Shown: one piece after another, positions 1 through 44,561 of the stretch
Numbering within the stretch: position 1 is the first letter of the stretch
Layout: each line of letters opens with the position of its first letter
Virus record (IMG/VR): IMGVR_UViG_3300037264_000321
Span: 1 to 44,561 of that record
Source: a virus
Direction: 5' to 3' (one strand)
Length of the DNA: 44,561 bases
Notes under the pieces: generated by a model
The model's input: only the letters and a program-made list of their open reading frames with translations
Told to the model about the DNA's origin: nothing
Database searches by the model: none
Translations under genes and position numbers: made by a program

Positions 1-293
1 GCCAAGAACAGATGATGGTACTCATCGAGTTTCTGACGCCGCTGAAATTCGCCTCCAGTGACGAGGCTGATCAGCTCAAACTCGTGATGGTTGATCGATT
101 TGAAAACGAAATTGACTTCGTTGATTTCGGCTACCTGGGAGATGAAACCTCGAAAGAGGATGGGTTCAACGTCCTTGAAAACCTCTGGATTGACCTCAGG
201 GAAAGGCTGAGGCGCAGAGATACTGATGTCCCCGTCCTGCTCATGCTGGAGGGCCTCTTGTTCCTCTTCGTAGGTCAAGGCCGTTTCGGCCAT
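1..293 (-). CDS. Partial gene after the possible tail assembly chaperone; its 3' end is cut by the window
   Basis: An open frame begins with ATG at 293 and runs off the left edge without a stop, giving 97 codons. The protein starts MAETALTYEEEQEAL and is acidic, with a later stretch FKSINHHEFELISL. It begins three bases after the stop of the preceding gene and lies in the same reading frame (TGA, CCT, ATG). There is no clear Shine-Dalgarno sequence, so translation probably depends on reinitiation or on readthrough. Its position two genes after the tail tube is where a second tail assembly chaperone product would be expected, but I do not recognise the family. Function is inferred from position only. 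Confidence 0.6.
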   Translation of the reverse strand, partial: MAETALTYEEEQEALQHEQDGDISISAPQPFPEVNPEVFKDVEPILFRGFISQVAEINEVNFVFKSINHHEFELISLVTGGEFQRRQKLDEYHHLFL

Positions 294-296
294 AGG

Positions 297-1319
297 TCAA
301 GGCCGCCGAGGAGGGGAGTACCTTGGATTGAGCCCAGCCGAGGGAGGACGATCAAGAATGGAGCGAACTCCTTTTTCATCCCCAGGTGCCTGACGACGAA
401 TCTCTACAGCCTCTACTTTGGAGGCTGGGGGCGTTCCAGTGACTCCCGGAGCATCGCCTAGCCCAGACTCCAACGCCGCAATCTGAGCCGCTCTGGAGAG
501 GCTCTGGGTAGGTACAGCAGCATCCCGGATGGCTGCTGGAACCTGTGCTGGCCTGGTTGCCGACGCCACCACTGTTTGAGGTGGCGGAGTCGGAACTTCC
601 ACCGCCCCCTGATTCATGGGGACACGGCTTTTCATCAAGCTCTCGGCATTCTGAACGACTGGTGTCGCTGGCTCAGCAGGAGAAGGGGCTTCCTCGGAGG
701 TCTGAACCTCACCAATGCCAGCAAGCTTGTCCCGAGCTGTTTCCAGCTCTTCCTTGGATGACTTCAGCATGAGCCCTTGCTCATCCAAAATCTTAGCCAC
801 CAGGTCGTTCGGAAGCTCTTCCGTGGATTCGATCATCTCTCCAAGAATCCGACGGAATTTATCCTCCGCAGTTTCCTCTGCAATAGTGAACTTGATCCCT
901 TCCTTGGCTTTCTCTTCAGCTTGAACCAAAACCTCAGCAAGTTTTCTCCAAGCAGAGAAGATAGCCTCTCGACTCCAGGTCTTGAGAAAGTGATCCCGGA
1001 TCCAAGCCTGCCTCTCTAGCTTGACTGACTTCGAGGTACCGTCGGGGAGTTCTTCCTCGACTTCAACGAAGTTCACGTCTCGAAGGTCAACACCATCTAT
1101 CTCGACGATAGCTCTAGCTACGTGCCCAATCTGAAAGGCATGTAGATAGGCTATCTCTTCAAGGTCTTTCGACTCGGCAGCAATTGCTTCGTAGTCATCG
1201 GCTGAAAGGCTACGAAGCACAATCGGGCAGCCGTCAATGGTGACCGGCTCCTCGGCTCGTCCTACCCCTCTGGCCTTCTCAAGGGATGCCTTGAGCTTCT
1301 TCGCTTGTAATACAGCCAT
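297..1319 (-). CDS. Probable tail assembly chaperone or related virion protein (340 aa)
   Basis: The N-terminal half (about residues 1-200) is charged and predicted helical. The C-terminal 130 residues are rich in Pro, Ala and Thr and look disordered (for example VPTPPPQTVVASATRPAQVP). The start is firm: AAAGGAGAT lies just upstream of the ATG at 1319. The gene comes directly after the tail tube gene, where contractile- and long-tailed phages usually encode tail assembly chaperones, and the next gene continues in the same frame after one stop codon. The role is inferred from that position; I see no diagnostic motif. It could instead be an unrelated virion protein. Confidence 0.6.
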   Translation of the reverse strand: MAVLQAKKLKASLEKARGVGRAEEPVTIDGCPIVLRSLSADDYEAIAAESKDLEEIAYLHAFQIGHVARAIVEIDGVDLRDVNFVEVEEELPDGTSKSVKLERQAWIRDHFLKTWSREAIFSAWRKLAEVLVQAEEKAKEGIKFTIAEETAEDKFRRILGEMIESTEELPNDLVAKILDEQGLMLKSSKEELETARDKLAGIGEVQTSEEAPSPAEPATPVVQNAESLMKSRVPMNQGAVEVPTPPPQTVVASATRPAQVPAAIRDAAVPTQSLSRAAQIAALESGLGDAPGVTGTPPASKVEAVEIRRQAPGDEKGVRSILDRPPSAGLNPRYSPPRRP

Positions 1320-1341
1320 TTCTCATCTCCTTTACATCTGA

Positions 1342-1389
1342 CGGAGATGACGGCGAAGTCAGAAATGTATGATCTGACCTTCATCTCCG
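1342..1389. repeat. Nested inverted repeat in the gap upstream of the 340-aa gene
   Basis: The arms CGGAGATGA (1342-1350) and TCATCTCCG (1381-1389) are perfect complements. Inside them GTCAG (1358-1362) pairs with CTGAC (1374-1378). It sits between the tail tube stop and the ribosome binding site of the next gene. It could be an mRNA structure that moderates translation or RNA processing; the role is not known. Confidence 0.45.
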
Positions 1390-1393
1390 CCTA

Positions 1394-1419
1394 AAGCTAC
1401 TCTCAAGTGAGAGTAGCTT
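1394..1419 (-). terminator. Hairpin at the end of the tail tube gene
   Basis: A perfect 11-bp stem (AAGCTACTCTC with GAGAGTAGCTT) closes a 4-base loop. The tail tube stop codon (1403-1405) lies inside the structure. On the minus strand the stem is followed by TTTAGG, so there is only a very short U run. It could be a weak terminator or an attenuator that lowers expression of the chaperone relative to the abundant tube protein. Confidence 0.5.
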
Positions 1420-2134
1420 GGGCATTCGCAGTGTTACCACTGGCGAATCGTAGTGAGTAACCACCACCGGAAGTACCATTGGCACCAATCGGAGCCAACC
1501 CAGAATCGATGAACTCACCGTACTGGTCCGTACCACTGATGATGTCCGTAACCGTGGCCGAGCTGTTCTCCGCTACGATGGCTGCGTCCGAGGTGTACGA
1601 GGATGAATAGCTATTCAGCCAGCATCCCTCGAAGAAGGTCAGGAGTGCCTTGACCGTCACCATCTTGGCTCCCTCACCACCACCCCCAGCAACCGTTTGA
1701 CTGGAAGCGTTCTTGACCTTGGCTCCTTCAAGATCGAACTTGGAAGCGATTTCCGAGAAGACCAACTCCTGCTTGACATCAAACGGCCAACGGTGATGCC
1801 TGAGCGACCTCACGAGACCCTCGACCCCGCCCTTGTAGCCAAGAGCCTGGAAAAGATTCACCGCGTAGAGCAGAGTCTTGTTGATCGTGAGCGTCATCGG
1901 CTCGGTCACACCCGGGACCAGCTCAGCCACCATGTCTCCAAACCCAACGCCACGAACTGGCTCAATGGTTCGAGACTCATCGTGAGTGAACTCGGAGACA
2001 ACTCCAATTTGCTGGAATTGCCTCTTTCCAACCATGTAGCCGAAGACCTTGTTCTTCTGGGAGATAGCCGCCCGAGTGTTCGGGGCCGTTCCCATTCTGT
2101 AGATGTAGTTCGTAGTGTCTGCGGGCTTTGCCAT
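1403..2134 (-). CDS. Tail tube protein (243 aa)
   Basis: This is probably the subunit of the inner tail tube, which stacks as rings inside the contractile sheath. Its length is close to the usual size for tube proteins of large myoviruses. The N-terminal half has a beta-rich pattern with GKRQFQQIGVVSEFTHDESR, followed by GFGDMVAELVPG and TLTINKTLLYAVNLFQALGY, the type of segment seen in T4 gp19-like tube proteins. The C-terminal part is rich in Ser, Gly and Thr. The start is supported by AGGAG ten bases upstream of the ATG. It lies on the same strand as the sheath gene, though about 11 kb of other genes separate them. The call rests on fold-like features and position. Confidence 0.65.
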   Translation of the reverse strand: MAKPADTTNYIYRMGTAPNTRAAISQKNKVFGYMVGKRQFQQIGVVSEFTHDESRTIEPVRGVGFGDMVAELVPGVTEPMTLTINKTLLYAVNLFQALGYKGGVEGLVRSLRHHRWPFDVKQELVFSEIASKFDLEGAKVKNASSQTVAGGGGEGAKMVTVKALLTFFEGCWLNSYSSSYTSDAAIVAENSSATVTDIISGTDQYGEFIDSGLAPIGANGTSGGGYSLRFASGNTANAQATLT

Positions 2135-2165
2135 GGTCTGCTCCTATTTGAATCTGATCTGGGTT

Positions 2166-2963
2166 TCAGCCGCCCTGCTTGCCAGGGAAGAACAATCCGT
2201 GAATCTGCTCTGCACGACCCGAAAGCTTGGTGAGGTCGTCGTGAACCCAAGACTGAGTCAGGTCCACATCACGAAGAATCCCAGCCACCTTGACCGAAAC
2301 CTCATGAAGGTCTTCTTTGGCCTTGGCTGCATTGAACTTCTTACCCTCCTTCACGAGGGTGTCGATACGACCGTTCGTCTCCTCCAAGTTAGCCAGGATC
2401 TCCCCGGCCACCGTCGAGTTCTCCTGGAGAACGTCATAGGCCAATCGGAGACCAGCAGACTTCGCCGTAGGAGCAACCTCCACCTTGGGTTCGCCAAGGC
2501 CGTAGTACGTCTGGTTCTTGCTCTGATTGGGCGACTTGATCTTTCCGGCCGCCGTGACGAACTCCTTTGCCACGGCATCGATTCCAGCCACCTGACCCGT
2601 TGCAACCTTTTGACTCAAAGTCCCAAGGAGCTTTTCAGCATCCGTTAGGGCCGCTTCGATGGCTTGGAAATCAGAGTCGTGCATGGGATTCCTCTCTTCT
2701 ATGGTTGGAGAAGGCATAAAAGAACCATTGGCCCGCACAGCTCGCACGGGTTTCAGGAGATCCCACATACGGTCAGGGTCCACAGAAATCATGGCCGTCC
2801 CAGCCTTGAGGAACTGGTCCAAAACCGACCTTGATCGGCCACCTGACAGCTTGGTCACGAACTGAGCAACCGAAACTGTGCCGAGAGTGAACTTCTGGCC
2901 ATCCGGGGTTTGAACCCAGTCAGTATTCCCGTCCGAGCCAAGGGTCACCAGCAAGCGGGACAT
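2166..2963 (-). CDS. Unknown virion-region protein (265 aa)
   Basis: The first 90 residues are compact and mixed alpha/beta (SVAQFVTKLSGGRSRSVLDQF). The rest is mostly helical with heptad-like spacing, including AEKLLGTLSQKVATGQ and LVKEGKKFNAAKAKEDLHEV, so a coiled coil is likely. AAGGTGA directly precedes the start. It sits upstream of the tail tube gene with a gap of 31 bases. I do not recognise the family. A helical structural or chaperone role is possible but unproved. Confidence 0.6.
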   Translation of the reverse strand: MSRLLVTLGSDGNTDWVQTPDGQKFTLGTVSVAQFVTKLSGGRSRSVLDQFLKAGTAMISVDPDRMWDLLKPVRAVRANGSFMPSPTIEERNPMHDSDFQAIEAALTDAEKLLGTLSQKVATGQVAGIDAVAKEFVTAAGKIKSPNQSKNQTYYGLGEPKVEVAPTAKSAGLRLAYDVLQENSTVAGEILANLEETNGRIDTLVKEGKKFNAAKAKEDLHEVSVKVAGILRDVDLTQSWVHDDLTKLSGRAEQIHGLFFPGKQGG

Positions 2964-2986
2964 TCACCTTGGAATGTTCACAAGGG

Positions 2987-3814
2987 CTATACTCGGACCA
3001 AAACCTCGATGATATGGGTTGGAAGCAGGAGAGTTCCACCCTCCGGACCCCAGAGCCACAAGGACTCCCCAACCCACCCAGGAAGCTCTCCCATGGCCCT
3101 CTCTGCCTCGTTCAGGATGTCTGCCGCCCTCTCCAGGCTGAACTCGACGAACGGGCTCTTACGGGCTCCTAGAATGGCCCTATGACCCATTGGTGAGGTC
3201 GTCCCGAAGAGTAGACCCCGAAGATGCCCCTGTCGATACAACTCCGTCCAGCCCTCCACCAAATCAGTCCCGTCCGCCTCGGCTACCACAAAGCCATTCG
3301 TTCCAACATCCAAGACCCGAGGAGGTTTTGACTCTGCTGGAAGCCCAGGAAGAGAACCCTCCTGGATGTACCGTTGAAGCCATTCCACCACGGTCTTGAT
3401 CCGGTCCCCACGCCCCTCTCTACCTCCCAAGTAAGTCCTGGCAAAGCTGATGAACCTCGCCAGATCACGGTCGATGTGAGCTAACCCCGCTGGACCAAAC
3501 CGCCCCAAGTCGGCTGCAAACACCACCGAAGCTGTCGAAGATTGTATCGCCAACTTTCGATCCAGAAAAAGGGCCAGTAGAAGAACCTCATCAATGTCCT
3601 GAATATCTCGGGCCACCAACTTGATGGGTAGGGCTCGCCCAAAGATCAAGTCTCGGTAGAACCGCTGGAGTGCTGACTCCCCTGGACTATCCGGGTCCGA
3701 CCTGTAAACGAACGTCGTCTCTGAAGGCTCAAAATCTCCGAGAGCTACTACAGGCCCTTCCTGTTTGCTCGGAAGCGCTTCATCAATGACGACTTGAAGT
3801 TGAATCTCTTCCAC
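2987..3814 (-). CDS. Unknown protein (275 aa)
   Basis: The protein starts with GTG at 3814 inside the 3' end of the RNA ligase gene, overlapping it by 32 bases. A hydrophobic helix RDIQDIDEVLLLALFLDRKL (about residues 69-88) is followed by an acidic, aspartate-rich region (FAADLGRFGPAGLAHIDRDL). A further segment contains VLDVGTNGFVVAEADGTDL. No signal peptide is visible. The tight overlap suggests translational coupling to the RNA ligase. I do not recognise the family and give no function. Confidence 0.6.
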   Translation of the reverse strand: MEEIQLQVVIDEALPSKQEGPVVALGDFEPSETTFVYRSDPDSPGESALQRFYRDLIFGRALPIKLVARDIQDIDEVLLLALFLDRKLAIQSSTASVVFAADLGRFGPAGLAHIDRDLARFISFARTYLGGREGRGDRIKTVVEWLQRYIQEGSLPGLPAESKPPRVLDVGTNGFVVAEADGTDLVEGWTELYRQGHLRGLLFGTTSPMGHRAILGARKSPFVEFSLERAADILNEAERAMGELPGWVGESLWLWGPEGGTLLLPTHIIEVLVRV

Positions 3815-4511
3815 GAGAGGAACTTACACCAAGGTAACGGGCAACAACCCTATGGGCCAAACGTTTACGCTTGTTAGGAACGACTTGCTGTTGCATCCAG
3901 TGAACGTCCGTCTGAACGTGTTGGGCTCGCACGAACTTGGCCACATGCTTGTCGAAAGCGCTCATCGGAAAAGCCCCAGCATCCCGTACTACATAGCCCT
4001 CACTGGTCCCTTTGGAACTCAATAGGGATTTGAATGGATAGAGCTTCATCACCTTCTCGGTATCCCACTTGCCCTTCCACAGAACTGGAGCATGAGGGAG
4101 ATCAAGCAGATTCGCCCACTCCTCAACTTCGCTCCAAGGACGGGCATTGTTGGAACCATCAGCCACGCCAAAAACCACGAAGTAGTCAGGAAGGAGGTCA
4201 TATTCTATCGAGTGCTTGGCGTAGAGATTCTCTCCCATGATACGCCAACCGTCAGGGAAACCCATGCAACCCAGCTCCCTGGCCTTGCTCTTGACGTAAT
4301 CCCTCGAAGGGTGAGGCTTCGTCTCAAGACTCCGAGCGTGACATTCCCCTGTCGAGTAGATCGTGGTGTTCTCACCATCCATCTTCTCGGTCACTATCAC
4401 CTGCTTGCCACCGAACATACGCTCAATGGCTTCCAAGGTGTGCGTCTTGTCGTCGTCCGTCGCCCCTTGTGACCAGGGAAGATGAAACGTCCGTGGGTAC
4501 TTAACTTTCAC
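3783..4511 (-). CDS. RNA ligase of the Rnl2-like nucleotidyltransferase superfamily (242 aa)
   Basis: The enzyme should seal nicked RNA by ATP-dependent ligation. The nucleotidyltransferase motifs appear in order: motif I EKMDGEN with the AMP-accepting lysine K43, motif Ia RSLETKPHPSR (60-70), motif III DYFVVFGV (109-116), motif IV SEGYVVR (170-176) and motif V AKFVR (191-195). The last 30 residues form a basic tail containing RVVARYLG, a short peptide that recurs in other proteins of this window. Translation starts at GTG. RNA ligases are common in large phages, where they repair tRNAs cut by host anticodon nucleases. That role is inferred here; a DNA-nick substrate is less likely. Confidence 0.85.
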   Translation of the reverse strand: MKVKYPRTFHLPWSQGATDDDKTHTLEAIERMFGGKQVIVTEKMDGENTTIYSTGECHARSLETKPHPSRDYVKSKARELGCMGFPDGWRIMGENLYAKHSIEYDLLPDYFVVFGVADGSNNARPWSEVEEWANLLDLPHAPVLWKGKWDTEKVMKLYPFKSLLSSKGTSEGYVVRDAGAFPMSAFDKHVAKFVRAQHVQTDVHWMQQQVVPNKRKRLAHRVVARYLGVSSSRGRDSTSSRH

Positions 4512-4520
4512 GGTATCGAC

Positions 4521-5378
4521 TCATGTCATGTAATCACGGACTTCCGTGAATAGATTCCAAACGAACCACTTGTTCGAGACAGACTTGGCCGCATCCTCCA
4601 AAGTGCCCTCATCCGGTATGGACATCCCGAGATTCAGCTTGCTGAGGATGCGTTCAACTCGCTCAGCCGCCGCCTTAGCTTCTGCTTCCTCTTTCAAGAA
4701 AGCGTGAACGTCCTTAGTTCGAATGAAGTCCTCCATGACCTTGATGACACTCTTGAGGTCACCTTGAAGTTTGGACTTCCACGGAATGTCGTCCTCGTCT
4801 GCCCCCAGAACCATCGTGTAGGAGTCAACAATGCGTTGAGCCCATCCAGTGTACCTCTTCACATCAAGTGAAGCGTAGTCTTCCTTGTGAGGAATCGCAT
4901 AGGAGAACGACTCCGCAAAGTCGTACTTGTTCGCCCGTTCGTTGGCAAGCTGCGGGTTCTTGAGGTTTCGCTCGTACTCCCGCTTTCCCATTCCGACAAT
5001 GTGTGCAAGCAGATCGCTGTACCCATCATCTCCGAGACCCTCGACTACTTTGGACAACGCCTTGTCGAGACGGCCTGTCAACGCCCGGAAGGTTTGATTT
5101 AGGTCGTCTGCCTTATCAGGAGACAACTTTGACATCAAGTCCTTCTTGATGGGCTTGTAGTTTTTGGTCTTCGTTCCCCATCCATAGGGCTCGGTGAGCT
5201 TCCAAAACTCACTTTCCGACATAGCGGCAACCTTGGACATAGCCAAAACGGGAATCTCAATCTCAGCCGCCAACTTCCGAAGCCGCCGAGCCAAAACAAC
5301 CCGCTCCGGCCGTGGTCGGTTGAGGTACTGGGAGATCCCACCAAGCCTCTTCTGAACGTCTCGGAGTGACTGAGCCAT
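4521..5378 (-). CDS. Unknown helical protein (285 aa)
   Basis: AGGAGA lies upstream of the ATG at 5378. The N-terminus is basic (LARRLRKLAAEIEI), then comes a core with SESEFWKLTEPYGWGTKTKN, and the rest is strongly helical and charged (ALSKVVEGLGDDGYSDLLAH; AFLKEEAEAKAAAERVERIL). It ends nine bases before the GTG of the RNA ligase gene, so the two are likely co-expressed. I do not recognise the family. No catalytic motif or membrane segment is apparent. Confidence 0.6.
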   Translation of the reverse strand: MAQSLRDVQKRLGGISQYLNRPRPERVVLARRLRKLAAEIEIPVLAMSKVAAMSESEFWKLTEPYGWGTKTKNYKPIKKDLMSKLSPDKADDLNQTFRALTGRLDKALSKVVEGLGDDGYSDLLAHIVGMGKREYERNLKNPQLANERANKYDFAESFSYAIPHKEDYASLDVKRYTGWAQRIVDSYTMVLGADEDDIPWKSKLQGDLKSVIKVMEDFIRTKDVHAFLKEEAEAKAAAERVERILSKLNLGMSIPDEGTLEDAAKSVSNKWFVWNLFTEVRDYMT

Positions 5379-5401
5379 GACACTGTCTCCTAATAACCTG
5401 A

Positions 5402-6091
5402 CTATCTACCGTAGCTGTAGCCAGGTTCTTCTTCCCCAGCATACCGCCGACCCGTCTGCACAATGGTCACGAGCGAGAAGCCAGAGCCGGTATAGACAAC
5501 CTGATCGATAGTCTGCTTCGATTGAGTGCCGTCTTTTCGACTTACCAGGACGGTATCTCCCGATTGAGGACTTCCTTGAACACGAACACCCCACGTCCCA
5601 TCCCGAAGCTTGGCAAAGGTACCCGAGAACTCCCCTCGTTGGGGCTCTTCCCTTAGCTCCGGTTCAGGAGCCCGCTCCTCTTGGATCTCTTGAACTCGCT
5701 CAGGATCCCCTCGACGCCGACGGGTAGAGGCCCAATCCTCCCAGAACTCGTCGTTCGACTCGTACTTCTCGATGAGGTCTTCAATCCGGTCTTGAAGAGA
5801 GGTTCGCCAGCCCTGAGTCCTCTTGACAATGGGAGCCTTCCCCTTCTCCAGAGGCTTGTTGTCCTTCGAGCTGAGAAGCTGCACACGGATAGCGTCTGCC
5901 CCCTTCTCAGCCCCCGTCCCAGAACGAACCCCTACCGAGGACCAAACTCGAATGTCCACAGAAGGACCAAGCGTGAGGTCGAAGTAGTATTCGTTGAACT
6001 GAGAACCCTGCTTCGGTCGAAGAGAACGGAAGCCCCGGCGCAGGAACTTCTCCATGTCTTCGAGAGAGACTTCTGTGTAAGTGGCGGCCAT
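5402..6091 (-). CDS. Unknown protein with C-terminal SH3-like region (229 aa)
   Basis: The N-terminal domain (about 1-115) begins VSLEDMEKFLRRGFRSLRP and looks mixed alpha/beta, ending in a helix DLIEKYESNDEFWEDW. A charged linker rich in Glu and Arg follows (about 120-155). The last 70 residues, including GTWGVRVQG and GDTVLVSRKDG, read like a small beta barrel of SH3 type. It ends in YSYGR. AAGGTGA precedes the ATG and the gene begins one base after the helicase stop. The function is unknown. Confidence 0.6.
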   Translation of the reverse strand: MAATYTEVSLEDMEKFLRRGFRSLRPKQGSQFNEYYFDLTLGPSVDIRVWSSVGVRSGTGAEKGADAIRVQLLSSKDNKPLEKGKAPIVKRTQGWRTSLQDRIEDLIEKYESNDEFWEDWASTRRRRGDPERVQEIQEERAPEPELREEPQRGEFSGTFAKLRDGTWGVRVQGSPQSGDTVLVSRKDGTQSKQTIDQVVYTGSGFSLVTIVQTGRRYAGEEEPGYSYGR

Positions 6092-6092
6092 C

Positions 6093-9000
6093 TCAATTCA
6101 CCTTCCACTCATCCGGAACAACTCCCTCGAACTCAGAAGCCGTCTTTTCCAGGATGCCCTGTACCTCAGGTGATGCCTCAATCGACGGTGTGGCCCCAGG
6201 CTTCGGAACGTTCTCTCCTGTGTGAAGTCCAGCCTCATCAACGAACCGAGAGATACCTGCTGCCTTTCCACCCACACTCTTCGGACAGATAACCGTAAGA
6301 TTCATCGCTGCCCGAGTCAGAGCAACATACCCAAGCCGACGCTCTGACTCCATCTCTTCAGGATTCGGTGGAGGCGGAGGCTGTCCAGGCTTTACAGGAG
6401 GCTCAAATGGGAACTTCCCTTTGGGCATCGAGACGTAGCAATTTTTCCATTGTGCGCCCTTCACGCTGTGAACCGTGCCCAAGTAGACTCCGGGAGGGGC
6501 CTTACGTTGCTCCGGAGGAAGAGCTGCCTGGTCCTTGTCCCACTTCGTGATGTCAATCCGAAGCTCACGGGCTCGCTGACCATAACGCTCCATCTTGGCC
6601 TTGAACCCAGTCGGAGTGTTCGGGTCCGTCAAGAGATCCCCGGGATCAGTTGGATCTTTCTTGGTCAGCTCGAAGAGGAATGAGATATTCCCAAGACCCT
6701 CGGTATCATCTTCGTCATCCTCGTCAGCATCCTCACCAACAGCATCTCGAAGATCCGCTTTGAGGCTATCTCGGAAAGTCTGCTCAACGTAGTTGGCCTT
6801 ACCGGAAATGGGGTCGGTAACGGCTACTAGTCCGGTCATTCCAAGGATTGAATCGAAGAGGTCTTTGGTGGTGAACTCTGGATTGGCCGAATTCGCCTGC
6901 ATCTCAGAGATGCTTCCACCGATCTCTTCCAGCTTCTCGATAGCCTTGTTGAACTTGAATCCTGCCCTCTGCTTGGTCAACTTCTCAGCCAAGACGGACT
7001 GGAAGAAAGGATCCCCAAGAGCCACAAGAGGATTGACCACTTTGACATCCTGCCCGTTCCTTCGAGCGTAGGCAGAGATAGCGTCTTGTACAGCAGTGAC
7101 ACCTGCGTCAGGAGCGATGAAGAAGCGATTCGGCTTGTTGATAACCTCGCCTAGAGCTTGCTGCATCTTGGAGAAGTCGTCCCCCGTTGCAAGCTGAACA
7201 TAACTCAGGAAGGCTTTGGTCTCAGGCGAACCAAGGAAGCTCGAAGCTCCCTTGCGAGCATAAGGAACACCACGGATGATGCACGCCGTCTCGAAAGCGT
7301 GCTGCTCCTTGTTGGTCCTGGTCAGGATGGCATTGTCGGCTACATCCCCACCAGCCTCAATGTTGGACTTGATCTCCTCAACAGCATCCAAGGCTGCCTC
7401 AGCCTCATCCCCTGGATTGAAGACCCGAATGGATCCAACACCACGAGACTTAGCAGAAGACGGAACAGCCTCCATCTGGAGTCGTCCCTCATTGTGAGAG
7501 ATGAGTTTGTTAGCTGCATCGACGATCTCCGGTTGACACCGGTAGTTCGTCCGAATCGTCCTGACCTTCCAATCCTCTTTCTGAGCCCTACCCAAGAAGA
7601 TGTCCGGACGGGCTCCTCGGAATGTGTAGATACTCTGATTCGGGTCTCCCACCATCCAAACGGATTTACCGTCTGAACCGTCTTTGATGTGCTCGGACAT
7701 CATCTCTACGATGTCGTTTTGGCACTGGTTCAAGTCTTGGCACTCATCGACCAAGATGTGGTCAAACATCCCCTGCAAGGTCTTTCGGACCATCGGCTCT
7801 CTCTTCAGAATACTTCTGAAGATGATCAGCATGTCGTCGAAATCACCGAGCCTCTGATTGTTGGGGCGCCAACGACCCATGAACGACTCGTAACCCTTCG
7901 AGGTCCGACATGGTGGTTTCCAGCCAGGAATAGCCCCCTTCAAGCCTTCGTACATCTCATACCAAAGAGCTGAGTCTGGATCTCCACCCCCACCCATCGG
8001 ACTGAGAGCATTTTGCATAGCCTCAGCAGGGGTCACGTTGTTCCCAGACCACTTGCTCTTCGCCATGAGCACATTCTTGAGCTTCGGGACTTTCTTCTCC
8101 TGAGGCGTGTCAGGGGGAAAGCACTCACTCCAAATCCGCTGAACAGCCCGAGCCACAGCTCCTCCACCCTGGACGAATCCGCCACGGTCCTGCCCGAGTC
8201 CCATAGCCGACCGCTCTTGCGGAGTCCCGTACTCCCCAATGAACTTCCGGAACAGGGAGTGCATAGTTCCAACAGACATCTGTTGAAGCGTTTCCCCACT
8301 CGTAGCTGAGCCAATCTTCTGCTTCAGCTCATTGGCAGCCTTCGTGTTGAAGGAGGTAACCAAGATCCGACTCGGAAAGACCCGACGCTCCTTGACCAGA
8401 TACTCCACCCGAGCAACCAGGGTTGTGCTCTTTCCGCTCCCTGCTCCAGCCGCCACCAAAACCCGCCCGTCCGTAAGAGCTGCTGCCCTTTGCTCATCAT
8501 CAAGCTTGCGGAGTGGATCTGGAACATTCTGAGGCTTCGAGGGGTCACCCAAAGCAGCAGCAGCAGCCGCTACAGCGATACCCACGACCTCAGACTTGCT
8601 CGGGGGCCTATCGGGCTCCCCTGAAGTCTCCAGGGCCTTCCTAGCGGCATTGGTAGCGTCCTGCTCGACCTGAGAAAGAACATCCGACTGGGTTGTCTGA
8701 GCAACCTCTACTTCTTCGGCCCCACGAGCCCCTGCGGATTGAACCTGCTGATTCAGAAGGACACTGGCCTGATCCACCGCTTCCTTGGATCCAGCATCAA
8801 CAGCATTCTTCGGGATCTCCCTCTGCACAGCCGTCTTGGCTGCTAGATCAATCCAGGTCTTGAGCCTGGTATTCCGCATCTGGATAGCAGCGAACTTGTC
8901 CAGGGCTGCGTCTGCATCGTCCATCATGGACGCTGCAATCGCTTCCCGAATCTCTTTGAGGGCTCGGTTCGTTTGGAACACCGCCCGCTGAGTTCCCGGC

Positions 9001-9383
9001 CCCCCACGGGACAGGATCGTCCGAAGCATGAGAGCACGACGACCCGCATTCGTGGGATTGATAGCTCGGATCGCCATCGCCCGAGCCAGCATTTTCTTGT
9101 GAACCTCCGTCGGGAGGCTCTCATTCAGAACCTTCTGCAAACCCTCTGAGATCATCGCATCCGAGATCCGAAGGAGACGAACGCCACGCATGGTGACTTC
9201 ATCCTGAGGTTCTTCGTTCGTCGCCTCCTCAACGTACCGCATGTAGGTATCGAGGGAGAGCAGGAAAACGACGTACTCGGCAACTTGGAGGTCACCAATG
9301 GCTTCGTCGTCAGGGTCCACCTGAGCCACGACGTTTCGGCTCAAAGCTACCTGGACGGCCTTTCTGATTTGGCTTTCTTCCAC
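6093..9383 (-). CDS. UvrD/Rep-family superfamily 1 DNA helicase with a long N-terminal extension (1096 aa)
   Basis: This should be an ATP-driven 3'-5' DNA helicase. The SF1A motifs are present in order: Q motif around LDDEQRAAA (294-302), Walker A GAGSGKST (313-320), Walker B LVDECQD (544-550), motif III VGDPNQSIYTFRGA (578-591), motif IV TIRTNYRCQPEIV (609-621), motif V TVHSVKGAQWK (970-980) and motif VI YVALTRAA (1019-1026). Residues 1 to about 285 form an extra helical, alanine-rich region not found in UvrD itself. An acidic stretch (DEDDEDD, near 887-893) lies in the 2B region. The start is GTG with GAAGG upstream. It probably serves replication, repair or recombination. Its place among virion genes is unusual. 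Confidence 0.9.
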   Translation of the reverse strand: MEESQIRKAVQVALSRNVVAQVDPDDEAIGDLQVAEYVVFLLSLDTYMRYVEEATNEEPQDEVTMRGVRLLRISDAMISEGLQKVLNESLPTEVHKKMLARAMAIRAINPTNAGRRALMLRTILSRGGPGTQRAVFQTNRALKEIREAIAASMMDDADAALDKFAAIQMRNTRLKTWIDLAAKTAVQREIPKNAVDAGSKEAVDQASVLLNQQVQSAGARGAEEVEVAQTTQSDVLSQVEQDATNAARKALETSGEPDRPPSKSEVVGIAVAAAAAALGDPSKPQNVPDPLRKLDDEQRAAALTDGRVLVAAGAGSGKSTTLVARVEYLVKERRVFPSRILVTSFNTKAANELKQKIGSATSGETLQQMSVGTMHSLFRKFIGEYGTPQERSAMGLGQDRGGFVQGGGAVARAVQRIWSECFPPDTPQEKKVPKLKNVLMAKSKWSGNNVTPAEAMQNALSPMGGGGDPDSALWYEMYEGLKGAIPGWKPPCRTSKGYESFMGRWRPNNQRLGDFDDMLIIFRSILKREPMVRKTLQGMFDHILVDECQDLNQCQNDIVEMMSEHIKDGSDGKSVWMVGDPNQSIYTFRGARPDIFLGRAQKEDWKVRTIRTNYRCQPEIVDAANKLISHNEGRLQMEAVPSSAKSRGVGSIRVFNPGDEAEAALDAVEEIKSNIEAGGDVADNAILTRTNKEQHAFETACIIRGVPYARKGASSFLGSPETKAFLSYVQLATGDDFSKMQQALGEVINKPNRFFIAPDAGVTAVQDAISAYARRNGQDVKVVNPLVALGDPFFQSVLAEKLTKQRAGFKFNKAIEKLEEIGGSISEMQANSANPEFTTKDLFDSILGMTGLVAVTDPISGKANYVEQTFRDSLKADLRDAVGEDADEDDEDDTEGLGNISFLFELTKKDPTDPGDLLTDPNTPTGFKAKMERYGQRARELRIDITKWDKDQAALPPEQRKAPPGVYLGTVHSVKGAQWKNCYVSMPKGKFPFEPPVKPGQPPPPPNPEEMESERRLGYVALTRAAMNLTVICPKSVGGKAAGISRFVDEAGLHTGENVPKPGATPSIEASPEVQGILEKTASEFEGVVPDEWKVN

Positions 9384-9431
9384 GGTTCTTAGACCTTCCC
9401 CTACGATGAAGCCATAAGAAAAACAAGCAGA

Positions 9432-10538
9432 CTATACACCCGCCTCTTCCCGGATAGTGTGAGGCCGAACTATCACAGGGGATTCCTCAGGCCCTTTCCA
9501 ATACGGCTCGACCCAGATGACCTTTCTGAGAGCTGCTTTAGGCCCATAGGGCTGACGCTTCCAGTGCCCCCTGACGAGAACCTGGACGTTGATGGCCCCA
9601 CGTTTGACATTGCCCTCGACATACTCTCGAATCGTTTCTCGGCAATCAATCTTCACTGGCTGACCCAGCCTGAAGTGCCGAAATTCTGGATCCTTGACCA
9701 TTCGTTTGGTTGGCCCAGACCACGCTTTCTTGTGACTGCCGCCAATCGCTTTGAGGTTAGAAGGATCACTCATCGCCAGACAGGTGTTGAGGATCAACCG
9801 ATGCAGAAGAACACGAAGCCGATGATCCCGGTCATCCTGGGGAAGAGCGAACGGCAAAGAATCCCACTGACTGGTGACATCAGCCTCCACCAATTTACCG
9901 AGTCGGTCGATAAACCACAGCGTGATGGGTTGCTCCAAGCACATGGTGAAGTATCCCCACGCCGCCTCTTCATCTCCACGAGTCTCGGACCAGACAAAGA
10001 TCCTACGAATCTCGTCCTCCTCATTCTCTTTGCCTCGAAGAATCAAACCAAGAGGAGGGATCTCGATCATGAACGCCTTCCATGGCGCTCGAACATCTTG
10101 AACGACCTCTGCTGGAACAGAGGTTGCCATCAAAGCCGCTGCATAACGATGGCCAAGCTCGACGACAGGGAATCCTTGGTCCGCCCAACGGCATGCTCCT
10201 ATGAGCTGCATGTGAGCATCAGGAACTTCTATCGCTTCGACCAAACTCCAAATTGGAAGAGCAAGGTCAACATGGGTCTCCATGCTGACCCGTAGCTCTT
10301 CGATGTGGCCTCGGAGAGCTGTGACTGCACCCTCGTAGCTGGGATCTTTCCCGAAAGTGTGCGGCCAAAAATGCGCCCCGAGCTTGGCCATGGCTTCCTT
10401 CGTGACTGGGGCTCGTGCTTCAGCAATCGGCCCAAAGAGGCTCCTTCGAGCTTTCTGCACTTGTTCAGCTCGAAGAAACCCGGTAGTCACCCCCCGACGA
10501 GCCGCTTCTTCGTCCAGTTCTGCCTTCGTCGAAATCAT
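9432..10538 (-). CDS. Unknown phage protein with a C-terminal RGHWKRQPYGP motif (368 aa)
   Basis: The N-terminal half is helical, with a basic start and segments such as ALPIWSLVEAIEV and GHRYAAALMATS. The last 50 residues hold a conserved-looking signature: VLVRGHWKRQPYGP followed by KVIWVEPYWKGPE. I recall that signature from uncharacterised phage proteins but cannot verify it here, and I know of no function. No nucleotide-binding or nuclease motif is visible. It ends with TAG at 9432, 48 bases before the helicase start. Its 5' end faces the two plus-strand genes, so 10539-10610 is a divergent promoter region. Confidence 0.65.
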   Translation of the reverse strand: MISTKAELDEEAARRGVTTGFLRAEQVQKARRSLFGPIAEARAPVTKEAMAKLGAHFWPHTFGKDPSYEGAVTALRGHIEELRVSMETHVDLALPIWSLVEAIEVPDAHMQLIGACRWADQGFPVVELGHRYAAALMATSVPAEVVQDVRAPWKAFMIEIPPLGLILRGKENEEDEIRRIFVWSETRGDEEAAWGYFTMCLEQPITLWFIDRLGKLVEADVTSQWDSLPFALPQDDRDHRLRVLLHRLILNTCLAMSDPSNLKAIGGSHKKAWSGPTKRMVKDPEFRHFRLGQPVKIDCRETIREYVEGNVKRGAINVQVLVRGHWKRQPYGPKAALRKVIWVEPYWKGPEESPVIVRPHTIREEAGV

Positions 10539-10610
10539 CTCGTAAGCTATCTACACCGAAAAGGTTTCCGGGGGTGCTGAGATAATTTTCTGGTGTACTC
10601 TGGAACCCCG
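10539..10610. promoter_or_regulatory. Divergent intergenic region between the minus-strand block and the plus-strand pair
   Basis: Genes leave this gap in both directions, so it should hold promoters for each side. GATAAT at 10581-10586 is a reasonable plus-strand -10 element, but the matching -35 position reads GAAAAG, which is poor. No clear sigma70 site is visible on the minus strand. A middle or late phage promoter could be used instead. Confidence 0.3.
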
Positions 10611-11189
10611 ATGCACGTTCGATGGAAGAGAAAACGGCACACTACGAGCCGTCAAACGGGAGAAGCTACCTGCCCGCACTCCCGCATTCGGAAGCCGTTC
10701 ACCCTCACCCCGGTCATGATGGTCTACGAAGAAGGCAAGTACAAGTACGCCTGGAGAGTCGGACCCGGTATCCGAGAATGTTGCTTGAACCACGGCCTAG
10801 CTCAAGCTGCCTGGTGGTGGGAAGTCACCCAAAGGTTCAAGGATCTCTCGATGGGCATCGAAGATCGTCCTGGGCTATCTGAATCTCTTCTCCAGGAGCA
10901 ACTCCTCATCGAGGATCTCCTGGAAACAGTGGTTCCTCGTCCCAGCCCACAAGACCGACGAGAGTATGAGAAATTTCGACGTATTCACAAGAATCCGCGA
11001 AAGGTCCGGCTCAAGCTGCCTTCCTTCGTAGCTATTCTTGGGATCAAGTGGCCCTGTTCCGAAGAAGCCCTCAAACTTGCTTGGAAACAGTTGGCTCTGA
11101 AGCATCATCCGGATCGTGGGGGCAACCAAGAAGAGTTCATTCGCATCAAGCAAGCTTACGACGTGGCCTGCCAAAGTCTCGCAGATTGA
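10611..11189 (+). CDS. J-domain (DnaJ-like) protein (192 aa)
   Basis: The C-terminal 55 residues form a J domain: helix II LKLAWKQLALKHH, the HPDRGG loop with the essential HPD (residues 166-168) and helix III EEFIRIKQAYDVA. J domains recruit Hsp70 chaperones and stimulate their ATPase. The N-terminal 135 residues have basic Arg/Lys and Trp-rich segments (AAWWWEVTQRF) and match no domain I know. An in-frame GTG at 10593 is an alternative start. A J domain at the extreme C-terminus is uncommon and resembles viral J proteins that redirect host DnaK. It lies on the opposite strand from all surrounding late genes. Confidence 0.8.
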   Translation: MHVRWKRKRHTTSRQTGEATCPHSRIRKPFTLTPVMMVYEEGKYKYAWRVGPGIRECCLNHGLAQAAWWWEVTQRFKDLSMGIEDRPGLSESLLQEQLLIEDLLETVVPRPSPQDRREYEKFRRIHKNPRKVRLKLPSFVAILGIKWPCSEEALKLAWKQLALKHHPDRGGNQEEFIRIKQAYDVACQSLAD

Positions 11190-11191
11190 GG

Positions 11192-11626
11192 ATGGAACAG
11201 AACAACGACCCAGTATGGGTTACGAGAGCTAAGAAGCTACAAGCGTGGCTTCGAGGTGCTGGTCCTCAAGCCGTTCCTAGCATCAACAAATGGGCGAGAG
11301 GGCGAAATCTCACATCGACGCAAGTGATCAACATCCTCGCCTATGCGGACGGGATCTACGTCCAGTACATCAAGGGGAGATGGTGGGCCTCCCCTGTGAC
11401 GAACGAAGATTTTAGCAAGGCGTGGAAGGAAATGTCTGCTCGCTCACCTGAGGAATGTCAGGATGAATCCGAATCTGTCGAGGCCGTAAGTCAGCAGCCA
11501 AAGACAGTTCATCCAACCCAGGACGAGGGTGGTCTATCCGACACGCCTCATCGACCAGCAAAGTCCACATTATCCGAGGGATCTCCACAAGACCTGTCTC
11601 CCAAGCCTGGATTTCCGGAACAGTGA
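11192..11626 (+). CDS. Small unknown protein downstream of the J-domain gene (144 aa)
   Basis: The ATG follows the J-domain stop by two bases (TGA-GG-ATG), so translational reinitiation is likely. Residues 1-85 are compact and contain PSINKWARGRNLTSTQVINI, which could be a small helix-turn-helix. Then comes YADGIYVQYIKGRWWAS. The last 60 residues are acidic, Ser/Pro-rich and low complexity. That tail lies antisense to the minus-strand gene ending at 11412, with about 215 bases of convergent overlap, so the natural end of the functional protein may be uncertain. The function is unknown. Confidence 0.5.
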   Translation: MEQNNDPVWVTRAKKLQAWLRGAGPQAVPSINKWARGRNLTSTQVINILAYADGIYVQYIKGRWWASPVTNEDFSKAWKEMSARSPEECQDESESVEAVSQQPKTVHPTQDEGGLSDTPHRPAKSTLSEGSPQDLSPKPGFPEQ

Positions 11627-11921
11627 CTCCTAAAAACGTCGCCGTGTCCAATTGAGTTTGCTTGATGGCCTGACGGATGAACGCAAAGAACTGTCCGTTG
11701 ATCATTCCCCAACGACCCAAGGTGGTAGCTGCTCGAAGGAATGAGGCATCCCTGGCAGCCTGAGGGAAATCTGACGGCCCAGAAGCCGTGGAAGTCCCTT
11801 GAAGAGTAGCCACGAACACAATACCTGTTGTTCCAACCGGCATGAGAAAGTCACCAACGACAGGTATCCCAGCCCGAACTGGGTAGATGACCGTCCCTGG
11901 AGGTTTAGGAAGAACGGGCAT
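11412..11921 (-). CDS. Unknown virion-region protein with an XRE-like helix-turn-helix segment (169 aa)
   Basis: GAAGAGG precedes the ATG at 11921. The N-terminal part is Pro/Gly/Thr-rich and beta-like (PVRAGIPVVGDFLMPVGTTG). Residues about 80-125 read like a Cro/XRE helix-turn-helix: FIRQAIKQTQLDTATFLGVT followed by VPEIQAWETGLVEIP. The C-terminal 40 residues overlap the convergent plus-strand gene. Its first 17 bases overlap the previous gene. The mix of a beta-rich head and an XRE-like segment is odd. It could be a regulator or a virion protein that has absorbed the fold. Confidence 0.55.
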   Translation of the reverse strand: MPVLPKPPGTVIYPVRAGIPVVGDFLMPVGTTGIVFVATLQGTSTASGPSDFPQAARDASFLRAATTLGRWGMINGQFFAFIRQAIKQTQLDTATFLGVTVPEIQAWETGLVEIPRIMWTLLVDEACRIDHPRPGLDELSLAADLRPRQIRIHPDIPQVSEQTFPSTPC

Positions 11922-12450
11922 CTACCTCTTCGCCCTCGATGATGACAGGATTTGTCGTCGGCTTGACCACAATCTGCTCGTCACTGAACAACACCAGGTC
12001 GTAACCCTCTTCGATAGCAAGGCGATCAACGGCATGAACCCACTGGATAGGGTTCTCCAGAATGAAGCCCTGAAACTCTTGGAGCTTGGACGTGTCTCCT
12101 TTGAGTGAGTGCTTCAATTCGCTCTCACAAACGAAGTCGAAAAGTCCTGGAGGAGCTGCTTCGGCTGTAACGGAAGCTACCAGGACCCGAGCGTTAGGCT
12201 TTGCCGTAAGCCTCGTGACCCGAGGGCCATACCACCGACGAACGTAATCTGGGTCGAAGGCGGCGTAGAAACCCCAACCGTACCAACCATCGAAGAGTCG
12301 ATCCTTGATGTCTTTCACGACGGCCTTGCCAGCATGAAAGAACGTGGGGACCTCCCGACCACGAATCTCGTAATGGGCGGTCTGGACGACGCTAGGTCTC
12401 AAGGAAGCCAGAACCCATCTGGCGGCCACTTTCCTAGCTAACGTCGGCAT
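11905..12450 (-). CDS. Possible ADP-ribosyltransferase-fold protein (181 aa)
   Basis: The sequence pattern resembles small ADP-ribosyltransferases of the H-Y-E class: TFFHAGKAV (H39) near the start, a Gly/Tyr-rich segment WYGWGFYAAFDPDYVRRWYG (56-75) that could give the nicotinamide-site tyrosine, and EGYDLVLFSDEQIVVK (148-163) with a possible catalytic glutamate at E158. Such enzymes transfer ADP-ribose from NAD+ to host proteins, and T4 uses Alt and ModA this way. The N-terminus carries ARKVAARWVLA, the short peptide shared with other proteins here, which could target it into the virion. The assignment is tentative; no search was possible. Confidence 0.55.
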   Translation of the reverse strand: MPTLARKVAARWVLASLRPSVVQTAHYEIRGREVPTFFHAGKAVVKDIKDRLFDGWYGWGFYAAFDPDYVRRWYGPRVTRLTAKPNARVLVASVTAEAAPPGLFDFVCESELKHSLKGDTSKLQEFQGFILENPIQWVHAVDRLAIEEGYDLVLFSDEQIVVKPTTNPVIIEGEEVDARSS

Positions 12451-13084
12451 CCACTAGGTCAAGATCAACAAGAGCTTCCCAGACCGAACGAGGAGGCCCT
12501 GGGATTCGAGTAACAGGTGTCCAACTCTGAGATCGCTTCTTGGCAATCAAGGCGTCCAAGATGCGCTTGGCTGCCGGATCCACAGGATGTGTTCTATCTA
12601 TGAGGTCAAACCGACGTTGGCGAACCTCGTCAATCCTAATGGTGGGGTTCGAGGATAACTCGAACTCTGGAACAACGACTCGTCTGACCGCTCTAGGATT
12701 GACGATACCAACTCCTGGCTCCTCCCGAACAGTAAACCCTACTGGAGGAGCCGTCACAGGCAGTATTCGCCTTCGCTCTTCGTTGGAGAAAGCTAAGATG
12801 TCCAGGTAGTCTTGCTCGCTAACGAACAAGCGTTCTTGAGGAAGCGGCATCCTCTCTAACGTTTCTCGAATCGCAGCCAGATCAAGTCGAGTGTTCTGGA
12901 GGTCCCCTGTGAATGTACCCGTCCCGTTGGCGAACGTGCCCGTTCGTTCCAAGACGCTGAGAATCTCACGATCCTCTAACTCCTGGATTTCCCGAGCCAT
13001 CCTGTTGATGTGACTCTCCAGGTCATGAGTGTACCGGGCAACGGCCTCGGTTATGTCTGGCAACCTCTCAGGAGAGGGCATCAC
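12434..13084 (-). CDS. Protein built from a permuted, shortened copy of the major capsid protein (216 aa)
   Basis: Three stretches match the major capsid protein encoded at 42567-43445, in rotated order. Residues 34-98 resemble capsid 128-198. Residues 114-138 (GVGIVNPRAVRRVVV) resemble the capsid C-terminus, 265-290. Residues 134-165 resemble capsid 86-118; RRFDLI is identical and about 17 of 33 positions agree (my hand alignment). The capsid N-terminus (1-85) has no counterpart. The start may be GTG 13084 or ATG 13081. It could be a minor head protein, a decoration or vertex factor, or a degraded duplicate. It sits between the ADP-ribosyltransferase-like gene and a short helical gene. Confidence 0.65.
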   Translation of the reverse strand: MMPSPERLPDITEAVARYTHDLESHINRMAREIQELEDREILSVLERTGTFANGTGTFTGDLQNTRLDLAAIRETLERMPLPQERLFVSEQDYLDILAFSNEERRRILPVTAPPVGFTVREEPGVGIVNPRAVRRVVVPEFELSSNPTIRIDEVRQRRFDLIDRTHPVDPAAKRILDALIAKKRSQSWTPVTRIPGPPRSVWEALVDLDLVDADVS

Positions 13085-13103
13085 TCAGTCTACACCAGGA
13101 AGG

Positions 13104-13655
13104 TCAGTCCCACCAGAGACGAAGCATGTCACCTTGGATGGTCGCTTCGTCGGCCTTCATAATGTCCGGACCAGTCTGCATACGAAACCAATCAAGGACA
13201 TCCGGCTCGCCCTTGATGTAAAGGGCAGGAGACAACTCACGAGCTGCCTGAACCTTGATCCCCTTGGCGTCTGGGTCCAGAAGCCCAGCAGCAACCTTCC
13301 GAATGGCAAAACCGTTGTACCTCGGACAAATGTCCGTCATCAGCTCGATGTACTGCTGAGGAGACAACCACTGGTGGCTGCGGTAATGAAGGTTCCTGAC
13401 CTGGAGGGAAACATTCTCCCACACACGCTTGAGATCCTGTTGTCTACTGGTCGCTGTGTCGTAGGCGTGAGGGGCGAACTCCTTGACCCTCTGATAGATT
13501 TCAAACCGGAGCCTGGGATCAAAGAGGGTTTGCTTGGGCCAAGCATCAGCATAGGCCCAAGCAAGTTCCATGTCTTTTCCAGCCGCCGAAGCAGCCTCTT
13601 TCGAGACTGCTTCGGCAAACCTGGCCGCTACTTTTACCGAGAGCTGGTCAATCAC
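13104..13655 (-). CDS. Unknown protein with an N-terminal VAARF peptide (183 aa)
   Basis: It starts with GTG at 13655 after AGGAT. The first 25 residues (VKVAARFAEAVSKEAASAAG) form a likely amphipathic helix carrying the recurrent R/K-V-A-A-R motif. The remainder is helical with many aromatics, including LAWAYADAWPKQTLFDPRLR and VRNLHYRSHQWLSPQQYIEL. The gene begins four bases after the tail sheath stop, so it is probably transcribed with the sheath. I do not recognise the family. Confidence 0.6.
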   Translation of the reverse strand: MIDQLSVKVAARFAEAVSKEAASAAGKDMELAWAYADAWPKQTLFDPRLRFEIYQRVKEFAPHAYDTATSRQQDLKRVWENVSLQVRNLHYRSHQWLSPQQYIELMTDICPRYNGFAIRKVAAGLLDPDAKGIKVQAARELSPALYIKGEPDVLDWFRMQTGPDIMKADEATIQGDMLRLWWD

Positions 13656-13659
13656 CTAC

Positions 13660-16600
13660 TCAGATCCTAGCTCGCACGTTGAACGTGAGGACGAGGTACA
13701 AGAGCGGGAAGATCGGCTGGTAGAACGCCTCGAACCGTAGAACGGTCGGGTCTTCAGCGTCAACCTCGGCCGCAATCCCAGTGTAGGCTGCAACAATCTC
13801 AGCCTGGACTAATTGATTGAAGAGCGAGGTCATCGTGACCTCGACTTCACTCGTGCGACTGGCCAGGAACTTGGTGCCTACGAACGCATCAAGGACGATA
13901 CGGCTCTGCTGCTGAACAAAGTCTGCAATCTGAGTGACCGTCGGAAGACGGGTCAAAACATTCGACATGTCCGTGGTGAGACCCTGGCGAACCCGGATGA
14001 TCGGATCCAAGTCCTCCATGATCGTGACACCAGCCACAGCCGTCTGGTTGGCTTCCACCGGGTCCAGAATCCTCGGAAGCCGAGTGAAGCCCTGAATCCT
14101 ACGACGAGTGTACGGAGTGGCAACATCCACAGCCGGGCTCACCACAGCTCCGGCTACAGCCGCAGCAATGAAAGTCCCGTCCACGAGTTGCTCAAAGCTC
14201 TCACCAACCTCATTGTTGAGAGTGATCACCGCCGAGTCCGGATAGATCGCAATCATCCGGTTCGAGAGCAGAGCCTTGGCAATCGTCTGAGCGTTCGTCG
14301 GAGACGTTCCCGACGCAAACCCAATGAAGCCCATACGCTCAGCCTGGTTGCGGATGTTCGACTGCGTTTCGACGTGCTGCATCAGGAAGTTGTAGACCTG
14401 TGTGCTCGTCGATAGCGGGACAATGATGTCAGGCTTCACCTGACCAGGCAAAGGAATGGAGAGTTCCTGGATAGCTTCGATGAACGAAGCGTCCGATGCC
14501 TGGTTGGTGTTCACCACCTTGAGTACCTGCTTGATACCCACAAGCACGGCACCGTTCAGAATGGCCAAGAAGGCAGCCAAACTGACCCGGTTCTCAGCAC
14601 TGAGACGACCGAAGTTTGCCTCGATGCTCTTGAACTGCTGGAACAACCGAGCCGTGAAGTCCTGCTTCCGGAACCGGTAGGTGATGTAGTAGAAGTCTCC
14701 GATTGCCGGCTCCAAACCACCAGGATTGAATGTCCGAATGGTTGCCGTATCGTTGACTCCAACATTCACCGTATCCGTAACGATAGTTTCCAGACCGGGG
14801 ATGGAGAGGTACGGGATGGCCGGATTGACCTTCCAGGTCGTGGACACAAACATCGTGAACGACCCACCCGGAGTGTAGCCACCAACTACCGATGCGAGGA
14901 TGGTGAATCGAAGACCAGTACGGACATCCGTGTAGGTCTGACCAGGGGCTCCTGTGCCAGACGACCCCAGAGGATGCGTGGAAGTAATCGTGTAGGAATC
15001 CCTGGTGTCTTCACCGTTATCACCAGAAGTTCCTGGGACAATTCCTGTTCCAGTGGTCTCATTGAAGGCACTGGCCGAACCAGTGGTGAAGGCCACACTC
15101 GACGTAGCTGCACCCGTCGTGAGGGACTCGATAGTCAGATAGGTTTGACCATCGAGGACGCTCGCATAAGCCACACCAGCAGCCAAGAAGCCCGCGGTGT
15201 CATTCAGAGCGTTGACCACCTCTTGAACAGAAACGTTCACGGAGCCAGCGGAAGCACCCTCACTGAGGCCAAGAACAGTGTTGGCTGTTCCTCCCAAAAT
15301 GGTGATGTTGGAGCCAGCATCGTTGGTCGTGCTGGTGAGCCTCAGCTTGTCGAGATTGGCTAAGGTACCAGCAGAAGCTACGGTAGCCAAACCAGGAACA
15401 GCATTGATGGCCACAACCACGGCTGCCGTAGTTACGGCTGGACCAGTGGGAAGAGAGACCAGATAGTCAATGCCATCAACCCGAAGCTGGAGTTCATCCG
15501 TAATCCCTAGATCGATAGAGAACGGCCCTACTTCTGACCCAAGAATCGTGGCCGGCTTGTTGATAGCCCGAGGAGAGCCAGAAGCCGACTGGAATGTGTC
15601 GAATCCAATGACATTCTCCACCGTGCCCTGACGGACAGACACCACAGAGACATGATCAAAACCACCCGGGAGAGCTGCTGGAGTGGAGATGCTCCGGATG
15701 ATGAAAATGGCATCACCCAAAGCACCACCGATCTGAACAAAGCTCGCCTGACCAGCACCGATGACAGCATTGATCGAAGCCACGATGGCTGCGGGGGTGT
15801 TCAAACCCACAGTGAATGTCACAGTGTAGTCAACACCATCAACGGTCAACTCCAACACGTTGTTCGGAGAAGCGGGGATGGTGATCATGCCACCACCGTC
15901 CACCACCACATGGTCGCTCACTAGATAGCCACGCCGAGACGTGACCAAAGTTGTCGTGAATGGACCACCGTTTAGAGTCGTTCTCCAGGTATCCGAGAAG
16001 GTTGCGAAGAACGAATAGGGCTGGGCTCCAGTGTTTGTGAACACTGCGTTCTTGGCTAGAGCCGTGGAGAAGGTCGCCGTCACGGTCTCATCAACCGGAG
16101 TCCCGGCACCCGTGTGGAAGGCATCCGGAACCTGCTCCACACCACGAGGCCACTGGACGATCTCTGGAAGACCCGTCTTGACCCCAAATCTCACCTGTCG
16201 AAGATTGCTTTGGGTAGCCGTCGAGAGAACCTCGAACTGCCCAAAACCAACAGCACCAGCCACCTTGTTCGTCAAGATGTAGGTGTCGTCAACAATCCGG
16301 TTGTACCAGAAAGTGCAGAACGCCTTGTGATCCGGTGGAACCGGGTTCTTGAGCGTGATGACCCTGGTTGAGGAATCAACCTCAATGACTTCCACGACTG
16401 AACGACCAAGAGCATCTCGAAGCGTCCTGCCCGTGTAGACGATCACCAGGTCAGGACGATTGGTGCTCAAACCAATCCGCTGGTTGGTGATAGCCAGGTA
16501 GGTAGACTGACCCAGTGGAGTGTCTCGACCGTTACCCGTCGTTGGGACATCCGGAAGGATGAACTTGGTCGTAGAAACCACAGCCGGAACAATCGTCGTA

Positions 16601-17904
16601 TCCACGAATCGAGTTGCCTCGACTAGGAATTGACGATCATCCACCAAGGTGGGGATAATCTGGGTGTCGTCAAACACCTCAGCACCAGGAGACCTCAGGG
16701 TAGAAGCCACCGAGACGCTGGTTCCCCAGTGAACCACCGAAACGTCCAGGCTCGGATTCGAGATGACGAAATCCTGCTCCTGAATGAAGTCTGACCGACC
16801 CGGAGAAAACCCGCACCGGATGACGCTCGTGACCTGCGTGTTCGGTAGGAAGTCGAACGTGTCCTGCCAGGTGTTGAAGTAGTATTGAATCGTGACCGTA
16901 GAGCCTGGAGCCGGGGCCGAGGCCAGAGTCACGATTCCGTTTGAGCCGTCCACAGCCGACGGGATAACCTGGACTCCGTTGACCTTGGCAACCACCTTGC
17001 TCGGGTCTGTGGTCGTAATACCACCGTCAGTGCCATCGACAATGGGCCTCTGGAAGACTCGGAAGTCCCTGTTTCGAGTCGTCGAGGTGCTGTTGGCAAA
17101 CCCAAGGGCTCCGTTGGCGTTGCCAATACCAATCAAAATTGACTGGGCAGCAAAAAGCCTGACATGATCCCTGCCCTGGTTGTCCGTGAAGACCAGGGTC
17201 GAAAGACCCGAGATGAGAGCTGCATCGATCAAAGCCTTGACCGCTGCTGCTGTGTACCCAGCCGGAGGACTGGCAGCAAAGGTGATGGTGCTTTCCGCAC
17301 CATCTACAGTGATCACGAACGTGTCTGTCACCCCAGCAACGACCGTGAACGGAGCGTAGGCCGGAGTCGTGAGAACAGCCTGCGTTGAGGTCACCTGCTC
17401 GGAGAGATCATCCGTGATAATCGTATCGGAGCGGTGGAAGTAGTAGGTGCAACGGACATCATCCCCAGGCTGCGGAGGAACCTGAAGAACGACGTACCCA
17501 TCGTTACCTTGAACACCACCCACGGCAACAGGGCTGCCATTGATGGTAACGGAAACAGCCCTGGAATCATTGGTCACACGACCAAAGCCCTGGCCATCCA
17601 CGACAGGGAAGTTCCGAACCCGGAACTTCGTCAAAAGACCATTGGCTGGCCCGAGAAGAGGATTGCTCGGATTTGTCTCGTCCACGACGAAACGCTGGCT
17701 GACATCTTCCCGAACAATCTGCTGATCGAGGTTCGAACTTGAACCACGGACCATCTCAAGATCGTTCTGCTCCAGCTCTTCTTGACCCACTCCAATGACG
17801 AAGGGGATACGGAGGCCCGCTACCAAATTGGCTGCGTTCGCCTCAGTCAGGCTGCGAGTGTAGACTCCCGGGGGAACATACGTTACGAAGGGACCGAGTG
17901 CCAT
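13660..17904 (-). CDS. Tail sheath protein, unusually large with inserted repeat modules (1414 aa)
   Basis: The sheath polymer contracts to drive the tail tube through the host envelope. The N-terminus (YVPPGVYTRSLTEANAAN) is typical of contractile sheath proteins, as is the C-terminal domain from about residue 1080, with SNRMIAIYPDSAVI, IQGFTRLPRILDPVEANQTA, a helix DFVQQQSRIVLDAFVGTKFL and the final strand LLYLVLTFNVRARI. Sheath proteins are usually about 400-700 residues. Here residues 40-1080 hold extra beta-rich modules, some repeated (three VDG-type modules and two YYF-type modules). AAGGA precedes the start. The extra domains probably decorate the outside of the tail. Confidence 0.85.
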   Translation of the reverse strand: MALGPFVTYVPPGVYTRSLTEANAANLVAGLRIPFVIGVGQEELEQNDLEMVRGSSSNLDQQIVREDVSQRFVVDETNPSNPLLGPANGLLTKFRVRNFPVVDGQGFGRVTNDSRAVSVTINGSPVAVGGVQGNDGYVVLQVPPQPGDDVRCTYYFHRSDTIITDDLSEQVTSTQAVLTTPAYAPFTVVAGVTDTFVITVDGAESTITFAASPPAGYTAAAVKALIDAALISGLSTLVFTDNQGRDHVRLFAAQSILIGIGNANGALGFANSTSTTRNRDFRVFQRPIVDGTDGGITTTDPSKVVAKVNGVQVIPSAVDGSNGIVTLASAPAPGSTVTIQYYFNTWQDTFDFLPNTQVTSVIRCGFSPGRSDFIQEQDFVISNPSLDVSVVHWGTSVSVASTLRSPGAEVFDDTQIIPTLVDDRQFLVEATRFVDTTIVPAVVSTTKFILPDVPTTGNGRDTPLGQSTYLAITNQRIGLSTNRPDLVIVYTGRTLRDALGRSVVEVIEVDSSTRVITLKNPVPPDHKAFCTFWYNRIVDDTYILTNKVAGAVGFGQFEVLSTATQSNLRQVRFGVKTGLPEIVQWPRGVEQVPDAFHTGAGTPVDETVTATFSTALAKNAVFTNTGAQPYSFFATFSDTWRTTLNGGPFTTTLVTSRRGYLVSDHVVVDGGGMITIPASPNNVLELTVDGVDYTVTFTVGLNTPAAIVASINAVIGAGQASFVQIGGALGDAIFIIRSISTPAALPGGFDHVSVVSVRQGTVENVIGFDTFQSASGSPRAINKPATILGSEVGPFSIDLGITDELQLRVDGIDYLVSLPTGPAVTTAAVVVAINAVPGLATVASAGTLANLDKLRLTSTTNDAGSNITILGGTANTVLGLSEGASAGSVNVSVQEVVNALNDTAGFLAAGVAYASVLDGQTYLTIESLTTGAATSSVAFTTGSASAFNETTGTGIVPGTSGDNGEDTRDSYTITSTHPLGSSGTGAPGQTYTDVRTGLRFTILASVVGGYTPGGSFTMFVSTTWKVNPAIPYLSIPGLETIVTDTVNVGVNDTATIRTFNPGGLEPAIGDFYYITYRFRKQDFTARLFQQFKSIEANFGRLSAENRVSLAAFLAILNGAVLVGIKQVLKVVNTNQASDASFIEAIQELSIPLPGQVKPDIIVPLSTSTQVYNFLMQHVETQSNIRNQAERMGFIGFASGTSPTNAQTIAKALLSNRMIAIYPDSAVITLNNEVGESFEQLVDGTFIAAAVAGAVVSPAVDVATPYTRRRIQGFTRLPRILDPVEANQTAVAGVTIMEDLDPIIRVRQGLTTDMSNVLTRLPTVTQIADFVQQQSRIVLDAFVGTKFLASRTSEVEVTMTSLFNQLVQAEIVAAYTGIAAEVDAEDPTVLRFEAFYQPIFPLLYLVLTFNVRARI
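15265..15519 (-). repeat. Sheath insert module, copy 3
   Basis: This encodes sheath residues about 796-880, beginning ELQLRVDGIDYLVSLP and ending TVLGLSEG. It matches copies 1 and 2 in layout: a strand with VDG, a helix with AINAVPG, then strands ending in an LG motif. This is the pattern of flagellin hook-IN-like beta domains. Confidence 0.6.
15598..15858 (-). repeat. Sheath insert module, copy 2
   Basis: This encodes sheath residues about 683-769, beginning VLELTVDGVDYTVTFTVG, then AAIVASINAVIG and ending ENVIGF. It is the clearest relative of copy 3, which follows it after about 26 residues. Confidence 0.6.
17095..17337 (-). repeat. Sheath insert module, copy 1
   Basis: This encodes sheath residues about 190-270, beginning VTDTFVITVDGAESTITF and ending NGALGF. 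It is separated from copies 2 and 3 by about 400 residues. It is flanked on both sides by a second module type that ends in YYF (residues 90-163 and 270-349). Confidence 0.55.
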
Positions 17905-17980
17905 CTTGAGGATCCTTGGGTTTGAGTGCGGTTTACATCTGGATCTAGGGGCCTTTTGATCCTCATCTACATCTGATTTT

Positions 17981-18014
17981 GGTAGGTAGACCCTAAAACT
18001 AGGCTCTACCTACC
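17981..18014. terminator. Strong hairpin between the zinc-ribbon gene and the sheath gene
   Basis: GGTAGGTAGA (17981-17990) and TCTACCTACC (18005-18014) form a perfect 10-bp stem. Inside it CCT (17992-17994) can pair with AGG (18001-18003) across a C-C mismatch. There is no U run on the minus strand, where it is followed by AAAATCAGATG. It could end the upstream transcript in part, or protect the 5' end of a processed sheath mRNA. Confidence 0.55.
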
Positions 18015-18035
18015 GAAGAACAGTGCAACGATGGA

Positions 18036-18479
18036 TTATCGGTCCCCGGACTCGACCGCCTTCTCAACCTGCTTGACCTCTTGAATAAGCTTCTTTCTGG
18101 CCTCATTCCGCTCAGGCGTCACGGCCTCATACTCGATATACGAGTTGTCCAAGGCGTGCTTCCGGACGAGCCCCTTTGAGCCCCCGCCCTGGCGAACCTT
18201 TTGCTTGACCTCTTCCCTAGCCTCAATCTCCTGCCACCTCAGACTTGCACTCTGTCCTACTGCCTGGTCAGCCGTCGGATAGTCATGCTTGGTCACCCCC
18301 GAATTCCCGTTCAAGGTTCCAGGCGTCGGAGCGAAATCAAACCCAAACCCCTGACCATCCCAAACCCTCGGAGCGGCTTCCTTGCACCCAGGACAAGGAT
18401 GTACCGCATTCTCCCCTATCTTGAGATTCCGGTCGAATCTGAGCTTACACTCTTGGCACTCGAAGACATACTTTGGCAC
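18036..18479 (-). CDS. FmdB-like zinc-ribbon protein (147 aa)
   Basis: The first 35 residues form a zinc ribbon with C8, C11, C29 and C32 (YVFECQECKLRF and HPCPGC). The remaining 110 residues are hydrophilic and helical, ending with KKLIQEVKQVEKAVESGDR. The start is GTG at 18479, overlapping the stop of the preceding gene by one base (TAGTG). A second zinc-ribbon gene of the same size class lies at 34203-34625. Such ribbons are common in phage late regions, but no function is established that I can cite. A structural or nucleic-acid-binding role is possible. Confidence 0.7.
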   Translation of the reverse strand: MPKYVFECQECKLRFDRNLKIGENAVHPCPGCKEAAPRVWDGQGFGFDFAPTPGTLNGNSGVTKHDYPTADQAVGQSASLRWQEIEAREEVKQKVRQGGGSKGLVRKHALDNSYIEYEAVTPERNEARKKLIQEVKQVEKAVESGDR

Positions 18480-19675
18480 TACCCAATCCTCTCAAAGTTG
18501 TCGTTACGACCCACGAGAGCTGGCCTTGTAGCAAAGAAAAGGCTGCTTCCAGTCATCTGAATAGTGGTTGGAGCACCGGTTCTTCGCGTTGGATCCATCA
18601 CGGATTCACCCTCTTTGGTGGTCGGCGTGACCTTGCTGATCGTGAGCGGTAGTGGGACATGAACTTCCCAATCAGCTCGGAGTTGAATCGACATGGACGC
18701 CTGATAGAAGTAGAGATCCCCTACCTCATCTGCGGGCTCTTCAGATTCTCCGCCCATGGAGATATCTACAACCTCTATACCCTCGAACTCTAGGGCTGCC
18801 TTCTTCTCCCCCCAAAGATACATGATACAGAGATCCGCAATCTCTTCCATCTGCGTCGTATCTCTGGAGATCACATCAAAGTCAAACGTTGCCTCAAATT
18901 TCCCACCGTAGGCGTTGGCCGTATCAACTCGATCCGTATAGACAACAACAGCGACTTTGTCTCCAGATTGGGCTCGCTTCCCGAAAGCCAAGACCACCCC
19001 TGGGAGAGCTGTAAAGTTGGCTGTGTTCCACCGAAACGGGATTGGGCCTACCGAGGCAGTGGCATATCTGTAGTCAGCCGAAAGTAGAGTTCCAGCCGGG
19101 AATCTGGCCTGGAAGTTAATCTCTCCCGTTGAATAGTCTACCGTAAAGTCTCTGCCTTCCGTCAGTAAGTAGCTACGGTTCTCCCATAATCGAACCGTAC
19201 CCATGACAGGAATTTGCTGAAGCTGAGCCGTTGTCTCCAAACCAGTCTGAACCTGAAGAAGAGGTTCGTCTGTCTGAGTCAGAAGAGGGTCAATTGCGAA
19301 GTACCCTTCTTCGGAAGGGTTGGTCGGGGCTGTCAGGATCTCAACGTAGTAGACCCCTGGCAAAGTTGGGAAGACTTCAGCATTGTTTCGGACCGCAGAT
19401 AAGTCTTCACGTACCCACTCTAACGGGTACGTGGGTTGACCAACGTAAGCCAACATCACATGGCTCTGAACAGCTCCGATAAAGTTGTCAGCCGAGAGCT
19501 GAACCTTGTTGGCGTTCGAACCTTTGACGACAATCCCGAACTGAGGGCGCTCTTCAAATGAGAACCGGTTCTGAATGTACGGGACGATCTTGTTGTAGAC
19601 TGGATGCCTGGAAAAGCTATCCTGCAACTCCAAAAGCAAACGACGCTTGAGAGCGCCCACGAGGTAGTAGTACAT
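18479..19675 (-). CDS. Probable tail/neck structural protein (398 aa)
   Basis: The N-terminus YYYLVGALKRRLLLEL is followed by a long beta-rich body with many aromatics and Thr. Examples are PTLPGVYYVEIL, LLTEGRDFTVDYSTGEINFQ and LSADYRYATAS. A later helix EEIADLCIMYLWGEKKAALE precedes the C-terminal strands. It has a good ribosome binding site (GAGGTGG). It is encoded just upstream of the sheath, separated only by the zinc-ribbon gene, which fits a sheath terminator or tail completion protein. I infer that role from position and composition only. Confidence 0.6.
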   Translation of the reverse strand: MYYYLVGALKRRLLLELQDSFSRHPVYNKIVPYIQNRFSFEERPQFGIVVKGSNANKVQLSADNFIGAVQSHVMLAYVGQPTYPLEWVREDLSAVRNNAEVFPTLPGVYYVEILTAPTNPSEEGYFAIDPLLTQTDEPLLQVQTGLETTAQLQQIPVMGTVRLWENRSYLLTEGRDFTVDYSTGEINFQARFPAGTLLSADYRYATASVGPIPFRWNTANFTALPGVVLAFGKRAQSGDKVAVVVYTDRVDTANAYGGKFEATFDFDVISRDTTQMEEIADLCIMYLWGEKKAALEFEGIEVVDISMGGESEEPADEVGDLYFYQASMSIQLRADWEVHVPLPLTISKVTPTTKEGESVMDPTRRTGAPTTIQMTGSSLFFATRPALVGRNDNFERIG

Positions 19676-19730
19676 CTAAACCACCTCGATATGAGTGCTT
19701 CTCACATCCCGAGGATTGAACACGGCGACC

Positions 19731-20750
19731 TCAGGATTCCTCCGACGCAAGGATCAACATACCCTCAGCTACGGCAGTCATGGGATCCCTGGCTGCCCTA
19801 ACCTCACTGATTTCGATGGGGAAACCACGCTTCCGAATCTGGTCAAACTCGTCTTGGAAGATGGGCAGGAAGCCGCCCACCAAGGAGGTTCCACCAGAGA
19901 CTACAAAGGGGATGGGTCCCGGAAGAATCACGGCGTTCTGAACCTTCCGAAACTGGGCTGCAATGTTGTCCAGACAGTACCGGATGAGGGCTCGAATGTA
20001 GAGCACGATGGCCTCTTGTTCCCGTCCCTTCGGGTTCACAAGGTCCACTCCCTTCTCCTTGAGGGAGCACATCTGAGAAGCTGTTCTACCTGTGGCCTTG
20101 GACGAATGGAGGTCTACCCAGTCCCCTCCACGGGCTACAGAGAACTCCAAACCCTTCACAGCTACGGCTGCTAAAGCCACGTTGCACATACCAGCCCCGA
20201 AGCTCACGGCCAAGCCACTGAAGTCCTCCGGAGCACACTGACTGTAGATGATCGCCATAGACTCGTTCATCGGGTGCGGTGTGTAACCCAACTCGGAGAG
20301 AATCTTCCGAAAAATCTCCGTGTGGTACACGATGTCCTGCTCTTGGTCATCAATGGGAGCCGCAGGAACGCTGTAAAAACAATGCTCACCCTCCCCCTCA
20401 GGGATCTCACCGCCATCAGAAAGAACGGTGTTGAGAAGCGTCTTCAAAACCGCTTGAGCATCCAGCTCTCCTGCTGCGATAACTCCCCGACTAAGAGGAC
20501 GCCGAGCATCCCTCTTGAAGAGGTTCGCCATCGTCAGTGCAGAATCCCCAACGATGAGGAAGTTCTCTCCAAACTCGATGAAGTCCGCCTTGGAGAGTCT
20601 CAAACTCTTCTCAGCGTCTTTTTCTACATCAAGGAAAGCGTCTCGTATACGTCGGAAGGAGGGTTTTCCGTTCGCTCCGTTACGTGCCGAGACAATGTTC
20701 ATCGTGCCGATGTCTAATCCAACACCGGTCTTGACCTGAGTTTTAGCCAT
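19731..20750 (-). CDS. Actin-like ATPase (339 aa)
   Basis: This is a member of the actin/Hsp70/ParM/MreB superfamily. Phosphate-1 motif GLDIGTMN is at residues 11-18, a connect-1-like NESMAIIYS begins at 162, phosphate-2 motif GLAVSFGAG at 179-187 and the adenosine motif VVSGGTSLVGGF at 283-294. I chose the ATG at 20750 because GAGG sits five bases upstream; an in-frame start at 20789 would add 13 residues and overlap the previous gene. ParM-like filaments move DNA or organise phage replication sites. No ParR-like adaptor or parC-like repeats are visible nearby. It could instead be a virion or assembly ATPase. Confidence 0.85.
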   Translation of the reverse strand: MAKTQVKTGVGLDIGTMNIVSARNGANGKPSFRRIRDAFLDVEKDAEKSLRLSKADFIEFGENFLIVGDSALTMANLFKRDARRPLSRGVIAAGELDAQAVLKTLLNTVLSDGGEIPEGEGEHCFYSVPAAPIDDQEQDIVYHTEIFRKILSELGYTPHPMNESMAIIYSQCAPEDFSGLAVSFGAGMCNVALAAVAVKGLEFSVARGGDWVDLHSSKATGRTASQMCSLKEKGVDLVNPKGREQEAIVLYIRALIRYCLDNIAAQFRKVQNAVILPGPIPFVVSGGTSLVGGFLPIFQDEFDQIRKRGFPIEISEVRAARDPMTAVAEGMLILASEES

Positions 20751-20778
20751 CTGATCCTCATCTGATTTTGATTTGGGT

Positions 20779-21408
20779 TTACCGGGCATAGCTGTACGGA
20801 GTTGCGTCTGCTCTCTGCTTCAAAAGATAGACGAACTCCTCATGCTTGTCAGCGATGCCTTGAAGCAGATTCTCTGTGCCATCTGACAGAACACCAGCCC
20901 CAGAAAGCTCCTTCAGGACAACCTTGATAGCTTCCAGGACGGACTGTTCCATCTGAAGGCTCAATTGAACCATACCATTAGGCCCTTCGTCGGCCTTAGT
21001 TCCTTCGTAGCAGTTAGAGATACACCAGGCCAGATGTTTGGCCTGGATGACAGGATCTACCAGACTTGGAGACCCCAAACCAATCGTTCTTTCTGCCACT
21101 TGGTCAAGAAACGGTACAGAATCGTTGTAGAGCCGGTCAAAAAGCAGATGATCCCCGTAGTAGCTCTGCCCTCTGGTCTGCCAATGATGCGTCTGGTGCA
21201 TCCAGGAGGCAGATTTGAGAACAGTCAGCAGAGCAGCCAGCCAGCCTAAGGCCCCCTGGTACTCGGAGGCCATCCGACCCAAGACATCGCTGGAAGCCTG
21301 CTTCACGACGAGGGGCCTCTCCGGAAGAAACGGTGGACCATGCCGTAAAGGGTCGAACCTTGTAGGATCAACCCAAACAGCTTGGATTTGGGAGTCGAGA
21401 GAATCCAT
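20779..21408 (-). CDS. Dps/ferritin-like protein (209 aa)
   Basis: Dps proteins form 12-subunit shells that oxidise and store iron and can coat DNA. The ferroxidase residues are present with spacing identical to E. coli Dps: H75, H87, D91, D102 and E106, corresponding to H51, H63, D67, D78 and E82. The surrounding motif HHWQTRG and the helix VPFLDQVAERTIGLG are typical. The final helix NLLQGIADKHEEFVYLLKQ also matches the family. It carries a 45-residue N-terminal extension and ends in PYSYAR. Its start overlaps the previous stop by one base (TGATG) and it lies next to the actin-like gene. Confidence 0.8.
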   Translation of the reverse strand: MDSLDSQIQAVWVDPTRFDPLRHGPPFLPERPLVVKQASSDVLGRMASEYQGALGWLAALLTVLKSASWMHQTHHWQTRGQSYYGDHLLFDRLYNDSVPFLDQVAERTIGLGSPSLVDPVIQAKHLAWCISNCYEGTKADEGPNGMVQLSLQMEQSVLEAIKVVLKELSGAGVLSDGTENLLQGIADKHEEFVYLLKQRADATPYSYAR

Positions 21409-21650
21409 CAGGGCTCGCTGACTTCTCCCGGTTGACGTAGCTCTTTCCCCACATCCGAGAGGGTATACCTCTCCGGACGAGTGGTGAACGTCTTGCCTGT
21501 GAATGGTGACCTGATAGTCATCCGTTTCTCAGTCAAGTAGAACGTCTTGTTGGTCTCCGGACACACGTACTTCCACATCGGGGACGTACCCCCGAGCTTG
21601 TCGTTCAGACTTTCGGCTTGCCGGAGCAAAGTTTGCTGTGCTGGATGCAT
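21408..21650 (-). CDS. Small unknown protein (80 aa)
   Basis: The middle of the protein is a compact beta-like region: MWKYVCPETNKTFYLTEKRM then IRSPFTGKTFTTRPERYTL. A single cysteine is present, so it is not a zinc ribbon by itself. GGAGG lies 11 bases before the ATG. The stop overlaps the start of the Dps-like gene by one base, so the two are probably translated together. No family is recognised. Confidence 0.6.
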   Translation of the reverse strand: MHPAQQTLLRQAESLNDKLGGTSPMWKYVCPETNKTFYLTEKRMTIRSPFTGKTFTTRPERYTLSDVGKELRQPGEVSEP

Positions 21651-21686
21651 TCGATGGGCCTCCGCTAGGAAGATGGAATCAAAAAA

Positions 21687-22268
21687 TCAACCCCCCGCCT
21701 GCTTCTTTCGTACTTCCCGCAATTTCCTCGCGGATTCTTCCAGGGTAGCTTCCCCCTCACTTGCCTGAGTGTTGATCCTGGCTTCCCCCATGTCGATATT
21801 ATCCGGGATGAACCTAGGGACCTCCCCACCGACCACTTCGGACGACTTTGCAGAAGACCCGTTCCCGCTTTGGTTAATGATGGTCGTCGTCACTGGTCGG
21901 TCGGCAATCTTACCCACAGCTTCCAGGATGGCAGTGAGCTGATGCCCCTGCTGCTCAACCCTCTCCTCGAAGGTTTGGTTTCGTTTCTCGGAAATAGCCA
22001 AAGCTCGACGTAGTTCCTCAACCTGCGTTTCTAATCCCTGAAGGTTGACATTGATCGTTTGCTGATTCGGGTACGGTCCAGGGACACTGGCGTAAGGGAT
22101 AATCTTCACCAGATTTTGGGCCACAGCCCGATGGAGATCCTTGGAGGTCAGATAATCTGCCTCGGTCAAAGCAATGGGTGTTCGATACGGAACCCGAAGC
22201 TTCAAGTCCTCAAGATAGTGCTCTCCTGTAACCATCCCAAGGACATGGTAACTGTAAACAGGAGTCAT
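21687..22268 (-). CDS. Coiled-coil virion-region protein (193 aa)
   Basis: The N-terminal 65 residues are compact (VPYRTPIALTEADYLTSKDL). A coiled coil follows at about 75-118 (QGLETQVEELRRALAISEKR). After that a Ser/Gly-rich linker leads to a charged C-terminal helix (LEESARKLREVRKKQ). The start overlaps the previous stop by four bases (ATGA) with GAGGGG as ribosome binding site. It may link tail or neck parts. The function is not recognised. Confidence 0.6.
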   Translation of the reverse strand: MTPVYSYHVLGMVTGEHYLEDLKLRVPYRTPIALTEADYLTSKDLHRAVAQNLVKIIPYASVPGPYPNQQTINVNLQGLETQVEELRRALAISEKRNQTFEERVEQQGHQLTAILEAVGKIADRPVTTTIINQSGNGSSAKSSEVVGGEVPRFIPDNIDMGEARINTQASEGEATLEESARKLREVRKKQAGG

Positions 22269-22756
22269 CTGCCCCTCAATGAGGCTCGAAGCTGCTTCCG
22301 GAACTCCGCTGAGACTCGCTTCTTGATGACTTCACGGGCTTCATCTTTGGCCTTCTCCAACACCGTAGTTGGGTCATGGCCAGGATGTACCCACTTCCCA
22401 TTCGACATGGACTTGGCTGTAGCTGAACGGAAAATGAGTTCTCCGTTGTCAGTGACAATGGGGATGGGCCGCCGAGCCTTGGTCAGCCAGGTCATCTGAC
22501 CTGGCTTTTGCCCCTCTAGAAGAGGAAAAAATGCCGGGTGTGTGGCTATCACTGTGACGCTCTTTGCCCCGACCTTGACCCTGATCCCTTGAGACAAGGC
22601 ACGCTTAGCTCGATCCGAGAAAGCTTCCTGAAGGAGCTTACCTCGAAATGATCGAAGCACTTCTCGTTGAAGAGACTTGAGGACCCGTTCTGGGTTGAGA
22701 GTCAAACTCCCTTGAAGCAGGGGCTTCAACTTAATGTGCGTGATGCTGACTTCCAT
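22265..22756 (-). CDS. Possible HK97 gp10-like tail completion protein (163 aa)
   Basis: Two helices at the N-terminus (LQREVLRSFRGKLLQEAF and SDRAKRALSQ) are followed by strands SVTVIATHPAFFPLLEG, then GKWVHPGHDPTTVLEKAKDE and a long C-terminal helix. A late helix after an HPG-type loop is the usual layout of the HK97 gp10/tail completion family. Its position in the neck-tail block agrees. Length is close to that family's usual 120-170 residues. The assignment is by pattern only. Confidence 0.55.
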   Translation of the reverse strand: MEVSITHIKLKPLLQGSLTLNPERVLKSLQREVLRSFRGKLLQEAFSDRAKRALSQGIRVKVGAKSVTVIATHPAFFPLLEGQKPGQMTWLTKARRPIPIVTDNGELIFRSATAKSMSNGKWVHPGHDPTTVLEKAKDEAREVIKKRVSAEFRKQLRASLRGR

Positions 22757-22759
22757 GGC

Positions 22760-24133
22760 TCACCAAACGATGTTTTCCCAAGCCACTGTTCGACCACGGA
22801 TTTCTCGTTCGTCCGGGATGTTTGGCTTGTTGGTGATCCCTGCTGCCGGTGAGATAGTTCCCATCACTGGATCATCCGGTAGCAAGACGCCGAGTTGATT
22901 GGCTGCCCGCCTGTCAGGGCTATCCAACGGAACTGAGTTCCGGATGTCCTTCCCATCGACAGCAGAGATGTTGAAATGCTGTTGCAGGATCATTCCTCGA
23001 TTGCTCGGGATCCTGACACCACCGATAGAGTAACGCTCCCCATTGATCTTGAGCAAGAAATCTCGTTGAGCTAAAAGGGGCGTTGGCCCTGTCCACACCT
23101 CATAGGTGTGCTCGAAGACCCTACCAGAGGCTTGCTGAGAGATCCTCTTTTCGGCGTCATCCGGAGCTATGATCGAGTCATAGGGACCATCAAAACCACC
23201 AATGAAACCGACACCGTAACAAATACGGCAGTCGTTGAGCGGTTGTTTGTACTGAGAATTCTGAGTGCAAGGGCACGGAACCCCATTAGCTCGTTGGAGG
23301 TAGAGCTTCACACGTTCTCCACCCTGAGTGAGAATCCACCGATTCCTGCGAACAGCCTCTCTCCAAACCCAATCCAGCTTCTCCACCTCATACGAACTGG
23401 TAGCAGCAGCTCGCTCCAAAGGAGTCTCTACGAGGTCGTCAGGCCCAGCATTTGCCCAACCCTTGGAAGCCGGGATGCCCACCGTCGTGACACGGTAAAA
23501 GGCACGCTGGGCTAAGAATTGTTGAACCAGAGAACGATTGTATCGGTAGCTGCAAGTCACCTTACTGTTAGGACCAGGGATAACCGGGACTTCTCGCTTC
23601 TGGGTAACCACCTCTGGGTAATCATTCGGGTCAAGTTCAATCTCCCCAGTCCACCCAGTGACACTGAGAATCCCAGCTCTCTTCCCATCCACGAAGACCA
23701 TCACATCGTCAGGACTATTAGCGTGGATGGCCTGGGAGCCAGTCTTTACGATAGGACAACGGAGTGTGCGAAAGACATACCGCCCAGAGATTTCCCCTGC
23801 GTCTTTACCTGGACCACGCAGGATGAATCGGTCCGAGACATCCTCATCCACAACCAACACGTTGTCCGTTTGGTCCCGCCAAAACATGGACCCCACTGGA
23901 AGCGTTGTGATCCTCTCAAAAGGACCATACTCCGAATCGAAGGCTCGGTAGATGTTGACTCCAATGATGTTGAAAGCCGAGTTCAACGCCAACTGGGCAG
24001 GGTTATCCCATTGGAGGTCAAAGACTCCTTCCAGACCACCCGTCAAGAACAGATTGAGAGGTGGAGCTGGCCACGGAGTCTTTTCCAACTCCAGAATCGG
24101 AGGAACTCGGTCTCGTTGAGAAGCGTAGGGCAT
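22760..24133 (-). CDS. Virion structural protein with Fn3-like domain and a zinc-binding cysteine cluster (457 aa)
   Basis: Residues 25-85 look like a fibronectin type III domain (LQWDNP and INIYRAF-type strand pattern). A second beta region (140-200) contains VMVFVDGKRAGILS. Four cysteines, C287 and C289 (CPC) and C302 and C305 (CRICYGVGF), form a likely zinc or iron site; the second half resembles the CxxCxGxG repeats of DnaJ. The C-terminal half has NGERYSIGG and a Pro-rich end. It is likely a neck, tail or baseplate component by position. The metal site is unusual for a virion protein. Confidence 0.6.
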   Translation of the reverse strand: MPYASQRDRVPPILELEKTPWPAPPLNLFLTGGLEGVFDLQWDNPAQLALNSAFNIIGVNIYRAFDSEYGPFERITTLPVGSMFWRDQTDNVLVVDEDVSDRFILRGPGKDAGEISGRYVFRTLRCPIVKTGSQAIHANSPDDVMVFVDGKRAGILSVTGWTGEIELDPNDYPEVVTQKREVPVIPGPNSKVTCSYRYNRSLVQQFLAQRAFYRVTTVGIPASKGWANAGPDDLVETPLERAAATSSYEVEKLDWVWREAVRRNRWILTQGGERVKLYLQRANGVPCPCTQNSQYKQPLNDCRICYGVGFIGGFDGPYDSIIAPDDAEKRISQQASGRVFEHTYEVWTGPTPLLAQRDFLLKINGERYSIGGVRIPSNRGMILQQHFNISAVDGKDIRNSVPLDSPDRRAANQLGVLLPDDPVMGTISPAAGITNKPNIPDEREIRGRTVAWENIVW

Positions 24134-24166
24134 CTACCACCAAGGGGTATGACCCCACCCTACAGC

Positions 24167-24502
24167 TTACGGAGTTGGAGGCTGCTGTTGGGGCGGAGTC
24201 GGTCGGTTTGCTGGCTCAGAAGACTGATTCACGAGCTTGATCTTGCCCGTACCAGCGTCAATCTCAACGGTGGCATCCGGTGGCAGACCACGCTCCAAGA
24301 GAAGCGCCTCAAAGACTCGCTGCTTCTCCTCATCCACCCTGCGAGCGGCGGCAAGCAACTTCACCTGCTCCTGCTCCAAGGTCAGGAATCGATCCCCGAT
24401 GTCCAACCGGGACTCTTGCAGCAACCGTAATCGGTTGAGCTGCTCCATCGAAACCGGATCTTCCGTGGTCAATCGACGCTGCTGTCCGTTGTCAGTGCTC
24501 AT
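24167..24502 (-). CDS. Small coiled-coil protein (111 aa)
   Basis: The ATG at 24502 is preferred because GGAGAGAAG lies immediately upstream; an in-frame start at 24550 would add 16 residues. A coiled coil spans about 20-75 (LEQEQVKLLAAARRVDEEKQ). A small strand pair follows (ATVEIDAGTGKIKLV) and the end is Pro/Gln-rich (PTPPQQQPPTP). It lies between two structural genes on the same strand. The function is unknown. Confidence 0.6.
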   Translation of the reverse strand: MSTDNGQQRRLTTEDPVSMEQLNRLRLLQESRLDIGDRFLTLEQEQVKLLAAARRVDEEKQRVFEALLLERGLPPDATVEIDAGTGKIKLVNQSSEPANRPTPPQQQPPTP

Positions 24503-24556
24503 CTTCTCTCCATTTGGGTTATGTGCGAGCCAAGACGCTCTATACACCAAACTTTT

Positions 24557-25447
24557 CTAGAATCCAACGAATTTAGCTGGGGTAAGAACCCCAGCACCAG
24601 TGTAGGGACCGAAGGCACTCCGAATCCCGATCCCATATTTGGGTTGCTGAAGACCCTTGATGATCTTGACTGTCTGCTTAGCTCTTTCTAGCTGCTCAGT
24701 CCAGTTATCCTTGATCGCCTGATAAGCCGACTCGTACTTGCTCGACTTCTCAATAGCCAAACTCACCCCACCAATCGAGTAGTCAAACTCGTCGGCTATC
24801 CAGTTGAGCATGACCGCAAAAAGGGCATGCATCATCGCACCATTCAGGAGCAGTGTCCGCCATTCCGGACGACACTGAACGAACTGGTCACAGTTGGCAA
24901 ACGGAGTCCTTGGAGGAGCAGCCACGATCTGGTCCATCGCCCGCTCGATGAACTCCTTTAGGTCGTCATCCTCCCAGATGAAACCGAAGACACGATTGAA
25001 CTGCTGGACCGTCTCCTCATGAGCTGGGGGCCGGAAATGATAGTTTCGATCCGGCTTGTTGTCCCGCAAAAGGATCCGAAGCCGTCGAATCATGTCCCCT
25101 TCACAATCCGTGTAGAACGAGGTCGAGAGTGTTGCCTTATCGATGACATCGAATTCTTGGACAACTTGCTGAAGAGGCCCGGCTACCGTCTCTCGAAAGG
25201 TCCACCGCACTCGGTAGTTCCCAAGATTAGCGTCCAGAGGAACCACGACACTCGCGTAATACTCCCCAACCGATGGGTTGGCTGGAGCCCGGGTAGGACT
25301 TCCGAGCAAGACCTCCATCCCCGTCGTGAAGTCATAGAGAGCATAGCTGATCTCAGCCGCATTGGTCGGCGTGTTGTTGGCGTTCTCCAGGAAGATGTTC
25401 AAGTCCTCCCGTCCCAACTGCTGTCCTCGGTAGTAACTAACGGGCAC
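24557..25447 (-). CDS. Virion structural protein with N-terminal Ig-like domain (296 aa)
   Basis: It starts at GTG with AGGAAAG upstream. Residues 1-105 form an Ig-like beta sandwich (SYALYDFTTGMEVLLG; GNYRVRWTFRETVAG). The same domain type appears in the proteins at 26361-27119 and 27515-27907. A helical domain follows, beginning RRLRILLRDNKPDRNYHFRP and including LLLNGAMMHALFAVMLNWIA. A Gly-rich C-terminus ends AKFVGF. This probably belongs to the neck or tail. The Ig-like domain may bind other virion parts or the cell surface. Confidence 0.6.
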   Translation of the reverse strand: MPVSYYRGQQLGREDLNIFLENANNTPTNAAEISYALYDFTTGMEVLLGSPTRAPANPSVGEYYASVVVPLDANLGNYRVRWTFRETVAGPLQQVVQEFDVIDKATLSTSFYTDCEGDMIRRLRILLRDNKPDRNYHFRPPAHEETVQQFNRVFGFIWEDDDLKEFIERAMDQIVAAPPRTPFANCDQFVQCRPEWRTLLLNGAMMHALFAVMLNWIADEFDYSIGGVSLAIEKSSKYESAYQAIKDNWTEQLERAKQTVKIIKGLQQPKYGIGIRSAFGPYTGAGVLTPAKFVGF

Positions 25448-25449
25448 GG

Positions 25450-26001
25450 CTAGTGCTTTCCTAGTAGGATACTCTCGATCAATGCCTCAGCTTTTGTCTG
25501 AAGCACCCTAGGGTTCCCGATAGACGGTAGCCCCTCTTTGTACCACGTTTGAACCAAATCCGCCGCTAATTCCCTATCGAGTCCCAAACCAACAAGTTCT
25601 GCAACCGCCTCACTCTCAGTCGAGGTGTGCTCCAGCGAGTTGATCATGTAGTCAAGAAGCCAACGTGTTTCACCCCCTTGGCCAGAGGCTCCTTGCAGCT
25701 TGGAGAGGAGCTTGTCGATGGCTTTCACTACCCTCTTAGCAGGTGGGAAGTCCATCTCGAAGCGCCGAAAGATGGACTTTTTCAGGGACTCCAGGTCTTT
25801 CGGATCTCCGCTGTGCTTGACCTTCGCTACGTCCTTCTCGATCTTTTCGACTTGTTCCAAGTACAACCCCATTGCGTATGGGTTGTACCCCCTGCCCCGT
25901 TTCTGCATGGTAAGGTTCCAACTGACTAGAGCGGTAGTCAAAGCTCGAATGAACTCTTCCACAGTGGTAGGAGAAGCCGCAGTACGGTCATAACTGTACA
26001 T
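25450..26001 (-). CDS. Unknown protein beginning YSYDRTA (183 aa)
   Basis: AGGAGA precedes the ATG. The N-terminal peptide MYSYDRTAAS is nearly identical to that of the upstream neighbour (MTYSYDRTAS), although the rest of the two proteins differs. The body is helical and basic (GLYLEQVEKIEKDVAKVKHS; FEMDFPPAKRVVKAIDKLLS). A UBA-like segment AVAELVGLGLDRELAADLV lies near 132-150. The function is unknown. Confidence 0.6.
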   Translation of the reverse strand: MYSYDRTAASPTTVEEFIRALTTALVSWNLTMQKRGRGYNPYAMGLYLEQVEKIEKDVAKVKHSGDPKDLESLKKSIFRRFEMDFPPAKRVVKAIDKLLSKLQGASGQGGETRWLLDYMINSLEHTSTESEAVAELVGLGLDRELAADLVQTWYKEGLPSIGNPRVLQTKAEALIESILLGKH

Positions 26002-26002
26002 T

Positions 26003-26356
26003 TCAACGTTCTCCTAACCTAGAAGCAAGACCTCCACAGAAAGCTCCTGGATCGGAAACCTTGCCTTCCATCTTCTTCATGCATGCCGTAATCCGATGTT
26101 TCCGCTCACCTGTCATCGAGTTCCAGAACTTCTTCAAGGACTCCTCAGTCCAGCCCTTGGGAAGCGTCTCCCACTTCTCAGCGGATTTCTCACCCGCCAA
26201 CTTCAGGATGTCCTGACCGAATAGAGCCGAAGCCTTGATCTGCCGGATGTTGAGGGAAGCCATCTTGGCCGCACAAGGAGGACACACGGCTTGGACATCC
26301 ACCTGATTGAGCCAGGGGTCTTCCAGAGACGCCGTTCGGTCGTAGCTGTAGGTCAC
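26003..26356 (-). CDS. Small Cys/His protein with DPGAFC motif (117 aa)
   Basis: It starts with GTG and the peptide MTYSYDRTAS. A CPPC pair lies at 25-28. The C-terminal 45 residues hold a compact signature: KFWNSMTG, KHRITACMKKM (H87, C92) and DPGAFC (102-107). I recall this signature from uncharacterised large-phage proteins but cannot verify it here. The Cys and His residues could bind a metal or form disulphides. The function is unknown. Confidence 0.6.
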   Translation of the reverse strand: MTYSYDRTASLEDPWLNQVDVQAVCPPCAAKMASLNIRQIKASALFGQDILKLAGEKSAEKWETLPKGWTEESLKKFWNSMTGERKHRITACMKKMEGKVSDPGAFCGGLASRLGER

Positions 26357-26360
26357 GGTT

Positions 26361-27119
26361 CTAGTTCCATCCGTACTTCAGGATGCGTTGAGTTGTGTCC
26401 CTCTGGTCAGCCGCAGCTACAGCATCCTGAACAGTGAAATGAGACTCCACTTCATAGATAGGTGAAAAGAAGTTCCGTTGATACTGCCAACGCACCAACC
26501 ATTCTCCAGGCTGACCAAACTCTCCAACCTTCCCAACAACGTAAAACTCGCCCAAACGAGCCATTACCGGAGTCCTATTCGCGGGACCAGCCTGGACCGG
26601 AAACCCATTTCTCAGCCAAAAAAGAGTGTAGCTCACCGCATTCGGCATAGCAGCACCGAAGGAGTCTCGAAGGAATAGTCTCAAATCGGTAGGCTGATAA
26701 AACTCGGCCCACCGGAACGGCCCCTTCCCAGTGGAGCAGGAGCAAGGAATCGCTGGGAGGGTGCCCCCACATGAACAGCTCGTCGGGGTGACTGCAACCG
26801 GAGTCCTGCAAGTGCAAACCGGAGGTGGCATCACCTCCGTGACCAGCTCCCCAGTCATCACCGAGGTGCCGTAGACAGTATCCGGAACCCCAACCAGAAC
26901 GAGCGTCCCTTGACCCTGGGAGAGCCCAGAAACGTTGATGGTCAGCAAGGCGTCCCCAGTGACCGTCGAGCCTCCCAAGGCGCTCCCAGACGCCAATAGG
27001 GGCGGGATTGAGAGGATCCCGGACCCAAACGTTGTGCCAGAAAGAAGCTGGGCTAGAGCTGCACTAGCTGAGACGGAAGCCGACCCCGTAGCTGTGCCGG
27101 ATGCAAATTGAGTGGCCAC
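26361..27119 (-). CDS. Virion protein: Gly/Ser-rich repeat region, Cys-rich hinge, Ig-like domain (252 aa)
   Basis: Residues 1-90 are low-complexity Gly/Ser/Ala repeats (SGTATGSASVSASAALAQLL), similar in texture to the protein at 28319-29146. A hinge at about 100-132 has three Cys-x-Cys pairs (CTC, CSC, CSC), suggesting metal binding or disulphide cross-links. The C-terminal 110 residues form an Ig-like domain (TDLRLFLRDSFGAAMPNAVS; GEWLVRWQYQRNFF) related to the one in the 296-aa protein at 24557. It is probably a fibre or tail-surface protein. Confidence 0.6.
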   Translation of the reverse strand: MATQFASGTATGSASVSASAALAQLLSGTTFGSGILSIPPLLASGSALGGSTVTGDALLTINVSGLSQGQGTLVLVGVPDTVYGTSVMTGELVTEVMPPPVCTCRTPVAVTPTSCSCGGTLPAIPCSCSTGKGPFRWAEFYQPTDLRLFLRDSFGAAMPNAVSYTLFWLRNGFPVQAGPANRTPVMARLGEFYVVGKVGEFGQPGEWLVRWQYQRNFFSPIYEVESHFTVQDAVAAADQRDTTQRILKYGWN

Positions 27120-27121
27120 AT

Positions 27122-27505
27122 TTAATCTTCAACAACTTGGAGCTGCCCAATCGGGAAACTGAGGATATCCCCAGTCAGAACAGTCCTCGGAGCATTCAGG
27201 TTGGCGAAGTACAACATGTTTCCGGCCACTACAGCGTCCATCAACGCGAATGAAGTCACCGTTCCCCAACCAGCAGTGGCAGTCGGATAGACGATGGGAA
27301 TAGCATTCGAGGTAGTACCCCCGGAAGGTGCTACGAAAGTCGTTGCTTGCCGGGCGTAACTCCCCCCAGAAACCTCTACGCCTCCACCAGACTCAGTCGG
27401 AGCCGTGGTAAACAAGGCTACATAGATAGCCGGTGGGGTCGCAAATGCAATACCACGAAGAACGTGGTTGATGAGATTTGCCTCTAGGTAGTCAGTCTTC
27501 GACAT
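27122..27505 (-). CDS. Phage fibre-like protein, paralogue A (127 aa)
   Basis: The layout is an N-terminal helix (DYLEANLINHVLRG), a strand IYVALFTTAPTESGGGVEV, then SGGSYARQATTF, a strand pair and GDILSFPIGQLQV at the end. I recognise this as a widespread small phage protein often labelled tail fibre protein; its true role is not established. AAGGTAG lies upstream of the ATG. A paralogue sharing GGSYAR and the same order of strands is at 29166-29555. Confidence 0.65.
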   Translation of the reverse strand: MSKTDYLEANLINHVLRGIAFATPPAIYVALFTTAPTESGGGVEVSGGSYARQATTFVAPSGGTTSNAIPIVYPTATAGWGTVTSFALMDAVVAGNMLYFANLNAPRTVLTGDILSFPIGQLQVVED

Positions 27506-27514
27506 GGTCTACCT

Positions 27515-27907
27515 TCATGGGGACACAAATGAAGCCTTCAAGCCCGAAGCCACCACCGGAAGCTCTGGAACCACATCAAACCCAAGGCCAACAACTCTGG
27601 AGCCCACAGGATAGGTCAAAACCAGCCTCCAGAAGCCCACAGCGTTCGGCCTGAACCTCACACTGTAAAACCCAGGCTGCCCAGTAATCTCGTTGAAGTA
27701 GACCTTCCCAGCCGCCACCTGAGCGTCCGTGACCGTAGAGCCGTTCGTCAATACCCAAGGCTGAGCCACGTTGTCAAAGAACAACGTGGAGGTGATATCG
27801 GCAATAGTCAGTCCCAGAATCCGAGTGAAATCATCCGGGGCGAAGATATCCGCCTGGTCGATGACCACTCGATTGATCGGGATGAGCCTACCGTAGACAA
27901 CCATCAT
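27515..27907 (-). CDS. Ig-like virion protein (130 aa)
   Basis: It is beta-rich throughout: GRLIPINRVVIDQADIF, then ITSTLFFDNVAQPWVL and GFYSVRFRPNAVGFWRLVLT. It contains a single Ig-like domain comparable to those at 24557 and 26361. The ATG overlaps the stop of the previous gene by four bases (ATGA). It is likely a small tail or fibre component. The function is not known. Confidence 0.6.
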   Translation of the reverse strand: MMVVYGRLIPINRVVIDQADIFAPDDFTRILGLTIADITSTLFFDNVAQPWVLTNGSTVTDAQVAAGKVYFNEITGQPGFYSVRFRPNAVGFWRLVLTYPVGSRVVGLGFDVVPELPVVASGLKASFVSP

Positions 27908-28170
27908 CGCCTCAGTTTGGCTTGCTCACGTTGCCTCTGTTCACGAAGCTTCTTGATGGTGTCATAGTTATCATCCGTAGGGTGGACATCAGACATATCC
28001 ACCTCGACCTTCTCCTTCTTGTCCTTATTGACCCTATGTTTCTTCGGGTCAGCCTTCGGATGCTCCTTGAGATACTTCTCCCGAGCTTCCTCGGTAGGAA
28101 ATTCCTTCCCAAGACGTTCTAACCAGAAACGTCTGGAAGCAACTCGAAGGGCTACGGGATCCACGATCAC
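27904..28170 (-). CDS. Small basic protein with VASR peptide (88 aa)
   Basis: The protein starts at GTG within a GTGA overlap with the 51-aa gene before it. The first 20 residues carry ALRVASRRFWLERLG, one of the recurrent VA-R peptides. Next comes PTEEAREKYLKEHPKADPKK and a Lys/Glu-rich acidic-basic tail. The HPKADPKKH stretch reads like a conserved phage motif I have seen before but cannot name. The protein is probably helical and partly disordered. Confidence 0.6.
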   Translation of the reverse strand: MIVDPVALRVASRRFWLERLGKEFPTEEAREKYLKEHPKADPKKHRVNKDKKEKVEVDMSDVHPTDDNYDTIKKLREQRQREQAKLRR

Positions 28171-28322
28171 GTCTCCTTGGGCTGAACCTGAAGCTCACCG
28201 CGAAGGATCAAAGGCCGTTTGGACTTCCGGATCGATAGGACCTCCGCGTGAAGTCCAGTATGTGAGTTCAACCTGGCTACAGCTTGTGAAGAACCTCGAA
28301 GATTAGCGATCAGTGGCTTCAT
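28167..28322 (-). CDS. Very small overlapped protein (51 aa)
   Basis: I found this by reading the minus strand. ATG at 28322 overlaps the previous stop by four bases (ATGA), and its TGA at 28167 overlaps the next GTG start (GTGA). The product starts MKPLIANLRGSSQAVARLNS and contains a strand-like segment HAEVLSIRKSKRPLILRG. The perfect fit between two neighbours, with no gap left over, is strong support for a real gene. The function is unknown. Confidence 0.6.
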   Translation of the reverse strand: MKPLIANLRGSSQAVARLNSHTGLHAEVLSIRKSKRPLILRGELQVQPKET

Positions 28323-29146
28323 CGGTCCGGCTCCTCAGGAGGACGCCTGCGACGTGTAGGATTGACATTGATTGTCGAGCTAGATTCTCGAACCGGGGGC
28401 TGCCTTCCAACTTGAAGTCCAGCAAACGGATTCGGAGGAGCTTTCGACGGCAAAGGCGGGGCCACAAATGGGGGCCTCAAGATAGCAACTCCAATGAAGT
28501 TCGACGAACCAAGCAGAGCTGCACTGCACTGATTGTCTACCAACACTCCACCAGAGAAAGAGCCTACGCCAAAGAGACTGGCCGCTAGATCGCTGGCTCC
28601 CAACAATGGGGCTACAACGGTTCCTACTCCCGCAAGGGATGCTCCCAATTGCCACTGGCCATTGTAGAACCCGAATACCGTAGAACCACCACTCGGGGCT
28701 GCATTGATTGCCCAGTCGGCCCGATACATTCCGGCAAAGGAGGAAGCCCCAGATAGACTGGCGGCAATCTGCACATTACCCATGATGTCTGGGCTAATTG
28801 TGCTGCTACCAGCCAGTGTTGTACTGACTGGTAGGGATCCCAATAAGGGTGCTGTCGCTGTAGCGCTGCCTGACAGGATAGTGCTCAGCGGAACAGTGCT
28901 GAGCATTGAACCGGCGATGCTCCCAACACCTGCCAAGGATGCACTACAGCCCACAGACGCAAGCAGCGTAGGAGAGGAAACAGTTCCACTCCCACTGAGG
29001 CTGGCACTTACAGGAAGGCTGCCAGACAGAGCCGCTACGAGTGTTCCAACTCCCGAGAGAACTGCTCCTAGCGGAACGCTGCCTGACAGGGATCCTGAAA
29101 GACTTCCGACGCCAGATAACGCTGCATCTACAGCATGGTCTGTCAT
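28319..29146 (-). CDS. Gly/Ser-rich repeat protein, probably fibre-like (275 aa)
   Basis: About residues 1-215 are a run of degenerate repeats with a period near 18 residues, such as AALSGVGSLSGSLSGS and ASLAGVGTVVAPLLG. Alternating small and aliphatic residues suggest a repetitive beta structure such as a beta roll or a trimeric fibre. The C-terminal 60 residues are Pro- and Arg-rich (INVNPTRRRRPPEEPDR) and may anchor it. It is encoded between two fibre-like genes. The tail-fibre role is inferred. Confidence 0.6.
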   Translation of the reverse strand: MTDHAVDAALSGVGSLSGSLSGSVPLGAVLSGVGTLVAALSGSLPVSASLSGSGTVSSPTLLASVGCSASLAGVGSIAGSMLSTVPLSTILSGSATATAPLLGSLPVSTTLAGSSTISPDIMGNVQIAASLSGASSFAGMYRADWAINAAPSGGSTVFGFYNGQWQLGASLAGVGTVVAPLLGASDLAASLFGVGSFSGGVLVDNQCSAALLGSSNFIGVAILRPPFVAPPLPSKAPPNPFAGLQVGRQPPVRESSSTINVNPTRRRRPPEEPDR

Positions 29147-29165
29147 ATCTGCCTAGCCGAGAGGA

Positions 29166-29555
29166 TCACGCCTCGGAGACAGTCAATGCCGAAGCAGCGA
29201 ACGAAACTGTATCTCCGGAGTCCACCGTCTTGCTTGCAGCAAGAGGCCCATGATACAGCATGTTGCCTAACGTCGAGGCATCCAGAATGGCCATGTGCGT
29301 GATGGTTCCCCACGAGGCCGAGGCCGTCGGGAAAGTCACTACGCCAGAGTTGGCAACCGTGTTGGATGAAGGGGCTCCGAAGGTTACGGCTGTTCGAGCG
29401 TAAGATCCGCCCGTCACTTCTGTGCCACCACCAGCATCCGTCGTTGCCGTCGTGTAGAGCGCCACGTAGACGGTTGCCACGGGAGTGAGAGCAGTCGTGA
29501 AGCGGAGATACCGGTTGAGGACTTCGTCTTCAAGCAGATCGGTTTTTGCGGCCAT
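29166..29555 (-). CDS. Phage fibre-like protein, paralogue B (129 aa)
   Basis: It has the same order of elements as the 127-aa protein at 27122: helix LLEDEVLNRYLRF, strand TVYVALYTTATTDAGGGTEV, TGGSYARTAVTF, WGTITHMAILDAS, and GDTVSFAASALTV at the end. AAAGGAG precedes the ATG. The two copies lie about 2 kb apart and differ enough to be an old duplication. They may form a hetero-oligomer on the virion surface; this is inference. Confidence 0.65.
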   Translation of the reverse strand: MAAKTDLLEDEVLNRYLRFTTALTPVATVYVALYTTATTDAGGGTEVTGGSYARTAVTFGAPSSNTVANSGVVTFPTASASWGTITHMAILDASTLGNMLYHGPLAASKTVDSGDTVSFAASALTVSEA

Positions 29556-29569
29556 TAGTCAGAACTCCT

Positions 29570-29815
29570 TTATGCCATGTGACAGACTGACTTCAGACTC
29601 TTGATCGCATTGGCATACGGAAGAGCTGGGACTTTCCCAGACTGATTGAACCAAGCAGCCTTTAGTTCTTCGACGTTCGCTATACTCGTGTCGAAGATGA
29701 AGGCAACCTTTCCGTTACCGTTACGATCAGTCCGAAGCATCTGCACTCCAGCAACCTGAAGGTAGGCTGCAAAATAGAGGTCAGATGTCCGAAACTCGTT
29801 TTCATTTTTGTTCAT
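29570..29815 (-). CDS. DUF5659-like small protein (81 aa)
   Basis: The sequence starts with a hydrophilic MNKNENE, then FRTSDLYFAAYLQVAGVQML and VAFIFDTSIANVEELKAAWF. This order (FRTSDLYLAAYL, then a VVFVF strand, then a helix) is the hallmark of the DUF5659 domain found in many phages. Length fits that family. No biochemical role is established. GGAGATC precedes the ATG. Confidence 0.65.
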   Translation of the reverse strand: MNKNENEFRTSDLYFAAYLQVAGVQMLRTDRNGNGKVAFIFDTSIANVEELKAAWFNQSGKVPALPYANAIKSLKSVCHMA

Positions 29816-29873
29816 CTGTGATCTCCATTTCGACGCTACCTTTAGTTAGCGCCGTAAAGCTCACGAAGAGCCA

Positions 29874-30995
29874 TCAGACCAGAGCGCTGGTACCTGAAGC
29901 CCTCTGACGAACCTTGACCTGAGCCGAGGTTGTGGCCAGCGTGGCCCCAGGGATCAGAGCAGCCGGGATGAATACGGAAGTGTCAGCAACACTTCCACCA
30001 CCAGCCACAATGACCTGCTGAACCAACGTCTTGTTCAAAGCCCCAGCCAGCTTGATCGTTGTTTCATTCCGGTCGAAATCTCCCAGACCAGTTCCAGTGA
30101 TAGTCAAATCACCAGCCCCAGGAGTGTTCAAATCCGCCGTCGTGATGGTCGGTAGAGTAGCTGCGAACAACGTGACCCCATCATCAGTCACCACCGTAAT
30201 GGCTGGCCCATTCGCCAACGGAGGATTGCGGTTTGAATCAGGATTGAACGCTGCGTTCCTGAGGTCTGCGATGTACCCAACCAAGAAGCAGTCGATAGCT
30301 ACCGTGGACTCCACAAGCTGAGGAGCTATGGCGTCTGCCACTGCTTCCGTCGTCCCACGAGCAGTCGGGATGAAAGTCAAAGCTGTGGAAGCTGTTCCAA
30401 CCCCAATCCCGTTGATGAGGGCCGCTGAAACATTCAGTGGGCCTCCGATAGGAAGTGTGGTCGTGATGTATGTCGTAGCCGGAGGCATCGTCCTCACAAC
30501 ACCGTCGGCCAAGAGAAGTGGTCCGTTAGCTACGGAACCACCAGCTATGGAGTCATTCTCCAGATAACTAGTCACACCCCGAGTCAAAGACTCCAGGGCG
30601 ATCCCGTTCCCAGCCACGTTCGTCCGGGCAAGCACCCCAATCGGAGTGGTCACCGAATTCACAGCCGCTACAAGAGCAGCCAGTGTGGCATACACAGCAT
30701 TCGGGATGATGACCGTTGTGAAAGCTGTCGGGGCTGCCGATAGCCTCAGCTTCAGGTCGTCATTGACACCCGTGATAGCCAACGGGAAGGTAGCAGAGAT
30801 GTCTCCACCGTTGAGAGTGGCTCCAGCTCCAACAGTGGAACTGGCCAAGACTCCCTCGATTTCAGCAACCGTGGGGCGGCTGATGTAGACTTCCTGTCCA
30901 CGAGGCTCCGTGGATGGGTTGTAACGAGAGACCGGCTCCAAGTCAGCCAGAAAAACCGGCCCGGGAAGATCGCCACGAATGACTCCTACACGCAT
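29874..30995 (-). CDS. Virion structural protein with C-terminal IPT-like beta domain (373 aa)
   Basis: AGGGAG lies upstream of the ATG. The N-terminus is GVIRGDLPGPVFLADLEPVS. The middle (about 75-165) contains DDLKLRLSAAPTAFTTVIIP and LAALVAAVNSVT, a layout like the repeated modules of the sheath. The last 90 residues (GAGDLTITGTGLGDFD; TSVFIPAALIPGATLATTSA) form an IPT/TIG-like beta domain closely shared with the protein at 31405-32007. It may be a tail or baseplate surface protein. The function is unknown. Confidence 0.6.
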   Translation of the reverse strand: MRVGVIRGDLPGPVFLADLEPVSRYNPSTEPRGQEVYISRPTVAEIEGVLASSTVGAGATLNGGDISATFPLAITGVNDDLKLRLSAAPTAFTTVIIPNAVYATLAALVAAVNSVTTPIGVLARTNVAGNGIALESLTRGVTSYLENDSIAGGSVANGPLLLADGVVRTMPPATTYITTTLPIGGPLNVSAALINGIGVGTASTALTFIPTARGTTEAVADAIAPQLVESTVAIDCFLVGYIADLRNAAFNPDSNRNPPLANGPAITVVTDDGVTLFAATLPTITTADLNTPGAGDLTITGTGLGDFDRNETTIKLAGALNKTLVQQVIVAGGGSVADTSVFIPAALIPGATLATTSAQVKVRQRASGTSALV

Positions 30996-30998
30996 TGT

Positions 30999-31394
30999 CT
31001 AAACTCCCTGTGATTCTGCTGGTTGGTCTTGAGGCTGTTTTTCGAATCGACCGCGACCTTGCTCTAGCTTGAGGTAGCGCAAGATGATTCCGTAGCCTGA
31101 GTAGAAGTCCCCGAGCTGGTTGAGGAGTTCGAGGTCGTCCGAATTCCATGCAAAGTGTGCCTTCCTGAGTTGAAGGCGCATCTTGCGAAGGATCTTGAAG
31201 TACCGATCTGCATAGGTGAGTGTCTGAATCTCATCTTCGGCTGCCGTGAGCTTCTCGAACTTGGCCTGAGCATCCTTGAGAAGATTCCGTCGGTATGGAT
31301 CCGGAATGAGTCCCTTGGGCTTCCAGCGATAGGTGATCCTGTAGAAAGCATCACCTTCCTGGTCAATGAGCTGTGGGAGGAGGAGATACGGCAC
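30999..31394 (-). CDS. Unknown helical virion-region protein (131 aa)
   Basis: The start is GTG at 31394, without a convincing ribosome binding site. An N-terminal strand region (YRITYRWKPKGLIPDPYRRN) precedes two long helices (DRYFKILRKMRLQLRKAHFA and DLELLNQLGDFYSGYG). The end is Gln/Pro-rich. It sits between the two proteins that share an IPT-like domain, so it may act with them. No family is recognised. Confidence 0.6.
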   Translation of the reverse strand: MPYLLLPQLIDQEGDAFYRITYRWKPKGLIPDPYRRNLLKDAQAKFEKLTAAEDEIQTLTYADRYFKILRKMRLQLRKAHFAWNSDDLELLNQLGDFYSGYGIILRYLKLEQGRGRFEKQPQDQPAESQGV

Positions 31395-31404
31395 GTCACG
31401 GGTT

Positions 31405-32007
31405 TTAGCTCAAGGCCACAGCCGGAGAGGTGGTCTGACCATCGGCTCGAACTTGAGCAAACGATGTAGCGACTGCCAAACCAGGAATGAGTGCGGCTGG
31501 AATGAAGATGCTCGTGGCTGCCACCGTACCAGCACCCGCGATGATCTGCGTCTGGGTCAGAGTGATCGCACCCGTTCCCGTGATAATCACCGACGTGAGG
31601 TCTGGTGTCAGAGACACGAAGTTGGTCCCGGTCAAAGTGAGATCACCAACACCAGGGGTGCCAAGATCGGCCACAGCCAGCGTGGGAGCCGCCAAATCGC
31701 CAGGAGAAAAGGAAACTACCGAGATGAGTCCAGCTCTCCGGAGTCCCTCAATCTTCCCAAGAGAGGATGAACGAGTCACCCGATCCGTTTCTTTCAGGTC
31801 GATGTAGCCCTGAATTGTCGGCTCACCAGCCTTGACCCGGGGGATGTAGCACTTCTGCTTCGGTTCGTTGGCATACCCATCCCGCTTGTACGCTTTGGGG
31901 TCCGCCGTGGAACCGAGCCGATGAACTTCCTTGTTGGGGAGCTGATCGTCGAGGTCATCGACCAAAAGCGATCCCAGACCAACTTGATTGTGGATGAGTC
32001 GTAGCAT
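31405..32007 (-). CDS. Virion structural protein sharing an IPT-like C-terminal domain (200 aa)
   Basis: GGAGAACTCAGG precedes the ATG. Residues 66-100 (YIDLKETDRVTRSSSLGKIE) form a recognisable linker to the C-terminal domain. Residues 115-195 (GVGDLTLTGTNFVSL; TSIFIPAALIPGLAVATSFA) match the last 90 residues of the 373-aa protein at 29874 nearly segment by segment. The two genes are separated by only one gene, so this is a local domain duplication. The function is unknown. Confidence 0.6.
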   Translation of the reverse strand: MLRLIHNQVGLGSLLVDDLDDQLPNKEVHRLGSTADPKAYKRDGYANEPKQKCYIPRVKAGEPTIQGYIDLKETDRVTRSSSLGKIEGLRRAGLISVVSFSPGDLAAPTLAVADLGTPGVGDLTLTGTNFVSLTPDLTSVIITGTGAITLTQTQIIAGAGTVAATSIFIPAALIPGLAVATSFAQVRADGQTTSPAVALS

Positions 32008-32078
32008 CCTGAGTTCTCCTGCCTATTTCCTGGTAAATCTGGGTCCCTACGGACTTAGGGGAGCCATAAAAGGAAACC

Positions 32079-32933
32079 TCACCCAAGAGCACAGGCATCC
32101 TTGTAGCCTTGCTCCTGCATGTTCTGGATGGCCTTGCGGTCGTCAAACTCCAAGGCATCCTCGACCAAACCACCCTTAGGTTCTACTACCCGGAATGGAA
32201 TCTGCCGATATTTGCCACCAAGTTGGGCTAAATCGTTCTTCAACCCGCAGACCTGAAGGTCTGTCCTGATAATCTCATCGCTCTGCACCTCAATGGCCCG
32301 AAGAGCGTAGGAAAGGGTCTTCTTGCCCTTGGCTACCCACGGCTGGGACTTTTCAGAGCTGGAACATAGGACGATGTCTACCTGAGTAGCTCCAAGACGT
32401 ATGGCTTCTCCAAGAGGCGTTACGTGACGTACCCCTCCATCTGTCCACGTCTTGCCCCCGATCCCCACCGGAAGAAAGAAAGCTGGGAAGCTGGCAGAGG
32501 CGTAGACCCACTTGGCAAAATCTGGGTCCTGCTCCGAAGCAGCATAATATTCCCCGGTTTCCCAGCAGGTAGCCCCTACCCGGACCTTTCTACCAGACTT
32601 CTTGGTCGCTTCTACGTCAGTCTCTTTACTGACCCATTTCATGAGCGGGTCAGAGTTGAAAACACTAGGCTTCCAAAGAGCTGCCAATTTCCCCAAGAAC
32701 CAAGACTTTCGGATGCTGGCATTATCCACCCGGTCCCAGGTTGTCCTGAGCCGATGAAATGCCTCTGCTGGGCTACCGAAGCCAACCTGCGAAAGAACTG
32801 CCACATTGAGAGCCCCCACGGAAACCCCGCAAAGAATCTCGTAATCAAGCTGGTCTTCCAGCATCCACTTCTTGAGGACGCCTACCTGGTAGGCACCCTT
32901 CACACCGCCACCAGACAAAACTAACGCTCGCAT
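32079..32933 (-). CDS. Patatin-like phospholipase (284 aa)
   Basis: Patatin-like enzymes hydrolyse acyl chains of phospholipids with a Ser-Asp dyad. All hallmarks are visible: oxyanion loop SGGGVKG near the start, nucleophile elbow GVSVG with the serine at residue 38, and DGG with the catalytic aspartate at 165. I prefer ATG at 32933 over TTG 32939 because AGAGG is then nine bases away. No signal peptide is present, so it acts in the cytoplasm or is carried in the virion. It could help lysis or alter host membranes. It is followed by tail-type genes and preceded by a secreted nuclease gene. Confidence 0.85.
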   Translation of the reverse strand: MRALVLSGGGVKGAYQVGVLKKWMLEDQLDYEILCGVSVGALNVAVLSQVGFGSPAEAFHRLRTTWDRVDNASIRKSWFLGKLAALWKPSVFNSDPLMKWVSKETDVEATKKSGRKVRVGATCWETGEYYAASEQDPDFAKWVYASASFPAFFLPVGIGGKTWTDGGVRHVTPLGEAIRLGATQVDIVLCSSSEKSQPWVAKGKKTLSYALRAIEVQSDEIIRTDLQVCGLKNDLAQLGGKYRQIPFRVVEPKGGLVEDALEFDDRKAIQNMQEQGYKDACALG

Positions 32934-32972
32934 GGACAAAGACCTCTAAGGAGGTGTGGTCCATAAATGAAC

Positions 32973-33563
32973 TCAGCGGCAGTGCTCTACCAATAAAGAA
33001 ACGAGGGTTTCCAGCTCAACTGTGTCCGTATCAAGAGCCCACAGCTTCTTGACCTGAACCCAAGACCGTAAATATGCACAACGGGCTTCAATCTTCGGAG
33101 GGAGCCACTCCTCAGGAGCCCTGTCACCCTTGGATCTGTTGGCGGTGAGACTCGCAGCTACAAGATGACCTGGATTGTCCAGGTTGTTGAAGTACAGTCT
33201 CTTCTTTTCCGTTGGCCAGACAGCTCCACCTGACTCATGAGCTTCCTTGAGCGGAACCATGTGATCAATGTCGAGCTTCAAAGGATCCGTGAAAACAAGC
33301 CCTGTGTATGGGCACGTCCACCGCCCTGTAGCTACTCGACACTGTTTAGCGTCAGTGAAAACAACAGGGATCTCCGACTCTGCCGTCAAAACCTCTTGGC
33401 GAGTATCTTGACAGTCCTTGTCAGCATCATACCAGCTCCCCCACTGAGCCCGATCATAAGCGACCGTCGTGACCTCAGGGGATATGGCTCCAAAGGTGGG
33501 TTCTGTCGCCTTTGGGCTGCACCCAAGAAACAGGATGGTAACCCACCACAGCTTTTCAGCCAT
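32973..33563 (-). CDS. Secreted HNH nuclease-like lipoprotein of the DUF1524 (GmrSD C-terminal) type (196 aa)
   Basis: A short signal (MAEKLWWVTILFLG) ends in FLGC with C15 as probable lipid anchor, although Phe at -3 is not ideal for a lipobox. The HNH-like core is LDIDHMVPLKEAHESGG (H101) with NLDNPGHLVAASLTANRSKG, the histidine and Asn/Lys pattern of secreted DUF1524 nucleases. Several cysteines could make disulphides. It likely cuts DNA outside the cytoplasm, for example incoming DNA of other phages or host debris. Its start overlaps the previous stop by eight bases. Confidence 0.75.
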   Translation of the reverse strand: MAEKLWWVTILFLGCSPKATEPTFGAISPEVTTVAYDRAQWGSWYDADKDCQDTRQEVLTAESEIPVVFTDAKQCRVATGRWTCPYTGLVFTDPLKLDIDHMVPLKEAHESGGAVWPTEKKRLYFNNLDNPGHLVAASLTANRSKGDRAPEEWLPPKIEARCAYLRSWVQVKKLWALDTDTVELETLVSLLVEHCR

Positions 33564-34206
33564 AGGAGATCACGAAGTGGGCTGAGAAATTCACCGCAGC
33601 TCCGGCTCCTCGAACCAAAATTTGTTCCACTACGCCCTCGAAGGTCGGGAATTCTGGCAGAGCACTCGGGAGCAACTCTGTCTCAGGACCCGCAACGTTC
33701 GTAGCGACAAACAACGATACCGCCGCGTCTTGATTGTTGATCTGGAAGTTAGCACACCCAAATGGCATGTAGAGCCTGAGGGAACCAGCCACGGTAGCAG
33801 CATTCGGGGCTGAACCAGCAATGATGACTCTCTGCCTCGTGTGCCGCTCACTCTCTGGAAGAACTAACACAGGAGGACTCGTAGCCACTGTGGCTCCAGC
33901 AGAGTTGAGCTGAAGCAGACGAAGCCAAAACTGAGAAGCATCCGTGATGCTGAACGTCGTTGGGTTGAAGACGAACCGATGATTCTGTCCAGGAGCAGGG
34001 TCCAGAACAGCCGGATTGATCCCCGTCACAGGAGCATCGTCCAAGTAACCTTGCCGATTCGTGATGATCGGGGCAAAAACGCCGTCGAAGTTGGCCGCCC
34101 ACTCGATAGTGTACGCAGCAATTCCCTCGCTAGTGCGATTCGGCGTGAGGAGATCCACAAGACCAGCCCTACGACGCTTGATAGAGAATTCCCGAAGTAC
34201 GCTCAT
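33556..34206 (-). CDS. Beta-rich virion protein (216 aa)
   Basis: The N-terminus is basic (REFSIKRRRAGLVDLL) and followed by Fn3-like strands (YTIEWAANFDGVFAPIIT; FWLRLLQLNSAGATVA). The C-terminal half contains VAGSLRLYMPFGCANFQINN and ends VNFSAHFVISYG. Its ATG overlaps the previous stop by four bases. It probably belongs to the tail or head surface. The family is not recognised. Confidence 0.6.
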   Translation of the reverse strand: MSVLREFSIKRRRAGLVDLLTPNRTSEGIAAYTIEWAANFDGVFAPIITNRQGYLDDAPVTGINPAVLDPAPGQNHRFVFNPTTFSITDASQFWLRLLQLNSAGATVATSPPVLVLPESERHTRQRVIIAGSAPNAATVAGSLRLYMPFGCANFQINNQDAAVSLFVATNVAGPETELLPSALPEFPTFEGVVEQILVRGAGAAVNFSAHFVISYG

Positions 34207-34625
34207 GATGACGCTCGCTGTTCTTTAGCCACAAGTGGATCATACGTCGCAGCAGAAGCCTCGCCTTGTTTGGTCCGGACCTCATCCTGCACGTCCTTCC
34301 AAGAAGATGCTTCATCCCCTTTGTAATTCGGGATCAATTTGTTCTTGAAGACGTGATCTTTCTCCCGACGAGTCATATCTATCCGACGCTTCCCTCGATA
34401 CTTGTTCTCCCGGCTCGCTTTTGACACCCAGCCCCCGTGAACGCCATCCCGAAGAACAAACCCAACATCCCCTGGAGAAAAGACGAACTCCAGCATGCCC
34501 CCTTTGTCACAGTTGGTGCAGGGAAGGATCTCCTCACCCGACTTCATGGAGTCATACTGGGAGAAGGTCAACTTCTTGTTGGTGTGGGCCTCACAGGCAG
34601 GACACTTTAGACTGTACATGGGCAT
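34203..34625 (-). CDS. Zinc-ribbon protein, second copy (140 aa)
   Basis: C8 and C11 (LKCPACEAHT) and C36 and C39 (PCTNC) form an FmdB-like ribbon. The rest is hydrophilic and helical with distinctive segments GGWVSKASRENKYRGKRRID and TRREKDHVFKNKLIPNYKG. It differs from the 147-aa ribbon protein at 18036 outside the ribbon, so the two are at most distant relatives. The sequence AAAATCAGATG runs into its start codon. The function is unknown. Confidence 0.7.
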   Translation of the reverse strand: MPMYSLKCPACEAHTNKKLTFSQYDSMKSGEEILPCTNCDKGGMLEFVFSPGDVGFVLRDGVHGGWVSKASRENKYRGKRRIDMTRREKDHVFKNKLIPNYKGDEASSWKDVQDEVRTKQGEASAATYDPLVAKEQRASS

Positions 34626-34632
34626 CTGATTT

Positions 34633-35697
34633 TCATCTTTCTCGAACTGGTATGGACCAATCCCGAGTAACGCTCAAAACAGCCGCCACATGCTTGCAAA
34701 CTTTGTTGACCCTACGAGGGTCTCGAATGTTTGGCGGCTGGGCATTCCCTTGAAGAGGCGTCTTCGGATCTTGGTAATCCTTACGCTTGGCATGGTACTC
34801 AGGTCCCTGCCAACGCCAAGCAGGACAGGAACAGGCGAGATGGAGGTCCAACTTCTTGAAGTTGGTGACGTTCCCAGTCCGATTAGCCTTGAGCCGAACA
34901 ACCTTCGGACCATTACCACAATCGACTGAAAAAATCCATCGGAGGTTCTTGATGTCTGCCCGTCGAAGCTGAGCATGACACTTCTGGGAATTTCGCTGAA
35001 CCTTTGGACTGAGCCGTTGCTCAATATCATCGATTTCAGCAGCTACTCTGACGCCAGCCTGGAGAACCATCTCCGGGGACTCCCGAAGCAACCAGAGACC
35101 CGCCACCAGTTCCGCTGAGGCGTTGTGGGTGTTTGGCTTGCCATCTCGGTATGGGTACGGAGTCTTGGGAGAGCTGTCCCACGGTCCAGAGTCCGTGTAG
35201 CTCGGAGGGCCTATCCTGGCATTGTCTTCCTTGGTATCGATCCGGTCCCGGTCCTTGGCAAGGTCATCAGGGCCGTCCACCCGCTCAATAGGCGTGTCCT
35301 TCGGCTGGGGCGTCCGGATATCCTCTTCAGGCTTGGCAAAGGTCTTGTAGCCCGGGATACCACTATCCAAGGGGAGACCCTTATCCGACGGACCTCCACC
35401 AGGAAGCTCAGAAGTAGCCATGGGGTCGATGAGCATTCGGGCTGATTTCTCCCAATGAGAAAACTGACCGTTCCCGTACCACACTGGTTTCCCACGCTTC
35501 TTCTTGAGCCCATCGATGAGGAACGAGACCTCGGCCGAATCCATCTTGGACCAGTCAGGCTCCTCCCCACCAACCTGTTTCACCAGATGCTTGGCGTAGT
35601 CCAACTGAGACTTCGACGGCTCCTTGGACGTGGCCGTAGGGAGAGCTGGATGCCCATCCCCGTAGCCAGGTCGAGTAATGAGCGGCTGGAGCATCAC
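34633..35697 (-). CDS. SWIM zinc-finger protein (354 aa)
   Basis: The C-terminal region has a SWIM-type finger: LACSCPAWRW (C289, C291) and later NKVCKHVAAVL (C334, H336), with the insertion GPEYHAKRKDY typical of phage SWIM proteins. The N-terminal part (KSQLDYAKHLVKQVGGEEPD) resembles short helical segments found before such fingers. The middle, residues 100-195, is Pro/Asp/Lys-rich and probably disordered. SWIM domains bind DNA or protein. The start (GTG or ATG, 35697 or 35694) overlaps the previous stop. Confidence 0.7.
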   Translation of the reverse strand: MMLQPLITRPGYGDGHPALPTATSKEPSKSQLDYAKHLVKQVGGEEPDWSKMDSAEVSFLIDGLKKKRGKPVWYGNGQFSHWEKSARMLIDPMATSELPGGGPSDKGLPLDSGIPGYKTFAKPEEDIRTPQPKDTPIERVDGPDDLAKDRDRIDTKEDNARIGPPSYTDSGPWDSSPKTPYPYRDGKPNTHNASAELVAGLWLLRESPEMVLQAGVRVAAEIDDIEQRLSPKVQRNSQKCHAQLRRADIKNLRWIFSVDCGNGPKVVRLKANRTGNVTNFKKLDLHLACSCPAWRWQGPEYHAKRKDYQDPKTPLQGNAQPPNIRDPRRVNKVCKHVAAVLSVTRDWSIPVRER

Positions 35698-37310
35698 ATC
35701 TTGCCGACAGCGATATCTCCAACAACAAGGTCCGGCTTGTCAGCATACCTCTTGTTGACGATACCGTACTTTGATCCGCCGATGTTGACTGTGTAGTAGG
35801 CAGGAGCAATCGGAGGATCTCCCAAAGAGAACTCGTACTTGATCCTCCGCTTCTTCAGCTCGGAGCCAATACCCATCAAGGAACCAGCTTCGGTAATGAC
35901 CTCTCGGAGAATTTCTAAGCCTGCTGATCCTAAGGGTGTAGCCGCTCCGACTTTCCAGTCTACAGGCTTGACGAGCTTTCGAGGAGGCATATTAGGGTCA
36001 AGGTCTACCGCTCCTTTGAAGTTATCCTTGTGCTCCTCGTTCTTCTGCTTCCACTTCTTTGCATCCTCCTCGGACATGTTCTCGGTAGGATCAGCAGGCT
36101 TCCCTTCCTCAAAACGAGACCGCTGTTCCTCGACCGCAGACTTGAACTTGTCCTTGTGCTTCTCAGTGTTCTCTTTCCACTTCTTCGCGTCTTCAGGAGA
36201 CATATCTTTCGTTGGGTCTGCGGGCTTCCCCTCTTCATGACGAGAAAGAAGTTCGTCTTCGGAGGCTATAAGAGGCATCTCCTCCATTTCTGTTGGCTTG
36301 AGACCTCGACGAGCCTTCAAGATTTCTCGATTGAACAGAGTCGCCTTGGCCATCCCATCCATCCCAGCTCCCAACTCATTCAGAAGGAAACCGATGTTCT
36401 GAACGACCTCGGTCAACATCATGAGAGACATCCTCCAGTTACCACTCACCCCTCTGCGGTAAGCAACCAGAGTGTCCATCTTGATCAGCTCCATGCGAGG
36501 CATTGGACCTGGATCAAGAGCCGCTCCTTTGAAATTGTCCTTGTTCTCTTGATGACGCTTCTTCCATTCGGCAGCATCCTCCTCAGACATATTCTCAGTG
36601 GGATCAGCAGGCTTTCCTTCTTCGAATCGAGACCTCTGCTCCTCGGTGGCCAATAAGTCTCCAGACCCAAGATGATCTGCTAGTGCTCTCCGAAGCACTC
36701 CAGCCAAATGGAGTCTCTTGGGAGCTTCTGAAGAGGGGGTAAGCAGAGCCTTCCCGATCTCGTCAAAGAGGTCGGCCGTGCCCGTCATGTCACTGGCCGT
36801 CCGGTCTTTGGCTTCCAACTCCCCAACCAAACTCAAAACAGCAGCTACCGGGAGCTTGCCTGTTGCACGAATCTCAGATGCAATCTTCTGAAGTTCTTCT
36901 GATGCTACCTGGGGGGTCATTGGAATTCCTCTTTCCGAACGGTGTTGAACAGTCCTGATCCGGACTTCCTTGAGAGCACGCTCCAGCTCTTCGACCTTCT
37001 CCGGTTTGAGGTCTTGCTTGATCTCTTCATAGTCAATTCGATCTGCTGCCAGAGCCACCGCCTGAAGAGACTTCTCCAACTTGAAGAGATGCTCAGGAAT
37101 AGCTTGAAGCAGATGGCCAGCAACCTCGAAGATGTGGTCCTTGGCCTCAGACTTCTCGATGACCTGCCTGGCCTCATCAAAATAGTGCTTGAGCTGGATG
37201 CAGTTGAGACGTGCGTCCCCAAGCTCCTCCTGGAGGTATACTGTCATACCAGAAGCAGACTTCTGCCTTCCGGCATGCTTCTGGAGGCAGCCGTCATTAG
37301 GCTCGGTCAT
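35694..37310 (-). CDS. Helical protein with three EEGKPADPT repeats (538 aa)
   Basis: Residues 1-215 are helical and acidic with a coiled-coil region (KPEKVEELERALKEVRIRTV). Three 41-residue repeats follow at 223-263, 352-392 and 394-434; each starts near RFEEGKPADPT and ends near KDNFKGA, and contains a Glu/Lys-rich helix. The last 100 residues form a beta region (APAYYTVNIGGSKYGIVNKR). AAAGGA precedes the ATG at 37310. This may be a scaffold, an internal head protein or a protein that binds several partners. The function is unknown. Confidence 0.65.
   Translation of the reverse strand: MTEPNDGCLQKHAGRQKSASGMTVYLQEELGDARLNCIQLKHYFDEARQVIEKSEAKDHIFEVAGHLLQAIPEHLFKLEKSLQAVALAADRIDYEEIKQDLKPEKVEELERALKEVRIRTVQHRSERGIPMTPQVASEELQKIASEIRATGKLPVAAVLSLVGELEAKDRTASDMTGTADLFDEIGKALLTPSSEAPKRLHLAGVLRRALADHLGSGDLLATEEQRSRFEEGKPADPTENMSEEDAAEWKKRHQENKDNFKGAALDPGPMPRMELIKMDTLVAYRRGVSGNWRMSLMMLTEVVQNIGFLLNELGAGMDGMAKATLFNREILKARRGLKPTEMEEMPLIASEDELLSRHEEGKPADPTKDMSPEDAKKWKENTEKHKDKFKSAVEEQRSRFEEGKPADPTENMSEEDAKKWKQKNEEHKDNFKGAVDLDPNMPPRKLVKPVDWKVGAATPLGSAGLEILREVITEAGSLMGIGSELKKRRIKYEFSLGDPPIAPAYYTVNIGGSKYGIVNKRYADKPDLVVGDIAVGKM
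36009..36131 (-). repeat. EEGKPADPT repeat, copy 3
   Basis: This encodes residues 394-434 of the 538-aa protein. It is tandem with copy 2, with one residue between them, and almost identical to copy 1 in its first 25 residues (EEQRSRFEEGKPADPTENMS). Confidence 0.8.
36135..36257 (-). repeat. EEGKPADPT repeat, copy 2
   Basis: This encodes residues 352-392. It is the most divergent copy, with SRHEEGKPADPTKDMS and KDKFKSA. Confidence 0.8.
36522..36644 (-). repeat. EEGKPADPT repeat, copy 1
   Basis: This encodes residues 223-263. It is separated from copies 2 and 3 by an 88-residue helical insert, so the array was split or the insert came later. Confidence 0.8.
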
Positions 37311-37365
37311 GGAGTCCTTTCGATCAACTCACGGAAAGGACGTTGAAAAGAGGCTTAGCGACGGC

Positions 37366-38523
37366 CTAGAAGCAGTCCGGGAACTCCTGAAGAATACGCT
37401 GCTTCATATCGTCGGTCTCAGCCGCAAAAATAGCCCGGATGATGTCCGCCCGGTCATCAAAGTCAGCCTGAATTCTGGCAATCTTCTTCCGGAGAGGGTC
37501 CGTGAAGTTGTAAATGTCCGGGAAGTCAGGGCACATCGACTTAGCGATTCTCCGACGGGCTTCTTCGGTCCCGTGAAGGTCGATCTGACCATTGGTCGGA
37601 GCAGCCGGCTCCACAACTTGAACGTCCCTCTTTGGGCCGTTCAAGTTACGGAACACCATCCCCTCAGACTCAATGACCGACTCTTGAGCCTTCCCAGCCA
37701 CCCCTGTACCTCCAAGGTCTTCTGTCATGACCCCACCACCTACAGACGGAGTGACCTTGAAACCTTCGGTTTCCCGAACCTGAGCATGGGGGATGGAAGC
37801 CACAACCTGCCTTGAAGGCTGAGTCCCAACGTCCACATACTTGGCCTTCTGAGCATCTTTCTGAGCCAGATATTCTGCTCGTTGAATCTGCGTCATCCGG
37901 GCCATCATCTCTTCTTCAGTCACCCCACGACCAGGATCGATTTGTCCCGCCTGCCCAGCCTCCCGAATACGAGACCCTGCTGACTCCGCTGTGAGGGTCG
38001 TGGTTGCCTTGGCAGGTGTCTTGAGACTCCGAACCGGAACCCCATCCTGAGGCTCTACAACGACCGTAGCGGCTTCTCTGGCCGAGAGGGCTCGATTGTC
38101 CGACCCAACCCGATACGTCCGATCCCGGTTCCGATCCCTGGCAGCATCAGCCATCTCTCGAACGTTCCCCACAGTCCGCTCCTGCTCATCCGTCGTCACA
38201 GGTGCCACAGGTCGAGCCCGATTGGCCGGATCAAGAGGATTCCCTCCCTGAGTCGCGTGACGAAGCTGAATCCCAGCCGGCTGAGGAATCTGAGCTGAGG
38301 TGTCCGAAGGATCATAGTCCGCTTTCGGTACCAACCAGCCCATGCGAATTGCACCTCGAAGCTGAGGGAAAGCAAGGTTTTGTCCACCATAGTTGACCAT
38401 GGTGCCGTCGAATTGAACCTCGGAACCCAGTGGAACAGATACGTTACTGGCTCCAAGAGCGAAGGTTCGAGTTGCGATAAACGGAAGAGGCCGTCCACTG
38501 ACAAATGCAATTTGGGTATTCAT
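37366..38523 (-). CDS. Virion structural protein, head-proximal (385 aa)
   Basis: An N-terminal beta region (PFIATRTFALGASNVSVPLG; EVQFDGTMVNYGG) ends near residue 70. A long, polar, Arg/Thr-rich middle follows (85-290). The C-terminus is helical, with DPLRKKIARIQADFDDRADI. AGGAGCAGATTCAG lies upstream of the ATG. The N-terminal segment resembles uncharacterised structural proteins of large phages that I recall but cannot confirm. The long middle may be disordered or bind DNA. Confidence 0.6.
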   Translation of the reverse strand: MNTQIAFVSGRPLPFIATRTFALGASNVSVPLGSEVQFDGTMVNYGGQNLAFPQLRGAIRMGWLVPKADYDPSDTSAQIPQPAGIQLRHATQGGNPLDPANRARPVAPVTTDEQERTVGNVREMADAARDRNRDRTYRVGSDNRALSAREAATVVVEPQDGVPVRSLKTPAKATTTLTAESAGSRIREAGQAGQIDPGRGVTEEEMMARMTQIQRAEYLAQKDAQKAKYVDVGTQPSRQVVASIPHAQVRETEGFKVTPSVGGGVMTEDLGGTGVAGKAQESVIESEGMVFRNLNGPKRDVQVVEPAAPTNGQIDLHGTEEARRRIAKSMCPDFPDIYNFTDPLRKKIARIQADFDDRADIIRAIFAAETDDMKQRILQEFPDCF

Positions 38524-38600
38524 CTGAATCTGCTCCTAGTCCCCACTGAATGTGAAGAGGGTCCTACTAGGGACAGACTAAAAAGAAGAATATCAGTGGA

Positions 38601-39113
38601 TTAGTCGCCCACGGAAACAGCCTTTTCTAAGCTGGCTTCTGCTTCGGCTGGGTCTCCCCAAATATCTTCAGGAGAAACCCCTGATTTCAGGGCAGTAAGA
38701 GCCTGTTCGGCCGTCACAACATCAGCCCTTCTTTGGGAGAGAACGTCCTCCAGAGCTGCGGAAATGGCCTTCCGAAGGTCTTCTCCAGCCGCTTGAATTG
38801 TGGCTCCTCTGGCTTGCCAATCCTTGGCGAAGATAGCCTGCGGGTTCAACTCATCTACGTTGACTCGATCCGCAGCCTCATTGAGCTTGAGGTCTCCAAA
38901 GCCCTCAAGCTTGACGGTGAGTACCCACCCAGGGTGAGCCTCTTCGTACTCTCCAAGGTCCGGTGAAAGTTGATAGTGAACCCGAAAGATCGCTAGAGGT
39001 TGCAAGCACCGGCCAAAGACCTGCAAAGCCATCGTAACCCCACGAAAGAGAGACTCTTCGTTCTTGTAGGGCTTTGGCGCCAGGTCTTCGAGAGGATTTG
39101 GCATCCCTCCCAC
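38601..39113 (-). CDS. Unknown protein (170 aa)
   Basis: Translation may begin at GTG 39113 or ATG 39104; neither has a well-placed ribosome binding site. The first half has strands and a helix (GVTMALQVFGRCLQPLAIFR; GWVLTVKLEGFGDLKL). The second half is helical and acidic (DLRKAISAALEDVLSQRRAD). Its stop is followed by a 77-base gap holding only short inverted repeats. No family is recognised. Confidence 0.6.
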   Translation of the reverse strand: MGGMPNPLEDLAPKPYKNEESLFRGVTMALQVFGRCLQPLAIFRVHYQLSPDLGEYEEAHPGWVLTVKLEGFGDLKLNEAADRVNVDELNPQAIFAKDWQARGATIQAAGEDLRKAISAALEDVLSQRRADVVTAEQALTALKSGVSPEDIWGDPAEAEASLEKAVSVGD

Positions 39114-39129
39114 TACACCGCCGCTTGCT

Positions 39130-39687
39130 TCAGAGCTTCTTCAGCTCTTGCTTGATCTCTTTGGCCTTGGGACCACGCCAAGAACTTGCGTTGTTCAGAA
39201 AGTAGAGGACGATGCTTTTGGCCGAGTCAGCCCCATAGTTATCCGTGATCTTGTCAAGATCCATCATCGCTTCCAAGTAAGGCTTGGCTGCGAAGTTGAC
39301 GTTCTTCCAATCCTTCCGGATGTCTTGAGCGATCTCATAGATCGGCCTGGTCTGGACCGCCTGGAGATACCTAGAAGCCACACGCTGAGCCGTCGTTGCT
39401 TCCTTCTCAGATCCTAGGTCACTCAGGTTGTGTTGTTCCATTTGGTCTATCACCCATTTCGCAGCATCCATGCCGCCCTTGTCATCATAGAACTTGTGAG
39501 GTCGCCCACCCTGGCCCTTGAATGGCTTGCCCCTCATCCGATCCACTTCAATCCGACCCTTGGGAGTTTGAACATAGAACTCCCCGTAGCCCATGTGTTC
39601 AACACTGACGCCAGGAAGCTTCTGGACTCGGTTCACGAAATCAGTATCGACGTAGATTGACCCGTCTGGAGCGACGTAGTGGCCCAT
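39130..39687 (-). CDS. Unknown two-domain protein with RVASRYL peptide (185 aa)
   Basis: I chose ATG at 39687; a TTG at 39699 is possible. The first 85 residues contain a beta part (YVQTPKGRIEVDRMRGKPFK). RVASRYLQ at 102-109 is one of the recurrent VA-R peptides. It is followed directly by a helical C-terminal domain with RPIYEIAQDIRKDWKNVNFA, YLEAMMDLD and LYFLNNASSWRGPKAKEIKQ. That C-terminal domain reads like a widely shared phage module whose function I do not know. Confidence 0.6.
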   Translation of the reverse strand: MGHYVAPDGSIYVDTDFVNRVQKLPGVSVEHMGYGEFYVQTPKGRIEVDRMRGKPFKGQGGRPHKFYDDKGGMDAAKWVIDQMEQHNLSDLGSEKEATTAQRVASRYLQAVQTRPIYEIAQDIRKDWKNVNFAAKPYLEAMMDLDKITDNYGADSAKSIVLYFLNNASSWRGPKAKEIKQELKKL

Positions 39688-39712
39688 GCTAAGGATCAAT
39701 CACAAGAAGAAC

Positions 39713-39901
39713 CTACAAGGGTCGTTTACAAGTTGGGCACAGGTAAGGGCGTTTCTGGTGAACCTTGCAATAGCCGCCTCGAACGGCCTTCCCCTTGCAT
39801 TGCCCTGGCATGTAAGGGTCCTGTCGTTCAGCTTTACAACGAGCTTTCTCATGCCCTGGCTTTAGCCACCACCACCGGCCAGGAGCAGTCCTTGCTGCCA
39901 C
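39713..39901 (-). CDS. Small zinc-binding protein (62 aa)
   Basis: It starts with GTG and has GGAG upstream. The pattern C22, C35, C45, H48, C55 and C58 (YCKVHQKRPYLCPTCKRPL) can hold one or two zinc ions. The N-terminus is basic (RWWWLKPGHEKARCK), so nucleic-acid binding is possible. It lies two genes before the 170-aa protein, with a stop-to-start distance of a few bases to its neighbours. The function is unknown. Confidence 0.6.
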   Translation of the reverse strand: MAARTAPGRWWWLKPGHEKARCKAERQDPYMPGQCKGKAVRGGYCKVHQKRPYLCPTCKRPL

Positions 39902-39906
39902 CAGAC

Positions 39907-40470
39907 CTACTCCCTAGATTCCCAAATAACCTTGTCGGTGTCCCTCCACAAGGTCTTGAAGGTGGTCTTGTACTCCAGAAGGCGAAACCCAAGAATCTTG
40001 GGCCTGGCATCCCAATCCTTGTCCTTGGGAAGCGACGAGAACTTGAGAGTCCTCTCGCAAAGAAGATCCAATTCTTCCTCGGTAGGCTCCCGCTCTAGAG
40101 CAATGCCAATGGAGTTGTAAGCCGGATGCTCCAAGGTTTCGCCAGGAGAGAGCTTTTTGACCTCCCCGTGCCCATTGTTGCTGTAACCTGGAGTGGCTAC
40201 GAGGATCTGCGGGGAACGATTAATTTGATCATCCCCATGGTCATCCACGATGGAACCCACGAGGTTCTCGAACGGGTTCTTCGGCAACTCTTCGTTGTAG
40301 AGCTGATGGTAGGAATCTTCCTCGCAGTCGCCAATACCAGAGTGACAGAGGTCGCATTGGCCCACGATGAAAGCCGACATGTCCCTCTCAACTCCCCCGG
40401 CATACTCGTCCGTGTCGATGACGAACAGCCAGTGAGAAGGAGCACCTTCGTGAAGATCCCAGAGAGCCAT
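39907..40470 (-). CDS. Unknown protein with WLFVIDTDEYAGG motif (187 aa)
   Basis: The N-terminus has a strand HWLFVIDTDEYAGGVERDMS followed by a Cys cluster (QCDLCHSGIGDCEED) that may bind metal. A later polar region and a helix EPTEEELDLLCERTL follow. The family resembles uncharacterised phage proteins with a conserved DTDxYAG signature that I recall. Its ATG lies ten bases after the stop of the methyltransferase fusion. The function is unknown. Confidence 0.6.
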   Translation of the reverse strand: MALWDLHEGAPSHWLFVIDTDEYAGGVERDMSAFIVGQCDLCHSGIGDCEEDSYHQLYNEELPKNPFENLVGSIVDDHGDDQINRSPQILVATPGYSNNGHGEVKKLSPGETLEHPAYNSIGIALEREPTEEELDLLCERTLKFSSLPKDKDWDARPKILGFRLLEYKTTFKTLWRDTDKVIWESRE

Positions 40471-40479
40471 ACCCGTAAG

Positions 40480-42411
40480 CTACACCGGGGTCATGGGCTT
40501 GAGAAATACGAAAATCGGCTCCGTCAGAGCTTCCTTGCCAATGCGACCAAGAGGTAGTTGAAGTGTGCGCTCCATTTGCAAGCCAGCCTTCCCTGCCAGC
40601 TTCACCAGCTCGTCGGCAATCGGGAACTGCTGTCGGCCTGCTCGAACGTTCTTCGTGTTGACGCAAAAGTAGCCGCCTGATTTGAGGTGAGCCTCAGACT
40701 TGATAACGAGGGGCCGGAGAAAACCATCCACCCAAGACTGCCACGAGAAGTAACGCACCCAACTCTGTGAGGAATCTTCGGAATAGCGTTCCACGTTGAA
40801 ATAAGGTGGACTGGTGAACACGAGGTCCGAAGAAAGATCCCCAAGGTCCGCATCCTCAAATGGGCTGTGGTGAAACTCCAAATGCCCGCCAAAAACCTTC
40901 TGGAGTCCCAAGAAGGCGAGTTTGGCTTGTGGATGAGGATCAACACCCACGTAGGTTCTGCCAGTCACCAAAGTGCCCGCTGCCCGTCCACCATAACCGG
41001 CACAAGGGTCCAAGACGACACCCTCCGGAGGACTGTACGCTTCCACAATAGCCTTTGCAAAACAGGGCCGAAAGTTGGTAGGCCCATGGACCACAGCTTG
41101 CAATGCCCGAAACACTCGCGGAGGGACCAACGGATCCCCTACGCTGATCTGAAATTGAATAGCTCTCCGAAGCAGTTTAGGTTCGTACCAAGCCTCTCGA
41201 ACAGAAGGTTGAGATCGGTACCGGGCATCCCAACGATAGGGGAAAAGCTGATTGCAGATGGAGATACCACCACGAGACATAGCAACGAGAGTTTCCCCCT
41301 CAATGTGAGTTTTGGCTTCTCTCAGAAGGGTAGCGTCCCTGGCAAGCTTGTCCTCAGAGGGTGTTGGTAATGGAATCTCAGTTTGCAGAAGCACCGCCAG
41401 TACATCCTCTGCATAAGAAACACTGCAACTATCCATCCTCTGAATACCAAGAGTAGCCGCCTCTACAGTTAGCTCTTTCCGAGAGCCCTTAGCCGGTCGG
41501 CCTACCCGTGGATGAGCTATTTGCATCCGATCCAAAGCCCGCAGAACGCTTTGCCGAGACGTTCGTAAAACATCTGCAATTCCCTGAGCCGAAAAGCCTC
41601 GCTCAAGAAGTGAATTCACCCTCTCAGAAGTGAGGATATGTCGAGGAGCCGGTCCCAACTTTCTTGGGACTTTCAGCTCCAGCTTGTAAGTCATGCTCGG
41701 GTGAATATGCGGCTGCACAAGGTCCAAGAAACGAGAGAAGTCGGTGCGGCCTTGGATGTGGAGAGCCTGATCTCCTGGATTACCATACAGATGGCTATCA
41801 ATCCCAAACTTCCGAAGCACCTTTCGGCGTACCTTGTGATCCTCCTCGTTAGGGCCAACCGAAAATCTGACGTAACTGTCAGTTCTTGATCCGTCGTCCA
41901 TGAACCAAACTGCCAGGGACAAAGGGTCCACGAGGTTTACAGGCAAATGAACGAAAGTTTTGTCTCCTTTGCCAGTCGGATAGAACATCATCCAAAATGG
42001 GTGGAGAGCCCGAAAAGAATGGGTGACCAATCGAAAGCCCGGGTGCGGCCCTTTATCAGCCGGAGCGACCGACGACAAAAATGGTCCCCACTCCTCAGCC
42101 TTCCAGTCCAGGTAAGGCTTCTGCTTCAGACAGTGGTGCTCTGTGTAGCGAGCTGTGAAACGACTCGTGACTCTCAGCCCTCCGTCTCCGAGCATTGAAC
42201 CTATGAGAACTGACACCTGCCTTGGTGTCAGTTCATCTGGGATATCCAGACGGTCACTCTTGGCCAACGTTGGGATGCCAAATTGACGACGTAAACGACC
42301 TACCTTCACTTGGTAGATCCCGTAGCTTTTGGCTATCTCGGTTTCGGAAAGACCATCCTCTAAGTACAGCTTGCGTAAGACTGCCTCTGTCAAATCGCCC
42401 GCTAGTCCCAT
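40480..42411 (-). CDS. Fusion of HTH, LAGLIDADG endonuclease, HTH and DNA methyltransferase (643 aa)
   Basis: Residues 7-46 form a helix-turn-helix (LSETEIAKSYGIYQVKVGRL). Residues 61-250 form a LAGLIDADG homing endonuclease: first motif VLIGSMLGDGG (68-78) and second LAVWFMDDGSR (166-176), the latter with both acidic residues. A second HTH lies at 259-298 (GFSAQGIADVLRTSRQSVLR). The C-terminal part, about 380-643, is an amino-DNA methyltransferase: SAM loop DPCAGYGGRAAG (468-479) and catalytic TSPPYF (533-538). Intein splice residues are absent. It may be a selfish endonuclease that protects its own site, or a restriction-modification-like enzyme. It has its own promoter directly upstream. 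Confidence 0.85.
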   Translation of the reverse strand: MGLAGDLTEAVLRKLYLEDGLSETEIAKSYGIYQVKVGRLRRQFGIPTLAKSDRLDIPDELTPRQVSVLIGSMLGDGGLRVTSRFTARYTEHHCLKQKPYLDWKAEEWGPFLSSVAPADKGPHPGFRLVTHSFRALHPFWMMFYPTGKGDKTFVHLPVNLVDPLSLAVWFMDDGSRTDSYVRFSVGPNEEDHKVRRKVLRKFGIDSHLYGNPGDQALHIQGRTDFSRFLDLVQPHIHPSMTYKLELKVPRKLGPAPRHILTSERVNSLLERGFSAQGIADVLRTSRQSVLRALDRMQIAHPRVGRPAKGSRKELTVEAATLGIQRMDSCSVSYAEDVLAVLLQTEIPLPTPSEDKLARDATLLREAKTHIEGETLVAMSRGGISICNQLFPYRWDARYRSQPSVREAWYEPKLLRRAIQFQISVGDPLVPPRVFRALQAVVHGPTNFRPCFAKAIVEAYSPPEGVVLDPCAGYGGRAAGTLVTGRTYVGVDPHPQAKLAFLGLQKVFGGHLEFHHSPFEDADLGDLSSDLVFTSPPYFNVERYSEDSSQSWVRYFSWQSWVDGFLRPLVIKSEAHLKSGGYFCVNTKNVRAGRQQFPIADELVKLAGKAGLQMERTLQLPLGRIGKEALTEPIFVFLKPMTPV

Positions 42412-42420
42412 CGTAGAGCA

Positions 42421-42450
42421 AGTATAAACCGCCTAACAGCATGGAGTCAA
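42421..42450 (-). promoter_or_regulatory. Sigma70-like promoter giving a near-leaderless mRNA
   Basis: On the minus strand, TTGACT (42450-42445) and TATACT (42426-42421) are separated by 18 bases. Only nine bases lie between the -10 element and the ATG at 42411, so transcription should start within a few bases of the start codon. The gene has no Shine-Dalgarno sequence, which agrees. This is the clearest host-type promoter in the window. Confidence 0.6.
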
Positions 42451-42502
42451 GAGCAAGTTTACACATGCCCATAAGAATCCATGAATGGGTGGTAAATAGC
42501 AC

Positions 42503-42538
42503 TGTGCCCTGGTCGGCCTCTCAGCCAACCAGGGCACA
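42503..42538 (-). terminator. Hairpin terminator after the major capsid gene
   Basis: TGTGCCCTGGT and ACCAGGGCACA form a perfect 11-bp GC-rich stem with a 14-base loop, inside which GGC can pair with GCC. It lies 28 bases after the capsid stop. A weak AU-rich stretch (GCTATTTACC) follows on the minus strand. It separates the head operon from the methyltransferase fusion gene. Confidence 0.65.
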
Positions 42539-42566
42539 TGCCCACTCAAGATTCAGCCAGAAAGGC

Positions 42567-43445
42567 TTAGAACCGAGTGACCACCAGCCTGGTCAACCCA
42601 CGGGGGTTGAAGGCACCGATGCCCACGTTCTCAAAGCACGAGAACCCGATGGTACGAGCCTTCGGATCATCAGCCGAGAGAACGGTCAGTTCCGTGCGAA
42701 CAGGGAACCTGCCGAAGTTCTCGGGCTCGGCGCATACATACACGAAGCCGGCTGGAACCAGCCTGCTTGTGATGATCTGAGCGCCCCAGAGGGTCGCCTG
42801 AAGACCAGTCTTCAGGAGGGTCGCCTGGCTCTCGATGTCCAGGATGTCCCGGCCGAACTTCCGGATGTCAGCGTAGTCAACCGCATTCATGTAGATGCGG
42901 GCAACACGCAGGTCGTGACGCTCGACCTCAGCAAAAGCATCCGCAAGGACGCTCGGGCTGATTGGAGCAACCACGGCAATGTCCGGGTTGGTCTGACCAG
43001 GAAGGGTGTCGAAGCCCGAGACAGCAATGCTGTCTAGAACCGCAAACACACGCTCATCCTCGGCTGCCTGAATCTGAGCCTTCGCAAGATCCTGCGAACG
43101 CTCAATCAGGTCAAACCGACGCTCCTTGATCTGGGTGAGGGGGATCTCCGGGTTCGAGGCAATCTCGAACAACGGGAAGATCACCCGGCGTGGCTTCTGG
43201 ATGGCGAGGATGTTTTCACCCTCTTCACCAACCACGAATGCCGTGACTTCCGGATCCTTGTCGTAGATCGGAAGGGCTCCATCCGGGAGCTGCTCGACCA
43301 AGAAGGTCTTGCGACCAACAGCCGTGTAGTCTCGACGGAGACGGAGGGGTTGAATCATCGAGGCGGCCAACTTGGCACGCCCTGCCGCAGTACGAATGTA
43401 CTCCGAGATGATCTGCTGCTTGACTTCGTTTGATACCTGGTTCAT
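42567..43445 (-). CDS. Major capsid protein, HK97-fold type (292 aa)
   Basis: This protein should form the icosahedral head shell. Recognisable segments are FPLFEIASNPEIP and KERRFDLIERS (89-117), EDERVFAVLDSIA (129-141), VARIYMNAVDYADIRKFGRD (181-200), TGLQATLWGAQI (213-224), PAGFVYVCAEPENFG (231-245) and the end NVGIGAFNPRGLTRLVV. This order is that of a capsid family I know from many phages. AGGAG precedes the ATG. It follows the decoration protein gene by 12 bases. A permuted partial relative is encoded at 12434-13084. Confidence 0.85.
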   Translation of the reverse strand: MNQVSNEVKQQIISEYIRTAAGRAKLAASMIQPLRLRRDYTAVGRKTFLVEQLPDGALPIYDKDPEVTAFVVGEEGENILAIQKPRRVIFPLFEIASNPEIPLTQIKERRFDLIERSQDLAKAQIQAAEDERVFAVLDSIAVSGFDTLPGQTNPDIAVVAPISPSVLADAFAEVERHDLRVARIYMNAVDYADIRKFGRDILDIESQATLLKTGLQATLWGAQIITSRLVPAGFVYVCAEPENFGRFPVRTELTVLSADDPKARTIGFSCFENVGIGAFNPRGLTRLVVTRF

Positions 43446-43457
43446 GGCTGCTTCTCC

Positions 43458-44084
43458 TCAGACTCGCAGGTCAATGACCAGGAGAGAGTTGTTGGCATCC
43501 GGAGCGACTTTGACGACGCCCAGAACGGTGACGAAGTCCGGGTCCGCCTGACCAGCAACGTTGTACTGGTAGGCATCCAGGATGCTGTTGGTGACAAGGC
43601 CGTTGACCCCGGCGTAGACGAAATCGCCCACGGCATAGGTCAATGCTGCCGAGGAACCCACCTGACGACGGGTCTCGTAGATGGACATTCCGACCGTAGC
43701 CATCCCACAGACGTAGGGGCCACGACCTGATGCCACACCTGGTGTGTTCTCGAACGGATTTCCGAGGGCATCATTGATGAAGATGCCAAGGGGCTTCTGG
43801 CCTGCCATGTAAAGCCCACCGAGTTGGATGGGACCTCCGTGGAAACCGTTGCCTGCGTCCGGACGAGTAAAGGCAACAGTGCTGCCTAAGACGCCCTTCT
43901 TCGTGATGCCTGAGAGGGTCGAGGACAGATTGGGCGCCGTGGTGACGATGGGAGGGTTGGATTGCGTGAACGCATCTACCGTCAGAACACCCAACGAATT
44001 GCGGGTGCCCATGTGGAAGAGGTGAACGCGACCGGAAGTCTCCCGGAAGTCACCCGAGCCCTGTCCACCTAGCGGATTTGCCAT
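43458..44084 (-). CDS. Probable head decoration or minor capsid protein (208 aa)
   Basis: The protein is Gly- and Thr-rich and beta-like (RNSLGVLTVDAFTQSNPPIV; PYVCGMATVGMSIYETRRQV). The last 60 residues read as a small barrel (LTYAVGDFVYAGVNGLVTNS and DFVTVLGVVKV). Capsid stabilising proteins are commonly encoded directly before the capsid gene and have this composition. AGGAG lies upstream of the ATG. It could instead be a head fibre protein. The call is by position and composition. Confidence 0.6.
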   Translation of the reverse strand: MANPLGGQGSGDFRETSGRVHLFHMGTRNSLGVLTVDAFTQSNPPIVTTAPNLSSTLSGITKKGVLGSTVAFTRPDAGNGFHGGPIQLGGLYMAGQKPLGIFINDALGNPFENTPGVASGRGPYVCGMATVGMSIYETRRQVGSSAALTYAVGDFVYAGVNGLVTNSILDAYQYNVAGQADPDFVTVLGVVKVAPDANNSLLVIDLRV

Positions 44085-44150
44085 TTTTGGTTACTCCTGG
44101 TGTCAGTTCTTGCTGGGGTTTGCCGTGTACATTTTCATCTGCCCTGACTC

Positions 44151-44561
44151 TCAGGTCCGGAAAACGTCAGAAACGTCCGGAGCCGAGTTCCAGAGATTTG
44201 CTAGTTTCTCCACCTCACCGCCATTGGCAGCGGGAGCTGGAGAACTGAGTCCACCGAGGGACGAAACTCCACCAGAAGGTCGTGTTCCAACCGTCCTGGT
44301 AGATGCCGTCCGACTCATCGGCTGACTCGCTTGAACCTGCATAGGAGCAGGAACCCCATGCTGAAGAACATGAGCCTGCTGGGCGTTCTGCACTTCCTGG
44401 TTGTTTGCAAACAGAGTGCTCAGAACATCATCCTCAGGCGTCATCCCAACCTCTCCGATGTCCATCTGGGGTGAATCCATCTGGATACCGAAGTCATTGG
44501 CTTGCTGCTGAGGCTGCTGACCCTGAGACAACATCTGATCAATCAACTGATCATCCTGCTG
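44151..44561 (-). CDS. C-terminal part of a Q-rich head-region protein, 5' end outside the window
   Basis: The frame is open to the right edge: the first codons read Q, Q, D, D, Q before a TTG at 44546, so the real start lies outside. The visible 136 residues are rich in Gln, Asp and Ser (MLSQGQQPQQQANDFGIQMD), then Pro/Gly/Thr-rich, ending VEKLANLWNSAPDVSDVFRT. No folded domain is evident. The place before the decoration and capsid genes suits a scaffold or an internal head protein, but this is only positional. Confidence 0.55.
   Translation of the reverse strand, partial: QQDDQLIDQMLSQGQQPQQQANDFGIQMDSPQMDIGEVGMTPEDDVLSTLFANNQEVQNAQQAHVLQHGVPAPMQVQASQPMSRTASTRTVGTRPSGGVSSLGGLSSPAPAANGGEVEKLANLWNSAPDVSDVFRT

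Follow-up and report, generated by a model that had tools for sequence, protein, structure and literature searches.

The window, the 44.6-kb virus record analysed here as a whole, encodes a 216-aa protein, P, which carries pieces of the major capsid protein (MCP) in rotated order. By sequence comparison the resemblance between P and the MCP is real and beyond chance. P is a working gene under purifying selection and, to judge from its distribution, an accessory and probably non-essential one. The larger finding, again as read from the sequences, is that the huge phages to which the window belongs cut up their capsid protein and reuse the pieces in accessory genes. The parts of P and of the MCP gene that supplied the pieces are listed below; the domain names given for P are taken from HK97-fold homology, with no structure of P behind them.

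12434..13084, minus strand: P, rotated MCP-derived gene, 216 aa (BLASTP, PHROG_2522, HHalign; two orthologs)
12752..13021, minus strand: P residues 22-111, start of the spine helix and part of the A domain, corresponding to MCP 114 to about 200 (HHalign and alignment)
12662..12751, minus strand: P residues 112-141, junction resembling both the MCP C-terminus (263-292) and the E-loop strand (65-93) (BLASTP, HHalign)
12575..12661, minus strand: P residues 142-170, E-loop exit and spine start, corresponding to MCP 94-122 (FELSSNP...RRFDLIDR; BLASTP, HHalign)
12449..12493, minus strand: P residues 198-212, C-terminal tag PRSVWEALVDLDLVD, common to accessory proteins of related phages
42567..43445, minus strand: MCP, 292 aa, source of the pieces, intact and separate from P (PHROG_2522 major head protein, E 1.2e-52)
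43092-43196, minus strand: MCP residues 84-118
42570-43091, minus strand: MCP residues 119-292

The MCP of the window shares 83% identity with its counterpart in a 485-kb uncultured phage, 47% with that of Tunturiibacter phage Tunturi_5 and 38% with gp27 of Bacillus phage G. The window is therefore placed among the phage-G-like huge phages. Directly downstream of the MCP gene lie ORFs which by eye resemble LAGLIDADG-type homing endonucleases, both in the window (40480-42411, minus strand, where the ORF is joined to a methyltransferase-like part) and in L036 (11050-12000, plus strand). In L378 (1501-2744, plus strand) a match to the phage-G-type MCP is spread over 1.2 kb and covers residues 60-197 only; this is possibly an interrupted MCP gene.

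The frame of P runs on the minus strand from 13084 down to 12434 and begins with GTG, with ATG as the next codon. BLASTP aligned P113-171 with MCP 65-123 (41% identity, E 5e-11) and P112-141 with MCP 263-292 (43% identity, E 2e-5). The PHROG_2522 profile matched P itself with E 1.1e-9, the best stretch being P25-100 on profile positions 153-226. When a profile of the three P orthologs was compared with one of 65 MCPs using HHalign, P116-170 matched MCP 69-122 (E 4.8e-11, prob 97) and P22-140 matched MCP 114-291 (E 1.8e-8, prob 95), and residues 1-112 of P by themselves matched the MCP with E 1.7e-6. The P profile also matched the phage G MCP sequence (PDB 6wkk) in two stretches with E 4.8e-13. 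The original prediction had proposed a comparison with shuffled sequences; in 100 column-shuffled controls for each segment the maximum scores were 16.9 for P22-111 and 20.6 for P142-216, and the real scores were 40.4 and 55.3. A recent duplication was ruled out, since the matched parts of P and the MCP share only some 40% identity.

The two alignments are non-collinear with both BLASTP and HHalign, and this bears out the original prediction of shortened, reordered capsid segments. When diverse MCPs were split at residue 118/119 and aligned with P, the 119-292 part fell on P27-141 and the 84-118 part on about P129-166. The MCP order in P is thus rotated at about residue 118, with the C-terminal part first and the N-proximal part second, so that the elements follow one another as spine helix, A-domain part, C-terminal strand, E-loop exit and spine start. 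MCP residues 1-68 are missing from P, as are about 60 residues of the A-domain/beta region beyond MCP about 200. The junction had been predicted to lie where the MCP has two similar short peptides, and P116-140 does align with both MCP 263-291 and MCP 69-93 in BLASTP and HHalign. As in a circular permutant, a C-terminal segment precedes an N-proximal one and both are homologous to a single protein; the permutation is incomplete in that the MCP N-arm is missing.

Compared with the HK97-fold MCP (PHROG_2522 / phage G gp27, PDB 6wkk), P is homologous over the spine helix, part of the A domain, the C-terminal strand and the E-loop exit, but it is rotated, is without the N-arm and about 60 A-domain residues, has an extra C-terminal tag and is accessory in its distribution. 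The profile match to the HK97 MCP family is significant, but the collinear full-length layout of N-arm, E-loop, spine, A and P domains is not found in P. Reordered segments in a naturally occurring HK97-like protein are already known from Bbp17, the MCP of BPP-1. There, however, alpha and beta elements are swapped non-circularly in a working MCP (PMC3863775), whereas P is cut inside the N-element. The BPP-1 study argued that the HK97-like fold allows only two topologies, its N-element being unable to take part in permutation (PMC3863775). P bears on this published argument: it may be an exception, or it may no longer have the full HK97 fold.

AlphaFold2 gave a mean pLDDT of 43.5 for P with the three ortholog sequences. 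With 41 rows, which included cut MCP fragments placed in sequence-derived registers so that the result is no independent proof, a low-confidence model was obtained (mean pLDDT 61.1, pTM 0.41). It contains a fairly confident long helix at 11-52 and a short mixed alpha-beta unit, and the junction at 109-141 has a pLDDT <50. Fold searches with the low-confidence models gave no match (Foldseek against PDB and BFVD; VIA-align).

The position of P in the genome is defined by the following neighbours.

13660..17904, minus strand: tail sheath, 1414 aa, upstream border of a variable slot (homolog of the annotated Tunturi_5 sheath)
13104..13655, minus strand: 183-aa protein upstream of P on the same strand, gap about 20 bp
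11905..12450, minus strand: 181-aa protein downstream of P, sharing 17 bp with it; resembles an ADP-ribosyltransferase by eye only
11412..11921, minus strand: 169-aa weakly HTH-like protein, found after P, directly or one gene on, in 3/3 phages
6093..9383, minus strand: UvrD/Rep-like helicase (by eye), downstream border of the variable slot

The 183-aa neighbour has no family match in PHROG or Pfam. The 181-aa neighbour has no Pfam match and does not adjoin P in L001 and L002, the two viral contigs in which orthologs of P were found (L001:9824-10630 and L002:9950-10669, 40-42% identity). Both orthologs lie near the same sheath gene and are followed by the same HTH-like gene. A sequencing or frame artefact was ruled out by the open frame and the conserved neighbours in three contigs. 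The sheath of the window has very large insertions, its 1414 aa standing against a 587-aa open frame for the phage G counterpart.

Comparison of P between L001 and L002 gave a dS of 0.84 and a dN of 0.21. The existence of two diverged orthologs with the resulting dN/dS of 0.25 shows P to be a working gene. It was considered that P might nevertheless be evolutionary debris, an MCP fragment captured by recombination in a large genome with no selected role for its MCP-like part. The many different MCP fragments in different contexts described below would suit such an origin, but the open frame of P is kept in three phages with dN/dS 0.2-0.25 and the MCP-like segment is among the conserved parts, and we regard debris as unlikely.

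P is rare among relatives. A search of 47 whole related records with the P profile found orthologs in only two (G001 and G002); as many of these records are fragmentary, absence is not established for every one of them, but several are 230-530 kb long. Profile scanning of viral contigs returned the same two orthologs and scanning of genome contigs none, and among named phages there was nothing beyond a short match to the RRFDLI segment, in phage G and an uncultured relative. No P was present downstream of the sheath in the about 23 relatives inspected. Where the sheath end could be located in relatives, the next genes were a UvrD/Rep-like helicase or unrelated genes, and P therefore occupies a variable slot bounded by sheath and helicase. 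Between the window and L001 the identity is 46% for P, 84% for the sheath and 99% for the MCP, and within the nearest group MCP identity is 93-100%.

These observations go against the suggestion in the original prediction that P may be a vertex or neck adaptor and hence belong to the virion structure. Its MCP ancestry and the nearness of its gene to the tail sheath would agree with such a part. An essential neck or vertex protein should be present wherever capsid and tail are the same, yet P is missing from most relatives with near-identical capsids and the same sheath. This patchy presence and the variable slot argue against an indispensable component, as does the fast evolution of P, and a vertex or neck role is now very improbable.

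P is not the only protein of this kind. With a cut-off of E <= 1e-5, a search of 50 records with the MCP found, apart from the intact MCP, 13 ORFs that carry pieces of it; the P orthologs account for two of these, and the 13 are spread over 10 of the 50 records. Tunturi_5, a cultured relative, has a candidate MCP-piece protein at 122448-122558. As a control the sheath, five times longer than the MCP, gave two borderline extra matches near 4e-6. The gene adjoining the MCP gave none at the cut-off and one match at 0.002 in 42 records. The two controls suggest that reuse of fragments is special to the MCP. The reused pieces come mainly from three regions, namely the N-arm (about 3-75), E-loop/spine (about 78-126) and A domain (about 159-253). 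P0004 (L118:4049-5131) is also rotated, with MCP 122-147 at 172-197 (E 1.1e-5) followed by MCP 83-118 at 251-285 (E 1e-9). In P0003 (L117) N-arm and E-loop pieces flank an insertion, and in L036:18416-18844 (minus strand) and L129:1917-2525 (plus strand) an N-arm piece is split by a Cys-rich, zinc-finger-like stretch. L125:1876-2784 and L126:1742-2650 (both plus strand) encode 302-aa proteins in which an Acb2_Tad1_hairpin (PF24729; E 7e-13 and 3e-11, respectively) is followed by two tandem MCP A-domain pieces. Proteins of this type are present in three contigs. MCP-piece proteins of these phages thus include some with the hairpin of Acb2/Tad1 sponge proteins, a domain known to block bacterial immunity, but P has no such domain.

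The E-loop/spine pieces (E-pieces) of P and the other proteins keep P91, F93, E94, P99, R110 and F111 in MCP numbering, residues which likely hold the local shape of the segment. Among residues invariant in the four MCPs compared, Q105 is altered in 6/6 E-pieces and K107 and E108 in 5/6. Such a pattern is as expected if shape is kept but not all capsid contacts.

E-loop, spine and N-arm usually make capsid contacts in the HK97 fold. The reused pieces include all three, and this brings in the main rival to the role proposed below for P. The MCP pieces could attach to the MCP or capsid lattice of the same phage and so bring the protein and its tag to assembling heads, as cargo, for decoration or to modulate assembly. 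Entry of a capsid-protein homolog into a helper capsid is known for Ccm of SaPIbov5 (PMC8569155). P, however, is without the N-arm and much of the A domain, the E-pieces lose MCP-invariant polar residues, and different proteins carry different MCP pieces, so that there is no single docking element. Docking to the capsid is rather doubtful.

Ccm also serves as precedent for another alternative, in which P would poison capsid assembly of co-infecting related phages or satellites, as a dominant negative or by redirecting capsid size. Like P, Ccm is a capsid-protein homolog used as an accessory protein, and capsid homologs that redirect assembly are known, Ccm redirecting phi12 capsids (PMC8569155). 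The accessory, fast-evolving nature of the P gene would also be consistent with interference. Unlike P, Ccm follows the helper capsid protein collinearly (24% identity), retains an HK97-like fold and forms pentamers (PMC8569155), whereas P is shortened and rotated, and such a reduced chain is unlikely to join the lattice. Since the MCPs of the nearest group are so similar, a poison would also affect its own carrier unless timed or diverged. Interference is improbable.

The reading we tentatively put first, while holding it with limited confidence, is that P is an accessory mimic of the MCP in the infected cell, perhaps a decoy for capsid-sensing immunity. The MCP gene would have been duplicated and then recombined or trimmed at the two similar peptides to give P, that is, two MCP pieces in rotated order with a C-terminal W-[ED]-x-L tag, which many accessory proteins of a related huge phage also carry. 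P would show the P-domain/E-loop/spine surface without forming capsids and would occupy a partner that otherwise binds the MCP. The first choice of partner would be a host immune sensor recognising capsid protein, and this choice is made because of the literature on capsid sensing and the Acb2/Tad1 fusion in other MCP-piece proteins. Capsid proteins are repeated triggers of bacterial immunity. CapRel SJ46 recognises an MCP, and the contact is predicted to lie on the P-domain sheet and spine helix (PMC9712102). An MCP is also what staphylococcal Thoeris responds to, with escape changes in the E-loop and P-loop (PMC11312562). When phages deleted for acb2 escape CBASS, the escapers map to the gene of the major capsid protein (PMC10419184).

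Several points weigh against the decoy. There is no known defence system in the host, a PADLOC search with P and its neighbours returned nothing, and P has no PADLOC or Pfam family. P itself lacks an anti-defence fusion and the fused proteins use a different MCP piece. The models of P are too poor to show that an MCP surface is preserved. Moreover, what staphylococcal Thoeris detects seems to be the MCP hexamer (PMC11312562), and a fragment might fail to mimic it. A wider form of the mimic proposal, rather doubtful at present, is that phage-G-like huge phages maintain a whole set of capsid mimics (N-arm, E-loop/spine and A-domain pieces, some rotated, some fused to anti-defence domains) that would blind capsid-recognising sensors. 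If true, copied and rearranged capsid decoys would be a counter-defence strategy of which no report was found in the literature searched. Even without a decoy role, P shows clearly at the sequence level that an MCP has been cut up, rearranged and used again.

The C-terminal peptide PRSVWEALVDLDLVD in which P ends is nearly invariant among the orthologs, and its W-[ED]-x-L tag is common to several MCP-piece proteins. Similar W-containing C-terminal peptides are found in P0003, P0004, P0005, L128 and L130, in most of them with acidic residues after. In G019, of which 398 kb was read, the strict motif occurs in the last 22 residues of 22 of the 635 predicted genes, compared with about one expected from the internal frequency of the motif. 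The peptide on the G019 genes (L170-L182), on P0001 and on other MCP-piece proteins resembles PT-x-W-[DE]-R-[LI]-x-x-acidic. In G021 no gene end has the strict motif, and a Pfam search with ten tagged proteins gave nothing above the cut-off.

Two further observations concern the window itself. An actin-like ATPase (19731-20789, minus strand) and a patatin-like phospholipase (32079-32939, minus strand), both recognised by eye, lie among the structural genes. A different short motif, [RK]V[AV][AS]R[FWY], recurs near an end of several unrelated small proteins (3783-4511, 11905-12450, 13104-13655 and 39130-39699, all minus strand) and is possibly a targeting or cleavage signal.
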